NCBI GenBank assembly: GCA_035968315.1
Contig: JAVYIN010000008.1
Coordinates: forward strand, 62,001-126,000
DNA length: 64,000 nt
Direction of reading: 5' to 3'
Origin: Nitrospira sp.
GTDB lineage: Bacteria > Nitrospirota > Nitrospiria > Nitrospirales > Nitrospiraceae
Made by a program: the position numbers and the translations under genes
Shown here: piece by piece, positions 1 through 64,000 of the stretch
How positions within the stretch are numbered: position 1 is the first letter of the stretch
Layout of the letters: each line of letters begins with the position of its first letter
Notes under the pieces: generated by a model
What the model was told of the DNA's origin: nothing
Databases searched by the model: none
Seen by the model: the letters and a program-made list of their open reading frames with translations, nothing else

Positions 1-381
1 ACGTTCTCTAGCGCGCTGCATGCCGTGATTCACGCGATCACCGCCACCCAACCCCTTCACTGCACGGTGACCATCGACGATGCCGCCGCTGGCCGGTTAT
101 CCACCGAGCAGGCATTGCACTTGGTGAATATCGTGCGCGAAGCCCTCAGCAACAGCCTCCGCCACGGACGAGCCACGAAAGCCTCGGTGTCGCTCAAGCA
201 ACTGGCCCATTCCCTTCGCCTCTGCGTCAGCGAAAATGGGCATGGATTCAATCCACCCAGTGTGCAGGGAGTGGGAAACGGCCTGACCAATATGGCAGCG
301 CGAGCCCACAAGATCGGAGCACGGTTCTCGATCCGTTCCGCGCATGATCGCGGAACACGCATCCTCGTCAATCTCCCATAA
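1..381 (+). CDS. Sensor histidine kinase, C-terminal part (cut by window start)
   Basis: The reading frame is open from the first base, so this is the last 126 residues of a longer gene. It holds a HATPase_c domain of the NarX/DegS (HisKA_3) type: the N-box REALSNSLRHGRA, a G1 box in which the usual D-N-G is E-N-G-HGF, and the G2 region GNGLTNMAARA ending in GTRILVNLP. The protein would autophosphorylate and pass phosphate to the response regulator that starts 10 bases after its stop. The sensory part is outside the window, so the signal is unknown. The E for D change in the G1 box is worth noting, because that Asp normally contacts the adenine. Confidence 0.85.
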   Translation, partial: TFSSALHAVIHAITATQPLHCTVTIDDAAAGRLSTEQALHLVNIVREALSNSLRHGRATKASVSLKQLAHSLRLCVSENGHGFNPPSVQGVGNGLTNMAARAHKIGARFSIRSAHDRGTRILVNLP

Positions 382-391
382 CAGGAGGACT

Positions 392-1048
392 ATGCGAACG
401 GTACAACCTCACCCGGTCCGGTTGCTCCTCGTCGATGACCATGAAGTGGTGCGCGTCGGGCTGCGAACGCTGCTCGTACAACATGACCATGTCACCGTGG
501 TGGGAGAAGCCGACAGCGTGGCTGGAGCCATTCTCAGCGCCGCACGGCTGAAACCCGACGTCATCCTCATGGATGTGCGTCTGCCGGATGGCTCCGGTGT
601 GGACGCCTGCCGGGACATCCTGGCCGCCAACCCCGCAATCCGTGTGATCTTTCTTACCTCCTATGCCGATGACGACTCGGTCCTTGCCGCGGTGCTGGCC
701 GGAGCGCACGGATATGTTCTCAAGGAAATCGATTCCGCCGCCTTGCTCCGAGCTGTACACACCGTTGCCCAAGGCCATTCCATATTGGACCCTCACGTGA
801 CCGAACGCGCCTTGAGCTGGATCCGGGGCCTTGGCACAACTCCGCAGGCCCCAGGTACGGACCCTCTCTCTACTCAAGAAGAACGCGTGTTAGCGTTAGT
901 TGCGGAAGGGCAGACGAATAAGGAAATCGCAACGGCTCTCAATCTCAGTGACAAAACGGTGAAGAACTACCTGTCTAACATCTTTCAGAAATTGCGGATC
1001 ACCCGGCGGGCTCAAGCCGCCGCATTCTTTATCAAACGGCAACCGTAG
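392..1048 (+). CDS. NarL/FixJ-family response regulator
   Basis: This 218-residue protein has an N-terminal receiver domain (acidic pair in LLLVDDHEVV, phosphoacceptor Asp about residue 61 in LMDVRLPDGSG, switch Thr in FLTSYAD, Lys in YVLKEID) and a C-terminal LuxR-type helix-turn-helix (LSTQEERVLALVAEGQTNKEIA). The ATG at 392 is chosen over an upstream in-frame ATG at 344 because AGGAGG lies at 383-388 and the upstream choice would overlap the kinase. Directly downstream of the kinase fragment, it is almost certainly the cognate transcription regulator. Its targets cannot be told from the sequence. Confidence 0.93.
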   Translation: MRTVQPHPVRLLLVDDHEVVRVGLRTLLVQHDHVTVVGEADSVAGAILSAARLKPDVILMDVRLPDGSGVDACRDILAANPAIRVIFLTSYADDDSVLAAVLAGAHGYVLKEIDSAALLRAVHTVAQGHSILDPHVTERALSWIRGLGTTPQAPGTDPLSTQEERVLALVAEGQTNKEIATALNLSDKTVKNYLSNIFQKLRITRRAQAAAFFIKRQP

Positions 1049-1341
1049 ACAGAGACAGACGGCCCTAGACCAATCCGTCCCAAAATCCTTTCCAAGCCGC
1101 TCAATCGCTCTAGTAACAAGACGTTGCCATGCACTAAGCTTGGGCCATTGAGGCGGGATGTTCCATGATCTAAGGTCGGCTCTTCCTTGCACGAGATGAC
1201 ATACGGATGGAAGCGCTTGCTCGCATTAGCACGTGATGCTAGAGTTGCCGGGGCGCTCATCAACCGGCTGCATGGGCTTGCAAGAGTCTTCCCCCCACCC
1301 CAGCCGCACGGTTGCTAGGGCCTTCTTATTAGAGGTACTCC

Positions 1342-1713
1342 ATGCCATCTGTCCTAGTCGTTGATGACGAAGATCAGATCCGCCAGTTGATCCGAGAAAC
1401 CTTGGAGCAGGCCGGGTATGAGGTTCAAGAGGCCCGTGATGGGAAAGAAGGCCTGGAACGATACCGGGCCAAACCGGCCGACCTCGTGATCATGGACATC
1501 TTGATGCCGGACCAAGACGGACTGGAAAGTATCATGACGCTTCGGCGTGAGTTTCCTGCCTCCCGCGTCATTGCCATCACGGGTGGCACCGACATGATCG
1601 GCATCTTGAATTTCCTCGATGTCGCCAAAATGCTCGGCGCGCGCAGAACCCTTCAAAAACCATTCGACATGCAGACGTTGCTGGAGGCCGCGCGGGCCGA
1701 GCTCGCCCGGTAA
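1342..1713 (+). CDS. Single-domain CheY-like response regulator
   Basis: The 123-residue protein is one receiver domain with no output domain. It has the acidic pocket VVDDED (residues 6-11), phosphoacceptor D52 in IMDILMP, Thr80 in AITGG and Lys106 in LQKPF, all the residues needed for phosphorylation. A stretch of 293 bases with no convincing gene separates it from the NarL-type regulator, so it is probably transcribed separately. Such stand-alone receivers act by protein-protein contact or in phosphorelays; the partner is not evident here. Confidence 0.9.
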   Translation: MPSVLVVDDEDQIRQLIRETLEQAGYEVQEARDGKEGLERYRAKPADLVIMDILMPDQDGLESIMTLRREFPASRVIAITGGTDMIGILNFLDVAKMLGARRTLQKPFDMQTLLEAARAELAR

Positions 1714-1789
1714 GTTCGCTCCCGGCAGCCACGACCGCCTCACCCCTCATTGACTTCGGATCGTACAGCCGTCACACTGCCTCCCCGCC

Positions 1790-2224
1790 ATGCCACTGAC
1801 CTCGCAGAACCTCATCCAGCTCAACATCGGCCTCGGCACGCTTGTCGTGGCCGCAGGATTTTGGCTGCTCTGGGGCGCCGTGCCAACGGCGGTCATGGTC
1901 GGATGGACCCTGCTCGTTGCGGGTTTTCTCTTGTGGAAAGGCCGGACGATCACGAAAATCTGGGCCTGGTCCACGCTGCTTGTCGGACTGGAGAGCTTCG
2001 CCTGGCCGCTCAATCTGATGGTGCAGCTCAAGTCGGCCACGACCACGCCATCGGACGAAGAGATGGGAACCGTCCTCTCCGCCGTCGTCTTGGGACTCTT
2101 CGCCGCGGTGTTCTGGATTTCCTTTTCCTATGGCCTCTTCAAGCGCGCGTGGGCCGCATCGACACCGGTTCCTCCCACCACCCCGCCCACGCCCGTGAAA
2201 CCACCCCGCCCCAAAAAGCGCTAG
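1790..2224 (+). CDS. Small membrane protein of unknown function
   Basis: 144 residues with about four hydrophobic segments (roughly 12-34, 36-50, 60-78 and 94-117) followed by a Pro/Lys-rich cytoplasmic-type tail ending PPRPKKR. I do not recognise the family. Codon use is like its neighbours and the frame is convincing because the hydrophobic pattern is regular. It ends two bases before the stop of the converging priA-like gene on the other strand. Confidence 0.65.
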   Translation: MPLTSQNLIQLNIGLGTLVVAAGFWLLWGAVPTAVMVGWTLLVAGFLLWKGRTITKIWAWSTLLVGLESFAWPLNLMVQLKSATTTPSDEEMGTVLSAVVLGLFAAVFWISFSYGLFKRAWAASTPVPPTTPPTPVKPPRPKKR

Positions 2225-2226
2225 AC

Positions 2227-4551
2227 TTACGCCATTTCGAGAGGATCCACGTCCACGCTGAACTTCACATTTCTGCGGGGATAGGCAGGCTCGACCATTT
2301 CCAGAGCCTGTTGCACCACCAGACGAATCGCGGCACGATCGTGTCCCTTGACCATGATGTGTGACCGCACTTGTCCTTTCGGACCCATCCCGACAGCCGG
2401 CACCGGACCGAGAATGCCGATGCCCTCAGATGACGGAGCGAGGAGAGACCCGGCGGGGGAAGATATCCCCTTTCGATGAACCGCCGTGACAGAGGCCGCC
2501 GCAGCACCGTGTAACTGCTTCACCCACTGTTGCGCAGCTTGCCCGACCAGCACACGATCCTTGCCGGACACCGCCAGGTGAATCAAGTGCACAGCCGGCG
2601 GATACCCAAGCAGTTGGCGGGCCCGCAGCTCCTCATCATAAAACCGGGCCGGATCATGGAGGGCGATGGCCTGCATGACATGATGGTTCGGCAGAGCGGT
2701 TTGGAGCACCACGCGCCCTCCGGTTGCAGCCGGACATCCCAAACTCGCCGCGTCAACCAGCAATTGGTAGGTGCGCTCAGCCGCTCGAAAGTCCGGCACG
2801 TGCAACCCGGAATCGGCCTGCACAATCCCGACAAGACCAACGGGAGCGATCGGCTCACGCTGAAACAAGACCTGCGTCCCGATGAGAATATCCCACTCCC
2901 CCGAGTACACCTGCCGCCACGATCCTCTCGCGGCCCCGGCCCCCTGCGAAACGTCTCCTTCCACCCGCACCAGACGGGCGTCTGGAAAGAGCCGGCGAAC
3001 CTCCAGCTCCACCCGCTCCGTTCCCTCGCCAACCGGACTGAGACGTGACGAGCCGCAGGTCGGACAGATGTCGGGGGGAGACAGGCCGACACCGCAATAT
3101 CGGCAGGTGAGCCGCCCTTTGTCTCGGTAATAGGGAAGCGCCACGGCACAGGAGGCACAGCGGGGAACCCACCCGCATTCCCGACAGACCAGCGCCCCAG
3201 CGTAGCCCTTTCGATTCAAGAACAAGATGGCCCGCTCATGCCGCTGCAGCGTCTCGCGCAACGCGGCCACTAAGCGGCCACTGAATGGCGAACCTGAAAA
3301 GTCCTGAGACAGATCGACCAATTCGACGATCGGAGCCTGCTCAGGGCGAAACGGCTGCGTCCGTCGCTCAACGTCCGCCACCGTCATGGACTCCAAGGAA
3401 GGATGGGACGATCCCATGACCAGCGGCACCTGATGCTGTTGCGCCCGCAACCACGCGACCTCGCGCGCATGATACCGCGGCTCCTGCGGTTCCTTGAGCG
3501 CCGCGTCATCTTCACCCTCTATCCATATCAACCCGATCTTGTGCAACGTGAGGAAAATGGCCGAACGGGTCCCGACCACGAGCTGAGGCGACTCCTTCGA
3601 TTCCGTGGGGCTCACAGGATTCTGAACCCGGCCATGATGCACGATCACTGGCAGGTCCATGATGCCCTGCAGAACCTTCGCCAGCCATTCAGCCTTCGCC
3701 ACCTCCCCGACAATCACCAAAACCGACCGGCCGGCGGCCAACACCTGTCTGGCGGCACTGGCCAACAAGGCAATCCGATAATTCGTGTCACCATGAAACA
3801 AGACTTTCATGGCGCGAGAGGCCTGCAGAACGTTTGTAAGACATTGTCCAGCCTCTCGATCTATTTCCGGAGACAGCGGCAAACGGATGGGCGCAGGATG
3901 CTGTGCCACCGATGCTTTGCGGGCCGGAGCCTGCTTCCGCGGAGCGCCACCCGTGCTGCGTATGACCCACTGCTGGGCTTGGAGCCGTTGCAGAGTGCCG
4001 CGCGGGACTTCCTTGGCAGCCATTTGAGTGGTCGCCGCCGATAACCCGCCGGTTCGCCGGGCAATACGGGTGAGAAGCGGCCGCATTTCCTCGGGACAGC
4101 GCCCCCCTTCAAGTGCGCTCCGTCCCTCCTGAGTAGCCATGAAACGGATCGGTGGAGGCTTCGAGAGCGGTTCCGCAGGCAACACCAACCGCAAACATTG
4201 CCCCCATGGGGCAAGATATTCATCCGCCACTCGTTTTGACAATGCGAATAGCTCCGGGGAAATCCCCGAAAGCTGCGCCCCTTCGACAACGGAAACAATC
4301 GGTTTGAGCCGAGAGACACTCATGCCCGTTGGCGGCTGGCCGCTCAGCCTTACAACCGCCCCCTGCAGCATTGTCCGGCCGAACGGCACGCTGACGCACT
4401 GACCGACCGCGATCCGATTTGCCAGAACGGGAGGAACGAGATAGGTAAAGGCCTTTGCGATATGCCGCGGCACGATTACATCGGCAAAGAGTTGCGGAGC
4501 TGCAGACGCGTGGGACGGGGGAGGCATAGGAGGCATATCGGTGTGTTGCAT
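2227..4551 (-). CDS. priA: PriA-like primosomal protein N' with degenerate helicase motifs
   Basis: The 774-residue protein follows the PriA layout: N-terminal DNA-binding domain (ADVIVPRHIAKAFTYLVP), helicase lobe 1, a zinc-binding insert with eight Cys (residues about 456-499, including CRECGWVPRCASC and CRYCG), helicase lobe 2 and the C-terminal PriA domain. The ATPase motifs are not preserved: the Walker A GxTGSGKT position reads HGDTNYRIAL (about 253-262), the DEEH box reads EGED, and the motif VI QVAGRAGR position reads DAASLGCP. Fork binding and primosome loading may survive, but ATP-driven unwinding probably does not. An ATG at 4647 is in frame, but its extra residues do not resemble PriA and the region contains a hairpin, so I place the start at 4551 (4536 is also possible). 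Confidence 0.88.
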   Translation of the reverse strand: MQHTDMPPMPPPSHASAAPQLFADVIVPRHIAKAFTYLVPPVLANRIAVGQCVSVPFGRTMLQGAVVRLSGQPPTGMSVSRLKPIVSVVEGAQLSGISPELFALSKRVADEYLAPWGQCLRLVLPAEPLSKPPPIRFMATQEGRSALEGGRCPEEMRPLLTRIARRTGGLSAATTQMAAKEVPRGTLQRLQAQQWVIRSTGGAPRKQAPARKASVAQHPAPIRLPLSPEIDREAGQCLTNVLQASRAMKVLFHGDTNYRIALLASAARQVLAAGRSVLVIVGEVAKAEWLAKVLQGIMDLPVIVHHGRVQNPVSPTESKESPQLVVGTRSAIFLTLHKIGLIWIEGEDDAALKEPQEPRYHAREVAWLRAQQHQVPLVMGSSHPSLESMTVADVERRTQPFRPEQAPIVELVDLSQDFSGSPFSGRLVAALRETLQRHERAILFLNRKGYAGALVCRECGWVPRCASCAVALPYYRDKGRLTCRYCGVGLSPPDICPTCGSSRLSPVGEGTERVELEVRRLFPDARLVRVEGDVSQGAGAARGSWRQVYSGEWDILIGTQVLFQREPIAPVGLVGIVQADSGLHVPDFRAAERTYQLLVDAASLGCPAATGGRVVLQTALPNHHVMQAIALHDPARFYDEELRARQLLGYPPAVHLIHLAVSGKDRVLVGQAAQQWVKQLHGAAAASVTAVHRKGISSPAGSLLAPSSEGIGILGPVPAVGMGPKGQVRSHIMVKGHDRAAIRLVVQQALEMVEPAYPRRNVKFSVDVDPLEMA

Positions 4552-4634
4552 ACAGCATTGTAGCAGCGCAGGAAAAGACAGGACAATGAACGAAAGCCGC
4601 TTGCGTGAATCCTGAACAGGGAGAGGACAGAGCA

Positions 4635-4663
4635 TCCAGGATGCCATCAGGAGACATCCTGGA
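4635..4663 (-). terminator. Hairpin between OmpA-like gene and priA
   Basis: A perfect 9-bp inverted repeat (TCCAGGATG at 4635-4643, CATCCTGGA at 4655-4663) with an 11-base loop follows the stop of the minus-strand OmpA-domain gene. There is no T run after it, so termination is a guess. It also argues against a start of the priA-like gene at 4647. Confidence 0.35.
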
Positions 4664-4683
4664 CGCTCACGGGAAGAGTCTGA

Positions 4684-6255
4684 CTAGAGTGCTGGAGCAG
4701 AAGGCTTGGTCGAATCCTGTGCGGGAGGATCCGGCATGGTCTCCCCTGCCGAAGCAGGAAGACTGGGAGTTCCAGGCGCATCGGCCTGAGGAAGCGCTTC
4801 TTGCCCCGATGGCACTGAAGTGCCCGGAGTGGCGCGAGGCCCTTCTTGACCAGCGCCCGCATCCACCGAACCGGCTCCACGAGCGTTCAGCTGTGACGAA
4901 TCAGTTTCCATCTGGCCCGGGACCTCTGCCTGAGAGGTTTTGGGTTCGGCCGATGCCGGCGCATAGAGCACCACCTCAACTCGGCGGTTGCTGGTGCGAC
5001 CTTCTTCCGTCGCATTGGTCGCAGCCGGCCGGCTATCGCCATAGCCCATGGAAGACAACCGGCTGGAGTCCACCCCGCCTTTTTCCACCAGGTATCGCAC
5101 GACGCCATTCGCACGAGCCTTTGATAATTCCCAGTTACTCGGGTAGCGGGACTTCAGTGAAGGCCCGATTTCCCTATTGTCGGAATGACCTTCCACGCGA
5201 ATCATTCGTCCATCGCCGCTGGACTGCAGATACTCGATCAACTGATCAAGGACTTTGTACCCCTCGGGTCGGATCGCAGCCTCGCCCGACTCATACCGCA
5301 ACAGATTTGCCACGTCTGCAAGGTTCAGGCGGCTCGCGCCCGCGGCATCCTGCACTTTCAAACTCCGTGCAACCGCGTCAGACGGAATGACCGACGCGAC
5401 ACTTTTTTCAGACGTCCCGCGCTTCGGCTGGGGCACAATCGGAGCAGGGGAGAGCTCAGCTGGTTGCGCAACCGGCGCCGAATGTCCCACCAGCTTATAT
5501 CGATCTCCCACCATGATCCTCGTCGTCGACTTCGTAATCTGGGCCGTCGCCGTCTGGTCTTCCGTTGAGATGATCCTGATCTGCCCAACCTTGCGAGAGG
5601 GAATCCCCAATCCCTTGCGATAGATATCCAAGAGATCTCCCTGCCTCAGACCATCCGCTTGCCCCCGATCGAGATACACAACATTCCGCTGAGCCACGAG
5701 AGTCACCGGTGGATCCGCTTGCAGACTGACGATCATGCCGCCGATATCTCCTCGATCACCAATGGAACTGGTCCCGCTCGCCGCCACAGGGGGAGCAAAC
5801 CGGTACACCGGATCGCCAGGAGCAAAGGCTCCGTAACTGCGAACGACCTCCACGGTCGTCAAGGCATCATCCACCTGAGCCACCCGCACCACCGCCAGCC
5901 GCAGGGTGATGAATCCAAGGTATTCGCGCGTGACCGGATGAAACACCTTGCGGACCCGTCGATAGACCGTGAATAAGTCGCCTGCCGCAACGTCATGAGG
6001 GTTGTCCAACTTGAGATAGACAGAATCTCCCGCACCGATAACGGTCCGAGCTCCTGAAGCTTGATTGTCGCCGGTGATCAGATTCACCAGCCCATCGCGG
6101 GGCGTCACTTTCTGAATAGAGCCGGCTGCATAAGCCAGTGCGGCCTCACCGAGCCGAACCGACTCAGTCTCTTGCGTTTGAGCCATCACTCCGTCTGGCA
6201 GAAGGCTGCCCCACGACAAGAGCACAGCTAGAACGATTCGTATCATGTTTTTCAT
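4684..6255 (-). CDS. Secreted OmpA-domain (peptidoglycan-binding) protein
   Basis: 523 residues with a signal peptide (MKNMIRIVLAVLLSWG... ending at VMA-Q), a central region with two beta-rich repeats around AAGDLFTVYRR and RQGDLLDIYRKG, a C-terminal OmpA/MotB domain (VEGHSDN, NWELSKARANGVVRYL, GYGDSRPAATN, NRRVEVVL) and a low-complexity Pro/Ala/Ser tail of about 90 residues. The OmpA domain is expected to bind peptidoglycan and anchor the protein in the envelope. The start at 6255 is supported by AGAAGGAC upstream; an in-frame ATG at 6294 lacks such a site. The GDLFxVYR repeats resemble the C-terminal fold of FlgT-like proteins, but that is weak. Confidence 0.85.
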   Translation of the reverse strand: MKNMIRIVLAVLLSWGSLLPDGVMAQTQETESVRLGEAALAYAAGSIQKVTPRDGLVNLITGDNQASGARTVIGAGDSVYLKLDNPHDVAAGDLFTVYRRVRKVFHPVTREYLGFITLRLAVVRVAQVDDALTTVEVVRSYGAFAPGDPVYRFAPPVAASGTSSIGDRGDIGGMIVSLQADPPVTLVAQRNVVYLDRGQADGLRQGDLLDIYRKGLGIPSRKVGQIRIISTEDQTATAQITKSTTRIMVGDRYKLVGHSAPVAQPAELSPAPIVPQPKRGTSEKSVASVIPSDAVARSLKVQDAAGASRLNLADVANLLRYESGEAAIRPEGYKVLDQLIEYLQSSGDGRMIRVEGHSDNREIGPSLKSRYPSNWELSKARANGVVRYLVEKGGVDSSRLSSMGYGDSRPAATNATEEGRTSNRRVEVVLYAPASAEPKTSQAEVPGQMETDSSQLNARGAGSVDAGAGQEGPRATPGTSVPSGQEALPQADAPGTPSLPASAGETMPDPPAQDSTKPSAPAL

Positions 6256-6874
6256 GGGTTTAGTCCTTCTGTTGAGACAAGTAGCTCTTCGCAAACCATA
6301 GCAAAGGGTCGTGTATTGTCAAGAATAATGGCAGAACCCCACCGTGCATTTGACGGCGGATTTCTCGGGGTGGTACCGTGTCACGAAATATTACAATATC
6401 CTGCTCGCGAATCATGGTTGGTTCACATGACAACACCACGACCAGCCGACTCTCCCCGCTCTTCCCCGCAACCGAGGATTGAAACCCAAATTCATCGGCG
6501 GCGAAAAGCAAAAGCCTTGTCGCCGTTAGAATCAGAATGGGACGACTCCCAGCAGAATCCACCAGCCCATCTCCGCATACCACGCTCCCAAAAACTCCCC
6601 CAAGATCCTCAAACCTGACGAAACACACCACCCTGGATGCCGCAATACGGATTTCATTCGGTCATACGGCAATTTAACGACCGTGAAACGGTCAGTGCTA
6701 ACAGTCTGTAAAATAAATACAATTCATCATTTTTCTCTCCAGTCCCTGTAGGCACGGAAACCTAGGGCTTTCGGGTCGGTATTTGTAGGTCCTTTGTCCG
6801 CTTGCTATCCCAAAGACCACGGCACTAAGATCTCCCCTCTTCTTTCTAGGTCAACAGCTTGTGAGACGAGAACG
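6256..6874. other. Intergenic region upstream of the nuo operon
   Basis: About 620 bases between the divergent OmpA-domain gene and nuoA hold no convincing coding frame. Open frames on both strands (about 100-120 codons at 6260-6631) lack ribosome sites and recognisable domains. The region must carry the promoters of both flanking genes. An AT-rich patch at about 6705-6735 is the likeliest promoter area, but I see no clear -35/-10 pair. Confidence 0.5.
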
Positions 6875-7258
6875 ATGACCGGTTTTGACCTGCTCCTCGA
6901 GTATTTAACTCGATATTTCCCGATTCTGCTCTTCGTCTTTATCGCGCTCGCGTTCGGGGTAGTGACACTGGTGATCAGCTATTTTGTCCAACCTAAATAT
7001 CCAGAACCGGAGAAACTGTCGACCTATGAATGCGGATCCGAACCATTCTCGGATGCTCGGATGCCGTTTCCCGTTCGGTACTATATCTTTGCGATGTTGT
7101 TCGTTATTTTCGATATTGAAGTCATTTTTCTCTATCCCTGGGCTGTCGTGTTCGAAAAGCTCGGGATTATCGGGCTTGTTGAGATGCTGATTTTTATCGC
7201 TTTATTTCTCGTGGCTTATGTCTATGCGTGGAGGAAGGGGGCGCTTGAATGGGACTGA
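6875..7258 (+). CDS. nuoA: Complex I subunit NuoA
   Basis: 127-residue membrane subunit of the proton-pumping NADH dehydrogenase-like complex, near the quinone site. It has three transmembrane helices and the family signature [21 protein letters not shown] with the loop Cys, then [19 protein letters not shown]. The ATG at 6875 gives the usual family length; an upstream in-frame ATG at 6794 would add a non-homologous extension. The gene opens the nuo operon and overlaps nuoB by 10 bases. Confidence 0.96.
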
Positions 7259-7776
7259 TCCAGCTAGGACGACCGGACAAGGACGGCTCCCCCGACGTCA
7301 TCACGACCACCGTGGAAAAGGCGGTGAACTGGGCGCGCAAAGGGTCGCTCTGGCCCATGACCTTCGGCTTGGCCTGCTGCGCGATTGAAATGATTGCCGC
7401 CGTGTCGTCGCGCTACGACATGGACCGATACGGGGCCGGTGTGTTTCGTGCCTCCCCCCGGCAGTCCGATCTCATGATTGTCGCCGGGACCGTCTGCCGC
7501 CGAATGGCGCCCGTGATCCGTAAGATCTACGACCAGATGCCCGAGCCTAAATATGTCATCGCCATGGGATCTTGTGCGACATCAGGGAACATTTACGACA
7601 GTTATAGCGTAGTGCAGGGAGTCGACCGGTTCATCCCTGTCGATATTTATGTGCCAGGATGCCCTCCCACACCTGAAGCGCTGTTCGACGGCATCTTGAA
7701 ACTGCAAGAGCGGATTATGCAAAAGCGAGTGTTTGTAAAGCAGCCGGACCAGGTCAAAGAAAGCCTGAAGGTATAG
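7249..7776 (+). CDS. nuoB: Complex I subunit NuoB
   Basis: 175-residue peripheral subunit that carries the terminal iron-sulphur cluster N2 next to the quinone pocket. The four ligands are present: C43 and C44 (GLACCAIEM), C109 (MGSCATSG) and C138 (VPGCPPTPE). It also has [14 protein letters not shown] and [14 protein letters not shown], typical of the family. It overlaps the end of nuoA and is followed by nuoC after 9 bases. Confidence 0.97.
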
Positions 7777-7785
7777 TTCGTCACC

Positions 7786-8283
7786 ATGCATCTCTTGGCT
7801 CAGCGAGTACAGGATACGTTTCCCGCTGGATTTGTCTCCGCCAATGAATGGCGCGGGGATGTGTCTGTAACCGTGACCCGAGCCACCGCACATGAGGTGG
7901 CCCGCTTCCTTCACGACGATCCGGGAATGGACTTCGACTACATTGTGCACGTAAGTTCTGTCGATTGGCCGGACGATGAAGAACGCTTTGAAGTCGTATG
8001 GGAGTTCTATTCCATTCGCAAACGGCAACGAATCCGGCTCAAAGTGCGCGTGCCGGAATCGGATTGCATCGTGGACTCCTTGACCGATCTCTGGAAAGGC
8101 GCCGACTTCATGGAGCGCGAGGTCTACGACATGATGGGCATCCGCTTCCGCAATCATCCCGATTTGCGGCGGATCCTCATGCCGGACGATTACACCGAAG
8201 GCTACCCCCTTCGGAAAGACTTCCCGCTGCGCGGCAAGGGCTGGCGGGACACGTTCGATTTTCTTGACGAAATTCCGCGGTAG
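7786..8283 (+). CDS. nuoC: Complex I subunit NuoC (30 kDa)
   Basis: 165-residue peripheral-arm subunit. The family signature ERFEVVWEFYSIRKRQRIRLKV is followed by DLWKGADFMEREVYDMMGI and ILMPDDYTEGYPLRKDFP near the C-terminus. It is a separate gene rather than fused to nuoD as in enterobacteria. Fourteen bases separate its stop from nuoD. Confidence 0.96.
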   Translation: MHLLAQRVQDTFPAGFVSANEWRGDVSVTVTRATAHEVARFLHDDPGMDFDYIVHVSSVDWPDDEERFEVVWEFYSIRKRQRIRLKVRVPESDCIVDSLTDLWKGADFMEREVYDMMGIRFRNHPDLRRILMPDDYTEGYPLRKDFPLRGKGWRDTFDFLDEIPR

Positions 8284-8297
8284 GAATCACGCAAGCG

Positions 8298-9542
8298 ATG
8301 GCATTCGAAGACCAGAGAACGACCGTTTATAAAGTCGATCCGGAGCATCCGGAGAGCGAAACGCTCCCGACGCTGCGAACGGAAGAGCTGCTGCTCAACA
8401 TGGGGCCGCAGCATCCCAGCACCCACGGCGTGCTCAAAGTCATCTTGGAGCTCGAAGGTGAGCGCCTCGTCAAATCGACCCCGGTGATGGGCTATCTCCA
8501 TCGCGGCGTCGAGAAGCTGGCCGAGGAAGGCACCTACCATCAATTTATTCCGCATACAGACCGGCTCGACTACGTCTGCGCGATGTACAACAACTTCGCC
8601 TATTGCCGCGCCGTGGAAAAGCTGATGAATCTGCAAGTTCCGGAACGGGCGGAATACCTCCGCACGATCGTGGCAGAAATCCAGCGCATCATCGGCCATC
8701 AATTCTGGCTCGGCACCCAGGCACTCGACATCGGCGCCATGACCGTCTTTTTCTATTGTTTCCGGGACCGTGAAATTTTGCTCGACTGGTTCGACGAACT
8801 CTGCGGCGCGCGGTTGACCACCAGCTGGTACCGGATCGGCGGAGTCGAGCGGGACTTCACCCCCTCGTTGCTTGGCAAGTTGAAGCAGTTCCTCGATTAT
8901 TTCCCACCCAAGATCGACGAATACATCGTCTTCCTGGAAAAGAATCGCATCTGGGTCGCGCGCACCAAAGGTGTCGGAGTCATTTCCGCAGAGGACGCCG
9001 TCAGCTTCGGCTTGAGCGGTCCGACCCTGCGCGGCTCGGGTGTGGATTACGACCTGCGCAAATACGAACCCTATTCCGCCTATCCGAAATGCGAGTTCAG
9101 TGTTCCCGTCGGCAAGAACGGCGACACCTACGATCGCTATTGGATCCGGGTCATGGAAATGTACGAGAGCGTGAAGATCATTCGCCAGTGCCTTGAGCAG
9201 ATGCAGGAAGGCCCGATCATGGCGGATGTGCCCAGCGTGACCCTGCCTCCAAAGGAACGGGTCTTCACGAATCTCGAGGCCATGATTCAGCAGTTCAAAC
9301 TGTTCTCCCAGGGGTTTAACGCCCCTCCGGGGGAAATCTACTGCGGAACCGAGGCGCATAAAGGCGAGCTGGGGTTCCATATTGTCAGCACGGGCGGGGG
9401 GAAACCCTATCGCCTGAAAATCCGCGCCCCGTCGTTCATTCACATGGGCGCATTTGATTATATGTCGCGCGGCTACATGATCGCCGACGCCATCACGCTG
9501 TTCGGCACCTACGATATCGTGATGGGCGAGTGCGATCGGTAG
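8298..9542 (+). CDS. nuoD: Complex I subunit NuoD (49 kDa)
   Basis: 414-residue peripheral-arm subunit forming the quinone pocket with NuoB. Diagnostic stretches are NMGPQHPSTHGVLKVIL, GYLHRGVEKLAE and the C-terminal ITLFGTYDIVMGECDR; the quinone-site His and the tail are intact. Length is usual for the family. The gene follows nuoC closely in the operon. Confidence 0.97.
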   Translation: MAFEDQRTTVYKVDPEHPESETLPTLRTEELLLNMGPQHPSTHGVLKVILELEGERLVKSTPVMGYLHRGVEKLAEEGTYHQFIPHTDRLDYVCAMYNNFAYCRAVEKLMNLQVPERAEYLRTIVAEIQRIIGHQFWLGTQALDIGAMTVFFYCFRDREILLDWFDELCGARLTTSWYRIGGVERDFTPSLLGKLKQFLDYFPPKIDEYIVFLEKNRIWVARTKGVGVISAEDAVSFGLSGPTLRGSGVDYDLRKYEPYSAYPKCEFSVPVGKNGDTYDRYWIRVMEMYESVKIIRQCLEQMQEGPIMADVPSVTLPPKERVFTNLEAMIQQFKLFSQGFNAPPGEIYCGTEAHKGELGFHIVSTGGGKPYRLKIRAPSFIHMGAFDYMSRGYMIADAITLFGTYDIVMGECDR

Positions 9543-9566
9543 GATAGGGATATAAGGATCGGGACC

Positions 9567-12257
9567 ATGGGCTTGAAGCCAGCTACAAATCCGGATGTCG
9601 AAGCGGCGTCCATTGAGTTGACCATCGACGGCAAGACGGTCTCCGCGAAAGACGGCGTCTCGCTCTATGACGTCATTTCCAGCACGGGCAAGATCATCCC
9701 GGCCATGTGCTACCACTATACCTTCGACCCCTTCGGCTCCTGCGGCATGTGCCTCGTCATGCAGGAAGGCAAGAAGGCCCCGGTCCGCTCCTGCACCGCG
9801 AAAGCCACCGCCGGCATGATCATCAGGACGGAAGGCGAAGACCTCTTCCTGGCCCGCAAGAAGGCGGTCGAGAAACATCTGTCCGTCCATCCGCTGGACT
9901 GCCCGGTCTGCGATGCCGACGGCCACTGCGAACTGCAGGATATGGCCTTCCAGCATGGCGTCACAAATTTGGCCAATGCCAAACAGAAGTTCATTCCGGA
10001 AGACACCCGCAGTATCGTCCTCGACTTCAATATGAACCGCTGCATCGCCTGCGCCGAGTGCATCAACGTCTGCAAGGACGTGCTCATGATCGATGCGTTG
10101 CAGTTCATGAAAAAGGGCGGGTTCAACCAAGTCGTCGCCAAAGGCGATCTCCCCCTGTCCTGCGAATTTTGCGGCGATTGTTTGGCTGTCTGCCCAGTGG
10201 GCGCCATTACGAACAAGTATTCCAAGTATCTCTACAAGCCCTGGCAGATGAAGAAGACGACGAGCACCTGCAATTACTGCGGTGACGGCTGCCAGCTCTA
10301 CCTGGAGACCAAAGACTCCGAGGTCATTCGTGTGACGTCGCCCTTGTCCTGGAAAAACAAATGGGGCGATCGATCGGAAACAGCGAAGGGGCACGGCGGG
10401 CTCTGCGTGCGCGGCCGCTTCGGCTTCGAATACCTCGACGGAAAGAGCCGCCTTACCCAGCCGCTCGTGCGTGAGAACAACCAACTCGTGCCGAAGCCCT
10501 GGCTCGAGACCATGCACCAGGTCGTGGATCGGTTCGCCGCGATCAAGGAACAGCACGGCAGCGACGCCATTGCCGGACTGATCACGGCCCGCTGCACGAA
10601 CGAAGAACTCTATTTGTTCCAAAAACTCATGCGCTCCGTCATCGGGACCAATCAACTGGACAGCAGCGCGCGCTATGGGCACATAAATTTTGTCCATGCG
10701 TCACGGCATGCCCTGGGCTTCGGGCGGACCCCGAACGATTGGGAAGATCTCACGAAGGCCAAGGCCATTTTGCTGATCGGCTCGAACCTCACGGAGACAA
10801 ACCCGCTGACCGCCGTCCGAGTGAAAGAGGCCGTCCGGGTGTATAACGCCCAAGTGGTGGTGCTCGACTCAGCCGTCACGAACATCGCCAAGCTGGCGTC
10901 ACATCCCTTCCTGATTAAGCCAGGGACAGAAAGCCTGGTAATCGACGGATTGGTGAAGGCCACGATCGAGCAGGATCTGGTTGACGAAGCCGCGGTCGGT
11001 AAGCACCCCCAATCGTTTGAGGCCTTGAAGGCCGCCGTCGCGGGCTTGTCGCTCGATCAACTGGCTGCCCAAACCGGTATTTCCGCAGAAGCCTATCGGG
11101 AAATCGCCGCCATCATAGCGGAAGCGCCCCGCTCGATCATGCTCTGCGCCGAAGGTATCGTGCGCCGCCCGGATGGCTACCAGAATGTGCTGAAATTGAT
11201 CGATCTGGCCTGGATTACCGGCAAGCTCGGCAAGGCCGGTTGTGGCGTGAATACGGTCACCGAAGAGCCGAACGAGCAAGGCGCTGTCGATATGGGGGTC
11301 GCGCCTGAATTCCTTCCAGGGCAGGCCCGCTATGACGATGCGGCCGCACGTGAGCGATTCGGCAAAACCTGGGATGCGCCCCTCCCCGCCAAAGGCGGCG
11401 CCAACCTCATTGAAATCCTAAAGCGCTGCAAGAGCGGGCAGATCAAGGCCTTATATGTGCTTGGTGAAAACCCCTTGGCCACACTGCCGGCCTCGATGGA
11501 GATCAGGCAGGCGCTTGAAAAACTCGACCTGCTCGTGGTGCAAGATCCTTTCTTGACCGATACCGGACGCCTCGCGCACTTTGTCCTCCCGGCCTGCACC
11601 TATGCCGAAAAGGACGGGACGTTTACCAATCTCGAAGGCCGTGTTCTCCGCGTCCGCCAAGCGATGGACCCGATCGGCGAAAGTCTTCCTGACTGGCACA
11701 TCATGACGGCTCTGGCCAATGCCTTGGGCGCGCAATGGCCCTATGAATCGGCCAACGACATTCAATCCGAAATCATGAAGCTGCTCCCGGGATACTACAA
11801 TCTCGGCCAGCCGCGCAAAGTGACGCCGGAACCGGATGCGTATCTCGCCAACGGCTACGCGGCCGAGGTCACGGCCCGCTACCGAGCCGTGCAAGCCGTT
11901 AGCGATTCGAAGCGGTCCTTCGCCTTGGTGATGGGGCAGCAACTCACGCATTCCGGCAAGATGTCCACTGAGGCGCCCGGTCTGATCAAGATCGCGCCGA
12001 ACACGGGCAAGCTGCGGATGAATCTGCAAGATATGGAACTGCTGGGGCTTCAGGACGGTTCAAAAGTGCGCGTGACATCGGAACGGGGATCGCTCCAACT
12101 GGGTGTGCAAGCGGACGCCTCGCTCGCGCCGAATACCTGTTTCTTCCCGGAGCATTTCAACGAGCCGCCGGTCAAGGATTTGATGGCGGTGCACGTGGAC
12201 GCGACGACCGGCGTCCCGTCATTCAAGCATGCATGGGTCAGTATCGAACGAGCCTAG
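9567..12257 (+). CDS. nuoG: Complex I subunit NuoG (iron-sulphur / molybdopterin-fold subunit)
   Basis: 896 residues. In order: an N-terminal [2Fe-2S] ferredoxin-like domain (CYHYTFDPFGSCGMCLV), the His-plus-three-Cys cluster N5 site (HPLDCPVCDADGHC), a two-[4Fe-4S] ferredoxin-like segment (RCIACAECINVC and CEFCGDCLAVCPVGA), a further four-Cys motif beginning TCNYCGDGCQ, then the large molybdopterin-oxidoreductase fold and its C-terminal dinucleotide-binding-type domain (FALVMGQQLTHSGKMS). It passes electrons between the input module and NuoI. NuoE and NuoF, which would take electrons from NADH, are not encoded here, so the electron donor or acceptor may not be NADH. Confidence 0.95.
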   Translation: MGLKPATNPDVEAASIELTIDGKTVSAKDGVSLYDVISSTGKIIPAMCYHYTFDPFGSCGMCLVMQEGKKAPVRSCTAKATAGMIIRTEGEDLFLARKKAVEKHLSVHPLDCPVCDADGHCELQDMAFQHGVTNLANAKQKFIPEDTRSIVLDFNMNRCIACAECINVCKDVLMIDALQFMKKGGFNQVVAKGDLPLSCEFCGDCLAVCPVGAITNKYSKYLYKPWQMKKTTSTCNYCGDGCQLYLETKDSEVIRVTSPLSWKNKWGDRSETAKGHGGLCVRGRFGFEYLDGKSRLTQPLVRENNQLVPKPWLETMHQVVDRFAAIKEQHGSDAIAGLITARCTNEELYLFQKLMRSVIGTNQLDSSARYGHINFVHASRHALGFGRTPNDWEDLTKAKAILLIGSNLTETNPLTAVRVKEAVRVYNAQVVVLDSAVTNIAKLASHPFLIKPGTESLVIDGLVKATIEQDLVDEAAVGKHPQSFEALKAAVAGLSLDQLAAQTGISAEAYREIAAIIAEAPRSIMLCAEGIVRRPDGYQNVLKLIDLAWITGKLGKAGCGVNTVTEEPNEQGAVDMGVAPEFLPGQARYDDAAARERFGKTWDAPLPAKGGANLIEILKRCKSGQIKALYVLGENPLATLPASMEIRQALEKLDLLVVQDPFLTDTGRLAHFVLPACTYAEKDGTFTNLEGRVLRVRQAMDPIGESLPDWHIMTALANALGAQWPYESANDIQSEIMKLLPGYYNLGQPRKVTPEPDAYLANGYAAEVTARYRAVQAVSDSKRSFALVMGQQLTHSGKMSTEAPGLIKIAPNTGKLRMNLQDMELLGLQDGSKVRVTSERGSLQLGVQADASLAPNTCFFPEHFNEPPVKDLMAVHVDATTGVPSFKHAWVSIERA

Positions 12258-12293
12258 GGATCGCCGGATGATTCCGAAAGGCAGGAGCCTACG

Positions 12294-12881
12294 ATGAGCG
12301 TCGCCGCACTGACAAAGAAGATTCTGCATGCCGCCTTGTTCTATGAGATTTGGGACGCCATGAAGGTGACGTTTCGCCATATGTTCCATAAACCGATCAC
12401 GTTTCAGTATCCTCGGGAGCAGCGCACGCTGCCGGATACGCACCGCGGGGCGCTGAGCCTGCTCCGGTACGACGATAAACGGGAACGCTGTGTCGGCTGC
12501 GACCTCTGCGAAGCCGCCTGTCCCTCGCATTGCATCAAAGTGGTGAGCGCCGAGGACAAGGAGCGCCCCCTTCAGCGCTACGCCAGTGAATTCTATATCG
12601 ACATCACCAAGTGTGTATTTTGCGGCTATTGCGTGGAGGCCTGCCCCGTCAACGCGCTGGCTATGACCAAGATGTACGAGTTTTCCACGCATGACAAACG
12701 CACACTGCTCTTCGACAAAAAGCGTCTATACGAAATTGGGGAGCGTCATTTGGAAGACGCGAAAAAATATCTCTATGCCCATAACCAGGAGAAGAATGCG
12801 GAAGAGAGTCGCGAGTACCGCTACTACTTTCCGCAATCGGTCCTCAAACCGACGCAATCAACTCCCAAGCATTTGAGCTGA
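12294..12881 (+). CDS. nuoI: Complex I subunit NuoI (23 kDa, two [4Fe-4S])
   Basis: 195-residue peripheral subunit with two CxxCxxCxxxCP motifs, RCVGCDLCEAACPSHCI and KCVFCGYCVEACPVNAL, binding clusters N6a and N6b. The N-terminal amphipathic segment (TFRHMFHKPITFQYP) is typical. A GGAG site precedes the ATG. It sits 36 bases after nuoG in the place where nuoH is usually found between them; nuoH is missing. Confidence 0.96.
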   Translation: MSVAALTKKILHAALFYEIWDAMKVTFRHMFHKPITFQYPREQRTLPDTHRGALSLLRYDDKRERCVGCDLCEAACPSHCIKVVSAEDKERPLQRYASEFYIDITKCVFCGYCVEACPVNALAMTKMYEFSTHDKRTLLFDKKRLYEIGERHLEDAKKYLYAHNQEKNAEESREYRYYFPQSVLKPTQSTPKHLS

Positions 12882-12890
12882 GCACGGACA

Positions 12891-13412
12891 ATGATCGCTG
12901 TCTTTTTTTCGTATTTTGCCTTGGTCAGTATCGCCGCCGCCGTCCTGACCGTCGCCCTCAAGAATCCCGTCCATTGCGGATTGGCCTTGCTTGCCGTCCT
13001 CCTGCATGTATCAGGCTTGTTCGTCTTGCTGAACGCGGAATTCCTCTGGGCCGTCCAAGTGGTGGTCTATGCCGGCGCCATCCTGGTGCTGTATCTCTTC
13101 GTGCTCATGCTGCTAAATCTGAAAACGGACGAGCGCTATTTCCACTCGACCTATCTGTACTTTCTGGGGCCTGCGGCCCTGGGTTCGCTCTATGTTTTGT
13201 ATTTGCTCGTGAAGTCCCCCTATGCCGGGGCGAAAGGCACGGCTCCCACGGTCGCTATTTTACAGGATGGGGATACGGCGGCCGTCGGCATCAAGATGTT
13301 CAGCGACTATCTGCTGCAATTTGAAATTGTCGGTGTCTTCCTGCTCGGCGCCATTATCGGCGCCATCGTGCTGGCCAAGACGCCTAAACCGATCGATGCC
13401 GGAAAAGACTGA
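12891..13412 (+). CDS. nuoJ: Complex I subunit NuoJ
   Basis: 173-residue membrane subunit with five hydrophobic segments. The conserved TM3 signature QVVVYAGAILVLYLFVLMLLN is present. Nine bases separate it from nuoI and three from nuoK. Confidence 0.95.
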   Translation: MIAVFFSYFALVSIAAAVLTVALKNPVHCGLALLAVLLHVSGLFVLLNAEFLWAVQVVVYAGAILVLYLFVLMLLNLKTDERYFHSTYLYFLGPAALGSLYVLYLLVKSPYAGAKGTAPTVAILQDGDTAAVGIKMFSDYLLQFEIVGVFLLGAIIGAIVLAKTPKPIDAGKD

Positions 13413-13415
13413 CGC

Positions 13416-13718
13416 ATGATACCTTTAGCCGCCTATGTCGCCGTCAGCGCGATCCTCTTCCTCACCGGACTCCTCGGAGTGCTGATCCGGCGGAACTTTA
13501 TCATCGTGCTGATGTCCGTCGAGATCATGCTGAACGCGGCGAATATCAACCTGGTGGCCTTTTCACATTACCTGGAGTCCATGGCCGGCCAATTGGTGGC
13601 CCTGTTCATCATCGCCATTGCCGCCGGAGAAGCGGCTGTCGGATTGGCCATCATCATCGTGGTGTTCCGTGGCAAGCTCTCAACCAACGTCGACGAAATG
13701 AACCTATTGAAGTGGTAA
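13416..13718 (+). CDS. nuoK: Complex I subunit NuoK
   Basis: 100-residue membrane subunit with three helices, the usual length. The two proton-channel Glu are visible in LMSVEIMLNAANINL and in AAGEAAVGLAIIIVVFR. Its stop is one base before the GTG start of nuoL, so the two are translationally coupled. Confidence 0.96.
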   Translation: MIPLAAYVAVSAILFLTGLLGVLIRRNFIIVLMSVEIMLNAANINLVAFSHYLESMAGQLVALFIIAIAAGEAAVGLAIIIVVFRGKLSTNVDEMNLLKW

Positions 13719-13719
13719 C

Positions 13720-15696
13720 GTGTCTGATTTAACCGATCTGCTCATCAAGCTCATTCCGGTATTTCCGTTGCTGGCCGTGATTGCAAACGGCCTCTTCGGC
13801 AGCCGGTATTCCCACGAGATTGCACACCGGCTGGCCTGGGGCTCCGTGGCGCTGTCCTTTCTCTGTGTGATCGGCGTATTCGCCGACGTCCTCCGCACAG
13901 GAGTCTCGCACGAAGTCGTGGCCTACCAATGGATCTTCGGCGGGGATCTCACGATCAACCTGGCCTATCTGGTCGATCCCTTGACCTGCGTGTGGCTTCT
14001 CGTGGTGACCGGCGTCGGCTTCCTGATCCACGTCTATTCCGTCGGGTACATGCATGGCGAAGAGGGGTTCACCCGCTTCTTCACCTATATGAACCTCTTC
14101 ATGGTCTCGATGTTGCTGCTCGTCATGGGCAACAACTACGTGGTGCTCTTCATCGGATGGGAAGGCGTCGGTCTTTGCTCCTATCTCTTGATCGGCTACT
14201 ATTACGACAAGGTTTCCGCCGCGAAAGCCGCCTCAAAAGCCTTCGTCGTGAACCGGATCGGCGACGCCGGATTTCTCCTGGCCATTTTCCTGGTCTTTAT
14301 CAACTTTAAGACCCTCGACTATACGAAGGTCATGGCACAGGTCAGCCAGCTCTCGCCTGAGATGGCCACCGCCATCGCCCTCTGTCTGTTGATCGGCGCC
14401 GTCGGGAAATCAGCCCAATTGCCGCTCTATACCTGGCTGCCGGATGCCATGGAAGGTCCGACTCCGGTGAGCGCCCTTATTCATGCCGCCACCATGGTGA
14501 CGGCGGGCGTCTACATGATCGTACGCAATCACGCCATCTTCGATATGTCGCCGATCGCCATGGAAATCGTCGCGGTGGTCGGGGGATGCACCGCCCTCTT
14601 CGCCGCCACCATCGGCCTGGTACAGACTGACATCAAACGCGTGCTGGCCTACTCGACCGTCAGTCAGCTCGGATACATGTTCCTCGGCTGCGGCATCGGT
14701 GCCTATACCGCCGCGGTCTTCCACGTCATGACACATGCCTTCTTTAAGGCCCTCTTGTTCCTGTCGGCCGGCTCGGTCATCCATGCCTTATCGGGCGAGC
14801 AGGACATCCGCAAGATGGGGGGACTCAGCAAGAAGATTCCCTGGACTTATCGTCTCTTTCTCATCGGCACCATTGCCATTGCCGGCCTTCCGCCCCTGGC
14901 CGGCTTCTGGAGCAAAGATGAGATCATGGGACATGCCTTCGTCAACCATCACTATCTGTACTACGGCATGGCCGCAATCGGCGCGTTCCTCACCTCGTTT
15001 TATATGTTCCGCCTGACCTATCTGACCTTCTACGGCCCCTCACGGATGGATCATCACACGGAAGAACATGTGCATGAATCGCCGATGGTGATGGTCGGCC
15101 CGTTAATGGCCTTGGGTGTGCTCTCAGTCCTGGGAGGACTGATCCTGGGCTTCCCGCCGGAACATGGCTGGCTGCACGGGTTCCTGGCGCCGGTCGCCGC
15201 GGTGGCAGGGGAACATGAAGCGAGCGCCGCACTCGTGCTGCTCCTCATGGGCGCCGCCACCGGGATCGCCCTGCTCGGATGGGGCCTCGCGCATTTTCTC
15301 TATAGCGCCAGCCCCGCGACAGCCGAATCCTGGAGCACCAAGTTTTCCGGAGCCTATACGACCTTGCTCAATAAATATTACGTCGATGAACTCTACGACT
15401 ATCTGTTTGTCGAACCCACCAAACGGATCGGGGAATGGCTTGACTGGTTCGACCGCACCGTCATCGATGGCCTTGTCCGCGGCGTGGCGCAACTGGCCGA
15501 TTGGGGCTCCGCCGGATCGACGTGGATCGAAAAATATGTGGTCTACGCCGGCCTCAATGTCATTGGGCTCGGGAACCACATGGCGGCGCGCCAGGGCCGC
15601 AAACTCCAGAGCGGGATGGTGCATCACTATGCCGCGCTCATCATTGCCGGACTGTTTCTGTTGGCGCTGGTCGTACAGCTCATTATTCAACTGTAA
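13720..15696 (+). CDS. nuoL: Complex I antiporter-like subunit NuoL
   Basis: 658-residue distal proton-pumping subunit. Channel residues are intact: the Glu in LFIGWEGVGLCSYLLIGYY, the TM7 Lys in IGAVGKSAQLPLYTWLPDAM and the downstream HAATMVTAGVYM stretch. It starts with GTG one base after nuoK. The C-terminal lateral amphipathic helix region (about residues 563-640, from FVEPTKRIG to HHYAAL) is some 78 residues, longer than I recall for E. coli-type NuoL by roughly 20-30 residues. A longer lateral helix is what a membrane arm with one additional antiporter subunit would need. Confidence 0.96.
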   Translation: MSDLTDLLIKLIPVFPLLAVIANGLFGSRYSHEIAHRLAWGSVALSFLCVIGVFADVLRTGVSHEVVAYQWIFGGDLTINLAYLVDPLTCVWLLVVTGVGFLIHVYSVGYMHGEEGFTRFFTYMNLFMVSMLLLVMGNNYVVLFIGWEGVGLCSYLLIGYYYDKVSAAKAASKAFVVNRIGDAGFLLAIFLVFINFKTLDYTKVMAQVSQLSPEMATAIALCLLIGAVGKSAQLPLYTWLPDAMEGPTPVSALIHAATMVTAGVYMIVRNHAIFDMSPIAMEIVAVVGGCTALFAATIGLVQTDIKRVLAYSTVSQLGYMFLGCGIGAYTAAVFHVMTHAFFKALLFLSAGSVIHALSGEQDIRKMGGLSKKIPWTYRLFLIGTIAIAGLPPLAGFWSKDEIMGHAFVNHHYLYYGMAAIGAFLTSFYMFRLTYLTFYGPSRMDHHTEEHVHESPMVMVGPLMALGVLSVLGGLILGFPPEHGWLHGFLAPVAAVAGEHEASAALVLLLMGAATGIALLGWGLAHFLYSASPATAESWSTKFSGAYTTLLNKYYVDELYDYLFVEPTKRIGEWLDWFDRTVIDGLVRGVAQLADWGSAGSTWIEKYVVYAGLNVIGLGNHMAARQGRKLQSGMVHHYAALIIAGLFLLALVVQLIIQL

Positions 15697-15732
15697 AGAA
15701 GATCCTATGATCGCCGAGGCATCACAGCACCC

Positions 15733-17292
15733 ATGTTAGAAGAACTCGCAGCCGGTTTCCCGATCTTGTCCTGCCTGCTCTTTCTCCCACTCGTCGGAGC
15801 AGCCGTCCTCTGGCTCTTTGAGGACGAGGATATGGTGCGAACCTCGGCCCTGACAATTACCCTTGTCGAATTGGCCCTCGCGATTTTTGTGTTGATTCGC
15901 TTTATTCCCGAATCCGCGGCCATGCAGTTTTCAGAGCATGTCCCATGGATCCCCGGGCTCGGCATCAGCTATCACCTGGCCGTTGACGGCATCAGTGTCC
16001 TCTTTGTCGGCTTGACCGCCTTCCTGACTGTCCTGGTGGTCATCTACTCCTGGGACACCATTCGTCAACAGGTCAAACTCTACATGATGTGTGTCCTGGC
16101 CCTTGAAACGACAACCATGGGCGTCTTCGTCTCGCTGGACCTGATTCTCTTCTTTGTCTTCTGGGAATTGATGCTCATCCCCAGTTATTTCCTCATCAAA
16201 CTCTGGGGTGGGGGAGCCGAGCGGCATTATGCGGCCCTGAAGTATGTGCTCTATACGCTCCTCGGCAGTGTCTTTATGTTGGTCGGGATCGCCCTGCTCA
16301 ATTTGAACTTCCATCAGTGGGCGGTCCTTCGTCATACCGACCAGGTCTATTCCTTCGACTTGCTCGATCTATTGACCGTTCCCATCCCCCTCAGCCAGCA
16401 GATCCTGATTTTCTGGCTGATGTTTATGGGCTTTGCCTTCAAAGCTCCCGTATTTCCGTTCCATACCTGGCTCCCGGATGCCTTGCTGGAAGGCCCGATC
16501 GGCATGGCGGTGGTTCTGGCCGGACTCAAGTTGGGAACCTTCGGCTTCATGCGATTCAGCATCCCGCTCCTGCCGGACGCATCCAAGAGCCAGACCGTGG
16601 TGGCAATCCTCATGTGTCTGGGCATTGCAGCCATCCTGTATGGGGCCATCATGGCGCTCATTCAGCCAGACTTCCGCCGCCTCCTGGCCTTCAGCAGCAT
16701 CAGCCACCTTGGCTTCATCGTGATCGGCCTCTTTGCGCTCAATTACCAGGGGCTTCAAGGCAGCCTTTTGACCATGATCAATCTTGGATTCAGCACTGCC
16801 GGCCTCTTCTTCATTGCCGGCTTTCTCTATTCCCGGCAACAGACAACCCATCTCTCTGCCTTTGGTGGGATGGCCAAACAGGTTCCGCTGCTCGCCAGTT
16901 ACTTTTTGTTAATCGGCCTGGCCTCTATTGGCTTGCCGGGAACGAACGGATTCGTCGGAGAATTTCTCATCCTCCTGGGGACGTTCAAAGCGAATTGGAT
17001 CTATGGCGCCTTTGCCGTCACCGGCGTGGTCTTCGGAGCAGCCTATTTTCTCTGGTACTACGAACGGGCCATTCTCGGCCCCCTGGGCAAAGCCGTGAAA
17101 AGCACCATGGTGGACCTGCAACTTCGTGAAATGATTATCGCCGTGTCACTGTCCGTGATGATTCTCTGGATCGGGCTCTATCCATCCCCCTTCCTGCGCA
17201 TCATGAACGGCTCCATCCAAGCCTTAGTCGATCGGCTGGACCATGGCACGGTGGCATCGCTTACTGACTCCGTTCAACGACAGGATCACTAG
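15733..17292 (+). CDS. nuoM: Complex I antiporter-like subunit NuoM, first copy
   Basis: 519 residues, about fourteen transmembrane helices. The channel residues are canonical: E145 in FVFWELMLIPSYFLIKLWGG, K237 in GFAFKAPVFPFHTWLPDA, the distal Lys in AGLKLGTFG and the late Glu in GTNGFVGEFLIL. It lies 36 bases after nuoL and 5 bases before the second nuoM copy. Judged by these residues it is the ordinary pumping NuoM. Confidence 0.95.
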   Translation: MLEELAAGFPILSCLLFLPLVGAAVLWLFEDEDMVRTSALTITLVELALAIFVLIRFIPESAAMQFSEHVPWIPGLGISYHLAVDGISVLFVGLTAFLTVLVVIYSWDTIRQQVKLYMMCVLALETTTMGVFVSLDLILFFVFWELMLIPSYFLIKLWGGGAERHYAALKYVLYTLLGSVFMLVGIALLNLNFHQWAVLRHTDQVYSFDLLDLLTVPIPLSQQILIFWLMFMGFAFKAPVFPFHTWLPDALLEGPIGMAVVLAGLKLGTFGFMRFSIPLLPDASKSQTVVAILMCLGIAAILYGAIMALIQPDFRRLLAFSSISHLGFIVIGLFALNYQGLQGSLLTMINLGFSTAGLFFIAGFLYSRQQTTHLSAFGGMAKQVPLLASYFLLIGLASIGLPGTNGFVGEFLILLGTFKANWIYGAFAVTGVVFGAAYFLWYYERAILGPLGKAVKSTMVDLQLREMIIAVSLSVMILWIGLYPSPFLRIMNGSIQALVDRLDHGTVASLTDSVQRQDH

Positions 17293-17297
17293 AACCC

Positions 17298-18974
17298 ATG
17301 GGTGACTACGCACTGCTCTACATTCTGTTCGCGCCGTTCGTCGGCGCCTTGGCGCTCATTTTTGTCTCCAACCGCCAGGCAATGCTCGTCCGTGGCATCG
17401 CAGCCGGATCGGCCTTCGTTTCCCTGATCGCGTCCATCTACTTGTTCTATGCCTATGACCCGGCCAAAGGCGGGTTTCAGTTCATCCAGAAATTCGAATG
17501 GTCGCGCCAGCTCGGGATCTCGCTGTATCTGGGCGTGGATGGGATCGGCACTCCGCTTGTGCTGGCCTCTTCGATTCTCTTGTTCGCCGGAATCTTCGTC
17601 TCCTGGCACGTCAAAGACCGGATGAAAGAGTTCTATATCTGGATCTTGATTCTGGCCGCCGCGACCATCGGCGTCTTCATGTCACTGGACCTCTTCTTCC
17701 TGTACTTCTTCTACGAGATGTCCGTCATCCCCATGTACCTTTTGCTCGGGATGTGGGGCAGCCACACCAAGAAGTATCTCGAAATGACCGACGCCGAAGG
17801 CCTCAAGCAGCGCGATTCCGTGGGGTTCATCTTCAATTTCGGCTCGAACAGCAAAGAATACGCCGCGATGAAACTCGTGCTGTTTCTCTCGGCCTTTGCC
17901 GTCGCGGCCCTCATGGGAATTTTATTGATCTACAAATATTCCGGCCTGAATACCTTCGATATTCTGGTGCTCCGTGAGCAGGCCCATCTGATGAATATTC
18001 CTGTCCTAGGCACCACGCTCGACAAGATTATCTGGGTCCTGATTTTCTTCGGATTCGCGTCGATTGCGCCGCTCTGGCCCCTCCATTCCTGGTCGCCGGT
18101 CGGACATGCGGCAGCTCCGGCCGCCACGAGCATGCTCCACGCCGGCGTGCTGATGAAGCTCGGCCATTTTTCGATTATTCGGGTCGCCTTTGAAATTCTT
18201 CCGGAAACCACGCGCGAGATGATGCCGATGGCGGCGGTCCTCTGCATGTTCAGCATTATTTACGGCGGATTCGTGGCCTTTTACGCCAAAGACACGAAAT
18301 ACGTGATCGGCTATTCCAGCTCCAGCCACATGGGCTACGTCTTCCTCGGCATGGCCGCGCTGGACTATATCAGTTTGAGCGGAGCCGTCATCTATATGTT
18401 CGCCCATGCCATGGCCACCGGCATGCTCTTCGCCATGGCCGGCTGGGTCTACGACCAGACCCATACGCGCGATATCCCGTCGCTCGGCGGCCTGTCGAAC
18501 AAGATGCCCTTTATCTCGGGCTGTTTTGTCGTAGGCTGCATGGCCTCCATCGGCATGCCCGGCACGGTCAATTTTATCGCCGAGGTCATGATTATCGTGG
18601 GGAGCTGGAACAAGTATCCGTTCCAGGTCGTGGTCGCCGTCCTCGGCATCGTGCTGACCCTCGCCTATCTCTTCAAAATGATGCGCGGGTTGTTCTATGG
18701 CCCCATGGATCAGAAATACAGCCACTCCCACGATGCCGTCTCCATCGTAGACCGGCTTCCGCTGCTCATCATGATTTCCGTGAGTATCGGCTTTGGCCTC
18801 TTTCCCATGCATTTATACAATGTCGTCCGCTCAGGGGTGGATCCGCTCATTGCCAGGATCACACACGTCGTGCCGGTAGCCTCCGCTCCGGCCCTCGATT
18901 CCCCGAGTCCAACAGTACAGGAACAATTGGCTGCACGCGGAGTACAGCTTCAACCGGAACGGATGACAGAATAG
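17298..18974 (+). CDS. nuoM: Complex I antiporter-like subunit NuoM, second copy (2M type)
   Basis: 558 residues, clearly NuoM-like (LFFLYFFYEMSVIPMYLLLG with E140; HAGVLMKLG with K287; GMPGTVNFIAEVMII with the late Glu), yet different from the first copy. It has an insertion of about 25 residues after GMWG (KKYLEMTDAEGLKQRDSVG...), and the TM7 Lys position reads FASIAPLWPLHSW, that is Ile256 where the first copy has Lys. The PDA motif after the tryptophan is also changed (SWSPVGHAAAP). A fourth antiporter-like subunit defines 2M complex I; the loss of the central Lys raises the question of how this copy moves protons. Confidence 0.93.
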   Translation: MGDYALLYILFAPFVGALALIFVSNRQAMLVRGIAAGSAFVSLIASIYLFYAYDPAKGGFQFIQKFEWSRQLGISLYLGVDGIGTPLVLASSILLFAGIFVSWHVKDRMKEFYIWILILAAATIGVFMSLDLFFLYFFYEMSVIPMYLLLGMWGSHTKKYLEMTDAEGLKQRDSVGFIFNFGSNSKEYAAMKLVLFLSAFAVAALMGILLIYKYSGLNTFDILVLREQAHLMNIPVLGTTLDKIIWVLIFFGFASIAPLWPLHSWSPVGHAAAPAATSMLHAGVLMKLGHFSIIRVAFEILPETTREMMPMAAVLCMFSIIYGGFVAFYAKDTKYVIGYSSSSHMGYVFLGMAALDYISLSGAVIYMFAHAMATGMLFAMAGWVYDQTHTRDIPSLGGLSNKMPFISGCFVVGCMASIGMPGTVNFIAEVMIIVGSWNKYPFQVVVAVLGIVLTLAYLFKMMRGLFYGPMDQKYSHSHDAVSIVDRLPLLIMISVSIGFGLFPMHLYNVVRSGVDPLIARITHVVPVASAPALDSPSPTVQEQLAARGVQLQPERMTE

Positions 18975-19004
18975 GGTACGCCTGACGATGTACGGATCGA
19001 CGCT

Positions 19005-20501
19005 ATGAATTTTGAATTGAACATGTCGCTGTCGGATCTCCTGCTCCTTCTGCCGGAGATTGTGCTGACCATTTGGCTCTGCCTTGTCTTGATTGCCGAT
19101 TTCGCATTCCCGCGCATGCCCAAGGAGCAGCTGGCCTATTTCAGCATCGCCGGCCTCGTGGCGACCCTCGCCTGTCTCGCCTGGCTTGATATCAGCCATA
19201 CCACCGGGGCCCTCTTCGGCAACATGTATGTCCTCGACCGGATGGCCCTGTTCTTCAAGATGTTTATCGTTGGGGCGAGCATCCTCGTCATACTCGCGTC
19301 CATCGAATACGTCCAGAAATTCGCCTTCTTCCGCGGTGAGTATTACTTCCTGGTGGTCATGTCCGCCCTCGGCATGATGTTCATGGCCTCCGCCAACGAT
19401 CTGCTGTCGCTCTTTGTCACGCTGGAATTCTCCACCTTCGGATTCTATGTCCTCGTGGCCTACCTTCGCGACGATGTGGCCTCCAACGAAGCCGGGCTTA
19501 AATTCTTCATCCTCGGAGTATTTGCCGCGGGATTGCTGGCCTATGGCATCAGCCTGGTGTACGGAGAAACGGGCAAACTCGTATTTTCCGATATGACCTC
19601 TGCCCAGGCTACCCCGGGCCTGATCATCGGCTTCCTGCTGATCTTTGCCGCGCTTGGATTTAAGATCGGCGCGGTGCCCTTTCACTCCTGGATTCCCGAC
19701 ACCTATCACGGATCGCCCACGCCCGTGACCGCGTTCCTCTCCATCGCTCCCAAAGGCGCGGCCTTTGCCATTCTCCTGCGCATGTTCTTTGTCGCGCTGG
19801 CGTCATTTAAGCCCATGTGGGTCCTGTTGCTCGCGGCCACCTCGATCCTCTCGATGACCTATGCCAATATCGTGGCCATCGCGCAAAAGAACATCAAACG
19901 CCTCCTGGCCTACTCCGGCATCGCGCAAATCGGGAATGTGCTCATCGGACTGGCTGCCGGAACCAAGATGAGCAACGACGCGATTCTGTTTTACCTGCTG
20001 ACCTATCTCTTCGCGAATATCGGCGCATTCGCTGTCATCATTGCGGTCAGCCATGCTATCGGCAGCGAAGAAATCGACGATTACAGTGGCCTGAATCGCC
20101 GGTCGCCGTTTCTGGCGTTTTCCATGCTGCTGTTTCTCCTGTCCTTGGCCGGAGTCCCTCCGCTGGCGGGCTTCATCGGCAAACTCTATATCTTTGTCGC
20201 GGCCATTAAGGAAGGTCTCTATACCCTCATCACCGTCGGTCTGATCAACATTGTCATCTCGATGTACTATTACCTCATCGTGGTCAAGAAAATGTACATC
20301 GCCGAACCGACCAATCCGGCTCCAATCGCGATTTCCACGCCCCTCAAGGTGGTGGTCTATATCAGTCTCGCCGGTACGCTGCTCATCGGGATCTACCCCC
20401 AGCCGTTCATTGACTGGGTCGTGGCCGCCACGATGATGTTTTCCCATTTTGGCGCCCCAGCCTCTACCATGATCCCCCCGGTCTCCCCATTTGGAGGCTA
20501 A
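19005..20501 (+). CDS. nuoN: Complex I antiporter-like subunit NuoN
   Basis: 498 residues, about fourteen transmembrane helices, last gene of the operon. Channel residues are present: Glu in LFVTLEFSTFGFYVLVAYL, Lys in AALGFKIGAVPFHSWIPDTY and Lys in FLSIAPKGAAF. HGSPTPVTAFLSIAPKG is typical of NuoN. Thirty bases separate it from the second nuoM. Confidence 0.96.
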   Translation: MNFELNMSLSDLLLLLPEIVLTIWLCLVLIADFAFPRMPKEQLAYFSIAGLVATLACLAWLDISHTTGALFGNMYVLDRMALFFKMFIVGASILVILASIEYVQKFAFFRGEYYFLVVMSALGMMFMASANDLLSLFVTLEFSTFGFYVLVAYLRDDVASNEAGLKFFILGVFAAGLLAYGISLVYGETGKLVFSDMTSAQATPGLIIGFLLIFAALGFKIGAVPFHSWIPDTYHGSPTPVTAFLSIAPKGAAFAILLRMFFVALASFKPMWVLLLAATSILSMTYANIVAIAQKNIKRLLAYSGIAQIGNVLIGLAAGTKMSNDAILFYLLTYLFANIGAFAVIIAVSHAIGSEEIDDYSGLNRRSPFLAFSMLLFLLSLAGVPPLAGFIGKLYIFVAAIKEGLYTLITVGLINIVISMYYYLIVVKKMYIAEPTNPAPIAISTPLKVVVYISLAGTLLIGIYPQPFIDWVVAATMMFSHFGAPASTMIPPVSPFGG

Positions 20502-20744
20502 CTCGCCTCTGCTCAGATATTAGAAACTCAACCCCCTTGCGGCCCCTCCACAACAGGAGTAGAGTGCGCCTCATTGGTCTCCATAGACATCGACAGGGCG
20601 GTTTGTCCCTTCTATGGACATAGCAACATACGATTATCCGCAGACTTCTACTCGTCCACGAGACGCAGCCTACTTTTTCCATTTCTCTCTCGCTCCAGAC
20701 ACAGCCACCGGTCATCCCCCCTGGAACTATAGGATTGAAGCACT

Positions 20745-22352
20745 GTGACCACCCCGCTTCGACTCCTCCAGCTAGAGGCGAATCAAGACGATGCGGACCG
20801 TATCGTCGCGGCCTTAACCGATGGAGACATTGCCTGCCAGACGGTGCGTGTTGACCAGGCCGACGCCTTTATCAAAGCCTTAAAACGAAAGAAATTCGAC
20901 ATCATCCTCGCCGACTATTCCCTTCCCGGTTTTGACGGCTTCACAGCCCTCAGCCTGGCACGGCAAATCTGCCCTGACATTCCGTTCATTTTCGTGTCCA
21001 CCACGCTCGGGAAAGACCTCGCACTCGACGCGGTTCGTCGTGGGGCCACCGACTACATTCTCAAACAGCGCCTCGGCCGCCTGGTTCCCTCCATCCATCG
21101 GGCGCTGAGGGAATTGGAAGACCGCCTCGAACGCAAACGCGTGGAACAGGCCTTGCGCCAGAGCGAAAAGCAATTGCGGCAAGCGCAGAAATTGGAAGCC
21201 GTCGGCCGATTGGCGGGAGGGCTCGCCCACGACTTCAACAACCTCCTCACCGTCATCATGGGACATGGCCAGGGACTCCTGGCCGAGATTCCGCCAGACG
21301 ATCCATTGCGCAGCAGGATTGAGGAAATGCAGCAGGCGGGAGATCGGGCTGCGACCCTGATCCGTCAACTCCTGACCTTCAGCCGACAGCAGCCATCGAA
21401 GCCGAAGGTGCTCGCCCTGAATCCCCTCATCACCAATTTTGAAACCATGATGCGCCGCTTGATCGGGGAAGATCTCGAGCTCACTATCGCATTGAGCCCG
21501 CAGGATCTGCAGATCAAAGCGGACCCGGCTCAGATCGAACAGGTCCTCATGAACCTGGTCGTGAACGCGCGCGAGGCCATGCCCAAAGGGGGACAGCTGG
21601 TCATTCATACCTCGCTGGTCGAACTGACACACACGCCCATGTATTATGCGCGCCCCTTCGCCTTAGGGGCCTTTGTGAAACTCAGTGTGGCCGACACGGG
21701 GCGGGGAATGGCCCCCGACGTGCTCTCGCATATGTTTGAGCCGTTCTATACCAGCCGGCGAGACGGCAAAGGCACCGGGCTGGGGCTATCGACCGTGTAT
21801 GGAATTGTCACGCAGAATGGAGGAGGGATTGACGTCACCAGTCAGGTGGGGAAAGGCACCACCTTCGATGTGTATTTCCCCAGCATGCCATCGCGCATTG
21901 TGCACCCGCAGCCGAATGAGCCGTTCAGTTGCTCATTGCGGGGTCATGAAACCATTCTCCTGGTGGAAGACGACCAATCGGTCCGCGAGATGGTTCGTGA
22001 TGGACTGAGAACCCTGGGCTATCGTGTGATTGAATCCCGGAACGGCCTGGAAGCCTGTCTCATCGCATCTCAACAAATCGGAAACATTCACTTGGTCATC
22101 ACTGACGTGGTGATGCCGGGCATGAGCGGCACCGAGCTCGCCCAACACCTTCGGATCTTAAAGCCGGACCTCAAACTGCTCTTCATGTCAGGCTATGCGG
22201 ACGACATCGGCATCGGATCCAGCGACCCCTCCAGCGACTACCTCCAAAAACCCTTTACGCCGGAACTCCTCGGGCAGCGCATCCGGCGACTGGTTGAGCA
22301 CACCGCGAACAGCCAGACACAGCCACCAGCCCACGAACTGGCTCCGCAATAA
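20745..22352 (+). CDS. Hybrid histidine kinase (receiver - kinase - receiver)
   Basis: 535-residue soluble protein. An N-terminal receiver domain (phosphoacceptor D57 in ILADYSLPGFDG, Lys107) is joined by a coiled segment to HisKA with H162 in AGGLAHDFNNLLTV, then HATPase_c (NLVVNAREAMPKGG, DTGRGM, GTGLGLSTVYGIV) and a C-terminal receiver (D454 in VITDVVMPG). The first receiver has EANQDD in place of the usual acidic pair at the strand end. It starts with GTG. No membrane segment or sensory domain is present, so the N-terminal receiver probably provides the input. It follows nuoN after 243 bases but is likely a separate unit. Confidence 0.9.
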   Translation: MTTPLRLLQLEANQDDADRIVAALTDGDIACQTVRVDQADAFIKALKRKKFDIILADYSLPGFDGFTALSLARQICPDIPFIFVSTTLGKDLALDAVRRGATDYILKQRLGRLVPSIHRALRELEDRLERKRVEQALRQSEKQLRQAQKLEAVGRLAGGLAHDFNNLLTVIMGHGQGLLAEIPPDDPLRSRIEEMQQAGDRAATLIRQLLTFSRQQPSKPKVLALNPLITNFETMMRRLIGEDLELTIALSPQDLQIKADPAQIEQVLMNLVVNAREAMPKGGQLVIHTSLVELTHTPMYYARPFALGAFVKLSVADTGRGMAPDVLSHMFEPFYTSRRDGKGTGLGLSTVYGIVTQNGGGIDVTSQVGKGTTFDVYFPSMPSRIVHPQPNEPFSCSLRGHETILLVEDDQSVREMVRDGLRTLGYRVIESRNGLEACLIASQQIGNIHLVITDVVMPGMSGTELAQHLRILKPDLKLLFMSGYADDIGIGSSDPSSDYLQKPFTPELLGQRIRRLVEHTANSQTQPPAHELAPQ

Positions 22353-22375
22353 TCGGTCACGATCGGCATATCGGC

Positions 22376-23323
22376 ATGAGCATCCATCGCCCGTTTTCAT
22401 TCTCCTCAACCATCCTTCGCAGACCCGTCCGGCGCCGCGCGAGCGGAAACAGAGGCCAGCTCGCCATCCGTCTGATCCTGGCCAGCGCTCTTGGATTGCT
22501 AGGCGCCCCTGAGGCCTTTGCACAAGACCTCCAGTGGGAATCCTTCGGCGACGGATTGGCCGTATCCGTCTGGCAACCGAGAGAACGCTGTCCCGACATC
22601 GACTCCCTGCTCGTCGTGGACGCCGATCCGGAGCGCTACCGGTTTTCCGTTCACTACTATGCCCAGGAGGGTTTGGCCCATCCGCCCACCATTGAAGAGT
22701 GGCAGAAACGGACACAGGCCACGGTGCTCTTCAACGCCGGCCTCTTTCGCGAGAACTTCGCGTATCTGGGTCTCTTGTTCAAGGAGGGCCACTCACTGGG
22801 AAGCCGCCGCCATACGACCTGGCAAGGACTCTTTGTCGCAGAACCGGCACAGCCCACGACAGAACCCAACGCCCGCGTCCTCGATCTGGCACGCGATCCC
22901 TTTCAGGAAAGCGCGCCGCCCTATCGCGAAGCGGCCCAATCCCTCATGCTCCTCGATCGGACCGGAACGATTCGGGTCCGGCAGACGGGCAAGCTGGCCT
23001 ATCAAACATTGGTTGCCGAAACCCGCAATGGCCACATACTGGTCTTCAAGAGTGTGGGGTTAGTCAGCCTGCACGGAGTCGGCCAATGTCTTCGTGACGC
23101 GTTTCCGTCCATCCGCACTGCCATGGCCATGGATGGAGGATCGTCTTCCGATCTCCTCGTATCCGATTCCCTCTGGACACAGGGAACGCCTCACCCGCAG
23201 CGAGCCTCCTGGAAGGAATGGTTTGCAGGAACTTCCACCCCGCATATCCCTCTGCCGGCGGTGATCGGCATCAGCCCGAGAAAACCACCGGCCTCGTCAA
23301 CCGGGCAGGCGGGGAAACGCTAG
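22376..23323 (+). CDS. Secreted phosphodiester glycosidase-family (NAGPA-like) protein
   Basis: 315 residues. After a basic N-terminal stretch and a hydrophobic segment ending in AFAQ (signal peptide) comes a domain with the NAGPA/DUF2233 hallmarks: VLFNAGLFRENF near the front and AMAMDGGSSSDLLV towards the end, the latter the family active-site signature. Members of this family act on sugar phosphodiesters or exopolysaccharide. The long basic N-terminal part may mean the true start lies further downstream. The gene converges on the rhodanese gene, overlapping its stop by four bases. Confidence 0.8.
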   Translation: MSIHRPFSFSSTILRRPVRRRASGNRGQLAIRLILASALGLLGAPEAFAQDLQWESFGDGLAVSVWQPRERCPDIDSLLVVDADPERYRFSVHYYAQEGLAHPPTIEEWQKRTQATVLFNAGLFRENFAYLGLLFKEGHSLGSRRHTTWQGLFVAEPAQPTTEPNARVLDLARDPFQESAPPYREAAQSLMLLDRTGTIRVRQTGKLAYQTLVAETRNGHILVFKSVGLVSLHGVGQCLRDAFPSIRTAMAMDGGSSSDLLVSDSLWTQGTPHPQRASWKEWFAGTSTPHIPLPAVIGISPRKPPASSTGQAGKR

Positions 23324-23745
23324 CGGTTTGGTTGAGCGACGGGAAATCCTGCCTCTGTCCAGGCATTCATACTGCCGTCGACGTTATACACATGCCGATA
23401 CCCCAAATCCGCCAAGGTCTCGGCGGCAATGTTGCTGCGATGTCCGGACTGGCAATACACCACGATATGATCGTCCAGCTGAACACCCAACTCGCGATGA
23501 CGGCTCTTGATTTCAGGAAAATCGATATTGAAATCCGTCCCGGGAATCATGCCCGCCCGATGCTCGTCTGGAGTCCGAACATCCACGAGAACAAATCCTT
23601 TCTTCTGCGGTGACGGCGCCTTGGCAAGACCCGCCTGCAGCTGCTGGACGGAGAGCAGATAAGAATGATAAGACCACCCCGTTCCAGCCAGCACCAGGCT
23701 GGCCATAAGCGTGATTCCCATGAGCGCCCCTATGAAACGCGTCAT
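23320..23745 (-). CDS. Secreted or membrane-anchored rhodanese-domain protein
   Basis: 141 residues with an N-terminal hydrophobic segment and one rhodanese domain: VLVDVRTPDEHRAGMIPGTDFNID, active-site loop YCQSGHRS with the catalytic Cys, and the end signature NVDGSMNAWTEAGFPV. The ATG at 23745 has AGGAGG five bases upstream; a GTG two codons earlier is less likely. It would handle sulphur transfer or persulphide in the periplasm. The exact substrate is not shown by the sequence. Confidence 0.88.
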   Translation of the reverse strand: MTRFIGALMGITLMASLVLAGTGWSYHSYLLSVQQLQAGLAKAPSPQKKGFVLVDVRTPDEHRAGMIPGTDFNIDFPEIKSRHRELGVQLDDHIVVYCQSGHRSNIAAETLADLGYRHVYNVDGSMNAWTEAGFPVAQPNR

Positions 23746-23812
23746 TGTCACCTCCTTGTCTCATGACGACTGCAGAGCTTCGTCTACTGCCTCGAAACAT
23801 CCTAAAAAGAGA

Positions 23813-24124
23813 TTGAGCGGCTGGTCAAGAGCAGCAGGGCTCATCGGAGGGCTCCTCCTCGCCGGATGCGCGGATGGGGCCAAGCTCCTGCAAGAATCCG
23901 AGAACGGCGGCGTGATCGTCTACCCATTCAAAGGCGAACAGGGAGCCCTGCTGTCCGCTTCCAGAACAGAAGCCTTCGCGCTGATGAAAGAGAAATGCCA
24001 CGGACCCTACACCATCATCCGCGAAGGAGAAACCAAAGGACGCACACGCATTGCCGGTGCAGTGGAAGGGGCGCAGGAAGCCGTTCGTGAGCGCCGGTGG
24101 GGGATTCAATTCCAATGCCGGTAG
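23813..24124 (+). CDS. Small lipoprotein of unknown function
   Basis: About 103 residues. A short hydrophobic leader ends in the lipobox LLLAGC, so the mature protein should be lipid-anchored at Cys. The mature part (VIVYPFKGEQGALLSASRTEAFALMKEKC...YTIIREGE) is compact with two further Cys. I do not recognise the family. The start is uncertain: I chose a TTG at 23813, which gives a normal lipoprotein leader; the first ATG in frame, at 23711, overlaps the divergent rhodanese gene. Confidence 0.6.
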   Translation: MSGWSRAAGLIGGLLLAGCADGAKLLQESENGGVIVYPFKGEQGALLSASRTEAFALMKEKCHGPYTIIREGETKGRTRIAGAVEGAQEAVRERRWGIQFQCR

Positions 24125-24136
24125 ACGGCACAGGCC

Positions 24137-24709
24137 TTATGTCCTGCCTGGTTGATGCCGCATGAGATCGTCGATGGTCAGGAGGCTCACGACGGTCAAT
24201 CCTTCCGCCTCCACTTTCTTGCGTCCCTCCTGTTCGTGGCGGTCGACAATCACCAGCGCGTGCGTGACATGCAGCCCAGCCCCCCTCGCAGTCGTCACCG
24301 CTTTCAACAGAGACCCACCGCTGGTCAGCACGTCATCGACAATCAACGCACGATCGCCCGGCTTGTACGCCCCCTCGATCAACTTGCCTAACCCGTGATC
24401 TTTGGGCTGTTTCCGCACCACAAATGTCCGCCAATCCCGTGACGGCTGGGCCGCATAGGCATAGTCGGAAATCGTCGTCGCAATGGAAATCGCCCCGATC
24501 TCCAACCCTCCCAGACAATCCAGATCAACGCCCTTGAGCGCATCATACGCTAGCTGCGCCACCAAACGCCTCGCCCGAGGATGAGCCATCAAGGCGCGAC
24601 AGTCCACATAGAACGGGCTCGTGAGTCCGGACGCCAGCTTGAACCCACCTTGGGGATCCCACTTGAATGACTGCGTGTCATGAAATGCTTTCGCCAGTTG
24701 GTCCCGCAC
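24137..24709 (-). CDS. pyrE: Orotate phosphoribosyltransferase
   Basis: 190-residue enzyme of pyrimidine synthesis joining orotate to PRPP to give OMP. The PRPP-binding motif is ALIVDDVLTSGGSLLKAV, preceded by FVVRKQPKDHGLGKLIEG (catalytic Lys/His loop) and the N-terminal KLASGLTSPFYVD. It starts at a GTG with GGGAGG upstream. The gene is the last of the minus-strand run that begins near 33 kb, separated from cbiX by 112 bases. Confidence 0.95.
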   Translation of the reverse strand: MRDQLAKAFHDTQSFKWDPQGGFKLASGLTSPFYVDCRALMAHPRARRLVAQLAYDALKGVDLDCLGGLEIGAISIATTISDYAYAAQPSRDWRTFVVRKQPKDHGLGKLIEGAYKPGDRALIVDDVLTSGGSLLKAVTTARGAGLHVTHALVIVDRHEQEGRKKVEAEGLTVVSLLTIDDLMRHQPGRT

Positions 24710-24821
24710 GGAATCCTCCCTCTCTGTCTACGAAAATGACGGGGCGTATTGTACACGGCCCAGGCCACAGATAGCATCACTCTCGTGAGCGGGCGGTCTT
24801 CAGGAGCCGCGGCAAGGCCAC

Positions 24822-25331
24822 CTAAGAAAAGCGCCGCACCTGTTCCGCCAATGTGCTGGCCACGAGACCGAGATCAAAAGGCCAGGCATACCGCAGTTCA
24901 ACCCCCGGATACTGCGGCCGCAAATGGTCGAGGATTTCTGGGATCTCCACCTCCGAGTGCGACCCGCCCGGCGTGAACATCGTCGTCGTCACAGTAATGT
25001 GCGTCGCCCCTTTCTTGACCAGGGCCTCGACCGACTCTTCCAGCGTCGGGGCACAAAACTCGTTGTACGCGACGGCAAAGAGCACATCTCCCAGGCTGGC
25101 TCGCAACTGAGCCGCCACCGCTTCCAGTCCCGATTGATACGGATCCGTCTCCGGTGTCCTCGGCCACTGGCGGATTTTGGCATCAAGCTCCAGCTCTTCA
25201 GCCGAAGGCGGTTGCTTGGCCGCGCGCCGCTGAGCTTCCAGCCGTTTCAGCTTTGTGACCAATTCCTGCGGACACCCCTTGGGAATCCCGCCGTGCCCGA
25301 CCAGAATCACTCCCTTGATTGCCGTTCCCAT
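24822..25331 (-). CDS. cbiX: CbiX/SirB-family sirohydrochlorin chelatase-like protein
   Basis: 169 residues with the CbiX fold: GVILVGHGG at the N-terminus (metal and tetrapyrrole-binding His), AYNEFCAPTLEESVEAL in the middle and TTMFTPGGSHSEVEIPEIL with the second His. Family members insert cobalt (B12 synthesis) or iron (sirohaem) into sirohydrochlorin. It follows the DUF523/DUF1722 gene by 28 bases and belongs to the minus-strand run downstream of the B12-type light regulator, which favours a link to cobalamin. Confidence 0.82.
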   Translation of the reverse strand: MGTAIKGVILVGHGGIPKGCPQELVTKLKRLEAQRRAAKQPPSAEELELDAKIRQWPRTPETDPYQSGLEAVAAQLRASLGDVLFAVAYNEFCAPTLEESVEALVKKGATHITVTTTMFTPGGSHSEVEIPEILDHLRPQYPGVELRYAWPFDLGLVASTLAEQVRRFS

Positions 25332-25359
25332 CTTGTCTCTCCCTTTCCCCTATCTTCAG

Positions 25360-26313
25360 TTACACATGATTGCGCAACATGAGTTCTTTCGGATGCGGAT
25401 TCAGATACACCTGGTCGCGAATGTAGTGCACCTCGAAGAGGTGGACGTAATGCTTGATCAGCGTGAGGGGCACAATGAGCGGCGTCAACCCTTGATGGTA
25501 GTCTCCGATCACACCCAGCAGTTCCGCCTTGTCCCGCGCGGCAAGGTGGTCTTTGAAATATCCGAGGATGTGCTGTAACACATTCACATGTTTCCGCACC
25601 GTCGCCCTCATGGCCAACGCTTTCATGAAGAGGTCGCCATACCGGTGGGCAAGCTCTTTGGGCCGGTGCCGTTCCGCCTGGCCGACCAGCCGCCCGAGGG
25701 CCTGGTAATGCTGCGGACTATGGGCCATGAGCAGATACTTATGAATCGTGTGGAACCGGACCACCGCCTGCCTCGTCACACCGTTCTGAAGCAGATCCTG
25801 GTACCGGCGGTAACAAAATACGCGCTCGATAAAATTCTCCCTGAGCGGCGCATCACAGAGCCGCCCTTCCTCCTCGACAGGAATCAGCGGGAACTGTTCG
25901 ACAAAGGCCCGCGCGAAGATGCCGGATCCGTTTCGGCTCGGCATCCCCTGTTCGGTATAGACGCGAACCCGCTCGACGCCGCAGCTTGGCGACCCCCTCT
26001 TAAACACATACCCAGAGAGGTCCAGATCCCCAAGCGCCTCAAGGCGCTTCGCGGTCATCCTCTCCAACACCCGAGTATGATCCTTCCCGCTGGTGATGGT
26101 CAGGAGCCGGGGATGAGCAGGATCGCCGACCAGCCGCATCGCTTCCCGCGGAGTGCCCAGTCCGGCCTCGACTTCCGGACAGACCGGAACCCACTCCACA
26201 TAGGGGCCCAAGACATCGGTCAGAAAGTTGTCGCGCTTGTGGCCCCCGTCAAACCGGACTTCGTCTCCGAGAAGACAGCGGCTGATCCCGAGACGGAGCG
26301 GTGCGGTTGTCAT
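25360..26313 (-). CDS. DUF523-DUF1722 fusion protein (YbgA-like, photolyase partner)
   Basis: 317 residues. The N-terminal DUF523 part has ISRCLLGDEVRFDGGHKRD, VPVCPEVEAGLGTPREAM and FKRGSPSCG with conserved Cys; the C-terminal DUF1722 (YbgA) part has VRFHTIHKYLLMAHSP and HVNVLQHILGYFKDHL. The start at 26313 overlaps the photolyase stop in an ATGA arrangement, showing translational coupling. In other bacteria this family is a frequent photolyase neighbour; its biochemical role is not known to me. Confidence 0.88.
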   Translation of the reverse strand: MTTAPLRLGISRCLLGDEVRFDGGHKRDNFLTDVLGPYVEWVPVCPEVEAGLGTPREAMRLVGDPAHPRLLTITSGKDHTRVLERMTAKRLEALGDLDLSGYVFKRGSPSCGVERVRVYTEQGMPSRNGSGIFARAFVEQFPLIPVEEEGRLCDAPLRENFIERVFCYRRYQDLLQNGVTRQAVVRFHTIHKYLLMAHSPQHYQALGRLVGQAERHRPKELAHRYGDLFMKALAMRATVRKHVNVLQHILGYFKDHLAARDKAELLGVIGDYHQGLTPLIVPLTLIKHYVHLFEVHYIRDQVYLNPHPKELMLRNHV

Positions 26314-27755
26314 GATCCTACCCGTTGTGTGCCCATCTTCAAATATTCCTCGCGTGCCCGGCGATGATCCACGATGGGTGCAGGATACTCGCCCCCGATC
26401 CGACAACCGACACGTCCCTGCTCGCTCGCTGGCATCAGATGCGGCTCATGAATCCACTTATTCGACAGCAAAGCCAACTCCGGCACATAGAGACGAATAT
26501 ACTGTCCTTCTGCATCGAATTTCTTGCTTTGGAGCACCGGGTTGAAAATGCGGTACCCGCGCATCGCATCCGTGCCGGTCGAGGCGCACCATTGCCAATT
26601 GCCGTTATTCGCAGCGACATCCGCGTCCAGCAAATGCTGCATGAAATACCGCTCGCCACTCTGCCAGTCGATCCGCAGATCCTTGATCAGAAACGAGGCT
26701 GTAATCATCCGTACACGGTTGTGCATCCATCCCGTCTGATTCAGCTGCCGCATGCCGGCATCCACAATCGGATACCCGGTCTTCCCTTCGCACCAGGCCT
26801 GAAACAGGCGGTCCCGTTCCGGACCCGGTTCCCGCGACAGGGGGACTGCCACGGGACGGAACGGACCCTCAACGACACGGGGAAAGGCCGAGAGCACCTG
26901 CTGAAAAAACTCTCGCCACACCAGTTCATCGATCCAGATCAGGACATCCGCCCTCGATACCCGGCTTCCCTGTGTGAGACCGCCCAAGGCCGTATGGATA
27001 GCCGTGCGGGCCGACAGAGTTCCAAAACGAAAATGAGGGGAAAGTTGTGAGCTCCCGTCGATGCCCGGCAGATTCCTGCCCTGACCATACGTGTGACCCG
27101 GGCCACGGAGAAACCGTTGCAACCGCTTCCGGGCCTGCCCCTCTCCCGGCTCAATCCAGGGCACCACGTGGTCGTACCCTAATTCACCCGCCGATGGAAG
27201 GGGAGAAGAGGCAGGGAGCTCTGGATTCTTTGAAGCCGTGATGGCCCTGGGAATCGGGAGGGGCGAGGGTTTCGCCGCCTGCCACTTGGCCCACCAGCGG
27301 GTGCGATAGGCGCTGTATCGTTGCATCGGTTCGCCGGTCACGCCTCGGACTTCTTCCGCCTCAAACACAACATGGTCTTTGAATGTGCGGACGACCACGC
27401 CGATCTGTGCCAATCGGTGCTGAAGGGCCCGGTCCCGCGCAATCGCCCCCGGTTCATAGTCACGGTTCCAATAGACGACATCGGCCTTCCATTCGCGGGC
27501 CGCTTGAACGACTTCTTCCACCGGATCGCCCCGACGCCATCGCAGCGTGAGGCCCAGACCGGCCAACGATGCCGACAGGTCCCGGAGACATCCCAGCATG
27601 AAATTCACGCAGGCGGCCCCGAAGACAAGCGGCTGCAAGAGAAGTTCATCAAAGACAAAGAGCGGAATAACTTCTCCACAGGCCTCGCAGGCGGCCGTCA
27701 AAGCCGGCTGATCGTGCACTCGAAGATCGCGTCTGAACCAAACAAGGCCGCGCAT
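26310..27755 (-). CDS. phr: Deoxyribodipyrimidine photolyase (class I cryptochrome/photolyase family)
   Basis: 481-residue flavoprotein that repairs UV-induced pyrimidine dimers using blue light. The antenna domain starts LVWFRRDLRVHDQPAL; the FAD domain shows GQGRNLPGIDG..SQLSPHFRFG, WREFFQQVL, GYPIVDAGMRQLNQTGWMHNR and NNGNWQWCASTGTDA. The ATG at 27755 overlaps the stop of the upstream membrane-protein gene (TGATG), so they are coupled; the longer open frame continuing upstream lies in another gene. It sits in the run controlled, by inference, by the CarH-like regulator. Confidence 0.95.
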   Translation of the reverse strand: MRGLVWFRRDLRVHDQPALTAACEACGEVIPLFVFDELLLQPLVFGAACVNFMLGCLRDLSASLAGLGLTLRWRRGDPVEEVVQAAREWKADVVYWNRDYEPGAIARDRALQHRLAQIGVVVRTFKDHVVFEAEEVRGVTGEPMQRYSAYRTRWWAKWQAAKPSPLPIPRAITASKNPELPASSPLPSAGELGYDHVVPWIEPGEGQARKRLQRFLRGPGHTYGQGRNLPGIDGSSQLSPHFRFGTLSARTAIHTALGGLTQGSRVSRADVLIWIDELVWREFFQQVLSAFPRVVEGPFRPVAVPLSREPGPERDRLFQAWCEGKTGYPIVDAGMRQLNQTGWMHNRVRMITASFLIKDLRIDWQSGERYFMQHLLDADVAANNGNWQWCASTGTDAMRGYRIFNPVLQSKKFDAEGQYIRLYVPELALLSNKWIHEPHLMPASEQGRVGCRIGGEYPAPIVDHRRAREEYLKMGTQRVGS

Positions 27756-28177
27756 CAGAACAGCTCCTGCGATGCCGGGTTCGGCTTGTGAACGGACCGG
27801 GGCGCATCGGCAAACAGGGATCGCCGCCAGATGAGGTACAGGGCAAACAGGAGAGTCGTGGCCATGAATCCTGACCGGACCATATGAAATCCAAATGCCA
27901 CCTGATTCATCGCCTCGCTCACGATTCCGAACCCGGCATAGGCCAGACTCAACCCCCATGCCCAGGGCCGCAACCAAAGAAACCCGTAGCCGATCAACAG
28001 ATGCACGGCGGGAGAGTGAAGTTTGACCAGGAACGAGACGGACCCTGCCACTGTCGTCCCGAACAGCTTGAGCGCATAGGCGGGAAACAGCACGATGACG
28101 ATCAGATCCACGGTGCCGACGAACAGGAACAATCCGCCAAGCAGTTGGATATCCACGCCCGCCAGTCTTGCTCGCAT
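27755..28177 (-). CDS. Membrane protein coupled to photolyase
   Basis: 140 residues with about four transmembrane helices and a polar tail. AGGAGG precedes the ATG. The stop overlaps the photolyase start (TGATG) and nine bases separate it from the upstream TPR-like gene. I do not recognise the family; its fixed place next to photolyase suggests a part in the same light or UV response. Confidence 0.7.
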   Translation of the reverse strand: MRARLAGVDIQLLGGLFLFVGTVDLIVIVLFPAYALKLFGTTVAGSVSFLVKLHSPAVHLLIGYGFLWLRPWAWGLSLAYAGFGIVSEAMNQVAFGFHMVRSGFMATTLLFALYLIWRRSLFADAPRSVHKPNPASQELF

Positions 28178-28186
28178 CTTCGCCTC

Positions 28187-28720
28187 CTATCGTACCCAGG
28201 CTGTGGGAAAGCGCTGCCACCAGCTCTTCGGATTCGCCGCCCGCCATTGCGTCTGTTCCACCCAGAGGCGATCGGACTCGGCCTTGTTCAAACGATTGGC
28301 CATCGCCGCGCTGACATCGGACTGTTGCCGCACACCGGCCTGGATCATCTCCTTGGCCATGCGGGCCAGTCCCCCCGGAGGGTCAACCAGGTCTTCCGTG
28401 TCGCGGTACGCCAGGTTGAGATACAACTGCTCAACCGCTATCCACTGCTCTTCGCGGGACAGATGTTCCAAATAGGCATCGATCGCCTGATAGACATACG
28501 TGAGGTGGATATAGCTGGCAGCCGATGGCGTCTCGTCGATGGCCCGCTGACAGGCTTCAAGCGCACGACGATAATCGCCGGCCGCTAAAAAGAGATTCGT
28601 GCGTGCCAGATTGGAATGCGCCTGTGAGGGAGCCGCACTGCCTGGCTCACCGAATGCCGCCCCTCCCCACAAACCAATCAGCAGCCCGAACAGCGCCATG
28701 CATGCCAGACGATGGACCAT
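28187..28720 (-). CDS. Secreted TPR-like protein of unknown function
   Basis: 177 residues with a signal peptide (ending about AAFGE) and helical repeats: ARTNLFLAAGDYRRALEACQRAIDETP looks like one TPR unit, and ASYIHLTYVYQAIDAYLEHL another. AGGAGG precedes the ATG. Eight bases separate it from the PDZ gene upstream and nine from the membrane-protein gene downstream, so these genes form one operon. Function unknown. Confidence 0.65.
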   Translation of the reverse strand: MVHRLACMALFGLLIGLWGGAAFGEPGSAAPSQAHSNLARTNLFLAAGDYRRALEACQRAIDETPSAASYIHLTYVYQAIDAYLEHLSREEQWIAVEQLYLNLAYRDTEDLVDPPGGLARMAKEMIQAGVRQQSDVSAAMANRLNKAESDRLWVEQTQWRAANPKSWWQRFPTAWVR

Positions 28721-28728
28721 GAGACCTC

Positions 28729-29181
28729 CTATCTGCCGGACCCGCCATGCGAACTCATCGGGCCCTTCGGCAGCTTGTCGCTGGCGACACGCGTGATGGA
28801 CAGCTCACGAGTGCCTCCTTCACCCTTCACCCCCAACTTCACGACGGTTCCCGCTTGACCCCGGATCATCTTGACCACCTGTTCATATGTCTTTCCCGTC
28901 ACGGGAGTCCCATCCACCGTCATGACTTCATCCCCGTGACGGAGCCCTGCCTGTTGAGCCGGTCCTTCCGGATGGACCATCCCGACGTAGAGCACCGCCG
29001 GATCACCGATCCGCTCAGCCCCGACCTGGAGTGACACGCCGATCACGCCGTTGGGCAAAGACGAGTCATCCCCATGCGCATAGGGCGCCGAACTCACGGG
29101 CTGGTCGGCCGCCCCGGCGGCCCCCGCGAAGAAAAGCCCTATCATTAATACCGTCACAATATGAGTACTTGTGATCTTCAT
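28729..29181 (-). CDS. Secreted PDZ-domain protein
   Basis: 150 residues: signal peptide (MKITSTHIVTVLMIG... to AAGAA-D) and a single PDZ domain (IGVSLQVG, VGMVHPEGPAQQAGLRHGDE, VMTVDGTPVTGKTYEQVVKM, GTVVKLGV). No protease domain is attached, so it is probably an adaptor or chaperone in the periplasm. AAGGAGG upstream of 29181 fixes the start against an in-frame ATG at 29304. Confidence 0.82.
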   Translation of the reverse strand: MKITSTHIVTVLMIGLFFAGAAGAADQPVSSAPYAHGDDSSLPNGVIGVSLQVGAERIGDPAVLYVGMVHPEGPAQQAGLRHGDEVMTVDGTPVTGKTYEQVVKMIRGQAGTVVKLGVKGEGGTRELSITRVASDKLPKGPMSSHGGSGR

Positions 29182-29242
29182 CGGTCTCCCTCCTTGTGAA
29201 TAACCATCGACGATCGCTGCTTCCGTGCGCAGCTTCTGCACA

Positions 29243-30157
29243 CTAGCCTGCAAGGATCGCCCGTAAGGCCGTCTCCAGCGTCGGATATTGAAAGACGTAC
29301 CCACCGGAAAGCGCCTTCGCCGGACTCACTCGTTGACCTGTCGTCATCAGCGTTCCCAGCTCACCAAGCGCCACGTTCAACGCCAGGCCCGGCACCGGAA
29401 ACCAGGATGGCCTGTGCAACACCTTACCAAGAGTCATACTGAATTCGCTCATCGTCACCGGCGTCGGTGCCACAGCATTAACGGGACCAGACACCGTGGG
29501 GGTCCTGAGGACCCACTGAATCAAGCCGATGTGGTCGCGCCGGTGAATCCAGGAGACCCACTGGGTTCCCGGCATGATCGGACCTCCCGCGAACAACCGG
29601 AAGGGCAGCAGCATCTTCGGCAACGCGCCGCCGGCCTGTTCCAGGACCATGCCCGTCCGCAAAAGAACCACCCTCGTGCCATACGATGCAGCGGCAAGAG
29701 CCGCGGCTTCCCACTCCAGACAGAGATCGGCCAGAAAGCCTTGGCCGCGCACCGCGCCTTCATCCAGCACACGATCGTCGCTGGCCCCGTAGTAGCCGAT
29801 ACCGGACGCGTTGATGAGCGTGCGTGGTCTTGAAGACCGGCGCAATAGGGCCTCGACCAATAGGCGGGTAGTCCGCACACGGCTGTCGGTGAGGAGGCGC
29901 TTCCGCGCAGGGGTCCAGCGGGCTTCGGCGATTGGAGCCCCGGCGAGATTGATGATCGCATCGGCTCCTTCGAGCGCCTGCTCCCACAACCCGGCCTCTC
30001 GCCCACTCCACTCAACGGCAGTCACAGCGGGGCCGAACAACCGTTGGGCTTCTACCGGCCTTCTCGTCAGGAGTGTGACCGTATGGCCTTCCGCACAGAG
30101 CAACAGGCACAGGGGCCGGCCGATGAATCCCGTTCCGCCAGTCATCACAATGCGCAT
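29243..30157 (-). CDS. TIGR01777-type epimerase (SDR superfamily, YfcH-like)
   Basis: 304 residues. The NAD(P)-binding Rossmann motif MTGGTGFIG is at the N-terminus, with ADAIINLAGAPIAEARW, RKRLLTDSRVRTTRLLVEAL, SGIGYYGASDD and WIHRRDHIGLI, all family signatures, and a DUF1731-like C-terminus (QRVSPAKALSGGYVFQYPTLE). The catalytic Tyr lies in GYYG. The substrate is unknown. This epimerase is a common member of photolyase/LitR gene groups. Start at 30157 is supported by CAGGAGAAA upstream. Confidence 0.87.
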   Translation of the reverse strand: MRIVMTGGTGFIGRPLCLLLCAEGHTVTLLTRRPVEAQRLFGPAVTAVEWSGREAGLWEQALEGADAIINLAGAPIAEARWTPARKRLLTDSRVRTTRLLVEALLRRSSRPRTLINASGIGYYGASDDRVLDEGAVRGQGFLADLCLEWEAAALAAASYGTRVVLLRTGMVLEQAGGALPKMLLPFRLFAGGPIMPGTQWVSWIHRRDHIGLIQWVLRTPTVSGPVNAVAPTPVTMSEFSMTLGKVLHRPSWFPVPGLALNVALGELGTLMTTGQRVSPAKALSGGYVFQYPTLETALRAILAG

Positions 30158-30294
30158 CGTCGTTTCTCCTGCATCAACCAGACCGCATCGAAAACCATTC
30201 CGCGTCCATTCATAATGTCCACTGATATTGCCGGTCCCATGATCGTGATCCTGCCGTCCTCCCCGTAGCTCCCACAACACCACTCCTGCTCCAT
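30145..30294 (-). CDS. Possible small protein upstream of the epimerase
   Basis: A 49-codon frame (MEQEWCCGSYGEDG...) that overlaps the epimerase start by 13 bases and lies just downstream of the SUMF1 gene. GGAGG precedes the ATG but only two bases away, and a GTG at 30339 is the alternative start. It might be a coupling leader or a real small protein with a CC pair. No family is recognised, so it is reported with low confidence. Confidence 0.3.
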   Translation of the reverse strand: MEQEWCCGSYGEDGRITIMGPAISVDIMNGRGMVFDAVWLMQEKRRCAL

Positions 30295-30380
30295 GTCCTC
30301 CAAGGGGACAGGTTCCTCCAGAGGGAGGAGCCCGTCCACCTCAGCGAGAGACGCCGTGCGGAGTCGCGGCGCCGCCCTGG

Positions 30381-31226
30381 CTATTTTTGGCGAACCTCTT
30401 CATCAAGGCTACGAACACAGCGAAAGCCGGTGCCGTGCGTCTGAAGCGCAACCCCCCCGCGGCCCCTGGCGGAGGTCGTGATGTCGGCCAGCGGGCTATG
30501 CCACGAGCCGCCGCGGATCGATCGCACCACACCCTTCTTGTCAGGACCCTGCGGATTTCGGTCCTGCGCATGCTTGTAGTAATCCGCATCGTACCAGTCG
30601 GACACCCACTCCCTCGCATTGCCGGCCATATCTTTCACTCCGTAAGGGGAGTCTCCCTCAGGCAGAGTGCCGACGGGGTGGAGCGTCTTCTCCTCATCCC
30701 ATTCACGATCAAAATTTGCGCGCCTCAACGTCGCCGGTTCATTGCCCCAGGGAAACAAACGGCCATCGGTCCCACGAGCCGCCTTCTCCCATTCGGCCTC
30801 TGTCGGAAGACGCTTTTTGGCCCAACTACAGTAGGCCTTGGCGTCATACCAGGTCGTCTGAACGACAGGGAGTTGCTCGATACCCTTCGCGGACAAGAGC
30901 GGCCCCGTGCCGTACGGATTCGGCGGATTGCGATGGCCCGTCGCGGCGACGAAGGCCATGTACCGTTCATTGGTGACTTCGACTTGATCGATCGCAAAGG
31001 CATCGAGATAAATGGATCGTTGCGGCCATTCATCGGCGCGGCCCTTTCCCTCTGGATTCCCCATTAAAAATTCTCCGGCAGGAATCGTCACCATGGGAAC
31101 CGGATCAAGGTCTTTTGACCCCGGGGCCGCCGCCACGACAGTCGATGGCCCAACGGCACAGACAATGGCCATGATCCCTGCAGCCACATTCCAGCGAGCT
31201 GTGTTCCTGCTCAAGGCTCGTGTCAT
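30381..31226 (-). CDS. Secreted SUMF1 (formylglycine-generating-enzyme-like) protein
   Basis: 281 residues with a signal peptide and one SUMF1 domain: MVTIPAGEFLMGNPEGKGRADEWP, FAIDQVEVTNERYMAFV, KRLPTEAEWEKAARGTDGR, FPWGNEPATL, VKDMAGNAREWVSDWY, RSIRGGSWHSP and GTGFRCVRS. True formylglycine-generating enzymes use an active-site Cys pair that I cannot point to here, so a sulphatase-modifying role should not be assumed. Its ATG overlaps the stop of the His-rich gene (ATGA), with AAGGAG upstream. Confidence 0.85.
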   Translation of the reverse strand: MTRALSRNTARWNVAAGIMAIVCAVGPSTVVAAAPGSKDLDPVPMVTIPAGEFLMGNPEGKGRADEWPQRSIYLDAFAIDQVEVTNERYMAFVAATGHRNPPNPYGTGPLLSAKGIEQLPVVQTTWYDAKAYCSWAKKRLPTEAEWEKAARGTDGRLFPWGNEPATLRRANFDREWDEEKTLHPVGTLPEGDSPYGVKDMAGNAREWVSDWYDADYYKHAQDRNPQGPDKKGVVRSIRGGSWHSPLADITTSARGRGGVALQTHGTGFRCVRSLDEEVRQK

Positions 31227-31591
31227 TTCTTCTGCTCCTTGCTCCCCTCGATGGCGTGGGTCGTATGGATTTTGACTTGGCCGACAAGACGCTCCACCTG
31301 GCGCTTGTCCCCCCGCTCGGCTGCCTCTTGGGCCTGAGGGATGAGGGTTCTGGCCTCGTGCAAATGCTCCTCGATTTCTGCCTGCAGCGCGGGCGAGGCT
31401 ACGGTGCCTCCTAAGGCCGCGCGATGATACACCTCCCAGGCATGGTCCACCTCGTGCTCGGCGTCATGCACCGCTTTCGCGCTGTCCGGATGCGGGTGGC
31501 CGGCCGGATCGATGGGACCAGCTAATCCAATGCCGGTTCCCATGAGTGCGCTGAATACCATTCCAAGAATAATAGTGGTGTCCCGTGTCAT
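31223..31591 (-). CDS. Small periplasmic His-rich protein (SmbP-like)
   Basis: 122 residues with a signal peptide and a helical mature part rich in His and Glu (PAGHPHPDSAKAVHDAEHE, VDHAWEVYHRA, EEHLHEARTLIPQAQEAAERG). The spacing of His on helices is reminiscent of the small metal-binding protein SmbP of nitrifiers; that is the best guess, not a firm assignment. GGAGG supports the ATG at 31591. It is translationally coupled to the SUMF1 gene downstream. Confidence 0.6.
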   Translation of the reverse strand: MTRDTTIILGMVFSALMGTGIGLAGPIDPAGHPHPDSAKAVHDAEHEVDHAWEVYHRAALGGTVASPALQAEIEEHLHEARTLIPQAQEAAERGDKRQVERLVGQVKIHTTHAIEGSKEQKK

Positions 31592-31705
31592 GTGTACGCC
31601 TCCGTCGCAATCGCACCTTCGCCACAACCTGCTCACCATTCAATGAACGCGACGTCCTGAAACGCTCGATCATCTCAGGTCTCCTGCCAGGAAGTCAGAC
31701 TTTCT

Positions 31706-31728
31706 GGGGGGCGGCCATGCCGCCCCCC
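31706..31728 (-). terminator. Strong GC hairpin after second SUMF1 gene
   Basis: A perfect 10-bp inverted repeat, GGGGGGCGGC and GCCGCCCCCC, with a CAT loop lies 15 bases beyond the SUMF1 stop at 31743. No T run follows on the minus strand. It could stop or attenuate transcription between the promoter-proximal pair of genes and the photolyase part of the run. Confidence 0.5.
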
Positions 31729-31742
31729 CAACGGCCTTGCTG

Positions 31743-32708
31743 CTATTTCTTCTTCATGCTCTTCTTGATCAGATCACGGGTGGCCAAGTACTCCTTGTTC
31801 CCCGGATCAGCAGCCAGCGCCTTCTCGATGGAAGCCATCGCATCGGCGTTCTTCTCCGCCCCCATGGCGACGAGAGCCTGGATGAAGGCATCACGACCGG
31901 TCTGCATGGATTCGTCGGAAATCGTCTGTGCCGACTTGGCGCAACGGAATCCGAGTCCTACTCCATAGGAGTTGTTCTCCGGTTGATTCCAGAACCGATG
32001 GCTCGTGTGCAAGGATGTCTCCGGAGCCAGCCAGGAGCCGCCGCGCAACACCCTGACCGGACCCTGATTGGCAAAGTTGTAGCCCTTGTCCGGCCCCTTG
32101 GGGTTCAGCGCAAGACTCTCGTTATAGGACTTCGGGTCATACCAGTCATTGACCCACTCGAACACATTGCCGGCCATGTTATAGACGCCGAATCCACTTA
32201 CCCCTTCCGGATAGGAATCAACCGGCATGGTGCGACCGACATTCTGTCCATAATTGGCCTTCTTGGGATCAAGTTTGTGGCCCCAGGGATAATGGTTATC
32301 GCCATCCGGGCCTTTGGCAGCCCGCTCCCACTCCGCTTCGGTCGGAAGGCGCTTGCCGTCCCACTTGCAGAATGCGTCAGCATCAACCCAGCTCACCCCG
32401 ACCACAGGCTGGTTAGGCTTGCTCAGACGGGGATCGTCCCAGTACGCCGGTGCCGGATGGCCGGTAGCTTTCATGAATTCCTTGTACCGTGCATTCGACG
32501 CTTCGTACTTATCGATGAGGTAGGCATCGAGGACGACCTGATGCGCCGCTTCATCGGCATGTTCGCGACTCCCCATGGTGAACTCACCTTTGGGGATCAA
32601 TACCATATCCTTGTCGCCGGCAGACGAATCTGCTGCTGCCGCCATGGATAGAGTTCCCGTCATTAACGCCACTCCCAATCCCACCTGAAGAACTGTTTGA
32701 CTCCGCAT
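31743..32708 (-). CDS. Secreted SUMF1-domain protein with C-terminal helical tail
   Basis: 321 residues: signal peptide (MRSQTVLQVGLGVALMTG.. to AAAAD), SUMF1 domain (DMVLIPKGEFTMGSREHADEA, YLIDKYEASNARYKEFM, KRLPTEAEWERAAKG, YPWGHKLDPKKANYG, VYNMAGNVFEWVNDWY, VRVLRGGSWLAPE, GLGFRCAKS), then about 60 residues forming a TPR-like helical pair (AFIQALVAMGAEKNADAMASIEKALAADPGN) ending KKSMKKK. AGGAGG upstream fixes the start at 32708. It is the second gene from the light-switch promoter. Confidence 0.85.
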   Translation of the reverse strand: MRSQTVLQVGLGVALMTGTLSMAAAADSSAGDKDMVLIPKGEFTMGSREHADEAAHQVVLDAYLIDKYEASNARYKEFMKATGHPAPAYWDDPRLSKPNQPVVGVSWVDADAFCKWDGKRLPTEAEWERAAKGPDGDNHYPWGHKLDPKKANYGQNVGRTMPVDSYPEGVSGFGVYNMAGNVFEWVNDWYDPKSYNESLALNPKGPDKGYNFANQGPVRVLRGGSWLAPETSLHTSHRFWNQPENNSYGVGLGFRCAKSAQTISDESMQTGRDAFIQALVAMGAEKNADAMASIEKALAADPGNKEYLATRDLIKKSMKKK

Positions 32709-32764
32709 TGGAAACCTCCTTGGTTTGGAAACACCAGGAACACCCTGGCCGATTGAGACCCTTG

Positions 32765-33061
32765 TTACGACCGAACCTGCCACTCCCTCGATTGATCCAA
32801 TGTGCCCTGAGACCGAACCGTCCTTGACTCCAGCCGGACTCGCCGATTGCGCACAATGACGGGATCGACGACTTCCCCGCATTGCACACAGCGCTTGGCG
32901 GCAAACGCGAGTTCGCCGGTGCTATTCAGGAGGTCCATGCACAAGTCACTCACCATGAATCCGCCGCATCTGACGCACATCGACTCAGGGTGGCCTGCCA
33001 AAGAGACGGCCCGGTGCTGCAGATGATTCCCGTTCCCTTGCTGCGTCGATGCTGTTGCCAT
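32765..33061 (-). CDS. Small zinc-ribbon-like protein, first gene of the light-switch transcript
   Basis: 98 residues with CVRCGG and CVQCGE (CxxC twice, about 30 residues apart), consistent with a zinc ribbon. No other domain is seen. The start at 33061 is supported by GGAGGTGATT directly before the ATG, a near-perfect match to the 16S anti-Shine-Dalgarno. It is the first gene transcribed from the minus-strand promoter at 33111-33139. Confidence 0.65.
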   Translation of the reverse strand: MATASTQQGNGNHLQHRAVSLAGHPESMCVRCGGFMVSDLCMDLLNSTGELAFAAKRCVQCGEVVDPVIVRNRRVRLESRTVRSQGTLDQSREWQVRS

Positions 33062-33082
33062 AATCACCTCCATAGGATTTAT

Positions 33083-33174
33083 GTTCAATGTTTGTTTCAT
33101 GTATGTCTAATGTATAAACCATGATGTCCAATGTGTCAAGTGTTTTTGTATAAATTATTTGACAAACATTGGAC
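33083..33174. promoter_or_regulatory. Operator array for the CarH-like regulator (four repeats)
   Basis: Four copies of an eight-base motif GTYYAATG occur between the divergent genes: GTTCAATG 33083-33090, GTCTAATG 33105-33112, GTCCAATG 33126-33133, and the inverted CATTGGAC 33167-33174. The first three are direct repeats spaced 22 and 21 bases, two helical turns. The third and fourth lie immediately beside the -35 boxes of the two divergent promoters in mirror-image position. This is what a tetrameric repressor covering both promoters would need. Confidence 0.7.
33111..33139 (-). promoter_or_regulatory. Promoter of the zinc-ribbon/SUMF1/photolyase run
   Basis: On the minus strand TTGACA (33139-33134), a 17-base spacer and TATACA (33116-33111). 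The -35 is a perfect consensus and the -10 differs from TATAAT by one base. CATTGGAC directly follows the -35, so a bound repressor would block polymerase. Leader to the ATG at 33061 is about 45 bases. Confidence 0.75.
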
Positions 33175-33187
33175 GCTGAAATATAAT
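33159..33187 (+). promoter_or_regulatory. Perfect consensus sigma-70 promoter of the regulator gene
   Basis: TTGACA at 33159-33164, a 17-base spacer, and TATAAT at 33182-33187, an exact consensus promoter. The expected start of transcription is only a few bases before the ATG at 33200, so the mRNA is leaderless or nearly so, agreeing with the absence of a ribosome site. CATTGGAC lies three bases after the -35, implying autorepression. Confidence 0.8.
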
Positions 33188-33199
33188 CAAAAAATAATA

Positions 33200-34123
33200 A
33201 TGAATCTCCATAGAATTCATAGAGTTGCGAAACTAACAGGCCTCTCGAAGGATGTGATTCGTGTCTGGGAGAGGCGCTACGGGCTTGTCAAACCTTCGCG
33301 AAGCTCCAATCGCTATCGGGAGTACAGCGACGAAGAAGTGGCACTCCTTCGCTTCGTGAAGGATCAAATGGAACAAGGGGCAACGATCGGGGGACTGGCA
33401 GCGGAGGGACATGATGCCCTGGTCGCGCGCATGCGCATCGCCACGCCGGTTTCTCCCCAGGAGGAAAAACCGCATGAGCGGCTGCTAGATGATTTGATTG
33501 GATCCCTTGACCCGCTCGACAAGGCAGGATTCGAGCGCAAGCTCAACGGCGCGGTGGCCGTCATACCATTTGAAGAGGCGCTTCACCGAATATTACTGCC
33601 ACTGCAGCGCCGCATTGGCGAGCTCTGGCATGAAGGCAGATTGAAGGTAGGCATCGAGCACTACGTGACAAAACTCGTGCAGCAAAAACTCTTCTCCGTC
33701 ATGAATCAAATGCCGGTCAATGAATTAGGGCCCCGCGTCTTGATCGCCTGCGCTGAAGGGGAGCTTCATGAAATTGGCGCGCAAGCCGCCGCCTACATTG
33801 CCGCCTCTCATGGTTGCCAGGTGTATTACCTGGGCCCCAATTTGCCCACGTCAGAGCTTCTGTCATTCTGCGAGCGGATCACTCCCGATCTCGTCCTGCT
33901 CTCTCTCACCGATGCACAAACAGAAGCGGCCGCACTTCAACACCTCAAGAACCTCGAGCGGCTCGCCAGCCGCTGGTCTATTGCGGTGGGAGGACAGGGG
34001 GCGCGCGCCATCGAGCCGCTCCTGCGGAATTCCACGATAGAACTCCTCGACGACTTCAACGCACTGCACAGCCGACTGACCAGGCTTAGCTCACACCGCA
34101 AACTCGCCGATCATTCCCAATAG
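33200..34123 (+). CDS. CarH/LitR-type B12-dependent light-sensing MerR regulator
   Basis: 307 residues. N-terminal MerR winged helix (HRVAKLTGLSKDVIRVWERRYG), a helical middle domain with the CarH signature W-x9-EH (W143, E153, H154 in LWHEGRLKVGIEHY), and a C-terminal cobalamin-binding domain with ExHxxG (E188, H190, G193 in EGELHEIGA) followed by YYLGPNLPTSEL. In known CarH proteins adenosylcobalamin holds a DNA-binding tetramer in the dark and light breaks it. All signature residues needed for this are visible. It reads away from the photolyase-containing run, and its own promoter carries the operator motif. Confidence 0.88.
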   Translation: MNLHRIHRVAKLTGLSKDVIRVWERRYGLVKPSRSSNRYREYSDEEVALLRFVKDQMEQGATIGGLAAEGHDALVARMRIATPVSPQEEKPHERLLDDLIGSLDPLDKAGFERKLNGAVAVIPFEEALHRILLPLQRRIGELWHEGRLKVGIEHYVTKLVQQKLFSVMNQMPVNELGPRVLIACAEGELHEIGAQAAAYIAASHGCQVYYLGPNLPTSELLSFCERITPDLVLLSLTDAQTEAAALQHLKNLERLASRWSIAVGGQGARAIEPLLRNSTIELLDDFNALHSRLTRLSSHRKLADHSQ

Positions 34124-34239
34124 AGAGCGCTTCGGATCCATTCGCCTGCAGATAATCGAGGATCTGAATAAAGGAAACCCCGGGAAAGGCGGGCGACTAC
34201 CGGCTTCACGGCAGTCGATCGAGAGAAGAAAAGCCCTAG
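34124..34239. other. Short gap before the 201-bp repeat
   Basis: No gene seen. It continues from the regulator stop to the left end of the repeat, which begins right after CTAG. Confidence 0.4.
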
Positions 34240-34440
34240 CAGGCTGCGGAAATTCTCTGGTAGAGACGCTCAGCATCGATGAATGGATCAGACACGGGAG
34301 CGGTTCAGAGCAATCGCAGGATGATCAAAAAGGCCGTCCAGCAAGGCCGCAGCAAGCGAAGAGGCGAAGCGTACTGACGAATGTACGGAGAGCCTCTGAG
34401 CGCCGCGAGAACGCCGTTGGCGGACTTTGTCAGCATCCTG
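34240..34440. repeat. 201-bp MITE-like repeat, copy 1
   Basis: This element and the one at 62348-62548 have exactly the same length and are about 85-90% identical by eye. The ends are imperfect inverted repeats: CAGGCTGCGGAAA at the left, and CAGGATGCTGACAAA reading in from the right. A third internal CAGGATGATCAAAAA lies in the middle. CTAG stands immediately outside both ends, which would fit a 4-base target duplication. The right end abuts the stop codon of the 1335-residue gene. No transposase is encoded, so it would be non-autonomous. Confidence 0.75.
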
Positions 34441-37400
34441 CTAGAGCTTCCACGAGGGAGAGCCCCATTCCTGCGCCAGATCTTCGCGCCACGCGCGATC
34501 TTCATAAGAGGTTGCGATCTTCGCCATCAGGCGCGACGTACGTGGCCATCCCTCGCGTAACCGGCGCGCGGATTCACGAAGCCGATCAGCTTGCACCTTC
34601 CATTCACTCCGCTTTTCGCGACCCGCATTGCCGTGGAAGGAGAGGCCCAGACTGAGCCCTGCCTCCATCTCCTCGCTGGCCAGTTTCTCCATGAGGTTCC
34701 GAACCGCTTCATGGGGCCAGGCCCCGTCCTCACCTGGAGGATAATGCGCCAAGACCCGTCCGATCTGATAGTCAGCCGCCTTAAGGAGGCCAAGACTGGA
34801 TGCCAATTCACGAGCGCGTGACACCCACGGCGTCAACGTTTCGATTGAAACCGTCCCATCCACATTGAGTCCGGGCGCCTGCTGCCATCGTGACAGCAGA
34901 TCAGCCCCGCACTGGGCACGGAGCTGCTGCGCCTGGGTCGCATCCTGAATCGCGTGCGGTTCCGGCCCATAGGTGCAGGTTAATAGTTCCACGAAGAATG
35001 CGGGGGTCTCGGCCAGCACCCGCTCGACTCGACTGAGCCGCGGATCACATCGAATAAACGGCCTTAACGTCCATTCCAACCGTGCGAGTTCCACATCAGA
35101 AATCTCGCCGGACCGAACCATCTGCTTCAACAGACTGACGACGCGATGACCCTGCCGTCCCCAATCCAACTCGCCAGGCGATGATGACGCCAAGCGAGAC
35201 ATAACTTCTACGGCAAGTCCTGAACGCACGCGAGAGGACTCGCCCTCTGAAGAGAGAACCAGCAGCTCGATCGCCGACTCCCATTGGCGATAGTCGAGAA
35301 ACTTTTGGACGACCCGCTCAAGAAATTGCCCGTCGAGCCGCCCGTGCCCATGCGGGCCGATGTGCGACCAATACAGCCGCCTGGTGGTATCATCTTCACG
35401 GTCCACCGCATCCCAGGTCATTTTGTCCGGGAAGGGAAGGCATCGAAAATAATCCGCCCGTTGCGCAGGAGTCCACGTGTGCCAGACGCTCCCCTCGCGC
35501 AAACGGACCGCCCAGTTATAGCCCTTCATCGCCCGGCGTGTGATGAGAAAGTGCCTGCCCAGTTGCCGGCGCGCTTCATTGGAGGAACCTAAACATTGCG
35601 TCAGAATCTCTACCTCGGATGCATCCGGCACCTGACTCGCGCCCAAAGCGGCGCCAACTTTCTCCGGATAGGGCACCTGATCAGCTAACGATAAAATCGC
35701 GGGTAATCCTCCCTGCGCAAACAGCGTGTCCACACTGCTGATCTGCGCCTCTTGAAGCGCCTTGGCATAGTCCTCGCGAGATTGTTTGGAGGAACTCTCG
35801 GGCTCCGCTGAGAACAGCCACTTCCGCTTGATGACCGGATCGCGGGGCTCAAACTTCGCCTGGAGCCCGACAAGACGGTCAACCACGTTGGGGGAAAGCG
35901 CTCCAGCCGCACGATGATCCCGCCGATGCGATGACACCATCTGGCGCACGCTCTCCCACACCAGACTCTTATCGGCTTCACTGAATAGTCCAGGGTCGAG
36001 AGACAGCAACCTGCCACACAGCGATTCACCGACTGATCGAGGCACCTCCGGCAACCGGTCTATCAAGGCCTTCCAGCGGGAACCCGCCGTCCCCGTATCA
36101 TCCAGCTGCCTTTGAGCGATCTCCTCTGCAGCCCGCAGGATTTCCGTAGAGATGGCCGTGGGATTCCGTTCCGCCCCCCACTCTCGCCAGCGCGGCTTGA
36201 CGACCGGCTGTGTAGGATCCAGGCTGCTTGGCACACAGTGATCGAGAAGATCCCATGCCACGTTCGGCTCGCGTGTTCGTATCAGATCAAGCACGCGCAG
36301 GCGCTCGTCCAAGTTCGCAACAGTGCCGGACCCGCCGCAACGCAGGACCTTGCGCAGAAGGACGAGCGGCCCCGTTGCCAAGCCACCGCCAGGCCCCTTC
36401 CCCGCCAGCGTCGCGAGCATCAACGCGGTGCGCGCGAAGTAGTCAGGCGACCAGGCCAGCCCCTCCAGCGCATCCAAGAGTCCCGTCGAGGGAGGCGCGT
36501 GCAGTGCCGCGTTATCTCCGTCTGAGACTATCGTTCCCAGATGCGTAGGTGGGCTCGCGAGCGCGCGTTCGAGCGCCGAGAGAAAGACGTCTGGCGCGGC
36601 TTCGGCAAGACAGGGGAAGAGCGGGGAGAGCGATGTCCACAGAAACCAGTCCTCGGATTGGGACAGAAGCTTCGTGAGCATCCTCGTCGCCCAGGCTTGT
36701 CCGTTCGCACGATCATCGATCGGGCACACCTCACTCCACGAGCCCAGTATCGCGAGCGTTTCAGCCAGCCCCTTGCGGAGTGCGCCCGAATGCGTCAGGA
36801 CGGGGTCACGCTCCCCCAATACCTCCAGCACCACAGACTCCAACCGTTCAAGATGCTGTTTCGATATGGAACGAGACAGGAGACACCAGCCATCCGCCAG
36901 GGACGCCCACACCCGCATATCACCGGCCAGGCGAACCGGAGGATCAGGATCACCGGCCCAGCGTTGAAGCAGGGCCGTCACTTCTCCATACGCGGTTCCT
37001 GCCAGAGCAGACAGCACCTGTTGATCGGCCGGGTTGCGGTCATTCCATTGCCCGGCGAAGAGGGCCGAGATCAAGATGCGCGCAGAGCCGGATTCCGTCC
37101 AGAACGGGGTCACGGTAGAGGCGTCAACAGCCAGGGCTCGCCGGAGTACACCCAGGCTTCGCCCCGCCAGTGCCGCGAGTTCTCCAGCACGGTGAGGAGC
37201 CACACCCGTTGCATCGAGAATCGCGCTGGCTGCCTCTCGATTGAGCCACGGAAGAATGATCGCACCGTGCGAAGGCCGTTCGCCTCCCCCAAACGGAACC
37301 GCGATCGAGTGGCCATTCGCGAGAGCGGCAGCCACAGCATGGCGATCGTGAACAAGCGGGATCAGCACGAGCGGAGTGGTCCAGCCAGCCAACTGCCTCC

Positions 37401-38448
37401 AGGCCACAGGATCGTCGACGATCACCGCGCGAGCCAGAATGGCTTCCCGCTCTTCAGGATTTCCCATACGCAGAACGGCAGCGGCAAAAAACGCCAGGGC
37501 TTCTTCTCTCGTGTCCGCTTGCAGCTCCAAGACCGATGGCTGAGCCAGAAGGAACTCATGCACTGGCACAACGGACTCCCAACGGCCGGCCAGGACCAGC
37601 TCCGGGCTTATCGCAGGGCAGGTTGCGCCCGACCATGTGTGCCAGAAGCTGTGGATATCCATGACGCCGCTGGGATGCCTGCCCATCAGAGTTGAAAACC
37701 AGATATGCACCGCCGGGCAGGCCTCGAGCCAGGCCGCCAGATCATCGGCATCAAGAACACGAACGTCCTTCCACAGCCCTTCCTGTCGCTTGGATAGAGC
37801 CCAGGCTTCTTTGTTCGCCCAGCGCCTCGGAGTGACAAAGACAAATGTGCTATGGGCCGGCTGCACCACGCCTGGTTCGTTCACCCTTGCCGCATAATCT
37901 GCGTCGGCCTTCTCTTCGACCTGCTCCTGAGTCCCCATCTCCCAGCCGGAAACTCCTGGAGAAACAAAGACATGGCCTTGCGATACCCGAAGGACTCCGT
38001 CCCACACAGATCCGTGTTTCCCATCTTCTGACCCGATATGGATCTCTTCAAGCCCTACAAGGGTGCAGATCGCCAGCTTCTTGATCAGTTGGGGAAGGAT
38101 GGCGGGCGCATCGAGTCGGTGTGCCAAGCCCTCCACGTCTGCCGCATCCGCCAACTCTGTCCGCATCCGCCTTGAAACCTGGACAGGGACCCGAGCAGGG
38201 GAAGCTTTCGAGAAGGTGATCGTATGAGCCGCCTCGCTCACTGCCGGAAACAACGTGGCAACCGGAGCGCCGAGGGCGGCGGAAATCTTGATGGCGAGGT
38301 CATGCCGAACCGATTGTGTACCAGCTTCAATTCGCTGAATTTGCTGCTGGCTCGTTCCAATGTTCGCCGCCAGAGCCTTTTGGGAGAGTCCCAATTCTTG
38401 ACGGAAAACCCGTATCCGGTTCAGTTCTTTTGGTTCCTTGAGCTTCAT
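34441..38448 (-). CDS. XRE-HTH / nuclease-like / long helical protein, candidate defence effector
   Basis: 1335 residues. Residues 8-65 are an XRE-family helix-turn-helix (LGLSQKALAANIGTSQQQIQRIEAG). Residues about 118-260 form an alpha/beta domain with conserved-looking stretches GSVWDG (D150), VSGWEMG (E170), EEKADADY (K180), FVFVTPRRW and VRVLDADDLAAWLE; the D...E...K order fits a PD-(D/E)xK-type nuclease, but this is inference. The remaining thousand residues are mostly helical with no Walker A motif that I can find. AGGA precedes the ATG. The gene borders a tRNA gene used as an integration site, a usual place for defence genes. Its stop codon touches the 201-bp repeat. Confidence 0.6.
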   Translation of the reverse strand: MKLKEPKELNRIRVFRQELGLSQKALAANIGTSQQQIQRIEAGTQSVRHDLAIKISAALGAPVATLFPAVSEAAHTITFSKASPARVPVQVSRRMRTELADAADVEGLAHRLDAPAILPQLIKKLAICTLVGLEEIHIGSEDGKHGSVWDGVLRVSQGHVFVSPGVSGWEMGTQEQVEEKADADYAARVNEPGVVQPAHSTFVFVTPRRWANKEAWALSKRQEGLWKDVRVLDADDLAAWLEACPAVHIWFSTLMGRHPSGVMDIHSFWHTWSGATCPAISPELVLAGRWESVVPVHEFLLAQPSVLELQADTREEALAFFAAAVLRMGNPEEREAILARAVIVDDPVAWRQLAGWTTPLVLIPLVHDRHAVAAALANGHSIAVPFGGGERPSHGAIILPWLNREAASAILDATGVAPHRAGELAALAGRSLGVLRRALAVDASTVTPFWTESGSARILISALFAGQWNDRNPADQQVLSALAGTAYGEVTALLQRWAGDPDPPVRLAGDMRVWASLADGWCLLSRSISKQHLERLESVVLEVLGERDPVLTHSGALRKGLAETLAILGSWSEVCPIDDRANGQAWATRMLTKLLSQSEDWFLWTSLSPLFPCLAEAAPDVFLSALERALASPPTHLGTIVSDGDNAALHAPPSTGLLDALEGLAWSPDYFARTALMLATLAGKGPGGGLATGPLVLLRKVLRCGGSGTVANLDERLRVLDLIRTREPNVAWDLLDHCVPSSLDPTQPVVKPRWREWGAERNPTAISTEILRAAEEIAQRQLDDTGTAGSRWKALIDRLPEVPRSVGESLCGRLLSLDPGLFSEADKSLVWESVRQMVSSHRRDHRAAGALSPNVVDRLVGLQAKFEPRDPVIKRKWLFSAEPESSSKQSREDYAKALQEAQISSVDTLFAQGGLPAILSLADQVPYPEKVGAALGASQVPDASEVEILTQCLGSSNEARRQLGRHFLITRRAMKGYNWAVRLREGSVWHTWTPAQRADYFRCLPFPDKMTWDAVDREDDTTRRLYWSHIGPHGHGRLDGQFLERVVQKFLDYRQWESAIELLVLSSEGESSRVRSGLAVEVMSRLASSSPGELDWGRQGHRVVSLLKQMVRSGEISDVELARLEWTLRPFIRCDPRLSRVERVLAETPAFFVELLTCTYGPEPHAIQDATQAQQLRAQCGADLLSRWQQAPGLNVDGTVSIETLTPWVSRARELASSLGLLKAADYQIGRVLAHYPPGEDGAWPHEAVRNLMEKLASEEMEAGLSLGLSFHGNAGREKRSEWKVQADRLRESARRLREGWPRTSRLMAKIATSYEDRAWREDLAQEWGSPSWKL

Positions 38449-39000
38449 CGGATCCTATGCGGTTGGAGCTGTCCGCGTTCTCTGCAACCACTACTTTTTG
38501 GCCATATTGCCCCAGTGCTCTACTCAATATCGTGAACACGAATTAGTGTCCAGAAATAACACGATTTCATGTTTCTCCATATTCTCACAAACAATCAGAG
38601 CCTTATCGATCAGTAAATACGTGAAAATGACCTGAGGTGATGGATGGAAAACGAGAGTGAGTTGGCAGCCCCCCCGGACAACTCACTGACCATACAGCCA
38701 TGGGAGGGCAGCCCTGGCCTTCCGGCAGAGCCGCGATGATCCGCTCCCAGAGAGCTTGAGCGGGTATCACTCCGCTAGGCGTCCCAGGAAATGGAGCCCC
38801 ATGTTCTGCTGTTCATCGAGGAGTGGGCAAGAGTTGCCTACGGACGGCTCATGCGATATCGGAGAACTGATAGGCAAACGAAAGGAGACCAGAGGAGGAT
38901 ACGCCTGAATGAAAATGGATGAAGGTTCAGCTGCGGGAAAAGTTGGGGCAAGAGGCTGAACCGATATCGGATCAGCAAGACAACCGTTTTAGAGAAGGTG
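38449..39000. other. Intergenic region between the large HTH gene and tRNA-Leu
   Basis: About 550 bases with no convincing gene on either strand. The part next to 38448 is AT-rich and probably holds the promoter of the large gene. I see no other structure. Confidence 0.45.
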
Positions 39001-39086
39001 TGGTGCCGAAGGCGGGAGTTGAACCCGCATGACCTTGCGGTCGCTGGTACCTGAAACCAGTGTGTCTGCCATTCCACCACTTCGGC
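39001..39086 (-). tRNA. tRNA-Leu (anticodon CAG), reconstituted at left end of the element
   Basis: The minus strand reads GCCGAAG...CTTCGGC-ACCA with a 7-bp acceptor stem, anticodon loop TTCAGGT between CTGGT and ACCAG (anticodon CAG), a long variable arm GACC-GCAA-GGTC typical of leucine tRNA, T arm GCGGG-TTCAACT-CCCGC, and an encoded CCA. It is complete. Bases 39011-39086 are identical to 48627-48702, so this copy is a chimera: the 3' end is original chromosome, while the 5' part and promoter come from the inserted element. Confidence 0.95.
39011..39086 (-). repeat. Left attachment site (76-bp direct repeat)
   Basis: Identical to 48627-48702 over 76 bases, covering the tRNA from its 5' end through the T arm. 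The flanking acceptor end differs between the two copies. Confidence 0.88.
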
Positions 39087-39109
39087 GTCGAGATGCGTGG
39101 GGAGCGGTG

Positions 39110-39139
39110 ATTATCCCGAATTCCCGACCCCCGCGTCAA
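39110..39139 (-). promoter_or_regulatory. Promoter of the reconstituted tRNA-Leu, supplied by the element
   Basis: Minus strand TTGACG (39139-39134), 18-base spacer, GATAAT (39115-39110), 23 bases before the tRNA. The same two boxes with the same spacer occur before the truncated copy at 48721-48750, while surrounding bases differ, so the element appears to carry its own diverged tRNA promoter. Confidence 0.75.
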
Positions 39140-39447
39140 GCAACGGTTTTTGTTGTTATTGACGCATCCGACCGCCACCCGCCCATAGTGCCATTCACCT
39201 AACCAGAGAAGCCACGAATACCACCGAGTCACCCCACCTGATGTGCCTTCTGAATCGTTGCGGAAGTGTAGCCGATCCACAGGCAAAAGTGTAGCACTAA
39301 GCAGAATATCACTCTCTCCTTCCATAAATGGATTGTATCCACTTGCGGGTGTAATGCTTGCATTTGCTCTCCTTCCGTTGCTATAGCTGCCTCCCAGTAG
39401 CGGCAACAACAGACCTTCAATCACCCATTCACACCTTGGGAGGCTTC
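39140..39447. other. Non-coding left end of the element
   Basis: About 300 bases between the tRNA promoter and the first small gene. No gene recognised. Confidence 0.4.
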
Positions 39448-39690
39448 ATGGAAATGAATCAGGACAGCAGTAACAGTAACGACAACGCTTTCCCGATGGT
39501 CAAAGCCAAGCACGCTATAACCAATGCGGTGAACACCTTGGTCCTAGCCTTGGACCTCTTACCGGAAACAGAAATGCAGACTCGAAACACCGTCCTTGAA
39601 GCTCTGGCGGTGTTGGGTGTTTCGGAAGAGGATCTTAAGGAGTGGAGTGAATTCGGAATTGTGGTCCCCCATGTAGGGAATAAACATTGA
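39448..39690 (+). CDS. Small protein of unknown function
   Basis: 80 residues, mostly helical (AKHAITNAVNTLVLALDLLPETEMQTRNTVLEALAVLGVSEEDLKEW) after an Asn/Ser-rich start. GGGAGG lies just before the ATG at 39448, which decides against an upstream in-frame ATG. No family is recognised; it is the first gene of the integrated element. Confidence 0.55.
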   Translation: MEMNQDSSNSNDNAFPMVKAKHAITNAVNTLVLALDLLPETEMQTRNTVLEALAVLGVSEEDLKEWSEFGIVVPHVGNKH

Positions 39691-39748
39691 TGAGGCGTAT
39701 CAGAAATAGAATCGTGTGAGGATCGGGCGAGGATGTGGCGGGTTTAGG

Positions 39749-39960
39749 GAATTACTACTCTGTCTGTAGATGATCAAACCTCGGTGAGGCATATCGAAAT
39801 GGATACTAATTGGATATCTGCCTTCACGGTCAATGGGTTCCGAATTACTACTTTGTCTGTAACCAGCTAAACCTTGACGCTCATGTATCTCATTGGGATA
39901 CTTGCCGAATATCCCTGCATGGTCAATAGGTTCCGAATTAAGGCCCCATCTGTAGCCGAG
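39749..39960. repeat. 93-bp tandem repeat, about 2.3 units
   Basis: Units beginning GAATTACTACTCTGTCTGTA (39749), GAATTACTACTTTGTCTGTA (39842) and GAATTAAGGCCCCATCTGTA (39935) are spaced exactly 93 bases. Each ends with GGTCAATRGGTTCC. 93 is divisible by three, and on the minus strand the frame is open through the units, giving a 31-residue repeat with SEPID and a YP..IH motif. No ribosome site is obvious, so coding is uncertain. Confidence 0.65.
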
Positions 39961-40059
39961 AGAGAACCCTCTCACCCGTCAAAGGATGACTTGACTCAGA
40001 TGATAGACTAGATCGGACCGCCCTTCGTAGGTCTGGGGAGTGTTTAACGGGGAGTTTCC

Positions 40060-40524
40060 ATGAAGCCTATCCTCTTCCACGACATCGACGGCGTTCTCTT
40101 TGGAGAGTATGACGGTCAGTTCCAGCTCAGACCAGGCGTTTCCAGTTGGCTCCGTTGGGCTGTCCAGACCTTCGATCTCGTGTGGTTGACCTCCTGGGAT
40201 CGGGAGAAACTCCACACACTCCTCAGAGGCCTCTACCTCGATGATGTTATCCAGCAATCCACATACGGGGACTGGATGAACTACCAACACAAGGAAGCCT
40301 GGTTAGAACGTGCACACAAGCGACTGAACGGACGGGCCTGGTATTGGGTCGATGATATTCACACCGATATCTCGACGCTTCCGGCTGAGTCGTGTGTATT
40401 GGTGAACCCGAAAGGGCGGGATGAACTGGAGCGGCTTAAGACCTTCTTGAGTGGGAGGTTATCTGCAAGTGGAACGGATATGGCTCAGGAATCCATCCAC
40501 CACGCACATAGCTCGCGTTTCTAA
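40060..40524 (+). CDS. HAD-like phosphatase-fold protein
   Basis: 154 residues. Motif I is LFHDIDGVLFG (nucleophile Asp and acid/base Asp), followed by LVWLTSWDREK (motif II-like Thr/Ser) and WYWVDDIHTD (motif III-IV acidic pair DD). The layout matches the HAD superfamily without a cap domain of note. GGGGAG precedes the ATG. The substrate is unknown. A 49-base hairpin starts two bases after its stop. Confidence 0.75.
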   Translation: MKPILFHDIDGVLFGEYDGQFQLRPGVSSWLRWAVQTFDLVWLTSWDREKLHTLLRGLYLDDVIQQSTYGDWMNYQHKEAWLERAHKRLNGRAWYWVDDIHTDISTLPAESCVLVNPKGRDELERLKTFLSGRLSASGTDMAQESIHHAHSSRF

Positions 40525-40525
40525 G

Positions 40526-40574
40526 GCGATCCCCTATCGACCCATGCCTTCCTATGGATCGGGGAGAGATCGTG
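40526..40574 (+). repeat. 49-bp covarying hairpin element, copy 1
   Basis: Starts GCGATC and ends GAGATCGTG, with GACCCAT-GCCTTCC-TATGG in the middle. CGATC pairs with GATCG, CCC with GGG, CGA with TCG and CCAT with ATGG around a GCCTTCCT loop. The second copy at 42359 has the same length but different stem bases that still pair. It follows the HAD gene by two bases. Confidence 0.65.
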
Positions 40575-41030
40575 GCTCCAAAGGCCTCCTAGGAGGGGAG
40601 TTTTGAAAATGGAGTAAAAATTTGTGAGGGGATATCGCTGATCGTCGCGCCTGAATTTCCCCCATGACCGGGTGGCCGGTCTCGGACAGCTACCCCTTGT
40701 CTTGAAACAACCTGCACGGTCCTCTCCTCACCCGCGATTCCCATAGCTCTCACTTCCGATCCTCGGTAAAGTTGTTCTCCGGTTTGGTGTTGGTCTTATC
40801 CATCCCACCCAAATGAGAATTCAAATTCAAACCACCGACCAAAGCGAAACCTGGTCAAGCCTTGCGGATGTGGAAGCTTCCTTTGAGGCTGTCCTAATAA
40901 CCCCACCACATCCTGACCCACAAACCCTTGCATCCATGCAGGGTGGAGCGTGTCAAAACGCATGTCCTATATACAGTTGATTTCAGGACGCAGGCATGGT
41001 ACAGTCCCCGGCACACAGGGAGGACACACC
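40575..41030. other. Intergenic region upstream of the resolvase
   Basis: About 450 bases. A 55-codon frame at 40813-40980 has no ribosome site. Bases 40575-40800 contain no open frame of note. The resolvase promoter is expected here but no clear box pair is seen. Confidence 0.4.
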
Positions 41031-41636
41031 ATGGAGCTTCAGCGACTTCAGAAGACCAGGCGGGTAGCGCTGTATGCGCGAGTGAGTACGGACGGACAAA
41101 GCGTCGAGAATCAGTTGAAGGAACTGGAAGCGGTAGCCATCAAAGAAGGCTGGGAAGTGGTAGAGCGGTTTGTTGATAAGGGAATCAGCGGTGCGAAAGG
41201 GCGAGAGGGACGGCCTGCCTTTGACAGGCTTTGCAAAGGGATCGTGCGCCGTGAATTCGACATGGTGGCCGCTTGGTCTGTGGATCGGCTAGGCCGTAGC
41301 CTTCAAGACCTTGTTACCTTCCTCAACGATCTCCACAGCAAGCACGCCAACCTCTATCTCCACAAGCAAGGGATCGATACCACGACCCCAGGCGGGAAGC
41401 TGTTGTTTCAAATGCTGGGGGTCTTCGCTGAGTTTGAGCGAAGCATGATCGTGGAGCGTGTCAGGGCCGGTCTGAAGCGGGCGAAGGCAGAGGGCAAGGT
41501 GCTAGGCCGTCCCCGTGTTAGTGCGGCTGTAGAAGCCAAGGTGCGCGTTTTGAGAGCCAAAGGCGAGGGCATGCGGAAGATAGCCAAGACGTTGGGGATC
41601 GGGAACTGTACCGTTCAGCGAATCGTTAACGCTTAG
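41031..41636 (+). CDS. Serine recombinase (small resolvase/invertase family)
   Basis: 201 residues. The catalytic domain starts VALYARVSTDGQSVENQ with the nucleophile Ser, followed by DMVAAWSVDRLGRSLQDLV, GKLLFQMLGVFAEFERSMI and ERVRAGLKRAKAEGKVLGRP, ending in a helix-turn-helix (MRKIAKTLGIGNCTVQRIV). GGGAGG before the ATG fixes the start. It may resolve element dimers or invert DNA; a target site is not evident. The element also has a tyrosine integrase, so this enzyme is probably not the integrase. Confidence 0.93.
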   Translation: MELQRLQKTRRVALYARVSTDGQSVENQLKELEAVAIKEGWEVVERFVDKGISGAKGREGRPAFDRLCKGIVRREFDMVAAWSVDRLGRSLQDLVTFLNDLHSKHANLYLHKQGIDTTTPGGKLLFQMLGVFAEFERSMIVERVRAGLKRAKAEGKVLGRPRVSAAVEAKVRVLRAKGEGMRKIAKTLGIGNCTVQRIVNA

Positions 41637-41904
41637 TTAGCAGCCAGAACAAGACAAAGCCTCCTACGGCCTAAGAAGGCCACTGAAGGTTGTCGGCCAC
41701 AGCCTCACAGCGTATCGAATGGATGCCCCACGGCCTTCCCAGAATCGTGGGTGGGCTCAGTCTATCTCTCTCCAGTTTCATTCTATCTCTGTGTGATGCC
41801 CCTCGTATTATGTTTCGCTAACGGACCACGTTTCACCCCGTTCATCAGTTTGTCTCCTAACCCTTTTACACACTCAATTTCCTCGAAAGGAGTTCTTGTC
41901 CTCT

Positions 41905-42294
41905 ATGTCCTCTTCCCTCAATCCTTGGGCCTCGCTGGAGGCTCGTTCTTCATCGGGTAACGGCAGCGGTAACAACAGCGACAACAACCCAACTACCAAT
42001 CCAGCGCTCAATGGGCGATGCGTACTTCAGGCAAAAAACACCACCGAAGTTCGACGCCTTAGGACTGACCATGAATCCGAACAGGCATTGGCCTTCCTAA
42101 AGAAGGCGTTAGCAGGGGATACACCACACGATAAACCATCCATCTCGTTGGTGGTGAGGCGGTCTCTAAAACTCTATCGAGACTATGTGGCTGGGTTTGT
42201 CGATTACCCAGCACAACTTGACCATGAGAGAAAGATAGTTCGGATGAACAGCTTGCTCCCAAGACGAAGAAGGAGCAGGCCTGACGTAAGCTAA
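41905..42294 (+). CDS. Small protein of unknown function
   Basis: 129 residues: Ser/Asn/Gly-rich first 40 residues, then a helical basic part (LRTDHESEQALAFLKKALAG, ISLVVRRSLKLYRDYVAGF) and an Arg-rich end. AAAGGAG lies at 41886-41892, 12 bases from this ATG and 3 from an in-frame TTG at 41896, so the start is uncertain by three codons. No family recognised; the basic helix could bind nucleic acid. Confidence 0.5.
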   Translation: MSSSLNPWASLEARSSSGNGSGNNSDNNPTTNPALNGRCVLQAKNTTEVRRLRTDHESEQALAFLKKALAGDTPHDKPSISLVVRRSLKLYRDYVAGFVDYPAQLDHERKIVRMNSLLPRRRRSRPDVS

Positions 42295-42358
42295 TTTCCT
42301 CGACCCATCCCCTCAGCGATCTATGTTTATACCGGCCACCTAGCTAGCCTTTTTCACA

Positions 42359-42407
42359 GCGATCTCATTCTGACCCATACCTTCCTATGGGTTGAGGCGA
42401 GATCGTG
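42359..42407 (+). repeat. 49-bp covarying hairpin element, copy 2
   Basis: Same length and ends as copy 1 (GCGATC...GAGATCGTG) and the same CCTTCCTATGG loop side. Stems are CGATCTC with GAGATCG (7 bp) and ACCCATA with TATGGGT (7 bp). Several stem positions differ from copy 1 yet keep pairing. TCCAAA follows both copies. Confidence 0.65.
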
Positions 42408-42465
42408 TCCAAAACGCGAGCTAGCTCAGTACGTATTCAATTACTCAAGAAAGGATTCGCACACG

Positions 42466-42762
42466 ATGTCATTGAAGGTTGAACAGCATCACCACCGCCA
42501 CCACCGCACAGAGATCCAAATAGACGAAGCCACCACCGACCCAAGCAACAAGGGGAAACTCCTCACGCCTCTGAGAGCGATTCGGGTGAAGTGTTTGGAT
42601 TGTTCTGGTGGGTCATCACATGAAGTTCAGGCCTGTACCGTTGTTGCCTGTGCTCTCTATCCGTATCGGTTTGGGAAACGACCGGCAACGGTGGCCAAGC
42701 ACCAGACAACAAAGAGGAAGAATCTCCTCCATCTCAAAAAAGGACACCCAAACACACCATGA
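42466..42762 (+). CDS. Small Cys-rich phage-type protein
   Basis: 98 residues. His-rich start, then LRAIRVKCLDCSGGSSHEVQ and CTVVACALYPYRFGKRP: a four-Cys cluster (CxxC, C, C) that probably binds zinc. The KCLDCSGGS...LYPYRFG pattern is one I associate with small proteins of phages and integrative elements, function unknown. AAAGGA lies upstream. Its stop overlaps the start of the polymerase-like gene by four bases (ATGA), showing coupling. Confidence 0.7.
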   Translation: MSLKVEQHHHRHHRTEIQIDEATTDPSNKGKLLTPLRAIRVKCLDCSGGSSHEVQACTVVACALYPYRFGKRPATVAKHQTTKRKNLLHLKKGHPNTP

Positions 42763-44228
42763 CGATGATTCAACAGCAATACGCCAAAAAGTCGAAGCAG
42801 ATCCAAGCCGCCAAGCGTGAAGGCCGATGGGGTCAGGTGAAGAAACTCAAACAAGAACGGGAGGCATTGAAGTCAGCACTTCGAGGGGGAGTACCGCATA
42901 TCAACGGCTCAAGGCCTTCTGAGACCGTTGAGACCTCACAGGAAGATGATTCTCGTACCCTTCCTTTCAACTTCTATTACATCCCAGGCTCTCAGCAAGC
43001 TGCCGTTCTGGTAGATCAGATCTTCTCTCGATGGACACAACATCACCAATTCAAGCGATCCATTCCAGACGACCGCTTGCAGGCATACCGACAGATCATC
43101 GAGACGGTGATAAGCAACCTCCTGTATGTCTACTCCATCGGACAGGAAGCCGTCCTTATCACCAGAGAGAAGAAACGGTTGTCGGCTCGTAGTCGGTATC
43201 GGCCCACCTGTTTCAATGAGAAGCTTTTGACCGTCCTCGATGACCTGCATGCGATGGGCGTGATTGAGCAACGTCTAGGCGAACGCTGGGGGAGGGACTA
43301 TGCCAAGGTGTTTGGGTTCAGCACCGCCCATCGGCCTCGCCGAAAGAATCAAACGGAACTCCATACGACTCCACACCTGGAGGCCCTACGAAGCCAGTAC
43401 CGAGTTACACGGCCAGCCGATGTGTGTGTCCTCACCGATCAACAGGAAGTCATCATTCTCAAGGAAGATGAACGCTCCGGCTTGGTGGAATATCAGGACA
43501 CAGACCAGACGGTGACGTATCGAACTCACATGCAACACATCAACCGTATGCTTGAAGAGGCGGGGAATCTCCTTGCGCCTGAGTGTCAGAACATCCCTCG
43601 ATTCGATCAGCGTCAGCGGTTCTTGGTGAGGAAGTTCACCCATAGCAGCTTAGAATCAGGAGGACGGTTGTGGGGTGGGTTCTGGATGAACGTGAAGAAG
43701 AAGGAACGACCCTATGTGTTACGGATCAATCAGGAAAGAACCGTGGAGCTGGACTACCGTTCCATCATCGTTCACTTGGCCTACATCGTGGCTGAAGCGC
43801 CTCAGCCGACTATGGATGACCTCTATAACATTCCAGGTCTGTCCATCGAATCACGGCCAGGAATCAAGAAGCTCATGGGTGCTTTGTTGTTTGATCAAAG
43901 CCCTACACGCTCACGATTTCCGCAAGGCGTTGGAGAGTTGTTCAGTAAGGAAGATCGGTCCAAAGGATTTGCCTCAGTGGTGGGTCTCATTCGCCAGGCT
44001 CACCCCAACATCGCCCACCTGTTTGGAACTGGAATCGGTCACTACCTCCAGTATTTGGAATCATGCGTACTGGTCAAGGTACTACTCTCCTGCCAAAGAG
44101 CGGGTATCGTGGCTCTTCCCATTCATGATGCTGTGATTGTGGCGTCATCTCATAGGGACACAGTGAGAGAATTCATGAGGCTGGCTTCTCTTGAGGTTGT
44201 TGGTCGGTCTATTCCTGTAGGGTTATGA
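42759..44228 (+). CDS. Divergent family A DNA-polymerase-like protein
   Basis: 489 residues. N-terminal 60 residues are Lys-rich and helical. In the C-terminal half three motifs are placed as in the PolA palm: motif A VELDYRSIIVHLAY (D332), motif B ESRPGIKKLMGALLF (R366, K370) and motif C LPIHDAVIV (H456-D457). WGGFWMNVKKKERPYVLRIN precedes motif A. No 3'-5' or 5'-3' exonuclease domain is present. It could be the element's replication or priming enzyme. The assignment rests on motifs read by eye. The gene is coupled to the Cys-rich protein gene upstream. Confidence 0.6.
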   Translation: MTMIQQQYAKKSKQIQAAKREGRWGQVKKLKQEREALKSALRGGVPHINGSRPSETVETSQEDDSRTLPFNFYYIPGSQQAAVLVDQIFSRWTQHHQFKRSIPDDRLQAYRQIIETVISNLLYVYSIGQEAVLITREKKRLSARSRYRPTCFNEKLLTVLDDLHAMGVIEQRLGERWGRDYAKVFGFSTAHRPRRKNQTELHTTPHLEALRSQYRVTRPADVCVLTDQQEVIILKEDERSGLVEYQDTDQTVTYRTHMQHINRMLEEAGNLLAPECQNIPRFDQRQRFLVRKFTHSSLESGGRLWGGFWMNVKKKERPYVLRINQERTVELDYRSIIVHLAYIVAEAPQPTMDDLYNIPGLSIESRPGIKKLMGALLFDQSPTRSRFPQGVGELFSKEDRSKGFASVVGLIRQAHPNIAHLFGTGIGHYLQYLESCVLVKVLLSCQRAGIVALPIHDAVIVASSHRDTVREFMRLASLEVVGRSIPVGL

Positions 44229-44291
44229 GAGGCTATGTATGGGAAGGGATAGGGTCACAGAGCGATGGTCATAAACTCTATAACCCACCTT

Positions 44292-44305
44292 CCCCTATGT
44301 AGGGG
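44292..44305 (+). terminator. Small hairpin after the polymerase-like gene
   Basis: CCCCTA-TG-TAGGGG followed by TCTTA, about 60 bases after the stop. A weak terminator candidate. Confidence 0.3.
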
Positions 44306-44494
44306 TCTTAAGGAATGAATGAAATCCACGGCTTTTAACTCTCTGGAGCCAACAGGCGAACATCAATAAAGCAGAGCATGGCGATAGTAGGAACCGAATA
44401 GGCCGCTCCAATTGAAAATCTTTCCCAACTATGCGAAAAAGAAGACGGCCTCCCAGAGTGGTAGCTCCAAGAGGCCGCTTCTCCATCCTAGGTT

Positions 44495-44632
44495 CTACTT
44501 CTGAGATTTGCGACGCGGTCTGAGGGGGAAACCCTTCAGGCCGTAGTCCTCAGCGTAGATCACCTTGCCGGTTCTTGTCGTGATGTACTTCACGAAAGCG
44601 ATTGGTCCCGGCTGTGGCTTCTTGTGAGTCAT
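44495..44632 (-). CDS. 45-residue phage-type small protein
   Basis: A 45-residue protein starting MTHKKPQPGPIAFVKYITT and containing GKVIYAEDYGLKGFPLRPRRK. GGGAGG stands 8 bases before the ATG at 44632. The motif GKxIYAxxYGxKxF is one I have seen in tiny proteins of mobile elements. It is read opposite to the polymerase-like gene. Function unknown. Confidence 0.6.
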   Translation of the reverse strand: MTHKKPQPGPIAFVKYITTRTGKVIYAEDYGLKGFPLRPRRKSQK

Positions 44633-44923
44633 ACAGCATCCTCCCTTCCCGGAGCGTCTCACAACCGCCCCGCGCCTAAGGGCAGTCTGATATCCGAGAC
44701 GGAAGATTCAGGACAAATCAATCAGCCACAGTTCGTGATTACCATGTCTCCAGGGGGGACGCAAGCCCATGTTTTACTGATTCACTAGGCTGGCAGCGGG
44801 ATTTGTTGACCTGTAGAAATCGCTATGGTAGAAGAGTCGCCCGTGAAGTTTCCCCCTCCTTATTCAACCATTCGAGTCTATTTCCGCCCTAAGATAAAGA
44901 CCTATGGTAAGGAGATACTGACA
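44633..44923. other. Intergenic region before the lipoprotein gene
   Basis: About 290 bases. No gene seen; presumably holds divergent promoters for the 45-residue protein and the lipoprotein. Confidence 0.4.
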
Positions 44924-45679
44924 ATGAAGTCCCCAAGTCCCGCCGTACTTTTTCTTCTGTCAGCGTTCATACTATTTTCTTCTGGCTGTGTTGCCCGTAA
45001 TGCAGCCGATGACATGCAGAAGCGCATGCAGGAACGCGCACGGCTTAGGGCATTAGAGCCAACCTACCTCGCGAATTACGATGTCTTATTATCTGAAGTG
45101 CAGCGGCCCCAGGACGCACAAGCTCGATTCGGAGAACTCAAGATATCTCAAGTTGACACGGGTAAGGGGAGAATCTTTCAGGCAGAGGATCAATTATTGC
45201 GGATTGTCTGGACTGGGCCAGATGCTCAGCTTGGATTTGAATTGCTCAATAAGGTGGATGGTCCTTTCAAAATTCTATGGGATGAAACCGCTTACGTCGA
45301 TATCGGCGGGCAAACGCATAGGGTAATTCATAGTGGAGTCAAACTGGTTGATAGAAACTCTCCCCAACCGCCCTCGGTTATCCCTAGCAAAGGCAGACTG
45401 AGCGACATGGCATATTCTAGCGATAATGTCACCTTCTCCCAGTACGGTGGCTGGTCCCAAATGCCGATGTTTCCTTGTACGAGAGAGGGCTACGTCTGCA
45501 ATGATCTGAACCGAAAACTTGTCACGGCACATACCGGCTTGGACTACCGCGTTCTGCTTCCAATTCAAGTTGGAAAAGACACGTTCCCTTACACTTTTGT
45601 CTTTCGAGTTGTTAAGGGGGAGGTTCTGACAATCCCCCCGAAAGGAGAACCTCAGACGAAACCAGAAGCCGCACACTAA
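44924..45679 (+). CDS. Lipoprotein of unknown function
   Basis: 251 residues. The leader MKSPSPAVLFLLSAFILFSS ends in SGC, a lipobox, so the protein is lipid-anchored. The mature part begins with a charged helix (DDMQKRMQERARLRALEP) and continues as a beta-rich domain. AAGGAG before 44924 fixes the start against an upstream in-frame ATG at 44825. No family recognised. A lipoprotein in a mobile element could alter the cell surface or exclude a second element. Confidence 0.65.
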   Translation: MKSPSPAVLFLLSAFILFSSGCVARNAADDMQKRMQERARLRALEPTYLANYDVLLSEVQRPQDAQARFGELKISQVDTGKGRIFQAEDQLLRIVWTGPDAQLGFELLNKVDGPFKILWDETAYVDIGGQTHRVIHSGVKLVDRNSPQPPSVIPSKGRLSDMAYSSDNVTFSQYGGWSQMPMFPCTREGYVCNDLNRKLVTAHTGLDYRVLLPIQVGKDTFPYTFVFRVVKGEVLTIPPKGEPQTKPEAAH

Positions 45680-46017
45680 GCTAAGGACTATTCCCTGCCC
45701 GCTGAAATCCTGCGGCTTCCGCCTCCGTTGAGCTATTAAACGCTACTCTATTCCCTGGCCCAATCTTCTCTGTAGTTCAGACCATCAGGACATGGCAGAT
45801 ATGGTATTGCCCGCTCTGCCCCCCCGTTACCAATCATCGGATAGAGGGGGATATGAAGGAGAAGGTACGTGGCAGGGCGCTCTTAGCAGTCCCCTAGAGG
45901 TTCTACCCTCGGCCCTTGCGCCTCCTTCGGTTCCCTCCTACAATGCGGGCCACATACTGACCTCCCTCTTGAGGTCCATACCATCATGGTAGAGACCGAT
46001 GATCGGCTAACTCGACT
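45680..46017. other. Intergenic region inside the element
   Basis: About 340 bases with no convincing gene; a 66-codon frame at 45792-45992 lacks a ribosome site and family features. Confidence 0.4.
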
Positions 46018-46719
46018 ATGGCTCAGAGTAAAGACTTGTCGTTCTTGGAAAAGTTGGATGCAGACATTGCACAATCCCAAGCGAACCAAGCACCCGTCAC
46101 GGCTCAAGTACACCAGACACCTACGCCACCTACTGAAGCTGGATTCACAGCTATCATCTTCGTACTTGTCATGGCGGGGTTTATTGGGATGGTTGTCTTC
46201 AAAGTAAGGCGATCCCAGAAGGCAGGTCCCAAAACATCCGTAAACCCGAGAGCTGAACGCGCTGCACAAATAGCCCAGCTAGAAAGCGCGATGAGTAAGG
46301 CCTCTAAAATCGTGTCCGCATACGGAGCTGTTCTTGAACAAGAAGGCGAACCTGGGATTATGTTCTATCCGCTCTCCGATCTCCCTTACACAAAGACTGA
46401 AATCAGAGCGGCTATAGAACTGCTCCTGGTCATGGAAAAAGACGAAGCCATGCGAGCCTCCCTAGAGGTCTGCGATATAAGCCTGAATCAATTTATTCCG
46501 GATGAGGAGTATCGTGTTGTTCGTCAGCAGCGGAAAGGCCTATCTCAGGCACTACAGGGACTACGAGATGGTGAGAGGGATGCCCGAAAAGTTGCTGAAG
46601 CCGTTCTTGCTGGTGGGACTGTCGAAGGGGAAGCTCAGCTTCGGCACATTGAGGAGCGCGTTCGGCAAGAAGATCAACGAACATTGATGCGGCATAAAGA
46701 GTTGAGACAAAAAGGCTGA
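46018..46719 (+). CDS. Single-span membrane protein with helical tail
   Basis: 233 residues. One transmembrane helix (about 43-62, TAIIFVLVMAGFIGMVVFKV) follows a Gln/Pro-rich N-terminus; the remaining 170 residues are charged and helical (coiled-coil-like ARKVAEAVLAGG, IEERVRQEDQRTLMRHKELR). No family recognised. It converges on the integrase gene with 52 bases between stops. Confidence 0.55.
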   Translation: MAQSKDLSFLEKLDADIAQSQANQAPVTAQVHQTPTPPTEAGFTAIIFVLVMAGFIGMVVFKVRRSQKAGPKTSVNPRAERAAQIAQLESAMSKASKIVSAYGAVLEQEGEPGIMFYPLSDLPYTKTEIRAAIELLLVMEKDEAMRASLEVCDISLNQFIPDEEYRVVRQQRKGLSQALQGLRDGERDARKVAEAVLAGGTVEGEAQLRHIEERVRQEDQRTLMRHKELRQKG

Positions 46720-46771
46720 GTCATACAAAACAACTTCCACCCACTGCCCTAACAGCCGGACTTAAAACCTT

Positions 46772-48541
46772 TTAGGCCTTGAACTTCGGGAGACCTTTGA
46801 GGAGCGGACGGAAGTCTAGTTTTTCCAAAGCCGCTTGGAGTGTCGGAAGGTGCGGACGGAGGTAGGTTTGCTCATGGACATCCTCTCCGCTATGTCCGAT
46901 CAGTTTTCGGCGGGTTTCACCATCTACTCCAGCCGCATGAAGTTTGGTCGTCAGGGTTGAGCGGAATGAGTGCAGGGCCTTCTTCCCTGTTACGTTTTGC
47001 TGTTTGAGAAGACGAGCCCACCACTTACCAACGGCATCGCCTTGTGTTGTCCACCGTCGCCGCCCTCCAGTCCCAGACTTCCCCGCTTGGGGAGGTCTTG
47101 CCGGTTGTGGCGTGGGGAAGAGTAACTCCCCCTTTGACCTTCGGCGCAGTTCCACATATTCCAAGAATCCGAGTTCCTGAAGGTGAGAATGAATAGGGAC
47201 AACCCGCCGACTGACTTTAGTTTTGAGTCGTCGGCCCCTCGCTTCGTCTGGAGTGATGTCGAAATAGTGAACGCCTACCTCAGTCTTCACATCGGTAACG
47301 GCTAGACCGGCGATTTCTTCTCGACGTGCGCCCGTGTAAAGGAGGATCAGCGGCAACCAGTATCGGGCATACTCCCCACGCCCCTGTCGTCGGAGCTGGT
47401 CTTTGTACTCCTCACAAGTGAACAGTCGCCGGATCTCCTCATCGGCGAACGGTTCATAAGACGATGACACCACACCCTGATAGGCCACTCCATCTACCGG
47501 ATTCCGTGTGAGGTACAGACGGGGGGGAGCAATCGCCCAAGTGAAGAATCCCTGAACGAACGAAAGCTGTTTGTTCACTGTCGAGAGGGAAAGTCGTTGA
47601 ATATCGTTCTTCCCATCGGTCTCCTTGAGAACTTCAGCCGCTGTCTTACCTGAATACCGCTTCGTCATGTGGGCGGGGAGTTTGGTCAACGCATCCCGAT
47701 AACCGAGACACTCTTGCGGAGTCACTGAACGAAGATCCTTATCCCCAATGACTTCTATGAATGTCCGTAGCGCCACCCTTTTGGCTTCCCGTGTCCCTGG
47801 CGCTTGCCGTTCATGCTCCTTGAGATAGTCCACACTAACGACCGACAGCAACAGAGGCGGACCAGGAGGTAGGGGTTCCTTCCCATGTTCTGGGACGGCA
47901 GCAGCAACGGTCAACCGACCGGGGACAGCCACTCCCTCATAGTTTCCCCGCACCCGTTTTTGAATCTCCCTAGCAATAGTCTGTTGGGCCTTCACCAGCT
48001 CACGGGATACCAGCCGGTAGAGCTGGGTTCCCTTCTCCAGCCGTAACCCGTAACGCTGGAAGAAGTCCTCCATCGCCCCGTCAAACCCCTCCAGCCTGTT
48101 GGATTTCAGAGCGCCAACGGTTTTTCGCTCATCCCACTCAGCGAGGCGAGCCTCTATCGCTTGCCAGGTGCCGTGTTCTTCGGGACGGTCCCCCTCATAT
48201 ACAACCTCCACTCGGTCACAAGCCGGATGCTCCCCGCCATACCATGATTGCTCCCACTCATCTAGGCGAGTGGAAATGTACTGCTGGAGAAGGTGACGGA
48301 TCTGTTCAGGCGACATGCTTTCCCGATGGTGGCGTATCTGGAGAAGGAGAGACGCTAGCTTCCCCTCCCATACCGCAGCCCTTAAAGATGCCTCAGAGTA
48401 CGCTGTAACGCCAAGGCTTTTCTGAACCTCTCGACGTTGGAGGATGGGTTGAAGGTCCCTAGGAACAATGAAGCGAGCGTACCAGCAGATAGCCTTCCCG
48501 TAACGGGATCGGCGAAAAAGTGTAGCCACCAACACCCCCAA
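46772..48541 (-). CDS. Tyrosine integrase of the element
   Basis: 589 residues, on the long side for the family. An N-terminal DUF6538-like part (WYARFIVPRDLQPILQRREVQKSLG) is followed by a SAM-like core-binding domain and the catalytic domain with Arg in LLYTGARREEIAGL, Lys in the beta-hairpin, HSFR (HxxR), GHSGED and the nucleophile Tyr in VHEQTYLRP. It sits 85 bases from the right tRNA repeat, which makes it the enzyme that inserted the element into tRNA-Leu. Confidence 0.95.
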   Translation of the reverse strand: MGVLVATLFRRSRYGKAICWYARFIVPRDLQPILQRREVQKSLGVTAYSEASLRAAVWEGKLASLLLQIRHHRESMSPEQIRHLLQQYISTRLDEWEQSWYGGEHPACDRVEVVYEGDRPEEHGTWQAIEARLAEWDERKTVGALKSNRLEGFDGAMEDFFQRYGLRLEKGTQLYRLVSRELVKAQQTIAREIQKRVRGNYEGVAVPGRLTVAAAVPEHGKEPLPPGPPLLLSVVSVDYLKEHERQAPGTREAKRVALRTFIEVIGDKDLRSVTPQECLGYRDALTKLPAHMTKRYSGKTAAEVLKETDGKNDIQRLSLSTVNKQLSFVQGFFTWAIAPPRLYLTRNPVDGVAYQGVVSSSYEPFADEEIRRLFTCEEYKDQLRRQGRGEYARYWLPLILLYTGARREEIAGLAVTDVKTEVGVHYFDITPDEARGRRLKTKVSRRVVPIHSHLQELGFLEYVELRRRSKGELLFPTPQPARPPQAGKSGTGGRRRWTTQGDAVGKWWARLLKQQNVTGKKALHSFRSTLTTKLHAAGVDGETRRKLIGHSGEDVHEQTYLRPHLPTLQAALEKLDFRPLLKGLPKFKA

Positions 48542-48626
48542 CAGTGTAGCCAGAAGGCTTCTGGGGCGTGGTCATTCGTTGGAATCTCTGCCTAGGAGCG
48601 GGGATTTAGTGGGACTGGAAGCAGTT

Positions 48627-48702
48627 GGCGGGAGTTGAACCCGCATGACCTTGCGGTCGCTGGTACCTGAAACCAGTGTGTCTGCCATTCCACCACTTCG
48701 GC
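48627..48702 (-). pseudogene. 3'-truncated tRNA-Leu (right attachment site)
   Basis: Exact 76-base copy of the tRNA-Leu at 39011-39086 from the 5' end through the T arm. The final ten bases that should read TTCGGCACCA in the tRNA sense read AACTGCTTCC, so no acceptor stem or CCA can form. It keeps a promoter. It probably represents the original chromosomal 5' part joined to the element's other end. Confidence 0.85.
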
Positions 48703-48720
48703 ATTCGGGTCGGAAGAGGG

Positions 48721-48750
48721 ATTATCCTGAATTGTCGCTACCGGCGTCAA
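48721..48750 (-). promoter_or_regulatory. Promoter in front of the truncated tRNA-Leu
   Basis: Minus strand TTGACG (48750-48745), 18-base spacer, GATAAT (48726-48721), 18 bases before the tRNA. Same boxes and spacer as the promoter at 39110-39139. Confidence 0.7.
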
Positions 48751-48768
48751 GTAATTGAAGAGGATTTT

Positions 48769-50223
48769 CTACGAGGCCGGCTGAGCCTCCGGCATGGTCC
48801 AGCATCCTGCCGGCCCGACATCGCGAAGATCGCCGCTCAACACGATGCGTTCCCGGACCAGTCCTGAGGCGGCAAACAGCAAGGCGGTCTCGATCCAGGG
48901 CGCGTCTTCCGCGATCAGCACATCGAATCGCACGCGGCTGAACAGCGGATCGCTTGCCACACGAGCTGGTGTCGCCACCACCAGCCGGCGGTTCTGAATG
49001 AAGGCCTGCCGGTTCGTATCTTCCTCGGCCGCCAGCAATTCGCGAATCTTCTTGGTGCCGCCGAGTTTCTTGATGTCCTCTTTGAGCTCCTCGAATTCCG
49101 GGCGCAGATCTTTCGGTACCGCGGCCTCCGGCACCAGTTCCTCTATGCGGACCTTGGCAATATCGAGTTCTTTGGTCAATTCACCGATCTGTTTTTCGTA
49201 CAACACACGGTACTGCTGCAGCGATTCCACGTTTTTCCCCACGGTCTGCATGCCCAGCCGCCTCCAGAGGGGGAGATTGTCGTATTCCGTGAGAATCGCG
49301 GTCACGTCCTTCACTTTGGCCTGCAGCTCGCTCAGTTGGGTCAGGAGGCGCCATTCCAGCAAGCGCACTTCATCGAGGTCCTTTTGTTTTTGCCCTTTAT
49401 AGGCCAGCAATGGGGTCAGCTCACGAAACCGGTCATACTTCCGCCGCAGCGAGGCTTTTTCCGCCCTCGACTTCGCATAGAACTGATGCATTTGGGCCTC
49501 GAACCCCAGCTCTTGAATCGAGAGGCCGGCCATCTGGGACACGGTGGTCATTTCATACCGGCTGATCCAGGTCTTATAGGTCAAACCGCTGGCTTTCATG
49601 GCGCGCGCGACGGTCCCGGCCAGCTCATCGCAGGCATGATGGTCGGGACTGATGAGCAGAACGCGTTTATTGGCCCGGATGAGCTCCAGCACCAGACTGG
49701 CCAGCTTCTGGCGGCGCAGCACACGATCCTCCTGCCAGATGGTGCCAAGGATCGCGGATGATCCCTGATGCAGCTGCTCAGGATCCCCCGCCGAGAGCAG
49801 CAGCGGAACCAGCCGTTCGGCCGGACCAAGATTATAGGCATCGGCCTTGGTCATCATCTCCACCAGCCGCTTTGCGACGGTCTGCAGATGTCCGGCCCGG
49901 TCGGGAATTAAGGTGGCTGACGGCACCGACGAACCGATGGCATCGACGGCCTGCACCCTTGCAACACCCTCGCGGCAACTGATCACAACGCCCTCGGTCG
50001 CCTCCAATTCCTCCTCGGGAATGATCGAAACGGGAAGGTCGATGGCCAGGGAACAGCCGGCAGGGAGCGTAAATTCATACAGATGCAGCCCCCCGATCGT
50101 CTGGATCAATCGCCCCTGGGTGACCGTCACGGGCAGGTCGAAGCCTGCCTGCGTCAGCTGTTGGCCTTCGGCCTCCAGCCGAACCGCGCAGGTTTCAAGA
50201 CATGCTCTCGCTGTCAGCGCCAT
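48769..50223 (-). CDS. Degenerate UPF1/DNA2-type helicase-like protein with coiled coil
   Basis: 484 residues. The order resembles superfamily 1 AAA_11 helicases: an N-terminal beta domain, a lobe where LASLVLELIRANKRVLLISPDHHACDEL matches motif Ia, a long coiled coil (about 240-390), then VVATPARVASDPLFSRVRFDVLIAEDAPWIETALL and IVLSGDLRDVGPAG matching motifs II and III. The Walker A sequence expected before motif Ia is absent (ILGTIWQEDRVLRRQ), and the DEA of motif II is EDA. The second helicase lobe is missing. An active helicase is unlikely. GAGGAG before 50223 fixes the start. Confidence 0.6.
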   Translation of the reverse strand: MALTARACLETCAVRLEAEGQQLTQAGFDLPVTVTQGRLIQTIGGLHLYEFTLPAGCSLAIDLPVSIIPEEELEATEGVVISCREGVARVQAVDAIGSSVPSATLIPDRAGHLQTVAKRLVEMMTKADAYNLGPAERLVPLLLSAGDPEQLHQGSSAILGTIWQEDRVLRRQKLASLVLELIRANKRVLLISPDHHACDELAGTVARAMKASGLTYKTWISRYEMTTVSQMAGLSIQELGFEAQMHQFYAKSRAEKASLRRKYDRFRELTPLLAYKGQKQKDLDEVRLLEWRLLTQLSELQAKVKDVTAILTEYDNLPLWRRLGMQTVGKNVESLQQYRVLYEKQIGELTKELDIAKVRIEELVPEAAVPKDLRPEFEELKEDIKKLGGTKKIRELLAAEEDTNRQAFIQNRRLVVATPARVASDPLFSRVRFDVLIAEDAPWIETALLFAASGLVRERIVLSGDLRDVGPAGCWTMPEAQPAS

Positions 50224-50379
50224 CGAACTCCTCAATTCGCCACTCGGAATGGACCATGATAAAGGGGGATGAGAGCCCCTGTCCAGCCGGAGGAGGTCCT
50301 AGGAGAAGGACTTTGAGAATTGACTTTTGGCCGCCACCCCAGTATCTTCTTTCTCTTTCCAACAGAAGGAGTTAGGGGT

Positions 50380-50847
50380 ATGAAAGTCATTCTTCAAGAG
50401 ACGCTCGAAGGGGTCGGACACCTGGGCGATCTGATCGATGTGTCCACCGGGTTTGCCAGGAATTTCCTCCTCCCGCGCCGCAAGGCCGTTGAGGCGAATA
50501 GCCGCAGCATCAAGGCCTTTGAACACGTCAAGCGCGTGGCCGCCGAAAAAGCGAAGAAGGAAAAGCTCGAAATCGAAGCGCATGCGAAGAGCCTGTCGGC
50601 TGTGACGGTCACGATCGAGGCGCAGGTCGGCAAAGACGACAAGATGTTCGGGTCCGTGACGAACAAGGACATCGTGGACGGCTTGGCCGCTCAAGGCTTC
50701 ACGGTGGATCGCCGCAAAGTGCAACTCGCCCAGCCCATCAAGGAACTGGGCACGGTCACCGTGCCGGTCAAGATGCCGCGCGACGTCACCGCGACGATCA
50801 CGGTGCGTGTGGTGAAGAAGCAGGAACCGGAAGCTCCTTCCGCTTAA
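50380..50847 (+). CDS. rplI: Ribosomal protein bL9
   Basis: 155 residues. [37 protein letters not shown] is the L9 N-terminal domain; the connecting helix and C-terminal domain ([44 protein letters not shown]) are complete. AAGGAG upstream fixes the start at 50380. It is followed by glyA after 29 bases; rpsF, rpsR and ssb, its usual partners, are not adjacent. Confidence 0.97.
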
Positions 50848-50876
50848 AAGAAAGTATAGAGAGGCTTGGAGGATCG

Positions 50877-52139
50877 ATGCGGGACGCGATAGGGTCGTTG
50901 GAAGCGCTCAAGGCAACAGATCTGGATGTCTATGCTGCCATTGAGGCAGAAGAAACACGCCAGCACGACAAGTTATTGCTGATCGCATCGGAAAACTTCG
51001 CCAGCCCCGCGGTCTTGGCGGCTCAGGGCAGCCTCATGACCAACAAATATGCGGAGGGCTATCCCGGCAAGCGCTACTACGGCGGATGCCAGCACGTCGA
51101 TACCGTCGAAGACCTCGCGATCCAACGGGCCAAGCAACTCTTCGGCGCGGACCACGTCAACGTGCAGCCCCATTCCGGTTCGTCCGCCAACATGGCGGCG
51201 TACCTCTCCGTCCTCAAGCCGGGGGACACCATTCTTGGGATGGACCTCGCCCAAGGCGGCCACCTGACGCATGGCAGCAAAGTCAGTTTCTCCGGCATGA
51301 TCTTCAAGGCCTTCTCCTATGGAGTGGACCGCCAGACCGAAACCATCGACTACGATGCCGTGCAGAAGATCGCGGAGGAATGCCGACCCCGCATGCTCGT
51401 CGTCGGCGCCAGCGCCTACGCGCGCGTGCTCGACTTTCCGCGCTTTCAGCAGATCGCCAAGTCCGTCGGCGCCTATCTCATGGTGGACATCGCCCATATC
51501 GCCGGACTGATCGCGGCGGGACTCCATCCCAGCCCGGTTCCCTATGCCGATTTCGTCACCACGACCACGCATAAGACGCTTCGCGGCCCCCGCGCCGGCA
51601 TCGTCATGTGCAAGGCGGAGCATGCCAAAGCCGTCGATAAGATCATCTTCCCGGGCCTTCAGGGTGGGCCCTTGATGCACGTGATTGCGGCCAAAGCCGT
51701 GGCGCTCAAGGAAGCCTTGTCGCCCTCGTTTAAGAAATACCAGCAGCAGGTCATTGCCAATGCCCGCGTCCTTGCGCAAGGCTTGCTGGACCGCGGCTAT
51801 AAGATTGTCTCCGGGGGCACCGACACCCATCTCTTCCTGGTGAACCTCAGCAACAAAGGCATCACCGGGAAAGAGGCCGATGCGGCGCTGGATGCAGCGG
51901 GCATCATCGTCAATAAGAACGCCGTTCCCTATGATGAAAAGCCGCCGGCCGTGGCCAGCGGCATCCGGATTGGATCGCCGATCGTTTCGACCCGCGGGAT
52001 GCGCGAGGCCGAGATGAAGGAGATCGTGGAGCTGGTCGATCGCGTGTTGCAAAACCGGCAAAATCCGGCCGTCCTGGAAGAGGTCCGTGCGCAAGCCAAG
52101 GCACTCTGTGGCCGCTTCCCAATCTTCCACTCCTACTAG
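50877..52139 (+). CDS. glyA: Serine hydroxymethyltransferase
   Basis: 420-residue PLP enzyme interconverting serine and glycine with tetrahydrofolate. Seen: [43 protein letters not shown], and the PLP-Lys motif [15 protein letters not shown]. Full family length. It appears to share a transcript with rplI and nrdR (30 bases downstream). Confidence 0.97.
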
Positions 52140-52169
52140 CCCATCGTTGTTAGGGCAGGGTCACCACCT

Positions 52170-52634
52170 GTGAAATGTCCGTTCTGTGACGAACTCGAAG
52201 ATAAGGTGGTGGACTCGCGCATGGCGAAAGAGGGCGAGGTCATTCGCCGCCGCCGCGAGTGCCTCGGTTGCAAGCGGCGCTATACCACGTATGAACGCGT
52301 GGAAGAAATTCTTCCCGTGGTCGTGAAAAAAGATGGACGGCGCGAGTCGTTCGACCGCACGAAAATTCTCTCCGGCCTCAAGAAAGCCTGCGAGAAGCGG
52401 CCGATCAGCACCGCCACTATCGAGACCGTCACGGATCGGATCGAGAAGCGCATTCAAGAGATGGGCGAGAGCGAAATCGAGAGCCGGATCGTGGGCGAAG
52501 AAGTGATGAAAGAACTTCATCAGCTGGACCAGGTCGCCTATGTTCGTTTTGCCTCTGTGTACAGGGAATTCAAGGACATCGACCAATTCATGGATGAGCT
52601 GAAATCTCTGGCCCAGCAACGCCGGGAGCGGTAG
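52170..52634 (+). CDS. nrdR: Transcriptional repressor NrdR
   Basis: 154 residues. Zinc ribbon [34 protein letters not shown], then an ATP-cone domain ([30 protein letters not shown]). It senses ATP/dATP and represses ribonucleotide reductase genes. Start is GTG. The arrangement glyA-nrdR is common in bacteria. Confidence 0.96.
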
Positions 52635-52745
52635 CTCGGCAGGCTCCTCGTTGCCCGGCTCTTGCCGGCGCGTTCGCCCTCTCCTCCCGGTCCAGCAGCG
52701 CCTTCGTCGGATACATACGGTCATCTGAACACAGGTCAGGCATTC

Positions 52746-53855
52746 ATGGCAGCCACCAAATTGCGTTCCCCCCGAGTCCGGAACAAATCGTCCAAAGTCG
52801 GCGCGACGACCGTGGCCATCATCGGGGCCGGGCGTGGCGGCGCCGCCCTGATGGAAATCTTCGCCAGCGACCCCCTCGTGCAAATCGTCGGCGTCGCGGA
52901 GGTCAATCTCAAAGCTCCCGGCATCGCTCTCGCCAAGCGCCTGCGCATTCCCGTCACGCGCGACTACCGGAAACTGCTGGCCATGGAGCAAGTCGATCTG
53001 GTCATCGACGTCTCGGGAGATGCCGATGTCTGGCAATTCTTGCAGGACTTCCATCGCATGGGCGTCACGATCATCGGCGGCGCCAGCGCCAAATTTATGT
53101 GGGAGCTGATCGAGGCGCGCATCCGGGCCACGGCGGAGATTGAAAAGACCCTCAACAAATACCAATCTCTTTACCGGCTCTACGTCAAGGAAACCGGAGC
53201 CGCGGTGACCGAGGAACGCACCAGAATCGCCTGTGAAATTCACGATGGACTGGTGCAGAGTCTTGCGGGTGTGAATTTCAAACTCGATCTCTGCCAGCAG
53301 CTCGTTCGGAAAGACCCGGCCGCCAGCCTGGCCACCATCAAGGAAAGCAAGGCGCAGCTGAAACTGGCCATTCAAGAAGCCCGGCAAGTCATCTTTAATT
53401 TGCGGCCGCTGCACTACGATAAGATGGAGCTGATTCCTGCTCTCACGAATTATCTCAAATCCTACGAAACACAGTCGCACATTCAATCGCAATTTTCGGT
53501 CACGGGGGATGAGGCGATCCTGTTTCCCCGCACCAAGATTTTCCTGTTTCGCATCATCCAGGAGGCCCTCAGCAACGTTCAAAAGCATGCCAAGGCCGAC
53601 CGCGTTTCCATTAAACTGGAGATCGATCTCGAAATGTTGCGGGTCACGATTTCCGACAATGGGATCGGCTTCGACATGGACACCGTGCTTCGAGACCCCG
53701 ACAAGTGGGACCACTTCGGCATTCGCGGAATCATTGAGCGCGCGCGGCTCGTCGGAGGAGAGGGGCATATCGAATCGAAAAAAGGACGGGGCACCACCAT
53801 CATCGTTGAAGTACCCCTCGTGAATAAGGAGACGATCGACCATGGAAAAGATTAA
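52746..53855 (+). CDS. Histidine kinase with N-terminal Rossmann (NAD(P)-binding-type) sensor domain
   Basis: 369 residues. Residues about 22-130 form a Rossmann fold: VAIIGAGRGGAALMEIF (glycine-rich loop 27-32), VQIVGVAEVN, and VDLVIDVSGDADVWQFL, like the NAD-binding domain of homoserine dehydrogenase. A helical linker leads to a HisKA_3 domain with H166 in RIACEIHDGLVQSLAG, and HATPase_c (RIIQEALSNVQKHAKA, ISDNGIGFD, GIRGIIERARLVGGE). No membrane segment. It overlaps its regulator gene by 14 bases. A dinucleotide or redox signal is a reasonable inference. Confidence 0.85.
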   Translation: MAATKLRSPRVRNKSSKVGATTVAIIGAGRGGAALMEIFASDPLVQIVGVAEVNLKAPGIALAKRLRIPVTRDYRKLLAMEQVDLVIDVSGDADVWQFLQDFHRMGVTIIGGASAKFMWELIEARIRATAEIEKTLNKYQSLYRLYVKETGAAVTEERTRIACEIHDGLVQSLAGVNFKLDLCQQLVRKDPAASLATIKESKAQLKLAIQEARQVIFNLRPLHYDKMELIPALTNYLKSYETQSHIQSQFSVTGDEAILFPRTKIFLFRIIQEALSNVQKHAKADRVSIKLEIDLEMLRVTISDNGIGFDMDTVLRDPDKWDHFGIRGIIERARLVGGEGHIESKKGRGTTIIVEVPLVNKETIDHGKD

Positions 53856-54513
53856 GGTCTTAATCGCCGACGATCATCGGGTCGTGCGCGAAGGATTGGC
53901 GGCTATTCTCAAAACGAAAGAAGATCTTCAGATCGTCGGAGAGGCGCAAGACGGGATCGAAGCCGTCGAAAAAGCGCGCACCTTGGAGCCCGACGTGATC
54001 CTGATGGACGTGAGCATGCCGCGCATGGGGGGCGTCGAGGCCACAAGGCAAATCAAGCGCGAGTTCCCGCACATCGGCATCGTCGCCCTGACGATGTACG
54101 AAGAGCAGCAATACATTTTCGACCTCGTCCGCGCCGGAGCCACCGGCTATCTCTTGAAAGACTCGGAATCGTCACAGATTGTCGCGGCCATTCGGGCCAT
54201 TTACCGCGGGGAGTCGCTGATCCATCCATCCGTAGCCAGCAAGATCTTGGCCGAGTTTTCGCTGATGGCTCAGAAAAAGGGCAAGAAGCCAGGGTGGGTT
54301 GAGCACGATTTGACTGAACGGGAAATTACCGTGCTCCGGCTGGTTGCCGATGGCAAAACCAACAAAGAAATCGCCAATAACCTCGACCTGAGCGAAAAGA
54401 CCGTCAAAAATCATGTGCGGAACATCTTCCATAAGCTCCAAGTGTATGACCGGACACAAGCAGCCATCTTGGCGATTCGCAAAGGCTTGATTGAATTAGA
54501 TCCTCGTCCCTAA
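53842..54513 (+). CDS. NarL/FixJ-family response regulator, partner of the Rossmann kinase
   Basis: 223 residues. Receiver domain with LIADDHRVVREGL, phosphoacceptor D56 in LMDVSMPRMGG, Thr in ALTMYEE and Lys in YLLKDSES; C-terminal LuxR helix-turn-helix (LTEREITVLRLVADGKTNKEIANNLDLSEKTVKNHVRNI). It begins inside the end of the kinase gene, so the pair is translationally coupled. Targets are unknown. Confidence 0.94.
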   Translation: MEKIKVLIADDHRVVREGLAAILKTKEDLQIVGEAQDGIEAVEKARTLEPDVILMDVSMPRMGGVEATRQIKREFPHIGIVALTMYEEQQYIFDLVRAGATGYLLKDSESSQIVAAIRAIYRGESLIHPSVASKILAEFSLMAQKKGKKPGWVEHDLTEREITVLRLVADGKTNKEIANNLDLSEKTVKNHVRNIFHKLQVYDRTQAAILAIRKGLIELDPRP

Positions 54514-54705
54514 CTGCGTCTTTTCTCTCGACGTCCGCAATCTGAGCCTCTTCGTCCAATGAAAACGCACAGTTGTATTTTTTTTACAACAGCGTTGCAT
54601 TGATCACATGTAATTATTCATCAATATATTCATATATTTACATATATACGATGTCGGCATGCATATTGCTTTATGTTCGTCACGTCTGTAACTATTGGAG
54701 GATAC

Positions 54706-55635
54706 GTGAGGAACCAACAGACTCTTGCAGCACCGGTCACCTGTTCAGGCGTCGGGCTCCATTCGGGCCAGCCCGCAACCATGACGCTTCGGCCAGCGCC
54801 CCCCAACACAGGGGTGGTGTTCGTCATTCGCAATGGGAAAACCAGCGCCTCGCTTGCTGCGTCTATCGACCACTTGGTTCCCACGGAACTCTGCACCGCC
54901 ATTCATAGCAACGGATTTCAGGTCAAGACCATTGAGCATGTTCTTTCTGCATTGGCGGGGCTTGAAATCGATAATGTCTATATCGATGTGACCGCCGGGG
55001 AAGTGCCCGTCATGGACGGAAGCGCCGCCCCCTTCGTCCAGCTGATCCAATCGGCCGGCCGGGTGTCACAAAATCGCCGTCAGCCCTATCTCAAGATTAT
55101 GGCTCCCATCGAAGTATCCGAGGGGTCCAAGTGGGTTCGGATCGAACCCTCTGCCACACCGCGCATTACCTATACGATTCACTACGATCACCCGTCGATC
55201 AAGACGCAGACGTACATGCATGAATGCACCGCCGCCAACTTCGAGCAGCACATCGCCGAAGCACGGACATTTGGATTTCTCCATGAAGTGCAAGCGCTCT
55301 GGGCGCGGGGCCTAGGGCAAGGCGGAACCTTGGAGAATACGGTGGTGCTGTCAGAAGAGGGCGTGGTCAACGAATCAGGGCTCAGATTTCCCAACGAGTT
55401 CGTGCGCCACAAGATCCTCGACCTGATTGGCGATTTCTCGCTGCTCGGCATGCCGTTCATCGGCCACATCAGCGCTGAACGATCAGGACATGCCCTGCAC
55501 AACCGTCTGGTGAAGCAAATCCTCAGTCAGCCGGAAAAATGGATGATCCTCAATGCGGAACCGGCCGCATCAGAAGCGCGCTCGACGGTATCCGTGACCC
55601 GCCACCTGCCGGCTGTCGCCCTTCAAGCCTCCTAA
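54706..55635 (+). CDS. lpxC: UDP-3-O-acyl-N-acetylglucosamine deacetylase
   Basis: 309-residue zinc enzyme, the committed step of lipid A synthesis. Seen: VTCSGVGLHSG, TIEHVLSALAGLEIDNVYID (zinc His), EVPVMDGSAAPFV, ARTFGFLHEVQALWARGLGQGGTLENTVVL, FPNEFVRHKILDLIGDFSLLG (zinc His and Asp) and HISAERSGHALHNRLV. Start is a GTG at 54706 with TTGGAGGATAC before it; an ATG at 54673 is less likely. The 190 bases upstream are very AT-rich. Confidence 0.95.
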   Translation: MRNQQTLAAPVTCSGVGLHSGQPATMTLRPAPPNTGVVFVIRNGKTSASLAASIDHLVPTELCTAIHSNGFQVKTIEHVLSALAGLEIDNVYIDVTAGEVPVMDGSAAPFVQLIQSAGRVSQNRRQPYLKIMAPIEVSEGSKWVRIEPSATPRITYTIHYDHPSIKTQTYMHECTAANFEQHIAEARTFGFLHEVQALWARGLGQGGTLENTVVLSEEGVVNESGLRFPNEFVRHKILDLIGDFSLLGMPFIGHISAERSGHALHNRLVKQILSQPEKWMILNAEPAASEARSTVSVTRHLPAVALQAS

Positions 55636-55722
55636 TCGTTCGCCACTCATCCGTGCACATCGATGAAGCGGGATCTCTTCGGAAGGGATTCACTGTCTCT
55701 TGCGGGGGAAATGAGAGTTTTA

Positions 55723-55754
55723 ACGCCGAGAGTGAGTGGCCTCACCCTCGGCGT
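55723..55754. terminator. Hairpin between converging lpxC and HARE-HTH genes
   Basis: ACGCCGAGAGTGAG and CTCACCCTCGGCGT pair over 14 positions with one mismatch around a TGGC loop. It lies between the stops of converging genes and could end both transcripts, although neither side has a long T run. Confidence 0.5.
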
Positions 55755-55866
55755 GTAATTCGAGGCGGGTTACTTCTTCTTCTTCGCCGCTGCCTTCTTC
55801 GCTGGTTTCTTCGTTGCCAAGAGTCTCACCCCCCTTCGTCGTTAAGAGATGGAACAACACTACCCG

Positions 55867-56379
55867 TTACACTGCTTGGATCAACACATCTTCCAACGCT
55901 TCAAACGTATTCGGCCCAACTTTTCTAAACCGCTTATCCCGCTTGAGCGACGTCGCAACCGAGGTGAGCGGCGTCTTGCCTTTGATCTGAAGGCCGCCTT
56001 CCACTAAGCGCTGGACCAGCTCCTTCGCATGCATGGACCGATTTGACTCGCGAAGAATTTCATACGCCGCTTCCGGCACGCTCTTCCCAACGTACTTGCT
56101 TCGCCCCAGCAGAATTTCCCGCGACTGATCCGTCACGTCCATGACCGGCAACGCGCGCACACCCTTGTTGTCATCGGTAATAATTTGGCTGGACAGGCTG
56201 GCGAGTTTGGCTTTATCGGCCTCCACGCGGTAGAGCGTTTCGGCCAGTTCAAGATACTTCTTGATCGTCGCAATTTCGTCATCCAAACGACGCTTCTTTT
56301 TTTCTAATTCCTGAAATCGATTCTTGTAGGCGTGAATTCTTTGCTCCAGCCCTACAAGTATGTCTGTTAGCTCTTCCAC
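55867..56379 (-). CDS. Coiled-coil protein with HARE-HTH domain
   Basis: 170 residues. The first 65 form a charged coiled coil (VGLEQRIHAYKNRFQELEKK...). The C-terminal 75 (SVPEAAYEILRESNRSMHAKELVQRLVEGGLQIKG...TSVATSLKRDKRFRKVGPNTFEA) form a HARE-HTH winged helix, a fold linked to DNA binding and modification systems. No enzyme domain. It may be a DNA-bound regulator. An AT-rich region with a palindrome lies upstream. Confidence 0.75.
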   Translation of the reverse strand: MEELTDILVGLEQRIHAYKNRFQELEKKKRRLDDEIATIKKYLELAETLYRVEADKAKLASLSSQIITDDNKGVRALPVMDVTDQSREILLGRSKYVGKSVPEAAYEILRESNRSMHAKELVQRLVEGGLQIKGKTPLTSVATSLKRDKRFRKVGPNTFEALEDVLIQAV

Positions 56380-56688
56380 GACATCCTCACAAAAAGCATG
56401 CTTGCTTTATAACATTGCTTCTAAACACTGTCAAGCAGAAATCATACAATATCTAATTCGTATTAGATCATCGTACCTTGCATGGAAGGAAGCATTGTGA
56501 CGACTCGTATCGCAAGGCTTGATAACTGTCTTGTAATTTAGACGTATCCTCTATTATCAATGCCTTCTAATACGATGCTTTGATCAGCCAGACGGGCGTT
56601 TCATAACGGCCACCTGCTAAATTCCAATTAAATTATTTCCATTGCTTGTACCGTCATCATCGCTCCATGGTAGTCTTCCGCTAGTCGT
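56380..56688. other. AT-rich intergenic region with palindrome
   Basis: About 310 bases between divergent genes. ATCTAAT (56451-56457) and ATTAGAT (56462-56468) form a perfect 7-bp inverted repeat with a 4-base loop, a possible operator. No gene seen. Confidence 0.45.
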
Positions 56689-57516
56689 ATGAATTGTTCA
56701 ACACATCAGACCGATCTCCAAAACCTGCTTGAAACGGCCATGACAGCGGCGCGACAGGCTGGAGCCATTTTGATGGGCTATGCCAAATCAGGTTTTCACA
56801 TTGAATATAAAAGCGCCATCAATCTCGTCACAGAAGCGGACCATGCCGCAGAACAATGTGTGATCGACGCCATCCGCTCACAATTTCCCACGCACGGCTT
56901 TCTCGCCGAAGAACGTGGCCGAGTCGATCAGGAACCCTCGCCATACCTGTGGATCATCGACCCGCTCGACGGCACCACGAATTTTGCTCACGGATTCCCC
57001 GCCTATTGTGTTTCCATTGGATTGGAACACCAGGGACAGAGTGTATTGGGAGTGGTATACGATCCGACCCGCGATGAACTCTTCAGCGCGACACGTGGAG
57101 GCGGCGCGCATCTGAATGGCCGCCCGATTCACGTCTCGCAGACGGCGGCTCTCGATCAAGCGCTGCTTGTGACGGGCTTCGCCTACGATATCCGGGAGAC
57201 ACCACAGAACAACCTTGACCATTTCGTCCGCTTTGCCCTCCGCGCACAAGGCATCCGTCGCACCGGCTCCGCCGCGCTGGACCTGTGCTATGTAGCAGCC
57301 GGACGCTTCGACGGGTTTTGGGAAGTCAAACTCAATCCGTGGGACATGGCGGCAGGAACGGTCATCCTGAAAGAAGCAGGGGGACAGGTCACAAACCTAC
57401 GTGGAGAAACCCATTCCTTGTACGGCCAAGAGCTCGTGTCGAGCAATGGCCTCATCCATGAGCCTATGCTGTCCGTCATTCAGGAATCCCTGCGCGCCAC
57501 GCCATCCAAGCCATGA
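56689..57516 (+). CDS. suhB: Inositol monophosphatase family protein
   Basis: 275 residues. Metal-binding motifs are complete: EADHAAEQ and FLAEERG, IIDPLDGTTNFAHGFP (signature), and LNPWDMAAGTVILKEAGG. Members hydrolyse inositol phosphate or related sugar phosphates; SuhB homologues also bind ribosomal antitermination complexes. The sequence alone does not decide the substrate. Confidence 0.9.
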   Translation: MNCSTHQTDLQNLLETAMTAARQAGAILMGYAKSGFHIEYKSAINLVTEADHAAEQCVIDAIRSQFPTHGFLAEERGRVDQEPSPYLWIIDPLDGTTNFAHGFPAYCVSIGLEHQGQSVLGVVYDPTRDELFSATRGGGAHLNGRPIHVSQTAALDQALLVTGFAYDIRETPQNNLDHFVRFALRAQGIRRTGSAALDLCYVAAGRFDGFWEVKLNPWDMAAGTVILKEAGGQVTNLRGETHSLYGQELVSSNGLIHEPMLSVIQESLRATPSKP

Positions 57517-57633
57517 TGCCCTCCGTTTCCTGAGATAGCGGAATCCTTCATGGCACATCCGAACAACACCCCGTATACAGCCGGACTCTCCGTAGGCTAA
57601 AATTGCGCACGATCTTATGTGGAGTATTTGAAC

Positions 57634-57918
57634 ATGGCGACCGCAACACCTCCTTCTTGGCCAACGAACAACAATCCATCCGGTGAAGGGCCGGCTGAAG
57701 CCGCCACCTGGGATGTCGAACTCCTCCGCGTCCTCGTCAGCCGCAAGGGAACACAGGTGGATGCCCAATGGGCGATTCATCCCCAGCTCAAGCAAGACTT
57801 GCTGCCGGCTGAATGGAAAGAGGTCACCGATTTGATGGCCAAAGTGACGGATATTGTCGGCACCCGTTTCTCCGAAGTCCTCACGCAGGTCGAGCCTGAT
57901 CCTCCCGGTCATGCCTGA
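57634..57918 (+). CDS. Small conserved-looking protein of unknown function
   Basis: 94 residues: a Pro/Asn-rich first 25, then an acidic helical part (WDVELLRVLVSRKGTQ, LKQDLLPAEWKEVTDLMAKVTDIVGTRFSEVL). GGAG lies 10 bases before the ATG; an in-frame GTG at 57619 is possible. It precedes the AhpD-like gene by 70 bases. It does not look like a known RiPP precursor, but being small and near a RiPP-type radical SAM gene it is the only nearby candidate. Confidence 0.5.
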   Translation: MATATPPSWPTNNNPSGEGPAEAATWDVELLRVLVSRKGTQVDAQWAIHPQLKQDLLPAEWKEVTDLMAKVTDIVGTRFSEVLTQVEPDPPGHA

Positions 57919-57988
57919 CCCTGAACGCTCACACCCCTGTTCCGTACAGCGACTTCCATTCCTCATGTCCGGCCAAAGGAGCTGAACG

Positions 57989-58321
57989 ATGGACTCGTAT
58001 TATCACGCGCACGATCTGGGTAAATTCAGCGACATCGGGAAAGGCAACAAGGAGCTCTGGGACAAGTTCATGAGCTACTACAGCGCCGTGTTTGCCGAGG
58101 GCGCCCTCACGGAGCGGGAGAAGGCCCTCATCGCGCTCGCCGTGGCACATGCCGTGCAGTGTCCCTATTGCATCGATGCCTACACCCAAGCGTCGCTGGA
58201 AAAGGGATCGAACATTGAGGAAATGACGGAAGCGGTGCATGTGGCCTGCGCCATTAGGGGAGGGGCGTCACTCGTCCACGGGGTGCAGATGCGCAACGTG
58301 GCCGAGAAGCTGTCGATGTAA
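57989..58321 (+). CDS. AhpD-like / carboxymuconolactone decarboxylase-family protein
   Basis: 110 residues. The redox motif CPYC with downstream acidic and His residues (AVAHAVQCPYCIDAYTQASLEKG) is that of AhpD. GALTEREKALIALAVAHAVQCPYCIDAYT and AIRGGASLVHGVQMRN strongly resemble the peroxidase-like proteins annotated beside arsenosugar or selenium-related radical SAM enzymes. It converges on a radical SAM gene 35 bases away, which is of another radical SAM family. A peroxidase-like redox role is likely. Confidence 0.78.
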   Translation: MDSYYHAHDLGKFSDIGKGNKELWDKFMSYYSAVFAEGALTEREKALIALAVAHAVQCPYCIDAYTQASLEKGSNIEEMTEAVHVACAIRGGASLVHGVQMRNVAEKLSM

Positions 58322-58356
58322 GAAATAGTTTTCGACTGACGGCAAACCGGCGTGGT

Positions 58357-60216
58357 TCAGAGATATTGGTTTTCCGGAATGGCCAGCGTGAAGTATTTCC
58401 CCCGCTCTTCGTAGAGAATGCGTCGGCTGGTCAAGATCCTCAGAGCTTCGTTCAGTTCGTCATCTGAGAGCGCCAGGTCACTCTTGGCTTCCTTCAGCGT
58501 CACACGCATCTGATCCCGGCTCTTTGCCGCCTCGTTGCAAGCCTCGATGATGCCGGCCGCAGGCCAGTCGAACCGTTCCCTGGTCGGTGCCTGAGGATCA
58601 CGCCCGTCGTAGACCGTGACGTACTCCATCGCCTTGGAGTAATACAGAAACGGCCGGTCGCTGCCGCGCGCCCGCCGCTGCCATTCTTCCACCAAACCGA
58701 CCAATTCCTGATAGAGGTGCGGATCCACCGGCCAGTTGTCGAGTTCATATTCGAAATCGTAGGCAATCTTCATCAAATCGACGCGTGCCGCATCATACAC
58801 ATACTCATAGGCCATGCCAGGCGCCGTAATCCGAACCCCATATTCATGCGGCCTGGTGAAGTAAGGGCTAAACCGCTGCAGCCAGAATTTCCCGGTTGCC
58901 TCCGGTGCCTGCAAATGAAAGAGGGACGGGAGGAGATCGATCTGCCGCCGATAGTCCTCATTGGTTTCACCGGGAAAGCCGAGGAGGATATTCCAGGACA
59001 CCGCCACTCGGTAGTAGTAACTCCACTTCAGGCAGATGATGTTCTGCATGGGCGTCACGCCCTTGTCCATCGCCTTGAGCTGCGAGAGGCTGAGGCTTTC
59101 CAATCCCGGCTGCATGCACTTCACGCCCCCCACGGCCAGTGTGCGGATCTGGCTCTTCTGGAGATTGCTCTTCGTTTCGATGAACACATCGAGATCGCAG
59201 TGGGCGGCGGCAAATTGACCGAACAAGTTCTCGACATACTTCATGTCGATGATGTTATCGACCAGTCTGAACCGGGTCGTGTCGTACCGGCTGGAGAGGG
59301 CGGACATCTCGCGCGCGGCCTGCTCCGGCGACTTCGCGCGGAACTTCATGCTCTGCGCATTCAAGCCGCAGAACGTGCAGTGATGCTTCTCCCCCCACCA
59401 GCAGCCGCGTGAGCCTTCGTAGAGGAGAATGCGATCCAACCCCTGCGCCGCATCGCCGAGTTCGGCCAGCAGATGGTAATAGTCGTCATAGTCCGGCGGT
59501 CCGGTCTTCGCGAAGTCGGCAAATAGCGCCGGATTCGGGGTCAAGCGAATCTGATCCTGCTCCCGGAAGATGACTCCATTCGGTACGGATTCCGGTTTCC
59601 CCTCGAGCACATGGCTCACCAACTGAGGAAAGACCTCTTCTCCTTCGCCCACCACGACATAGTCGATAAAGGGAAAGGCCCGGAAATATTCCATCCCCAT
59701 CTCGCCGTCGTAGTTGGCCCCGCCGAACACGATCTTGACGTGGGGATAGAGATCCTTGATCAATTTCGCCAGCGTCAGGCTCGCCACATTCTGGTCGAAC
59801 GTGGAGGTGAAGCCCACCAGCTTGTACTGGCCCCAATCGATTGCCGTCATCGCCCAGGTCAGAAATTGCGGAGCGGTCCGCGTCGCCATGTCTTCAAAGA
59901 AGGAGATGGGCTGGCCGCTTTCTTGGGCCACCTGCTCGAAGACCGGCTTGAAGACCCGCGGATATTCAGCCCGCTTGGGATTATCCCGGAAGAGCAGATA
60001 CGAAAAGAGCCACTCGCCAAAGAGCGCGCGCTTCTCGCAGATCATTTCATAGAGCGGCACACCGATCTTGTGCGCGAAGCGGACATTCAAGTGGTGGCAA
60101 TCGACTGGGATGCCCTTTGCTTTGAGCAGAGCGGAGAGCGTGCCGAGCTGGATCGACGGATACTTCGAGTAACTGAACGGCATGTTGACGAGCGCCACCT
60201 GGGCTTGGCCGCTCAT
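58357..60216 (-). CDS. B12-binding radical SAM protein, RiPP-maturase type
   Basis: 619 residues. N-terminal B12-binding-like domain (VALVNMPFSYSKYPSIQLGTLSALLKAKG, FTSTFDQNVASLTLAKLIK, IVFGGANYDGEMG, YVVVGEGEEVFPQLV), then a radical SAM core with LYEGSRGCWWGEKHHCTFCG (Cys spacing x7, x2), IETKSNLQKSQIRTLAVGG, QPGLESLS and WNILLGFPGET, and a long C-terminal domain. This is the ribosomal-peptide maturation radical SAM protein 1 family, known to methylate RiPP precursors. No obvious precursor peptide lies beside it. Confidence 0.85.
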   Translation of the reverse strand: MSGQAQVALVNMPFSYSKYPSIQLGTLSALLKAKGIPVDCHHLNVRFAHKIGVPLYEMICEKRALFGEWLFSYLLFRDNPKRAEYPRVFKPVFEQVAQESGQPISFFEDMATRTAPQFLTWAMTAIDWGQYKLVGFTSTFDQNVASLTLAKLIKDLYPHVKIVFGGANYDGEMGMEYFRAFPFIDYVVVGEGEEVFPQLVSHVLEGKPESVPNGVIFREQDQIRLTPNPALFADFAKTGPPDYDDYYHLLAELGDAAQGLDRILLYEGSRGCWWGEKHHCTFCGLNAQSMKFRAKSPEQAAREMSALSSRYDTTRFRLVDNIIDMKYVENLFGQFAAAHCDLDVFIETKSNLQKSQIRTLAVGGVKCMQPGLESLSLSQLKAMDKGVTPMQNIICLKWSYYYRVAVSWNILLGFPGETNEDYRRQIDLLPSLFHLQAPEATGKFWLQRFSPYFTRPHEYGVRITAPGMAYEYVYDAARVDLMKIAYDFEYELDNWPVDPHLYQELVGLVEEWQRRARGSDRPFLYYSKAMEYVTVYDGRDPQAPTRERFDWPAAGIIEACNEAAKSRDQMRVTLKEAKSDLALSDDELNEALRILTSRRILYEERGKYFTLAIPENQYL

Positions 60217-60255
60217 GTGATGCCTCGTGGGTTCATGACATAACCATCTTCGGAA

Positions 60256-60606
60256 TTACCTGGCCGCTGCACGGAACGGCTCGAATTCACGGTCGGCTTT
60301 TGCCGCGAGATAGAAATCGCTTTCCGTCAGGCCGTTGATTTTGTGTGTCCAGATCTCCACCTTGCACTTCCCCCAGGCCAGGTAGAGATCCGGATGATGG
60401 CCTTCGGCCTCGGCAATCGCACTCACGGTATTCACATAGGCCAAGGCCTGAGCAAAATCTTTGAACGTATAGAGCCTCTCCAGATGGCCCTGCGCGTTCA
60501 ACGACCAGCCTCGGCCGAGTTCGCTCAGCAGCGCCTGGACCCGCTCAGCGGGCAGAGAAGGGACGCCGCCCCGGCAAGGCACGCATTGATGATCGGCAAG
60601 CCCCAT
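60256..60606 (-). CDS. phhB: Pterin-4a-carbinolamine dehydratase
   Basis: 116 residues. Family signature HLERLYTFKDFAQALAYVNTVSAIAEAEGHHPDLYLAWGKCKVEIWTH is complete, with the catalytic His pair (GHHPD). It recycles pterin cofactors after aromatic hydroxylation, or serves molybdopterin-related chemistry. AAGGAGG fixes the start at 60606; the frame extends upstream to 61080, but that part is not protein-like. Confidence 0.92.
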   Translation of the reverse strand: MGLADHQCVPCRGGVPSLPAERVQALLSELGRGWSLNAQGHLERLYTFKDFAQALAYVNTVSAIAEAEGHHPDLYLAWGKCKVEIWTHKINGLTESDFYLAAKADREFEPFRAAAR

Positions 60607-61312
60607 AGCGGCCTCCTTCGGTGAGAGAGACGAGGTATTGTAAAGGGGCCATGAGCGCAGAAACAAGGCGGAGTGGTGAAAACAGCACGGGCGACCCTGC
60701 ACTATGGTGGGAGGCCGCCCGTGAGTGGCGCTTAGGACGCCGAGAGAATAGACCTTACTCTTATGTCGCGGCCCGCGAGACCTGCGCGAAGCAAGCCCGA
60801 AAGACTTCCAGTCGGGGGAGACATCGTCAATCCCAGGGTCTTGGGTTCCTTGTGCCAGCATTCGGCACCCCACGGAAAAACTGGCTGGAATCTGTCGATT
60901 TCCAGTGCCATGAGGCACAGCCAGTGGAGAACCGGCTCGCACAACCGACGAGAAGCCTACCTTTGCATCGGCAGGCCTGACGGACCAGGTGGCGTTGCGT
61001 CGCTCATATCCACCCTCCTCTCTGATGAAGTCAGCGAGAAACCTGGATAGCAGCCGCGCGGTCTGCCCGATCTCCCGCAATTCGGAACATCATGGGCCGC
61101 ACTTCCCCTGTACGCCCATTAGACACAGGTGTCAATAGCCTCGGCGTAGACTTTCGACATAAGCAGCAAAGCATAACGTATGCCCGAGCCATTCTGTCAT
61201 TCATGCGGCCGCTCATCGGTTTTCGAAGAGGATGGAAAACAGCCGGGAGAAACAACAAGGGGAGAGCCGTACAACCACTCTCCTGCCATGATCACAGCGG
61301 AGTCAGAGTAAC
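60607..61312. other. Long non-coding region with structured sequence
   Basis: About 700 bases without a credible gene on either strand. It contains several strong inverted repeats, for example CTGGCTG (60881-60887) with CAGCCAG (60918-60924) enclosing two smaller hairpins, and a plus-strand stretch resembling a cobalamin riboswitch at about 60630-60790. A structured RNA on one strand is more likely than a protein. Confidence 0.45.
60630..60790 (+). ncRNA. Possible cobalamin riboswitch-like element (orphan)
   Basis: Three blocks appear in the order of the B12 riboswitch core: GTGGTGAAAACAGCACGGGC (60674-60692 area), GACCCTGCACTATGG (about 60693-60706), and a B12-box-like GCCCGCGAGACCTGCG (60771-60786). 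The match is partial, with an extra base in the box, and no gene follows on the plus strand for a kilobase. Read with caution. Confidence 0.22.
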
Positions 61313-61615
61313 CTACCGTCCCATGCCCTGGGATTTTTGCTTTGCCTTTTCAATTTCTTCCGTCATCTTCGCTTCAGCCTGGCTCTTATGCTGAGCGGCC
61401 GTCTCTTCCATCTTTCGCTCGGCCTCGGATTTAACATTGCCGGCCCCTTGACGAACGTTCGACGTTGACTCGGTCGCGGAACGCTTGGCATTCGCCATTT
61501 CCTGATCGAGCCGTTGCTGCATATCCCCAGCAGAAGGAACCTGGGCAAAGGCCGTGCCCCCGCCTCCCATAACAACCACGGCCATGACCGCATACAAAGT
61601 GATTGGATTCTTCAT
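61313..61615 (-). CDS. Small secreted helical protein
   Basis: 100 residues: signal peptide (MKNPITLYAVMAVVVMGGGG.. to AFAQ), then a charged, Ala-rich single helix (MQQRLDQEMANAKRSATES, VKSEAERKMEETAAQHKSQAEAKMTEEIEKAKQK). AAAGGA lies upstream. Likely a periplasmic coiled-coil protein; function unknown. Confidence 0.6.
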   Translation of the reverse strand: MKNPITLYAVMAVVVMGGGGTAFAQVPSAGDMQQRLDQEMANAKRSATESTSNVRQGAGNVKSEAERKMEETAAQHKSQAEAKMTEEIEKAKQKSQGMGR

Positions 61616-61858
61616 ACCATCCGTCCTTTCTCGGTTATCCCGTTGAGAGATGCCGGTAAATACCCTAATCAATAATTGGTACCGGTTCAAGTCCCCCACC
61701 TACCGCGCCCTCTTCAGGACGACAGCAGAGACTCTCCCTCAAGCTGACGGGAAACATCTTCGTGACGGCCGGATGAGAAATATCCTCCTGTCCCGATTGA
61801 CCCAGCGAAGAAAAAGCCTTATCTGGAACACAGGCGTTCATCATACAAAGGAGTTGTC

Positions 61859-62347
61859 ATGATCAAAGAAGTCACAGGGGATTTGCTCTTATCGAAAGCT
61901 GCCGCCATTGCTCATGGAGTCTCACCGCACGACGATTTTAAGCAAGGCCTGGCCTTATCGCTTCGCGAACAATGGCCTGGGATGTACAAGGACTTCCGGC
62001 ACTACTGTCAAACCTATAATCCCAAGCCGGGAACCTTGTGGAGCTGGAAGGGACCGGGATCACCCGTCATTATTAATCTGTTCACTCAAGAACCGCCGGA
62101 CGGCCATCAGAGCAAACCGGGGAAAGCCACGATCCCCAATATCAACCATGTGCTGCAAGCCTTGAAGAAAGAAGCTCAGGCTCAGCAAGTCACAAGCCTG
62201 GCTTTGCCAAGGCTCGCGACAGGAGTGGGGGGATTGACCTGGGATGAAGTACAACCCGTGATCCAATCCACGCTCAAGGACCTGGGCATTCCCGTCTATG
62301 TGTATTCGACCTATAAGAAGGGTGTCGCAGCAGCAGAACAGGCGTAA
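61859..62347 (+). CDS. Macro-domain protein
   Basis: 162 residues, one macro domain: IKEVTGDLLLSKAAAIAHGVS at the start (ADP-ribose adenine side), VIINLFTQ, LALPRLATGVGGLTWDEV (phosphate-binding loop), and VYVYSTYKKG at the end. Relatives bind or hydrolyse ADP-ribose derivatives, including DarG-type antitoxins, but no DarT toxin gene is adjacent. AAGGAG precedes the ATG. The stop codon is followed immediately by the 201-bp repeat. Confidence 0.85.
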   Translation: MIKEVTGDLLLSKAAAIAHGVSPHDDFKQGLALSLREQWPGMYKDFRHYCQTYNPKPGTLWSWKGPGSPVIINLFTQEPPDGHQSKPGKATIPNINHVLQALKKEAQAQQVTSLALPRLATGVGGLTWDEVQPVIQSTLKDLGIPVYVYSTYKKGVAAAEQA

Positions 62348-62548
62348 CAGGCTGCGGAAAAACTCGCGTAGAACCGTCAACATCGATGAATGAATCAAGC
62401 ACGGGAGCAGCTCAGAGCAATCGCAGGATGATCAAAAAGCCCGTCCAGCAAGGCCGCAGCAAGCGAAGAGGCGAAGGCGTACTGTTGAACGTACGGAGAG
62501 CCTCTGAGCGCCGCGAGAACGCTGCTGGCGGACTTTTTCAGCATCCTG
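62348..62548. repeat. 201-bp MITE-like repeat, copy 2
   Basis: Same length and end sequences as copy 1 at 34240-34440. Left end CAGGCTGCGGAAAAAC, right end inward CAGGATGCTGAAAAAG. CGTAA stands immediately outside both ends (62343-62347 and 62549-62553), which would fit a 5-base target duplication. The left copy of CGTAA includes the macro-gene stop codon. Confidence 0.78.
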
Positions 62549-62564
62549 CGTAAGTTCGGAAAGG

Positions 62565-63551
62565 CTAGGGAAGCTTGGGGACATCCTGCGCACAGCGGAA
62601 GCCGACATTCGGATCTTGTTCGGTGGGATTGCCCTTGGTACGAAACGAAGACCGCAGCCGGTAGGGATTGTTGATATACGACCCGCCGCGCTGCGCCTTC
62701 GCCGTCCCTTCACTCGGACCGCGCGGGTTGATGGCCGGATTTTTTGCAAAGTTCGAATAAAACTCCTCGTCGTACCAATCCATCACCCATTCATACAAAT
62801 TCCCGGCTAGATCATGCACTGCGTACGGGCTCTTCCCCTTGTCGCGATTGCCGACCGGCGACACCGTCTCGGCGCCCCCTTCTTTGAGCCCGAAGACCGC
62901 ATGAGCAGGAGTCGGAGGATCATTCCCCCAGGGATAAATTCTTCCATCGGTCCCGCGGGCCGCCTTCTCCCATTCCGCTTCCGTCGGCAGCCGTTTGCCC
63001 GCCCACAAACAGTAGCCCGTGGCATCCATCCAACTGACCCACCGCACCGGCCGATCCGCTTGGACAAGGGGCGTGTCCTTGTCCGCAAACCCCCAGGGCG
63101 GTTCGCTCTGAACCGCCTCAACATATTTTGCAAAGCGTCCGTTCGTCACTTCAAACTTGTCGAGATAAAACGCGTCCAGATACACACGGTGAATGGGCGC
63201 CTCGTCTTCATCGCCCTTATCGCTCCCCATGATGAACTCGCCCGCCGGGACCAGCACCATCGGAGCACCATCCTTGCCGGCGATCTCGGCAGGATGCGGG
63301 ATCGCCGGTTTGAGTGCCGCGCCGCTATTCGTAGCCGCCTTGCCTTTCTCGGCAGGCTTGGCTTCCCCTTCAAGTCCATGCGGCTTGACGGGAGGGACAG
63401 CAGACTCCGGCTTGCCAACGGACGGCGGGGAGATGGCCGGAGGCTCTTGCTTGGCAGGCCGACTCTCGTTGGCCGCCGAAGTACTTGCCCAGCAAAACAG
63501 TCCAACGAGCAGACTCAGTCCCAGAGCGGAGATTGTCGATCGGCCTCTCAT
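62565..63551 (-). CDS. Secreted SUMF1-domain protein with Pro-rich linker
   Basis: 328 residues: signal peptide (MRGRSTISALGLSLLVGLFC.. to TSAAN), a Pro/Lys-rich linker of about 70 residues, then SUMF1 (PMVLVPAGEFIMGSDKGDEDE, FYLDKFEVTNGRFAKYV, KRLPTEAEWEKAARGTDGR, YPWGNDPPTP, VHDLAGNLYEWVMDWY, AQRGGSYINNPYRLRSS, NVGFRCAQD). GAGAGGG six bases before 63551 supports the start. Third SUMF1 gene in the window, unlinked to the other two. Confidence 0.84.
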   Translation of the reverse strand: MRGRSTISALGLSLLVGLFCWASTSAANESRPAKQEPPAISPPSVGKPESAVPPVKPHGLEGEAKPAEKGKAATNSGAALKPAIPHPAEIAGKDGAPMVLVPAGEFIMGSDKGDEDEAPIHRVYLDAFYLDKFEVTNGRFAKYVEAVQSEPPWGFADKDTPLVQADRPVRWVSWMDATGYCLWAGKRLPTEAEWEKAARGTDGRIYPWGNDPPTPAHAVFGLKEGGAETVSPVGNRDKGKSPYAVHDLAGNLYEWVMDWYDEEFYSNFAKNPAINPRGPSEGTAKAQRGGSYINNPYRLRSSFRTKGNPTEQDPNVGFRCAQDVPKLP

Positions 63552-63741
63552 CCACATCCCTCTCGTCAGACACACAGCAACGCAGCCAGTCAGACCCTTC
63601 ACCGTACCGAAAACGGCGAAGCAAATCCAGAGCACCCAGCCGACGATAGGCACTGGGCATCTTCAGATCAGGTTGAAGCCGGTCTAAAAGCCAAACGGCA
63701 GGCTCCCGGTGAACTATCGTCTCTCCCTCGGCCTTCATCGG

Positions 63742-64000
63742 CTAGACTTTTGCGGAAAGCACGCCTGCTAGATTGCGCAACAAATTATGGCCATTCCCAC
63801 GCCAGGCGCTGCCGTGCATGCAGGCCAGCAAGACAGGGTTGGTATCCGCAATCTTGTGCAGAAGCGAGTTCGTCGCGGTGCCATGGGAATAATAATCCAT
63901 GCCTTGTCGCATCGCCTCACTCGGACCAAGAATGTCCCCCTCCGTCACGGGCGCCATTCCCGACCCAGGCTGAGTGAAAAGATCCCCGCACAGCAGCGTG
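63742..64000 (-). CDS. Metallo-beta-lactamase-fold protein, C-terminal part (cut by window end)
   Basis: The frame is open to the last base. The visible residues TLLCGDLFTQPGSGMAPVTE, ILGPSEAMRQGMDYYS and LLACMHGSAWRGNG match the C-terminal half of the oxygen-binding di-iron/metallo-beta-lactamase fold (GDLF with a metal Asp, MHGSAW with a metal His). The start lies outside the window. Confidence 0.75.
   Translation of the reverse strand, partial: TLLCGDLFTQPGSGMAPVTEGDILGPSEAMRQGMDYYSHGTATNSLLHKIADTNPVLLACMHGSAWRGNGHNLLRNLAGVLSAKV

Follow-up and report, generated by a model that had tools for sequence, protein, structure and literature searches.

In Escherichia coli, PriA is an active helicase whose partners are PriB, DnaT and DnaC, and ATPase-dead mutants of the protein (K230A and K230R) remain able to assemble primosomes and to load DnaB. 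Laboratory E. coli can do without unwinding by PriA. Yet good conservation of the PriA helicase motifs among bacteria is reported (PMC4504706), and together these two points pose the question of why the motor is retained. The assay reported for DnaB reloading by the E. coli proteins itself uses the ATPase-inactive K230A PriA, and fork binding is described there as swinging the zinc region so that a pore forms around the lagging-strand ssDNA (PMC10175261).

PriA pseudohelicases are already known in Deinococcus-Thermus: PriA of Deinococcus radiodurans was found experimentally to have no measurable ATPase and negligible unwinding (Lopper 2015, PMC4504706). According to the same report this protein binds to both ssDNA and forks and interacts with DnaB, no clear PriB or DnaT is reported for the organism, and helicase-free restart with direct DnaB contact is proposed (PMC4504706). 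In Caulobacter, DnaB is loaded by DciA, and joint action with PriA has been suggested (PMC9825169); for actinobacterial PriA, a smaller size and strong divergence are reported (Rocha 2005, PMC1193525). Our literature search found no paper naming a motorless PriA in Nitrospirota. What is new here are the Nitrospirota members of this class, notable for their breadth, the depth of the lesion and the intact sister families beside them.

PriA domains and ATP-site motifs of the Nitrospira protein

The window, by which we mean the whole 64,000-nucleotide stretch of Nitrospira DNA that was analysed, carries a priA-like gene with the following features:

2227..4551, minus strand: priA-like CDS of 774 aa and a stop codon; no other PriA was found in the genome
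4177..4482, minus strand: PriA 3'-DNA-binding domain (PF17764), 70.5 bits, above cut-off
3766..3795, minus strand: former Walker A / P-loop, now HGDTNYRIAL without the lysine and shorter by one residue
3508..3519, minus strand: former DEEH box, EGED, placed by alignment to E. coli PriA
3055..3186, minus strand: cysteine-rich zinc region, eight of eight Cys kept, inside helicase domain 2
2731..2754, minus strand: former motif VI, now DAASLGCP with neither of the two Arg
2242..2592, minus strand: PriA C-terminal domain (PF18074), 42.2 bits, above cut-off

The protein matches the equivalog model TIGR00595 at 354.6 bits against a cut-off of 230.35, which identifies it as PriA (primosomal protein N'), and its relatives in the PDB by sequence are deposited PriA chains. 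It has the same domains as E. coli PriA at approximately 26–29% identity. A sequence-only reading of this DNA had held that the eight zinc cysteines and the N-terminal domain remain; alignment confirms all eight cysteines and Pfam the 3'-binding domain, with the Pfam zinc ribbon model falling slightly short of its cut-off (23.3 against 26 bits).

The ATP site was compared with that of E. coli PriA (L076) as the reference. GVTGSGKTE of Walker A is replaced by the one-residue-shorter GDTNYRIA, VIDEEHDS of motif II by WIEGEDDA, TQMLAKGHHFP of motif V by TQVLFQREPIA and VAGRAGRAG of motif VI by AASLGCPAA. The sequence-only reading had stated that all main ATPase motifs are lost. The three strings that it quoted are present and Walker A and motifs II, V and VI are gone, but that description goes too far, as motif IV (ILFLNRKG), part of motif III (GSxxPSL), the second Glu of motif II (E379) and the RYHAR loop are still in place. 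The marks of an active PriA helicase (GxGKT in Walker A, DExH and the arginines of motif VI) are absent, and the protein is instead a PriA with lost ATP-site residues, as in the Deinococcus type of PriA pseudohelicase. Judged from the loci compared here, the motif loss is neither chance nor sequencing error, because another 68 loci of the genus, read independently, show the same pattern.

The precedent originally proposed for this protein was actinobacterial PriA, which fits less well than D. radiodurans PriA. The scores of the window protein are much higher with models of PriA in general (420 bits with PRK05580.1-3, short of the cut-off of 813) than with PRK14873, which we take to be the actinobacterial PriA group and to which the protein does not belong (at most 173 bits against a cut-off of 812). 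D. radiodurans PriA thus appears to be the nearest known case and the better comparator, as both proteins combine the architecture of PriA with defective Walker A and B motifs. The lesions differ in depth, since the reported Walker A change in D. radiodurans is Lys to Arg (PMC4504706), whereas in Nitrospira the P-loop is shortened and the motif VI arginines are lost as well. The two organisms also belong to different phyla, so that the origin is presumably separate, and the Nitrospira protein is known here from its sequence and a model.

That model, predicted with AlphaFold2 (pLDDT 87.2, pTM 0.85), superimposes on fork-bound E. coli PriA (8fak_H) with a Z score of 32.1 and an rmsd of 2.7 Å over 623 residues. 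Its P-loop consists of two residues between the strand 281–285 and the helix 288–304, as compared with five residues between the strand 313–319 and the helix 325–338 in the intact control L087, which was folded with the same 84 sequences. The model suggests that the PriA fold is kept and the P-loop collapsed. We also considered the fork-bound conformation as a pseudohelicase trait and rejected it, since the control models likewise, with 8fak as its best match (Z 36.1, 2.4 Å).

Distribution in Nitrospirota and number of losses

Within the genus, a PriA match was found in 74 of 79 genomes, and in most of these the frame is open and full-length. The locus set comprises 70 loci including the window, and all 69 that are readable lack Walker A; in the remaining one, L016, the frame is broken. 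The same motif loss is seen in two loci that come from named Nitrospira sp. records. Genomes with fragmented matches (G022, G043, G048 and G054) lie outside the locus set, and L016 (broken frame, wrong ORF) and L017, L070 and L072 (length filter) were dropped from the genus alignment. Neither PriA nor the PriA 3'-binding domain was found in G006, G030, G038, G041 and G071 (5/79), one of which is 99% complete at 2.0 Mb. These absences are either assembly gaps or real loss; if real, PriA would be dispensable there.

Alignment of PriA from Nitrospirota, which the sequence-only reading had put forward as a check, showed the loss to be lineage-wide. PriA was matched in 228 of 246 genomes of the class at 1e-40, and the joint alignment comprises 141 sequences (short, broken or duplicate sequences dropped from the class set: L102, L104, L115, L126, L127, L128, L137, L138, L146, L181, L183 and L184). 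None of the 66 genus sequences and none of the 49 others of the order has the lysine of Walker A or the arginine pair of motif VI, and the Thr column of Walker A is deleted in all 115 order sequences, genus included. Both are likewise missing from all seven sequences of families f6, f8 and f10 of the same class and are retained in all 18 from its other families. Decay of motif II is uneven, with DEE still read in 5/49 order sequences outside the genus and in 2/7 of f6, f8 and f10. A loose G[KR][ST] string also occurs in 5 of the 49, away from the P-loop position. One family f8 genome (G095) has two PriA genes, L146 and L147, both degenerate.

Across the phylum, PriA was matched in 203 of 217 genomes. 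We read 48 further sequences, 12 of which retain the P-loop and motif VI and 36 of which lack them. The latter constitute a second degenerate group of 12 Nitrospirota families (f19, f25, f27, f29–f35, f37 and f39; 36/36 sequences), within which L224 has a Lys in the K230 column with no P-loop around it. PriA ORFs of this second group (L205–L234 and L239–L244) are shorter, at 592–705 aa, and keep the eight zinc cysteines; their degeneration is apparently separate. By the motif tables, 19 families are degenerate, 17 are intact and five (f22, f28, f38, f40 and f41) lie outside the motif reading.

Trees were built with the motif columns left out, on 64, 49, 76 and 48 rows chosen from the sequence sets. 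The order together with f8 and f10 forms one clade (98 bootstrap, 98.7 SH-aLRT), and the second degenerate group forms its own (100/100) beside the intact families f26 and f36. At least three changes are needed on the careful tree and four on the quick tree. Because intact PriAs from 17 families interleave with the degenerate groups, at least two losses of the motor in the phylum are favoured by these trees, although not proven. A single loss for the whole phylum is disfavoured, as the trees separate the two degenerate groups, and is not clearly rejected when all degenerate rows are forced into one clade (AU p 0.051 on the careful tree and 0.324 on the quick tree). Family f6 (L110) is unplaced, with an AU p of 0.454 for one clade within the class.

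Candidate restart partners, predicted function and alternatives

The window's own genome is 99.97% complete and has one TIGR00595 match above the cut-off. Four others score far below it; three of these are taken as Mfd, RecG and UvrB from their frame length and the part matched, and the fourth, at 18.6 bits, is left unassigned. A second intact PriA, which the sequence-only reading had named as counter-evidence, was thus not found with TIGR00595 in this genome. PriC, which it had suggested as a substitute, was also looked for in the genome and not found. The genome encodes DnaB, DciA and two UvrD-type proteins, and DciA is present in 34 of the 39 genomes searched, this one included.

We consider it probable that the gene product is a PriA pseudohelicase with a continuing role in replication restart. 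The helicase-independent restart proposed by the sequence-only reading is the predicted function with the best support, consistent with the single PriA, the PriC search, the lineage-wide loss and purifying selection; its actinobacterial comparison is the part that falls away. Abandoned forks and D-loops would be recognised via the 3'-binding domain together with the inert helicase shell, and lagging-strand ssDNA would be threaded through a ring of the zinc region, the second helicase domain and the C-terminal domain. DnaB loading could then be aided at this ring, directly or with the loader DciA, without the use of ATP; on a duplex lagging arm, ssDNA would have to be exposed by another helicase, a nuclease or simple breathing. 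The kept parts appear to be those that a passive platform needs. We infer that the window PriA works with DciA or DnaB, and conjecture that PriA and DciA are linked.

Gene decay is the most obvious alternative: with the catalytic residues gone and PriA not found in five of the 79 genus genomes, the locus might be a recent pseudogene heading for loss. However, the frame is open and full-length in most genus genomes with a match, dN/dS was 0.18–0.42 in nine pairs, the eight zinc cysteines are kept in all sequences counted and are invariant in the 158/158 aligned pseudohelicase rows, and the neighbouring genes are conserved. Purifying selection acts on the gene. This selection and the depth of conservation largely refute decay, which we regard as very improbable.

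The sequences that replace the motifs are in turn conserved in the genus, motif II as GE-E/D-D and Walker A mostly as APWxxR, and the old ATP site may therefore have taken over a structural role. Since such conservation speaks against free drift, a nucleotide could also be bound or used in a rebuilt, non-canonical site. Against this, the genus has lost the Walker A lysine and the two arginines of motif VI along with the DE unit formed by the acidic pair of motif II, and the P-loop is collapsed in the model. Using domain boundaries assumed from E. coli numbering, the information content of Walker A falls from 4.24 bits per column in intact class PriAs to 1.47 in the order outside the genus, below every domain mean and the least conserved stretch tabulated across the order. 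Over the same comparison the zinc region (3.05 to 2.58 bits) and the 3'-binding domain (2.74 to 2.43 bits) change little. A rebuilt site therefore seems improbable. Slightly less so, and still unlikely, is that the protein has left restart for another structural role, such as D-loop protection or recombination. Loss of unwinding, one known PriA activity, would fit such a departure, but the restart-specific parts are kept (the 3'-binding domain, the zinc region, the second helicase domain and the C-terminal domain), and DnaB and DciA are present.

Continued service in restart by a motorless PriA remains our preferred reading, and widespread motor loss suggests that restart can run with PriA as a passive landing platform. 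More tentatively, roughly half of the Nitrospirota families read may have discarded the motor, in at least two events within the phylum, because DciA users need PriA for nothing more than marking the fork and encircling the lagging-strand ssDNA; this would amount to a motor-free, DciA-based restart pathway, a possibility that we rate as somewhat doubtful. With intact and motorless PriAs in one phylum and near-complete genomes, Nitrospirota offer natural replicates, in which the question of what benefit the motor brings, and of the helicase or loader that takes its place, can be tested by comparison and reconstitution.

Translation start, putative promoter and neighbouring genes

The long ORF has an alternative upstream ATG at 4647, and the ATG at 4551 is M33 of this ORF. 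Upstream of 4551 lie two promoter-like elements:

4581..4586, minus strand: -35-like TTGTCC, read from the sequence; relatives have a similar TTGTTC/GTGTCC upstream
4557..4562, minus strand: -10-like TACAAT, 5 nt before the ATG at 4551–4549, giving a putative leaderless transcript

The layout in the window (4549–4586, minus strand) is TTGTCC, 18 bases, TACAAT, 5 bases and ATG. A scan that allowed 4–8 nt between a TANAAT box and the ATG, scored on genus sequences with a locatable domain start, found the box before the matching ATG in 64 of 65 (5 nt away in 63 and 6 nt in one), as compared with 12 of 1280 shuffled sequences. The start at 4551 is supported by this conserved box and by the low confidence of residues 1–37 of the longer ORF in the model. 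A conserved LLxC before the start had been considered as a Shine-Dalgarno signal and was dropped in favour of the -10 box. The spacing suggests that the priA mRNA is leaderless.

On either side, the upstream neighbour (4684–6294, minus strand) is an OmpA-like gene, as labelled from sequence reading, and is conserved in 28 of 29 genus loci, and the downstream neighbour (1790–2224, plus strand) is a small membrane-protein-like ORF conserved in all 29.

Follow-up and report, generated by a model that had tools for sequence, protein, structure and literature searches.

A CarH-type regulator with tandem TnnACA repeats over divergent promoters in Nitrospira: a probable B12- and light-controlled circuit

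CarH proteins are repressors whose adenosylcobalamin (AdoCbl)-bound oligomers bind DNA and repress transcription in the dark, and light releases them (PMC8156234). The published half-site is TnnACA (PMC9304148), and the protein motifs of CarH have been defined in PMC9304148 and PMC8156234. In a 64,000-nucleotide stretch of Nitrospira DNA, which is the window analysed here, we found a locus that shares with the T. thermophilus CarH/LitR system (5c8d, 5c8e, 3whp) the domain order of the regulator, the WH-x8-EH and ExHxxG motifs, and tandem TnnACA repeats with the -35 box inside one repeat. It differs from that system in that the proteins are only about 32% identical, the Nitrospira cluster has no crt target genes, two facing arrays lie over divergent promoters, and repeat position 2 of the local half-site ACATTRGACAT is C instead of A. 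The myxobacterial CarH operators, including those of divergent crtI-carH pairs, resemble the Nitrospira operator in their arrays of direct repeats and pseudo-repeats, varied spacing and divergent promoters, but their targets are carotenoid genes, whereas SUMF1-like, photolyase and RudS genes are found in Nitrospira (PMC9304148). Class II LitR of Pseudomonas (PplR/PmlR; PMC9758184) is similar in that photolyase, SDR and RudS (PMC11417400) genes are controlled by a LitR/CarH-family repressor with TGTACA-type sites. Class II proteins, however, have no Rossmann B12 domain and use a LOV partner, whereas the Nitrospira protein keeps both B12-region subdomains, as in class I.

The genome of the window comprises 3.11 Mb in 11 contigs. 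Its nearest named relatives are Nitrospira MAGs, the best of which is Nitrospira sp. UBA6493 (84% identity), and they also include the CG24A/B/D records, which we take to belong to the comammox lineage, and N. lenta. The initial annotation had proposed a probable nitrifier as host, and this holds through the named Nitrospira relatives; matches to nitrite oxidoreductase (TIGR03479) in the genome were all below the cut-off, so nitrifier status rests on kinship. Two of these matches, each at the end of a contig (G000, C8:2-160 and C7:544443-544601), cover the N-terminal part of a type II DMSO-reductase-like gene; an assembly broken by a multi-copy nxrA would look like this. A gene run at 6794-20501 of the window reads, by eye, as NADH dehydrogenase (nuo) subunits.

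By Pfam, phmmer, an AlphaFold2 model and its motifs, the gene at 33200..34123 on the plus strand encodes a full-length CarH-family protein of the class I LitR type (307 aa). The ATG at 33131 given by the ORF caller was rejected as its start, the conserved start being 33200. A MerR helix-turn-helix (HTH; MerR_1, residues 5-65), a four-helix B12-binding_2 domain (97-164) and a Rossmann B12-binding domain (179-275) all scored above the Pfam cut-off. Among solved structures, the T. thermophilus CarH/LitR protein was the top phmmer match (E 4-5e-31), and CarH entries were the top Foldseek matches to the model (pLDDT 86.8; E 8e-19). The full-length Foldseek rmsd was large, probably because the HTH sits on a flexible linker; VIA-align against 5c8d/5c8e gave Z 21.6, with the B12 half superposed at 2.3-2.5 A (198 residues at 2.5 A). 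The CarH signatures W-x9-EH and ExHxxG, which had been read from the sequence earlier, were both found and are nearly invariant across relatives. The adenosyl-capping Wx9EH motif is W143-H144-x8-E153-H154, and among 48 relatives W143 and H154 are invariant and E153 is kept in at least 90%. The B12 motif D/ExHxxG...SxT/V...GG is present as E188LHEIG193 (E188-x-H190-x-x-G193), S235LT and G264G265, and the GxxW, EH and GxxH motifs of PMC11796333 are likewise present. The best family match was the CarH equivalog NF052513 of NCBIfam at 143 bits; this is below the curated 400-bit cut-off, and the regulator is not filed under that family because the cut-off picks close orthologues, not the CarH class.

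Relatives that act without B12 do exist, namely class II LitR and CarA (PMC9758184, PMC9304148), and the B12 motif is changed to ExHxxA and SFP in a second Nitrospira clade, which could point to a CarA-like or class II LitR-like regulator that keeps the fold, has lost the cofactor function and answers to a partner protein. We consider this very unlikely for the window protein, which retains the Trp lost in CarA (W143), the Rossmann domain as well as the four-helix half to which class II LitR is restricted, and the full ExHxxG...SxT...GG series. In the second clade (clade B; L049-L068, L076 and others), WH-x8-EH is mostly kept, and EEHDIAA and SFP stand in place of ExHxxG and SxT; B12 binding may be altered there, with the operator unchanged. 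A Pyrinomonadaceae MAG contig (L114), likely mis-binned, also carries a Nitrospira-type CarH of clade B together with its operator. In the window, the CarH gene is adjoined by a 1335-aa ORF (34441-38448, minus strand) with an N-terminal HTH-like segment.

Both promoters claimed for the 138-bp intergenic region were confirmed base by base. The regulator promoter is a perfect TTGACA-N17-TATAAT (33159..33187, plus strand; -35 33159-33164, -10 33182-33187) and is the sole 12/12 match within 24.0-38.0 kb of the window, and the divergent promoter is a conserved TTGACA-N17-TATACA (33111..33139, minus strand; -35 33139-33134, -10 33116-33111). The regulator mRNA had been predicted to be nearly leaderless, and we found that ATG 33200 sits 12 nt past the -10 box and that a short leader is kept in 76 non-redundant relatives (inferred median 5 nt, maximum 15 nt; an SD-like string in 5/76). 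The very short conserved leader perhaps holds regulator output low; a normal GGAGG ribosome site precedes the divergent gene.

The 8-mer CATTGGAC, which contains the published half-site, is present in the places that the initial annotation had given: exact copies at 33167-33174 (plus) and 33133-33126 (minus) lie 2 and 0 bases past the respective -35 boxes, and one-mismatch copies at 33112-33105 and 33090-33083 (minus) follow at spacings of 21 and 22 bp. Four such copies in the intergenic region compare with a Markov-shuffle mean of 0.20 (P ~2e-4), and over the whole window the 8-mer is not enriched (46 vs 60 expected). The putative binding unit is better described as tandem ~11-bp TnnACA repeats (PMC9304148, PMC8156234) than as pairs of CATTGGAC. 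On the plus strand, the -35 TTGACA (33159) doubles as a TnnACA repeat, and TGGACG (33170), within CATTGGACG (33167..33175), lies exactly 11 bp past it, so that the tandem 11-bp repeats overlap a promoter element. On the minus strand, the half-sites are TTGACA 33139 (-35); TGGACA 33130, within CATTGGACA (33125..33133), immediately after the -35 box; TATACA 33116 (-10); TAGACA 33109, within CATTAGACA (33104..33112), which overlaps the -10/start region of the divergent promoter; GAAACA 33098 (33093..33098), an imperfect in-phase repeat absent from the initial list; and TGAACA 33087, within CATTGAACA (33082..33090), 22 bp past the TAGACA repeat. The TAGACA, GAAACA and TGAACA repeats run in exact 11-bp steps across the divergent start region, while the spacing of the whole minus arm, with its pseudo-repeats, is 9, 21, 11 and 11 bp and not strictly 11. 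Repeats near multiples of 11 bp with -35 boxes inside the array are also found in known CarH operators (PMC9304148, PMC8156234). The earlier description of mirror-image operators is right in that the arms are inverted, but they are not true mirror images: the distance from the -35 box to the next TnnACA is 9 bp on the minus side and 11 bp on the plus side, and three further repeats lie on the minus side only.

The MerR-type HTH would also fit a protein that activates transcription in classic MerR style, between the -35 and -10 boxes. Promoters activated in this way have spacers of 19-20 bp, whereas both spacers here are 17 bp; in addition, the hexamers match or nearly match the consensus and need no activator, and the repeats are direct, with no palindrome in the spacer. 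Activation instead of repression is thus extremely improbable.

In this one intergenic region the TnnACA core alone is not significantly frequent (7 vs 4.0 expected, P 0.11); the weight of the operator case comes from conservation. We collected CarH upstream regions from Nitrospira and close kin and anchored 76 non-redundant ones on both -35 boxes. On the plus side, these regions hardly vary over TTGACA-AACATTGGAC: the T at +11 and the AC at +14/15 (the second repeat) are present in 99-100%, and the -35 box is kept in 95-100% and the -10 TAnnnT (+23 to +28) in 87-91%. On the minus side, 62, 63, 46, 50 and 33 of the 76 regions have a TnnACA at offsets 0, 9 (the TGGACA repeat), 23, 30 (the TAGACA repeat) and 52 (the TGAACA repeat), respectively, against a shuffle mean of 0.5 per offset, and the ACA position of the GAAACA repeat is partly conserved. 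Because the related sequences were anchored on the motif itself, offsets 0 and 9 have a partial advantage; what we regard as meaningful is the conservation of the distant offsets and the contrast between the left operator, with about 1.5 bits/position over its first 15 bases, and the flanks, with 0.14. Searching the genome itself with the operator profile returned one site, that of this locus (E 1.4e-18), and the pattern with 3 mismatches gave 7 matches vs 6 for a reversed-pattern control, so a wider regulon within this genome is unsupported.

The first divergent gene, orf98 (32765..33061, minus strand), carries the ribosome site before its ATG and is conserved beside CarH; its product is Cys-rich with a weak zinc-ribbon resemblance, every match being below the Pfam cut-off. 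On the same strand follow a probably exported SUMF1/FGE-sulfatase-like protein a (SUMF1a, 31743..32708; Pfam), conserved orf124 (31223..31594), SUMF1-like protein b (30381..31226; Pfam), a TIGR01777/ThyD-like SDR (29243..30157; NCBIfam), a deoxyribodipyrimidine photolyase (26310..27755; Pfam, NCBIfam), a RudS-type tRNA 4-thiouridine desulfidase (DUF523 + DUF1722, 25360..26310; Pfam; definition in PMC11417400) and a CbiX-domain protein (24822..25331; Pfam). These genes are tightly spaced from 33061 through photolyase and RudS to the CbiX-domain gene, and we found no convincing terminator between 33061 and the latter; terminator-like sites (3 vs 6.6 expected) fall in or beside the photolyase and RudS coding sequences, and gaps of ~150 and ~220 bp could house internal promoters. 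Judging by the region of GGSWLAPETSLHTSHR, which we take to be the relevant motif, SUMF1-like proteins a and b seem not to have the pair of Cys residues found in true formylglycine-generating enzymes and may be non-catalytic or have another job. In many relatives (L069, L071, L072 and others), a second, diverged copy of orf98, which has two CxxC pairs, stands immediately ahead of the SDR gene. In four genomes (G040 C1:3326850, G053 C199:423, G016 C5:9878, G025 C53:16902) a photolyase gene has a single in-frame stop, from decay or assembly error. There are no crt genes in the divergent operon, and a carotenoid link was rejected, as CrtI had no match above the cut-off in the genome. The SDR, photolyase and RudS genes probably belong to the operon that CarH would control; the gene set resembles known light regulons, in that LitR goes with photolyase and SDR in Pseudomonas (PMC9758184) and RudS is found in light-responsive operons (PMC11417400).

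To follow inheritance, we used 79 genomes of the genus, in which CarH was found in 54, the operator profile in 54 and SUMF1a in 52. Counted as both, CarH only, partner only and neither, and with P values that carry no correction for phylogeny, CarH co-occurs with the operator (52/2/2/23, P 1.7e-15), with SUMF1a (50/4/2/23, P 9e-14) and with photolyase (51/3/8/17, P 1e-8). Loss of the motif beside the same gene pair in relatives had been named as evidence against the circuit; the operator is present in 52/54 CarH genomes, and in the other two the upstream region is N-filled (G009) or the operator was missed by the profile (G044). G017 and G074 were dismissed as cases of an operator without CarH, the former being cut by a contig end and the latter holding CarH fragments. 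Both CarH and the operator track the divergent orf98-SUMF1 genes. The four CarH-less photolyase loci inspected (L160-L163) keep photolyase-RudS-CbiX, and orf98, both SUMF1-like genes and the operator are absent; the tight module is therefore CarH-operator-orf98-SUMF1, with photolyase looser, and the least secure part of the reading is control of photolyase by CarH. In several genomes there are two or three copies of CarH from well-separated clades, each with the same operator type. Seven orphan operators (L093:5059, L095:5096, L097:4940, L101:5403, L074:16940, L105:1402 and L158:398) all precede orf98 or SUMF1a, the adjoining CarH copy being fragmentary or untraceable. That an operator outlives its neighbouring regulator indicates that the site serves the divergent operon, and such use, presumably via a CarH encoded elsewhere, appears to be the best explanation; for L158 (G074), no other intact CarH was found in a genome that is only 80% complete.

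From the protein family, key residues, promoters, repeats, conservation, co-inheritance and orphan operators, all read from sequence, we infer binding, repression, the response to light and B12, and the operon extent. It is highly probable that the best explanation of the locus is an AdoCbl photoreceptor-repressor circuit, controlled by B12 and light, repressed in the dark and induced by light, which supports the initial interpretation as a readable circuit for B12-dependent light control. In the dark, AdoCbl-bound oligomers would bind the tandem TnnACA repeats, which overlap both -35 boxes, the minus -10 box and the minus start region, and would silence the regulator's own promoter together with the divergent operon. 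Light would photolyse the Co-C bond, the oligomer would fall apart and both promoters would open, giving light-induced, autoregulated expression of orf98 and the SUMF1-like genes, and probably also of the SDR, photolyase and RudS genes that run in the same direction. Darkness alone would not keep the operon closed if AdoCbl were lacking.

The genome encodes cobalamin adenosyltransferases of the PduO and CobA types, close together on contig C5, and CbiL had no match in it above the cut-off, which suggests B12 salvage; N. marina has been proven auxotrophic for B12 (PMC8115632). Given this apparent inability to make the corrin ring, a lack of B12 should open the operon in the dark too, and CarH should thus also report B12 supply. 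The same facts, the CbiX-domain gene within the cluster and the darkness of many Nitrospira habitats would suit an AdoCbl-bound sensor that uses the same operator with B12 (or redox/cobalt) supply, not light, as its input. We hold this to be unlikely, as photolyase and RudS downstream are light/UV functions and the Trp-His-x8-Glu-His set is kept, including the His that turns upper ligand after photolysis. A photo/UV link in a group described in the initial annotation as not usually thought photo-responsive is not wholly new, photolyases having already been noted in N. marina (PMC8115632); our literature search found no paper on a Nitrospira CarH and likewise none on a comammox photoreceptor.

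The locus adds a member to the CarH family and to its operator design, one with an unusual target set; the kind of switch is a known one, and the placement of CarH in nitrifiers looks undescribed. Tentatively, CarH may govern a genus-wide B12- and light-gated Nitrospira regulon whose core targets are the exported orf98/SUMF1-like proteins and not pigment or photolyase genes, which would tie some function of the envelope to light and scavenged B12; paralogous copies of CarH would then share a common operator code within one genome. Nitrospira, which include comammox, are main nitrite oxidisers, and light affects nitrification in the field. If the circuit works as proposed, the list of CarH targets would gain photolyase, RudS and SUMF1-like genes without carotenoids, and a conserved CarH circuit would tie the light response of nitrifiers to vitamin exchange, in hosts that perhaps depend on others for B12.
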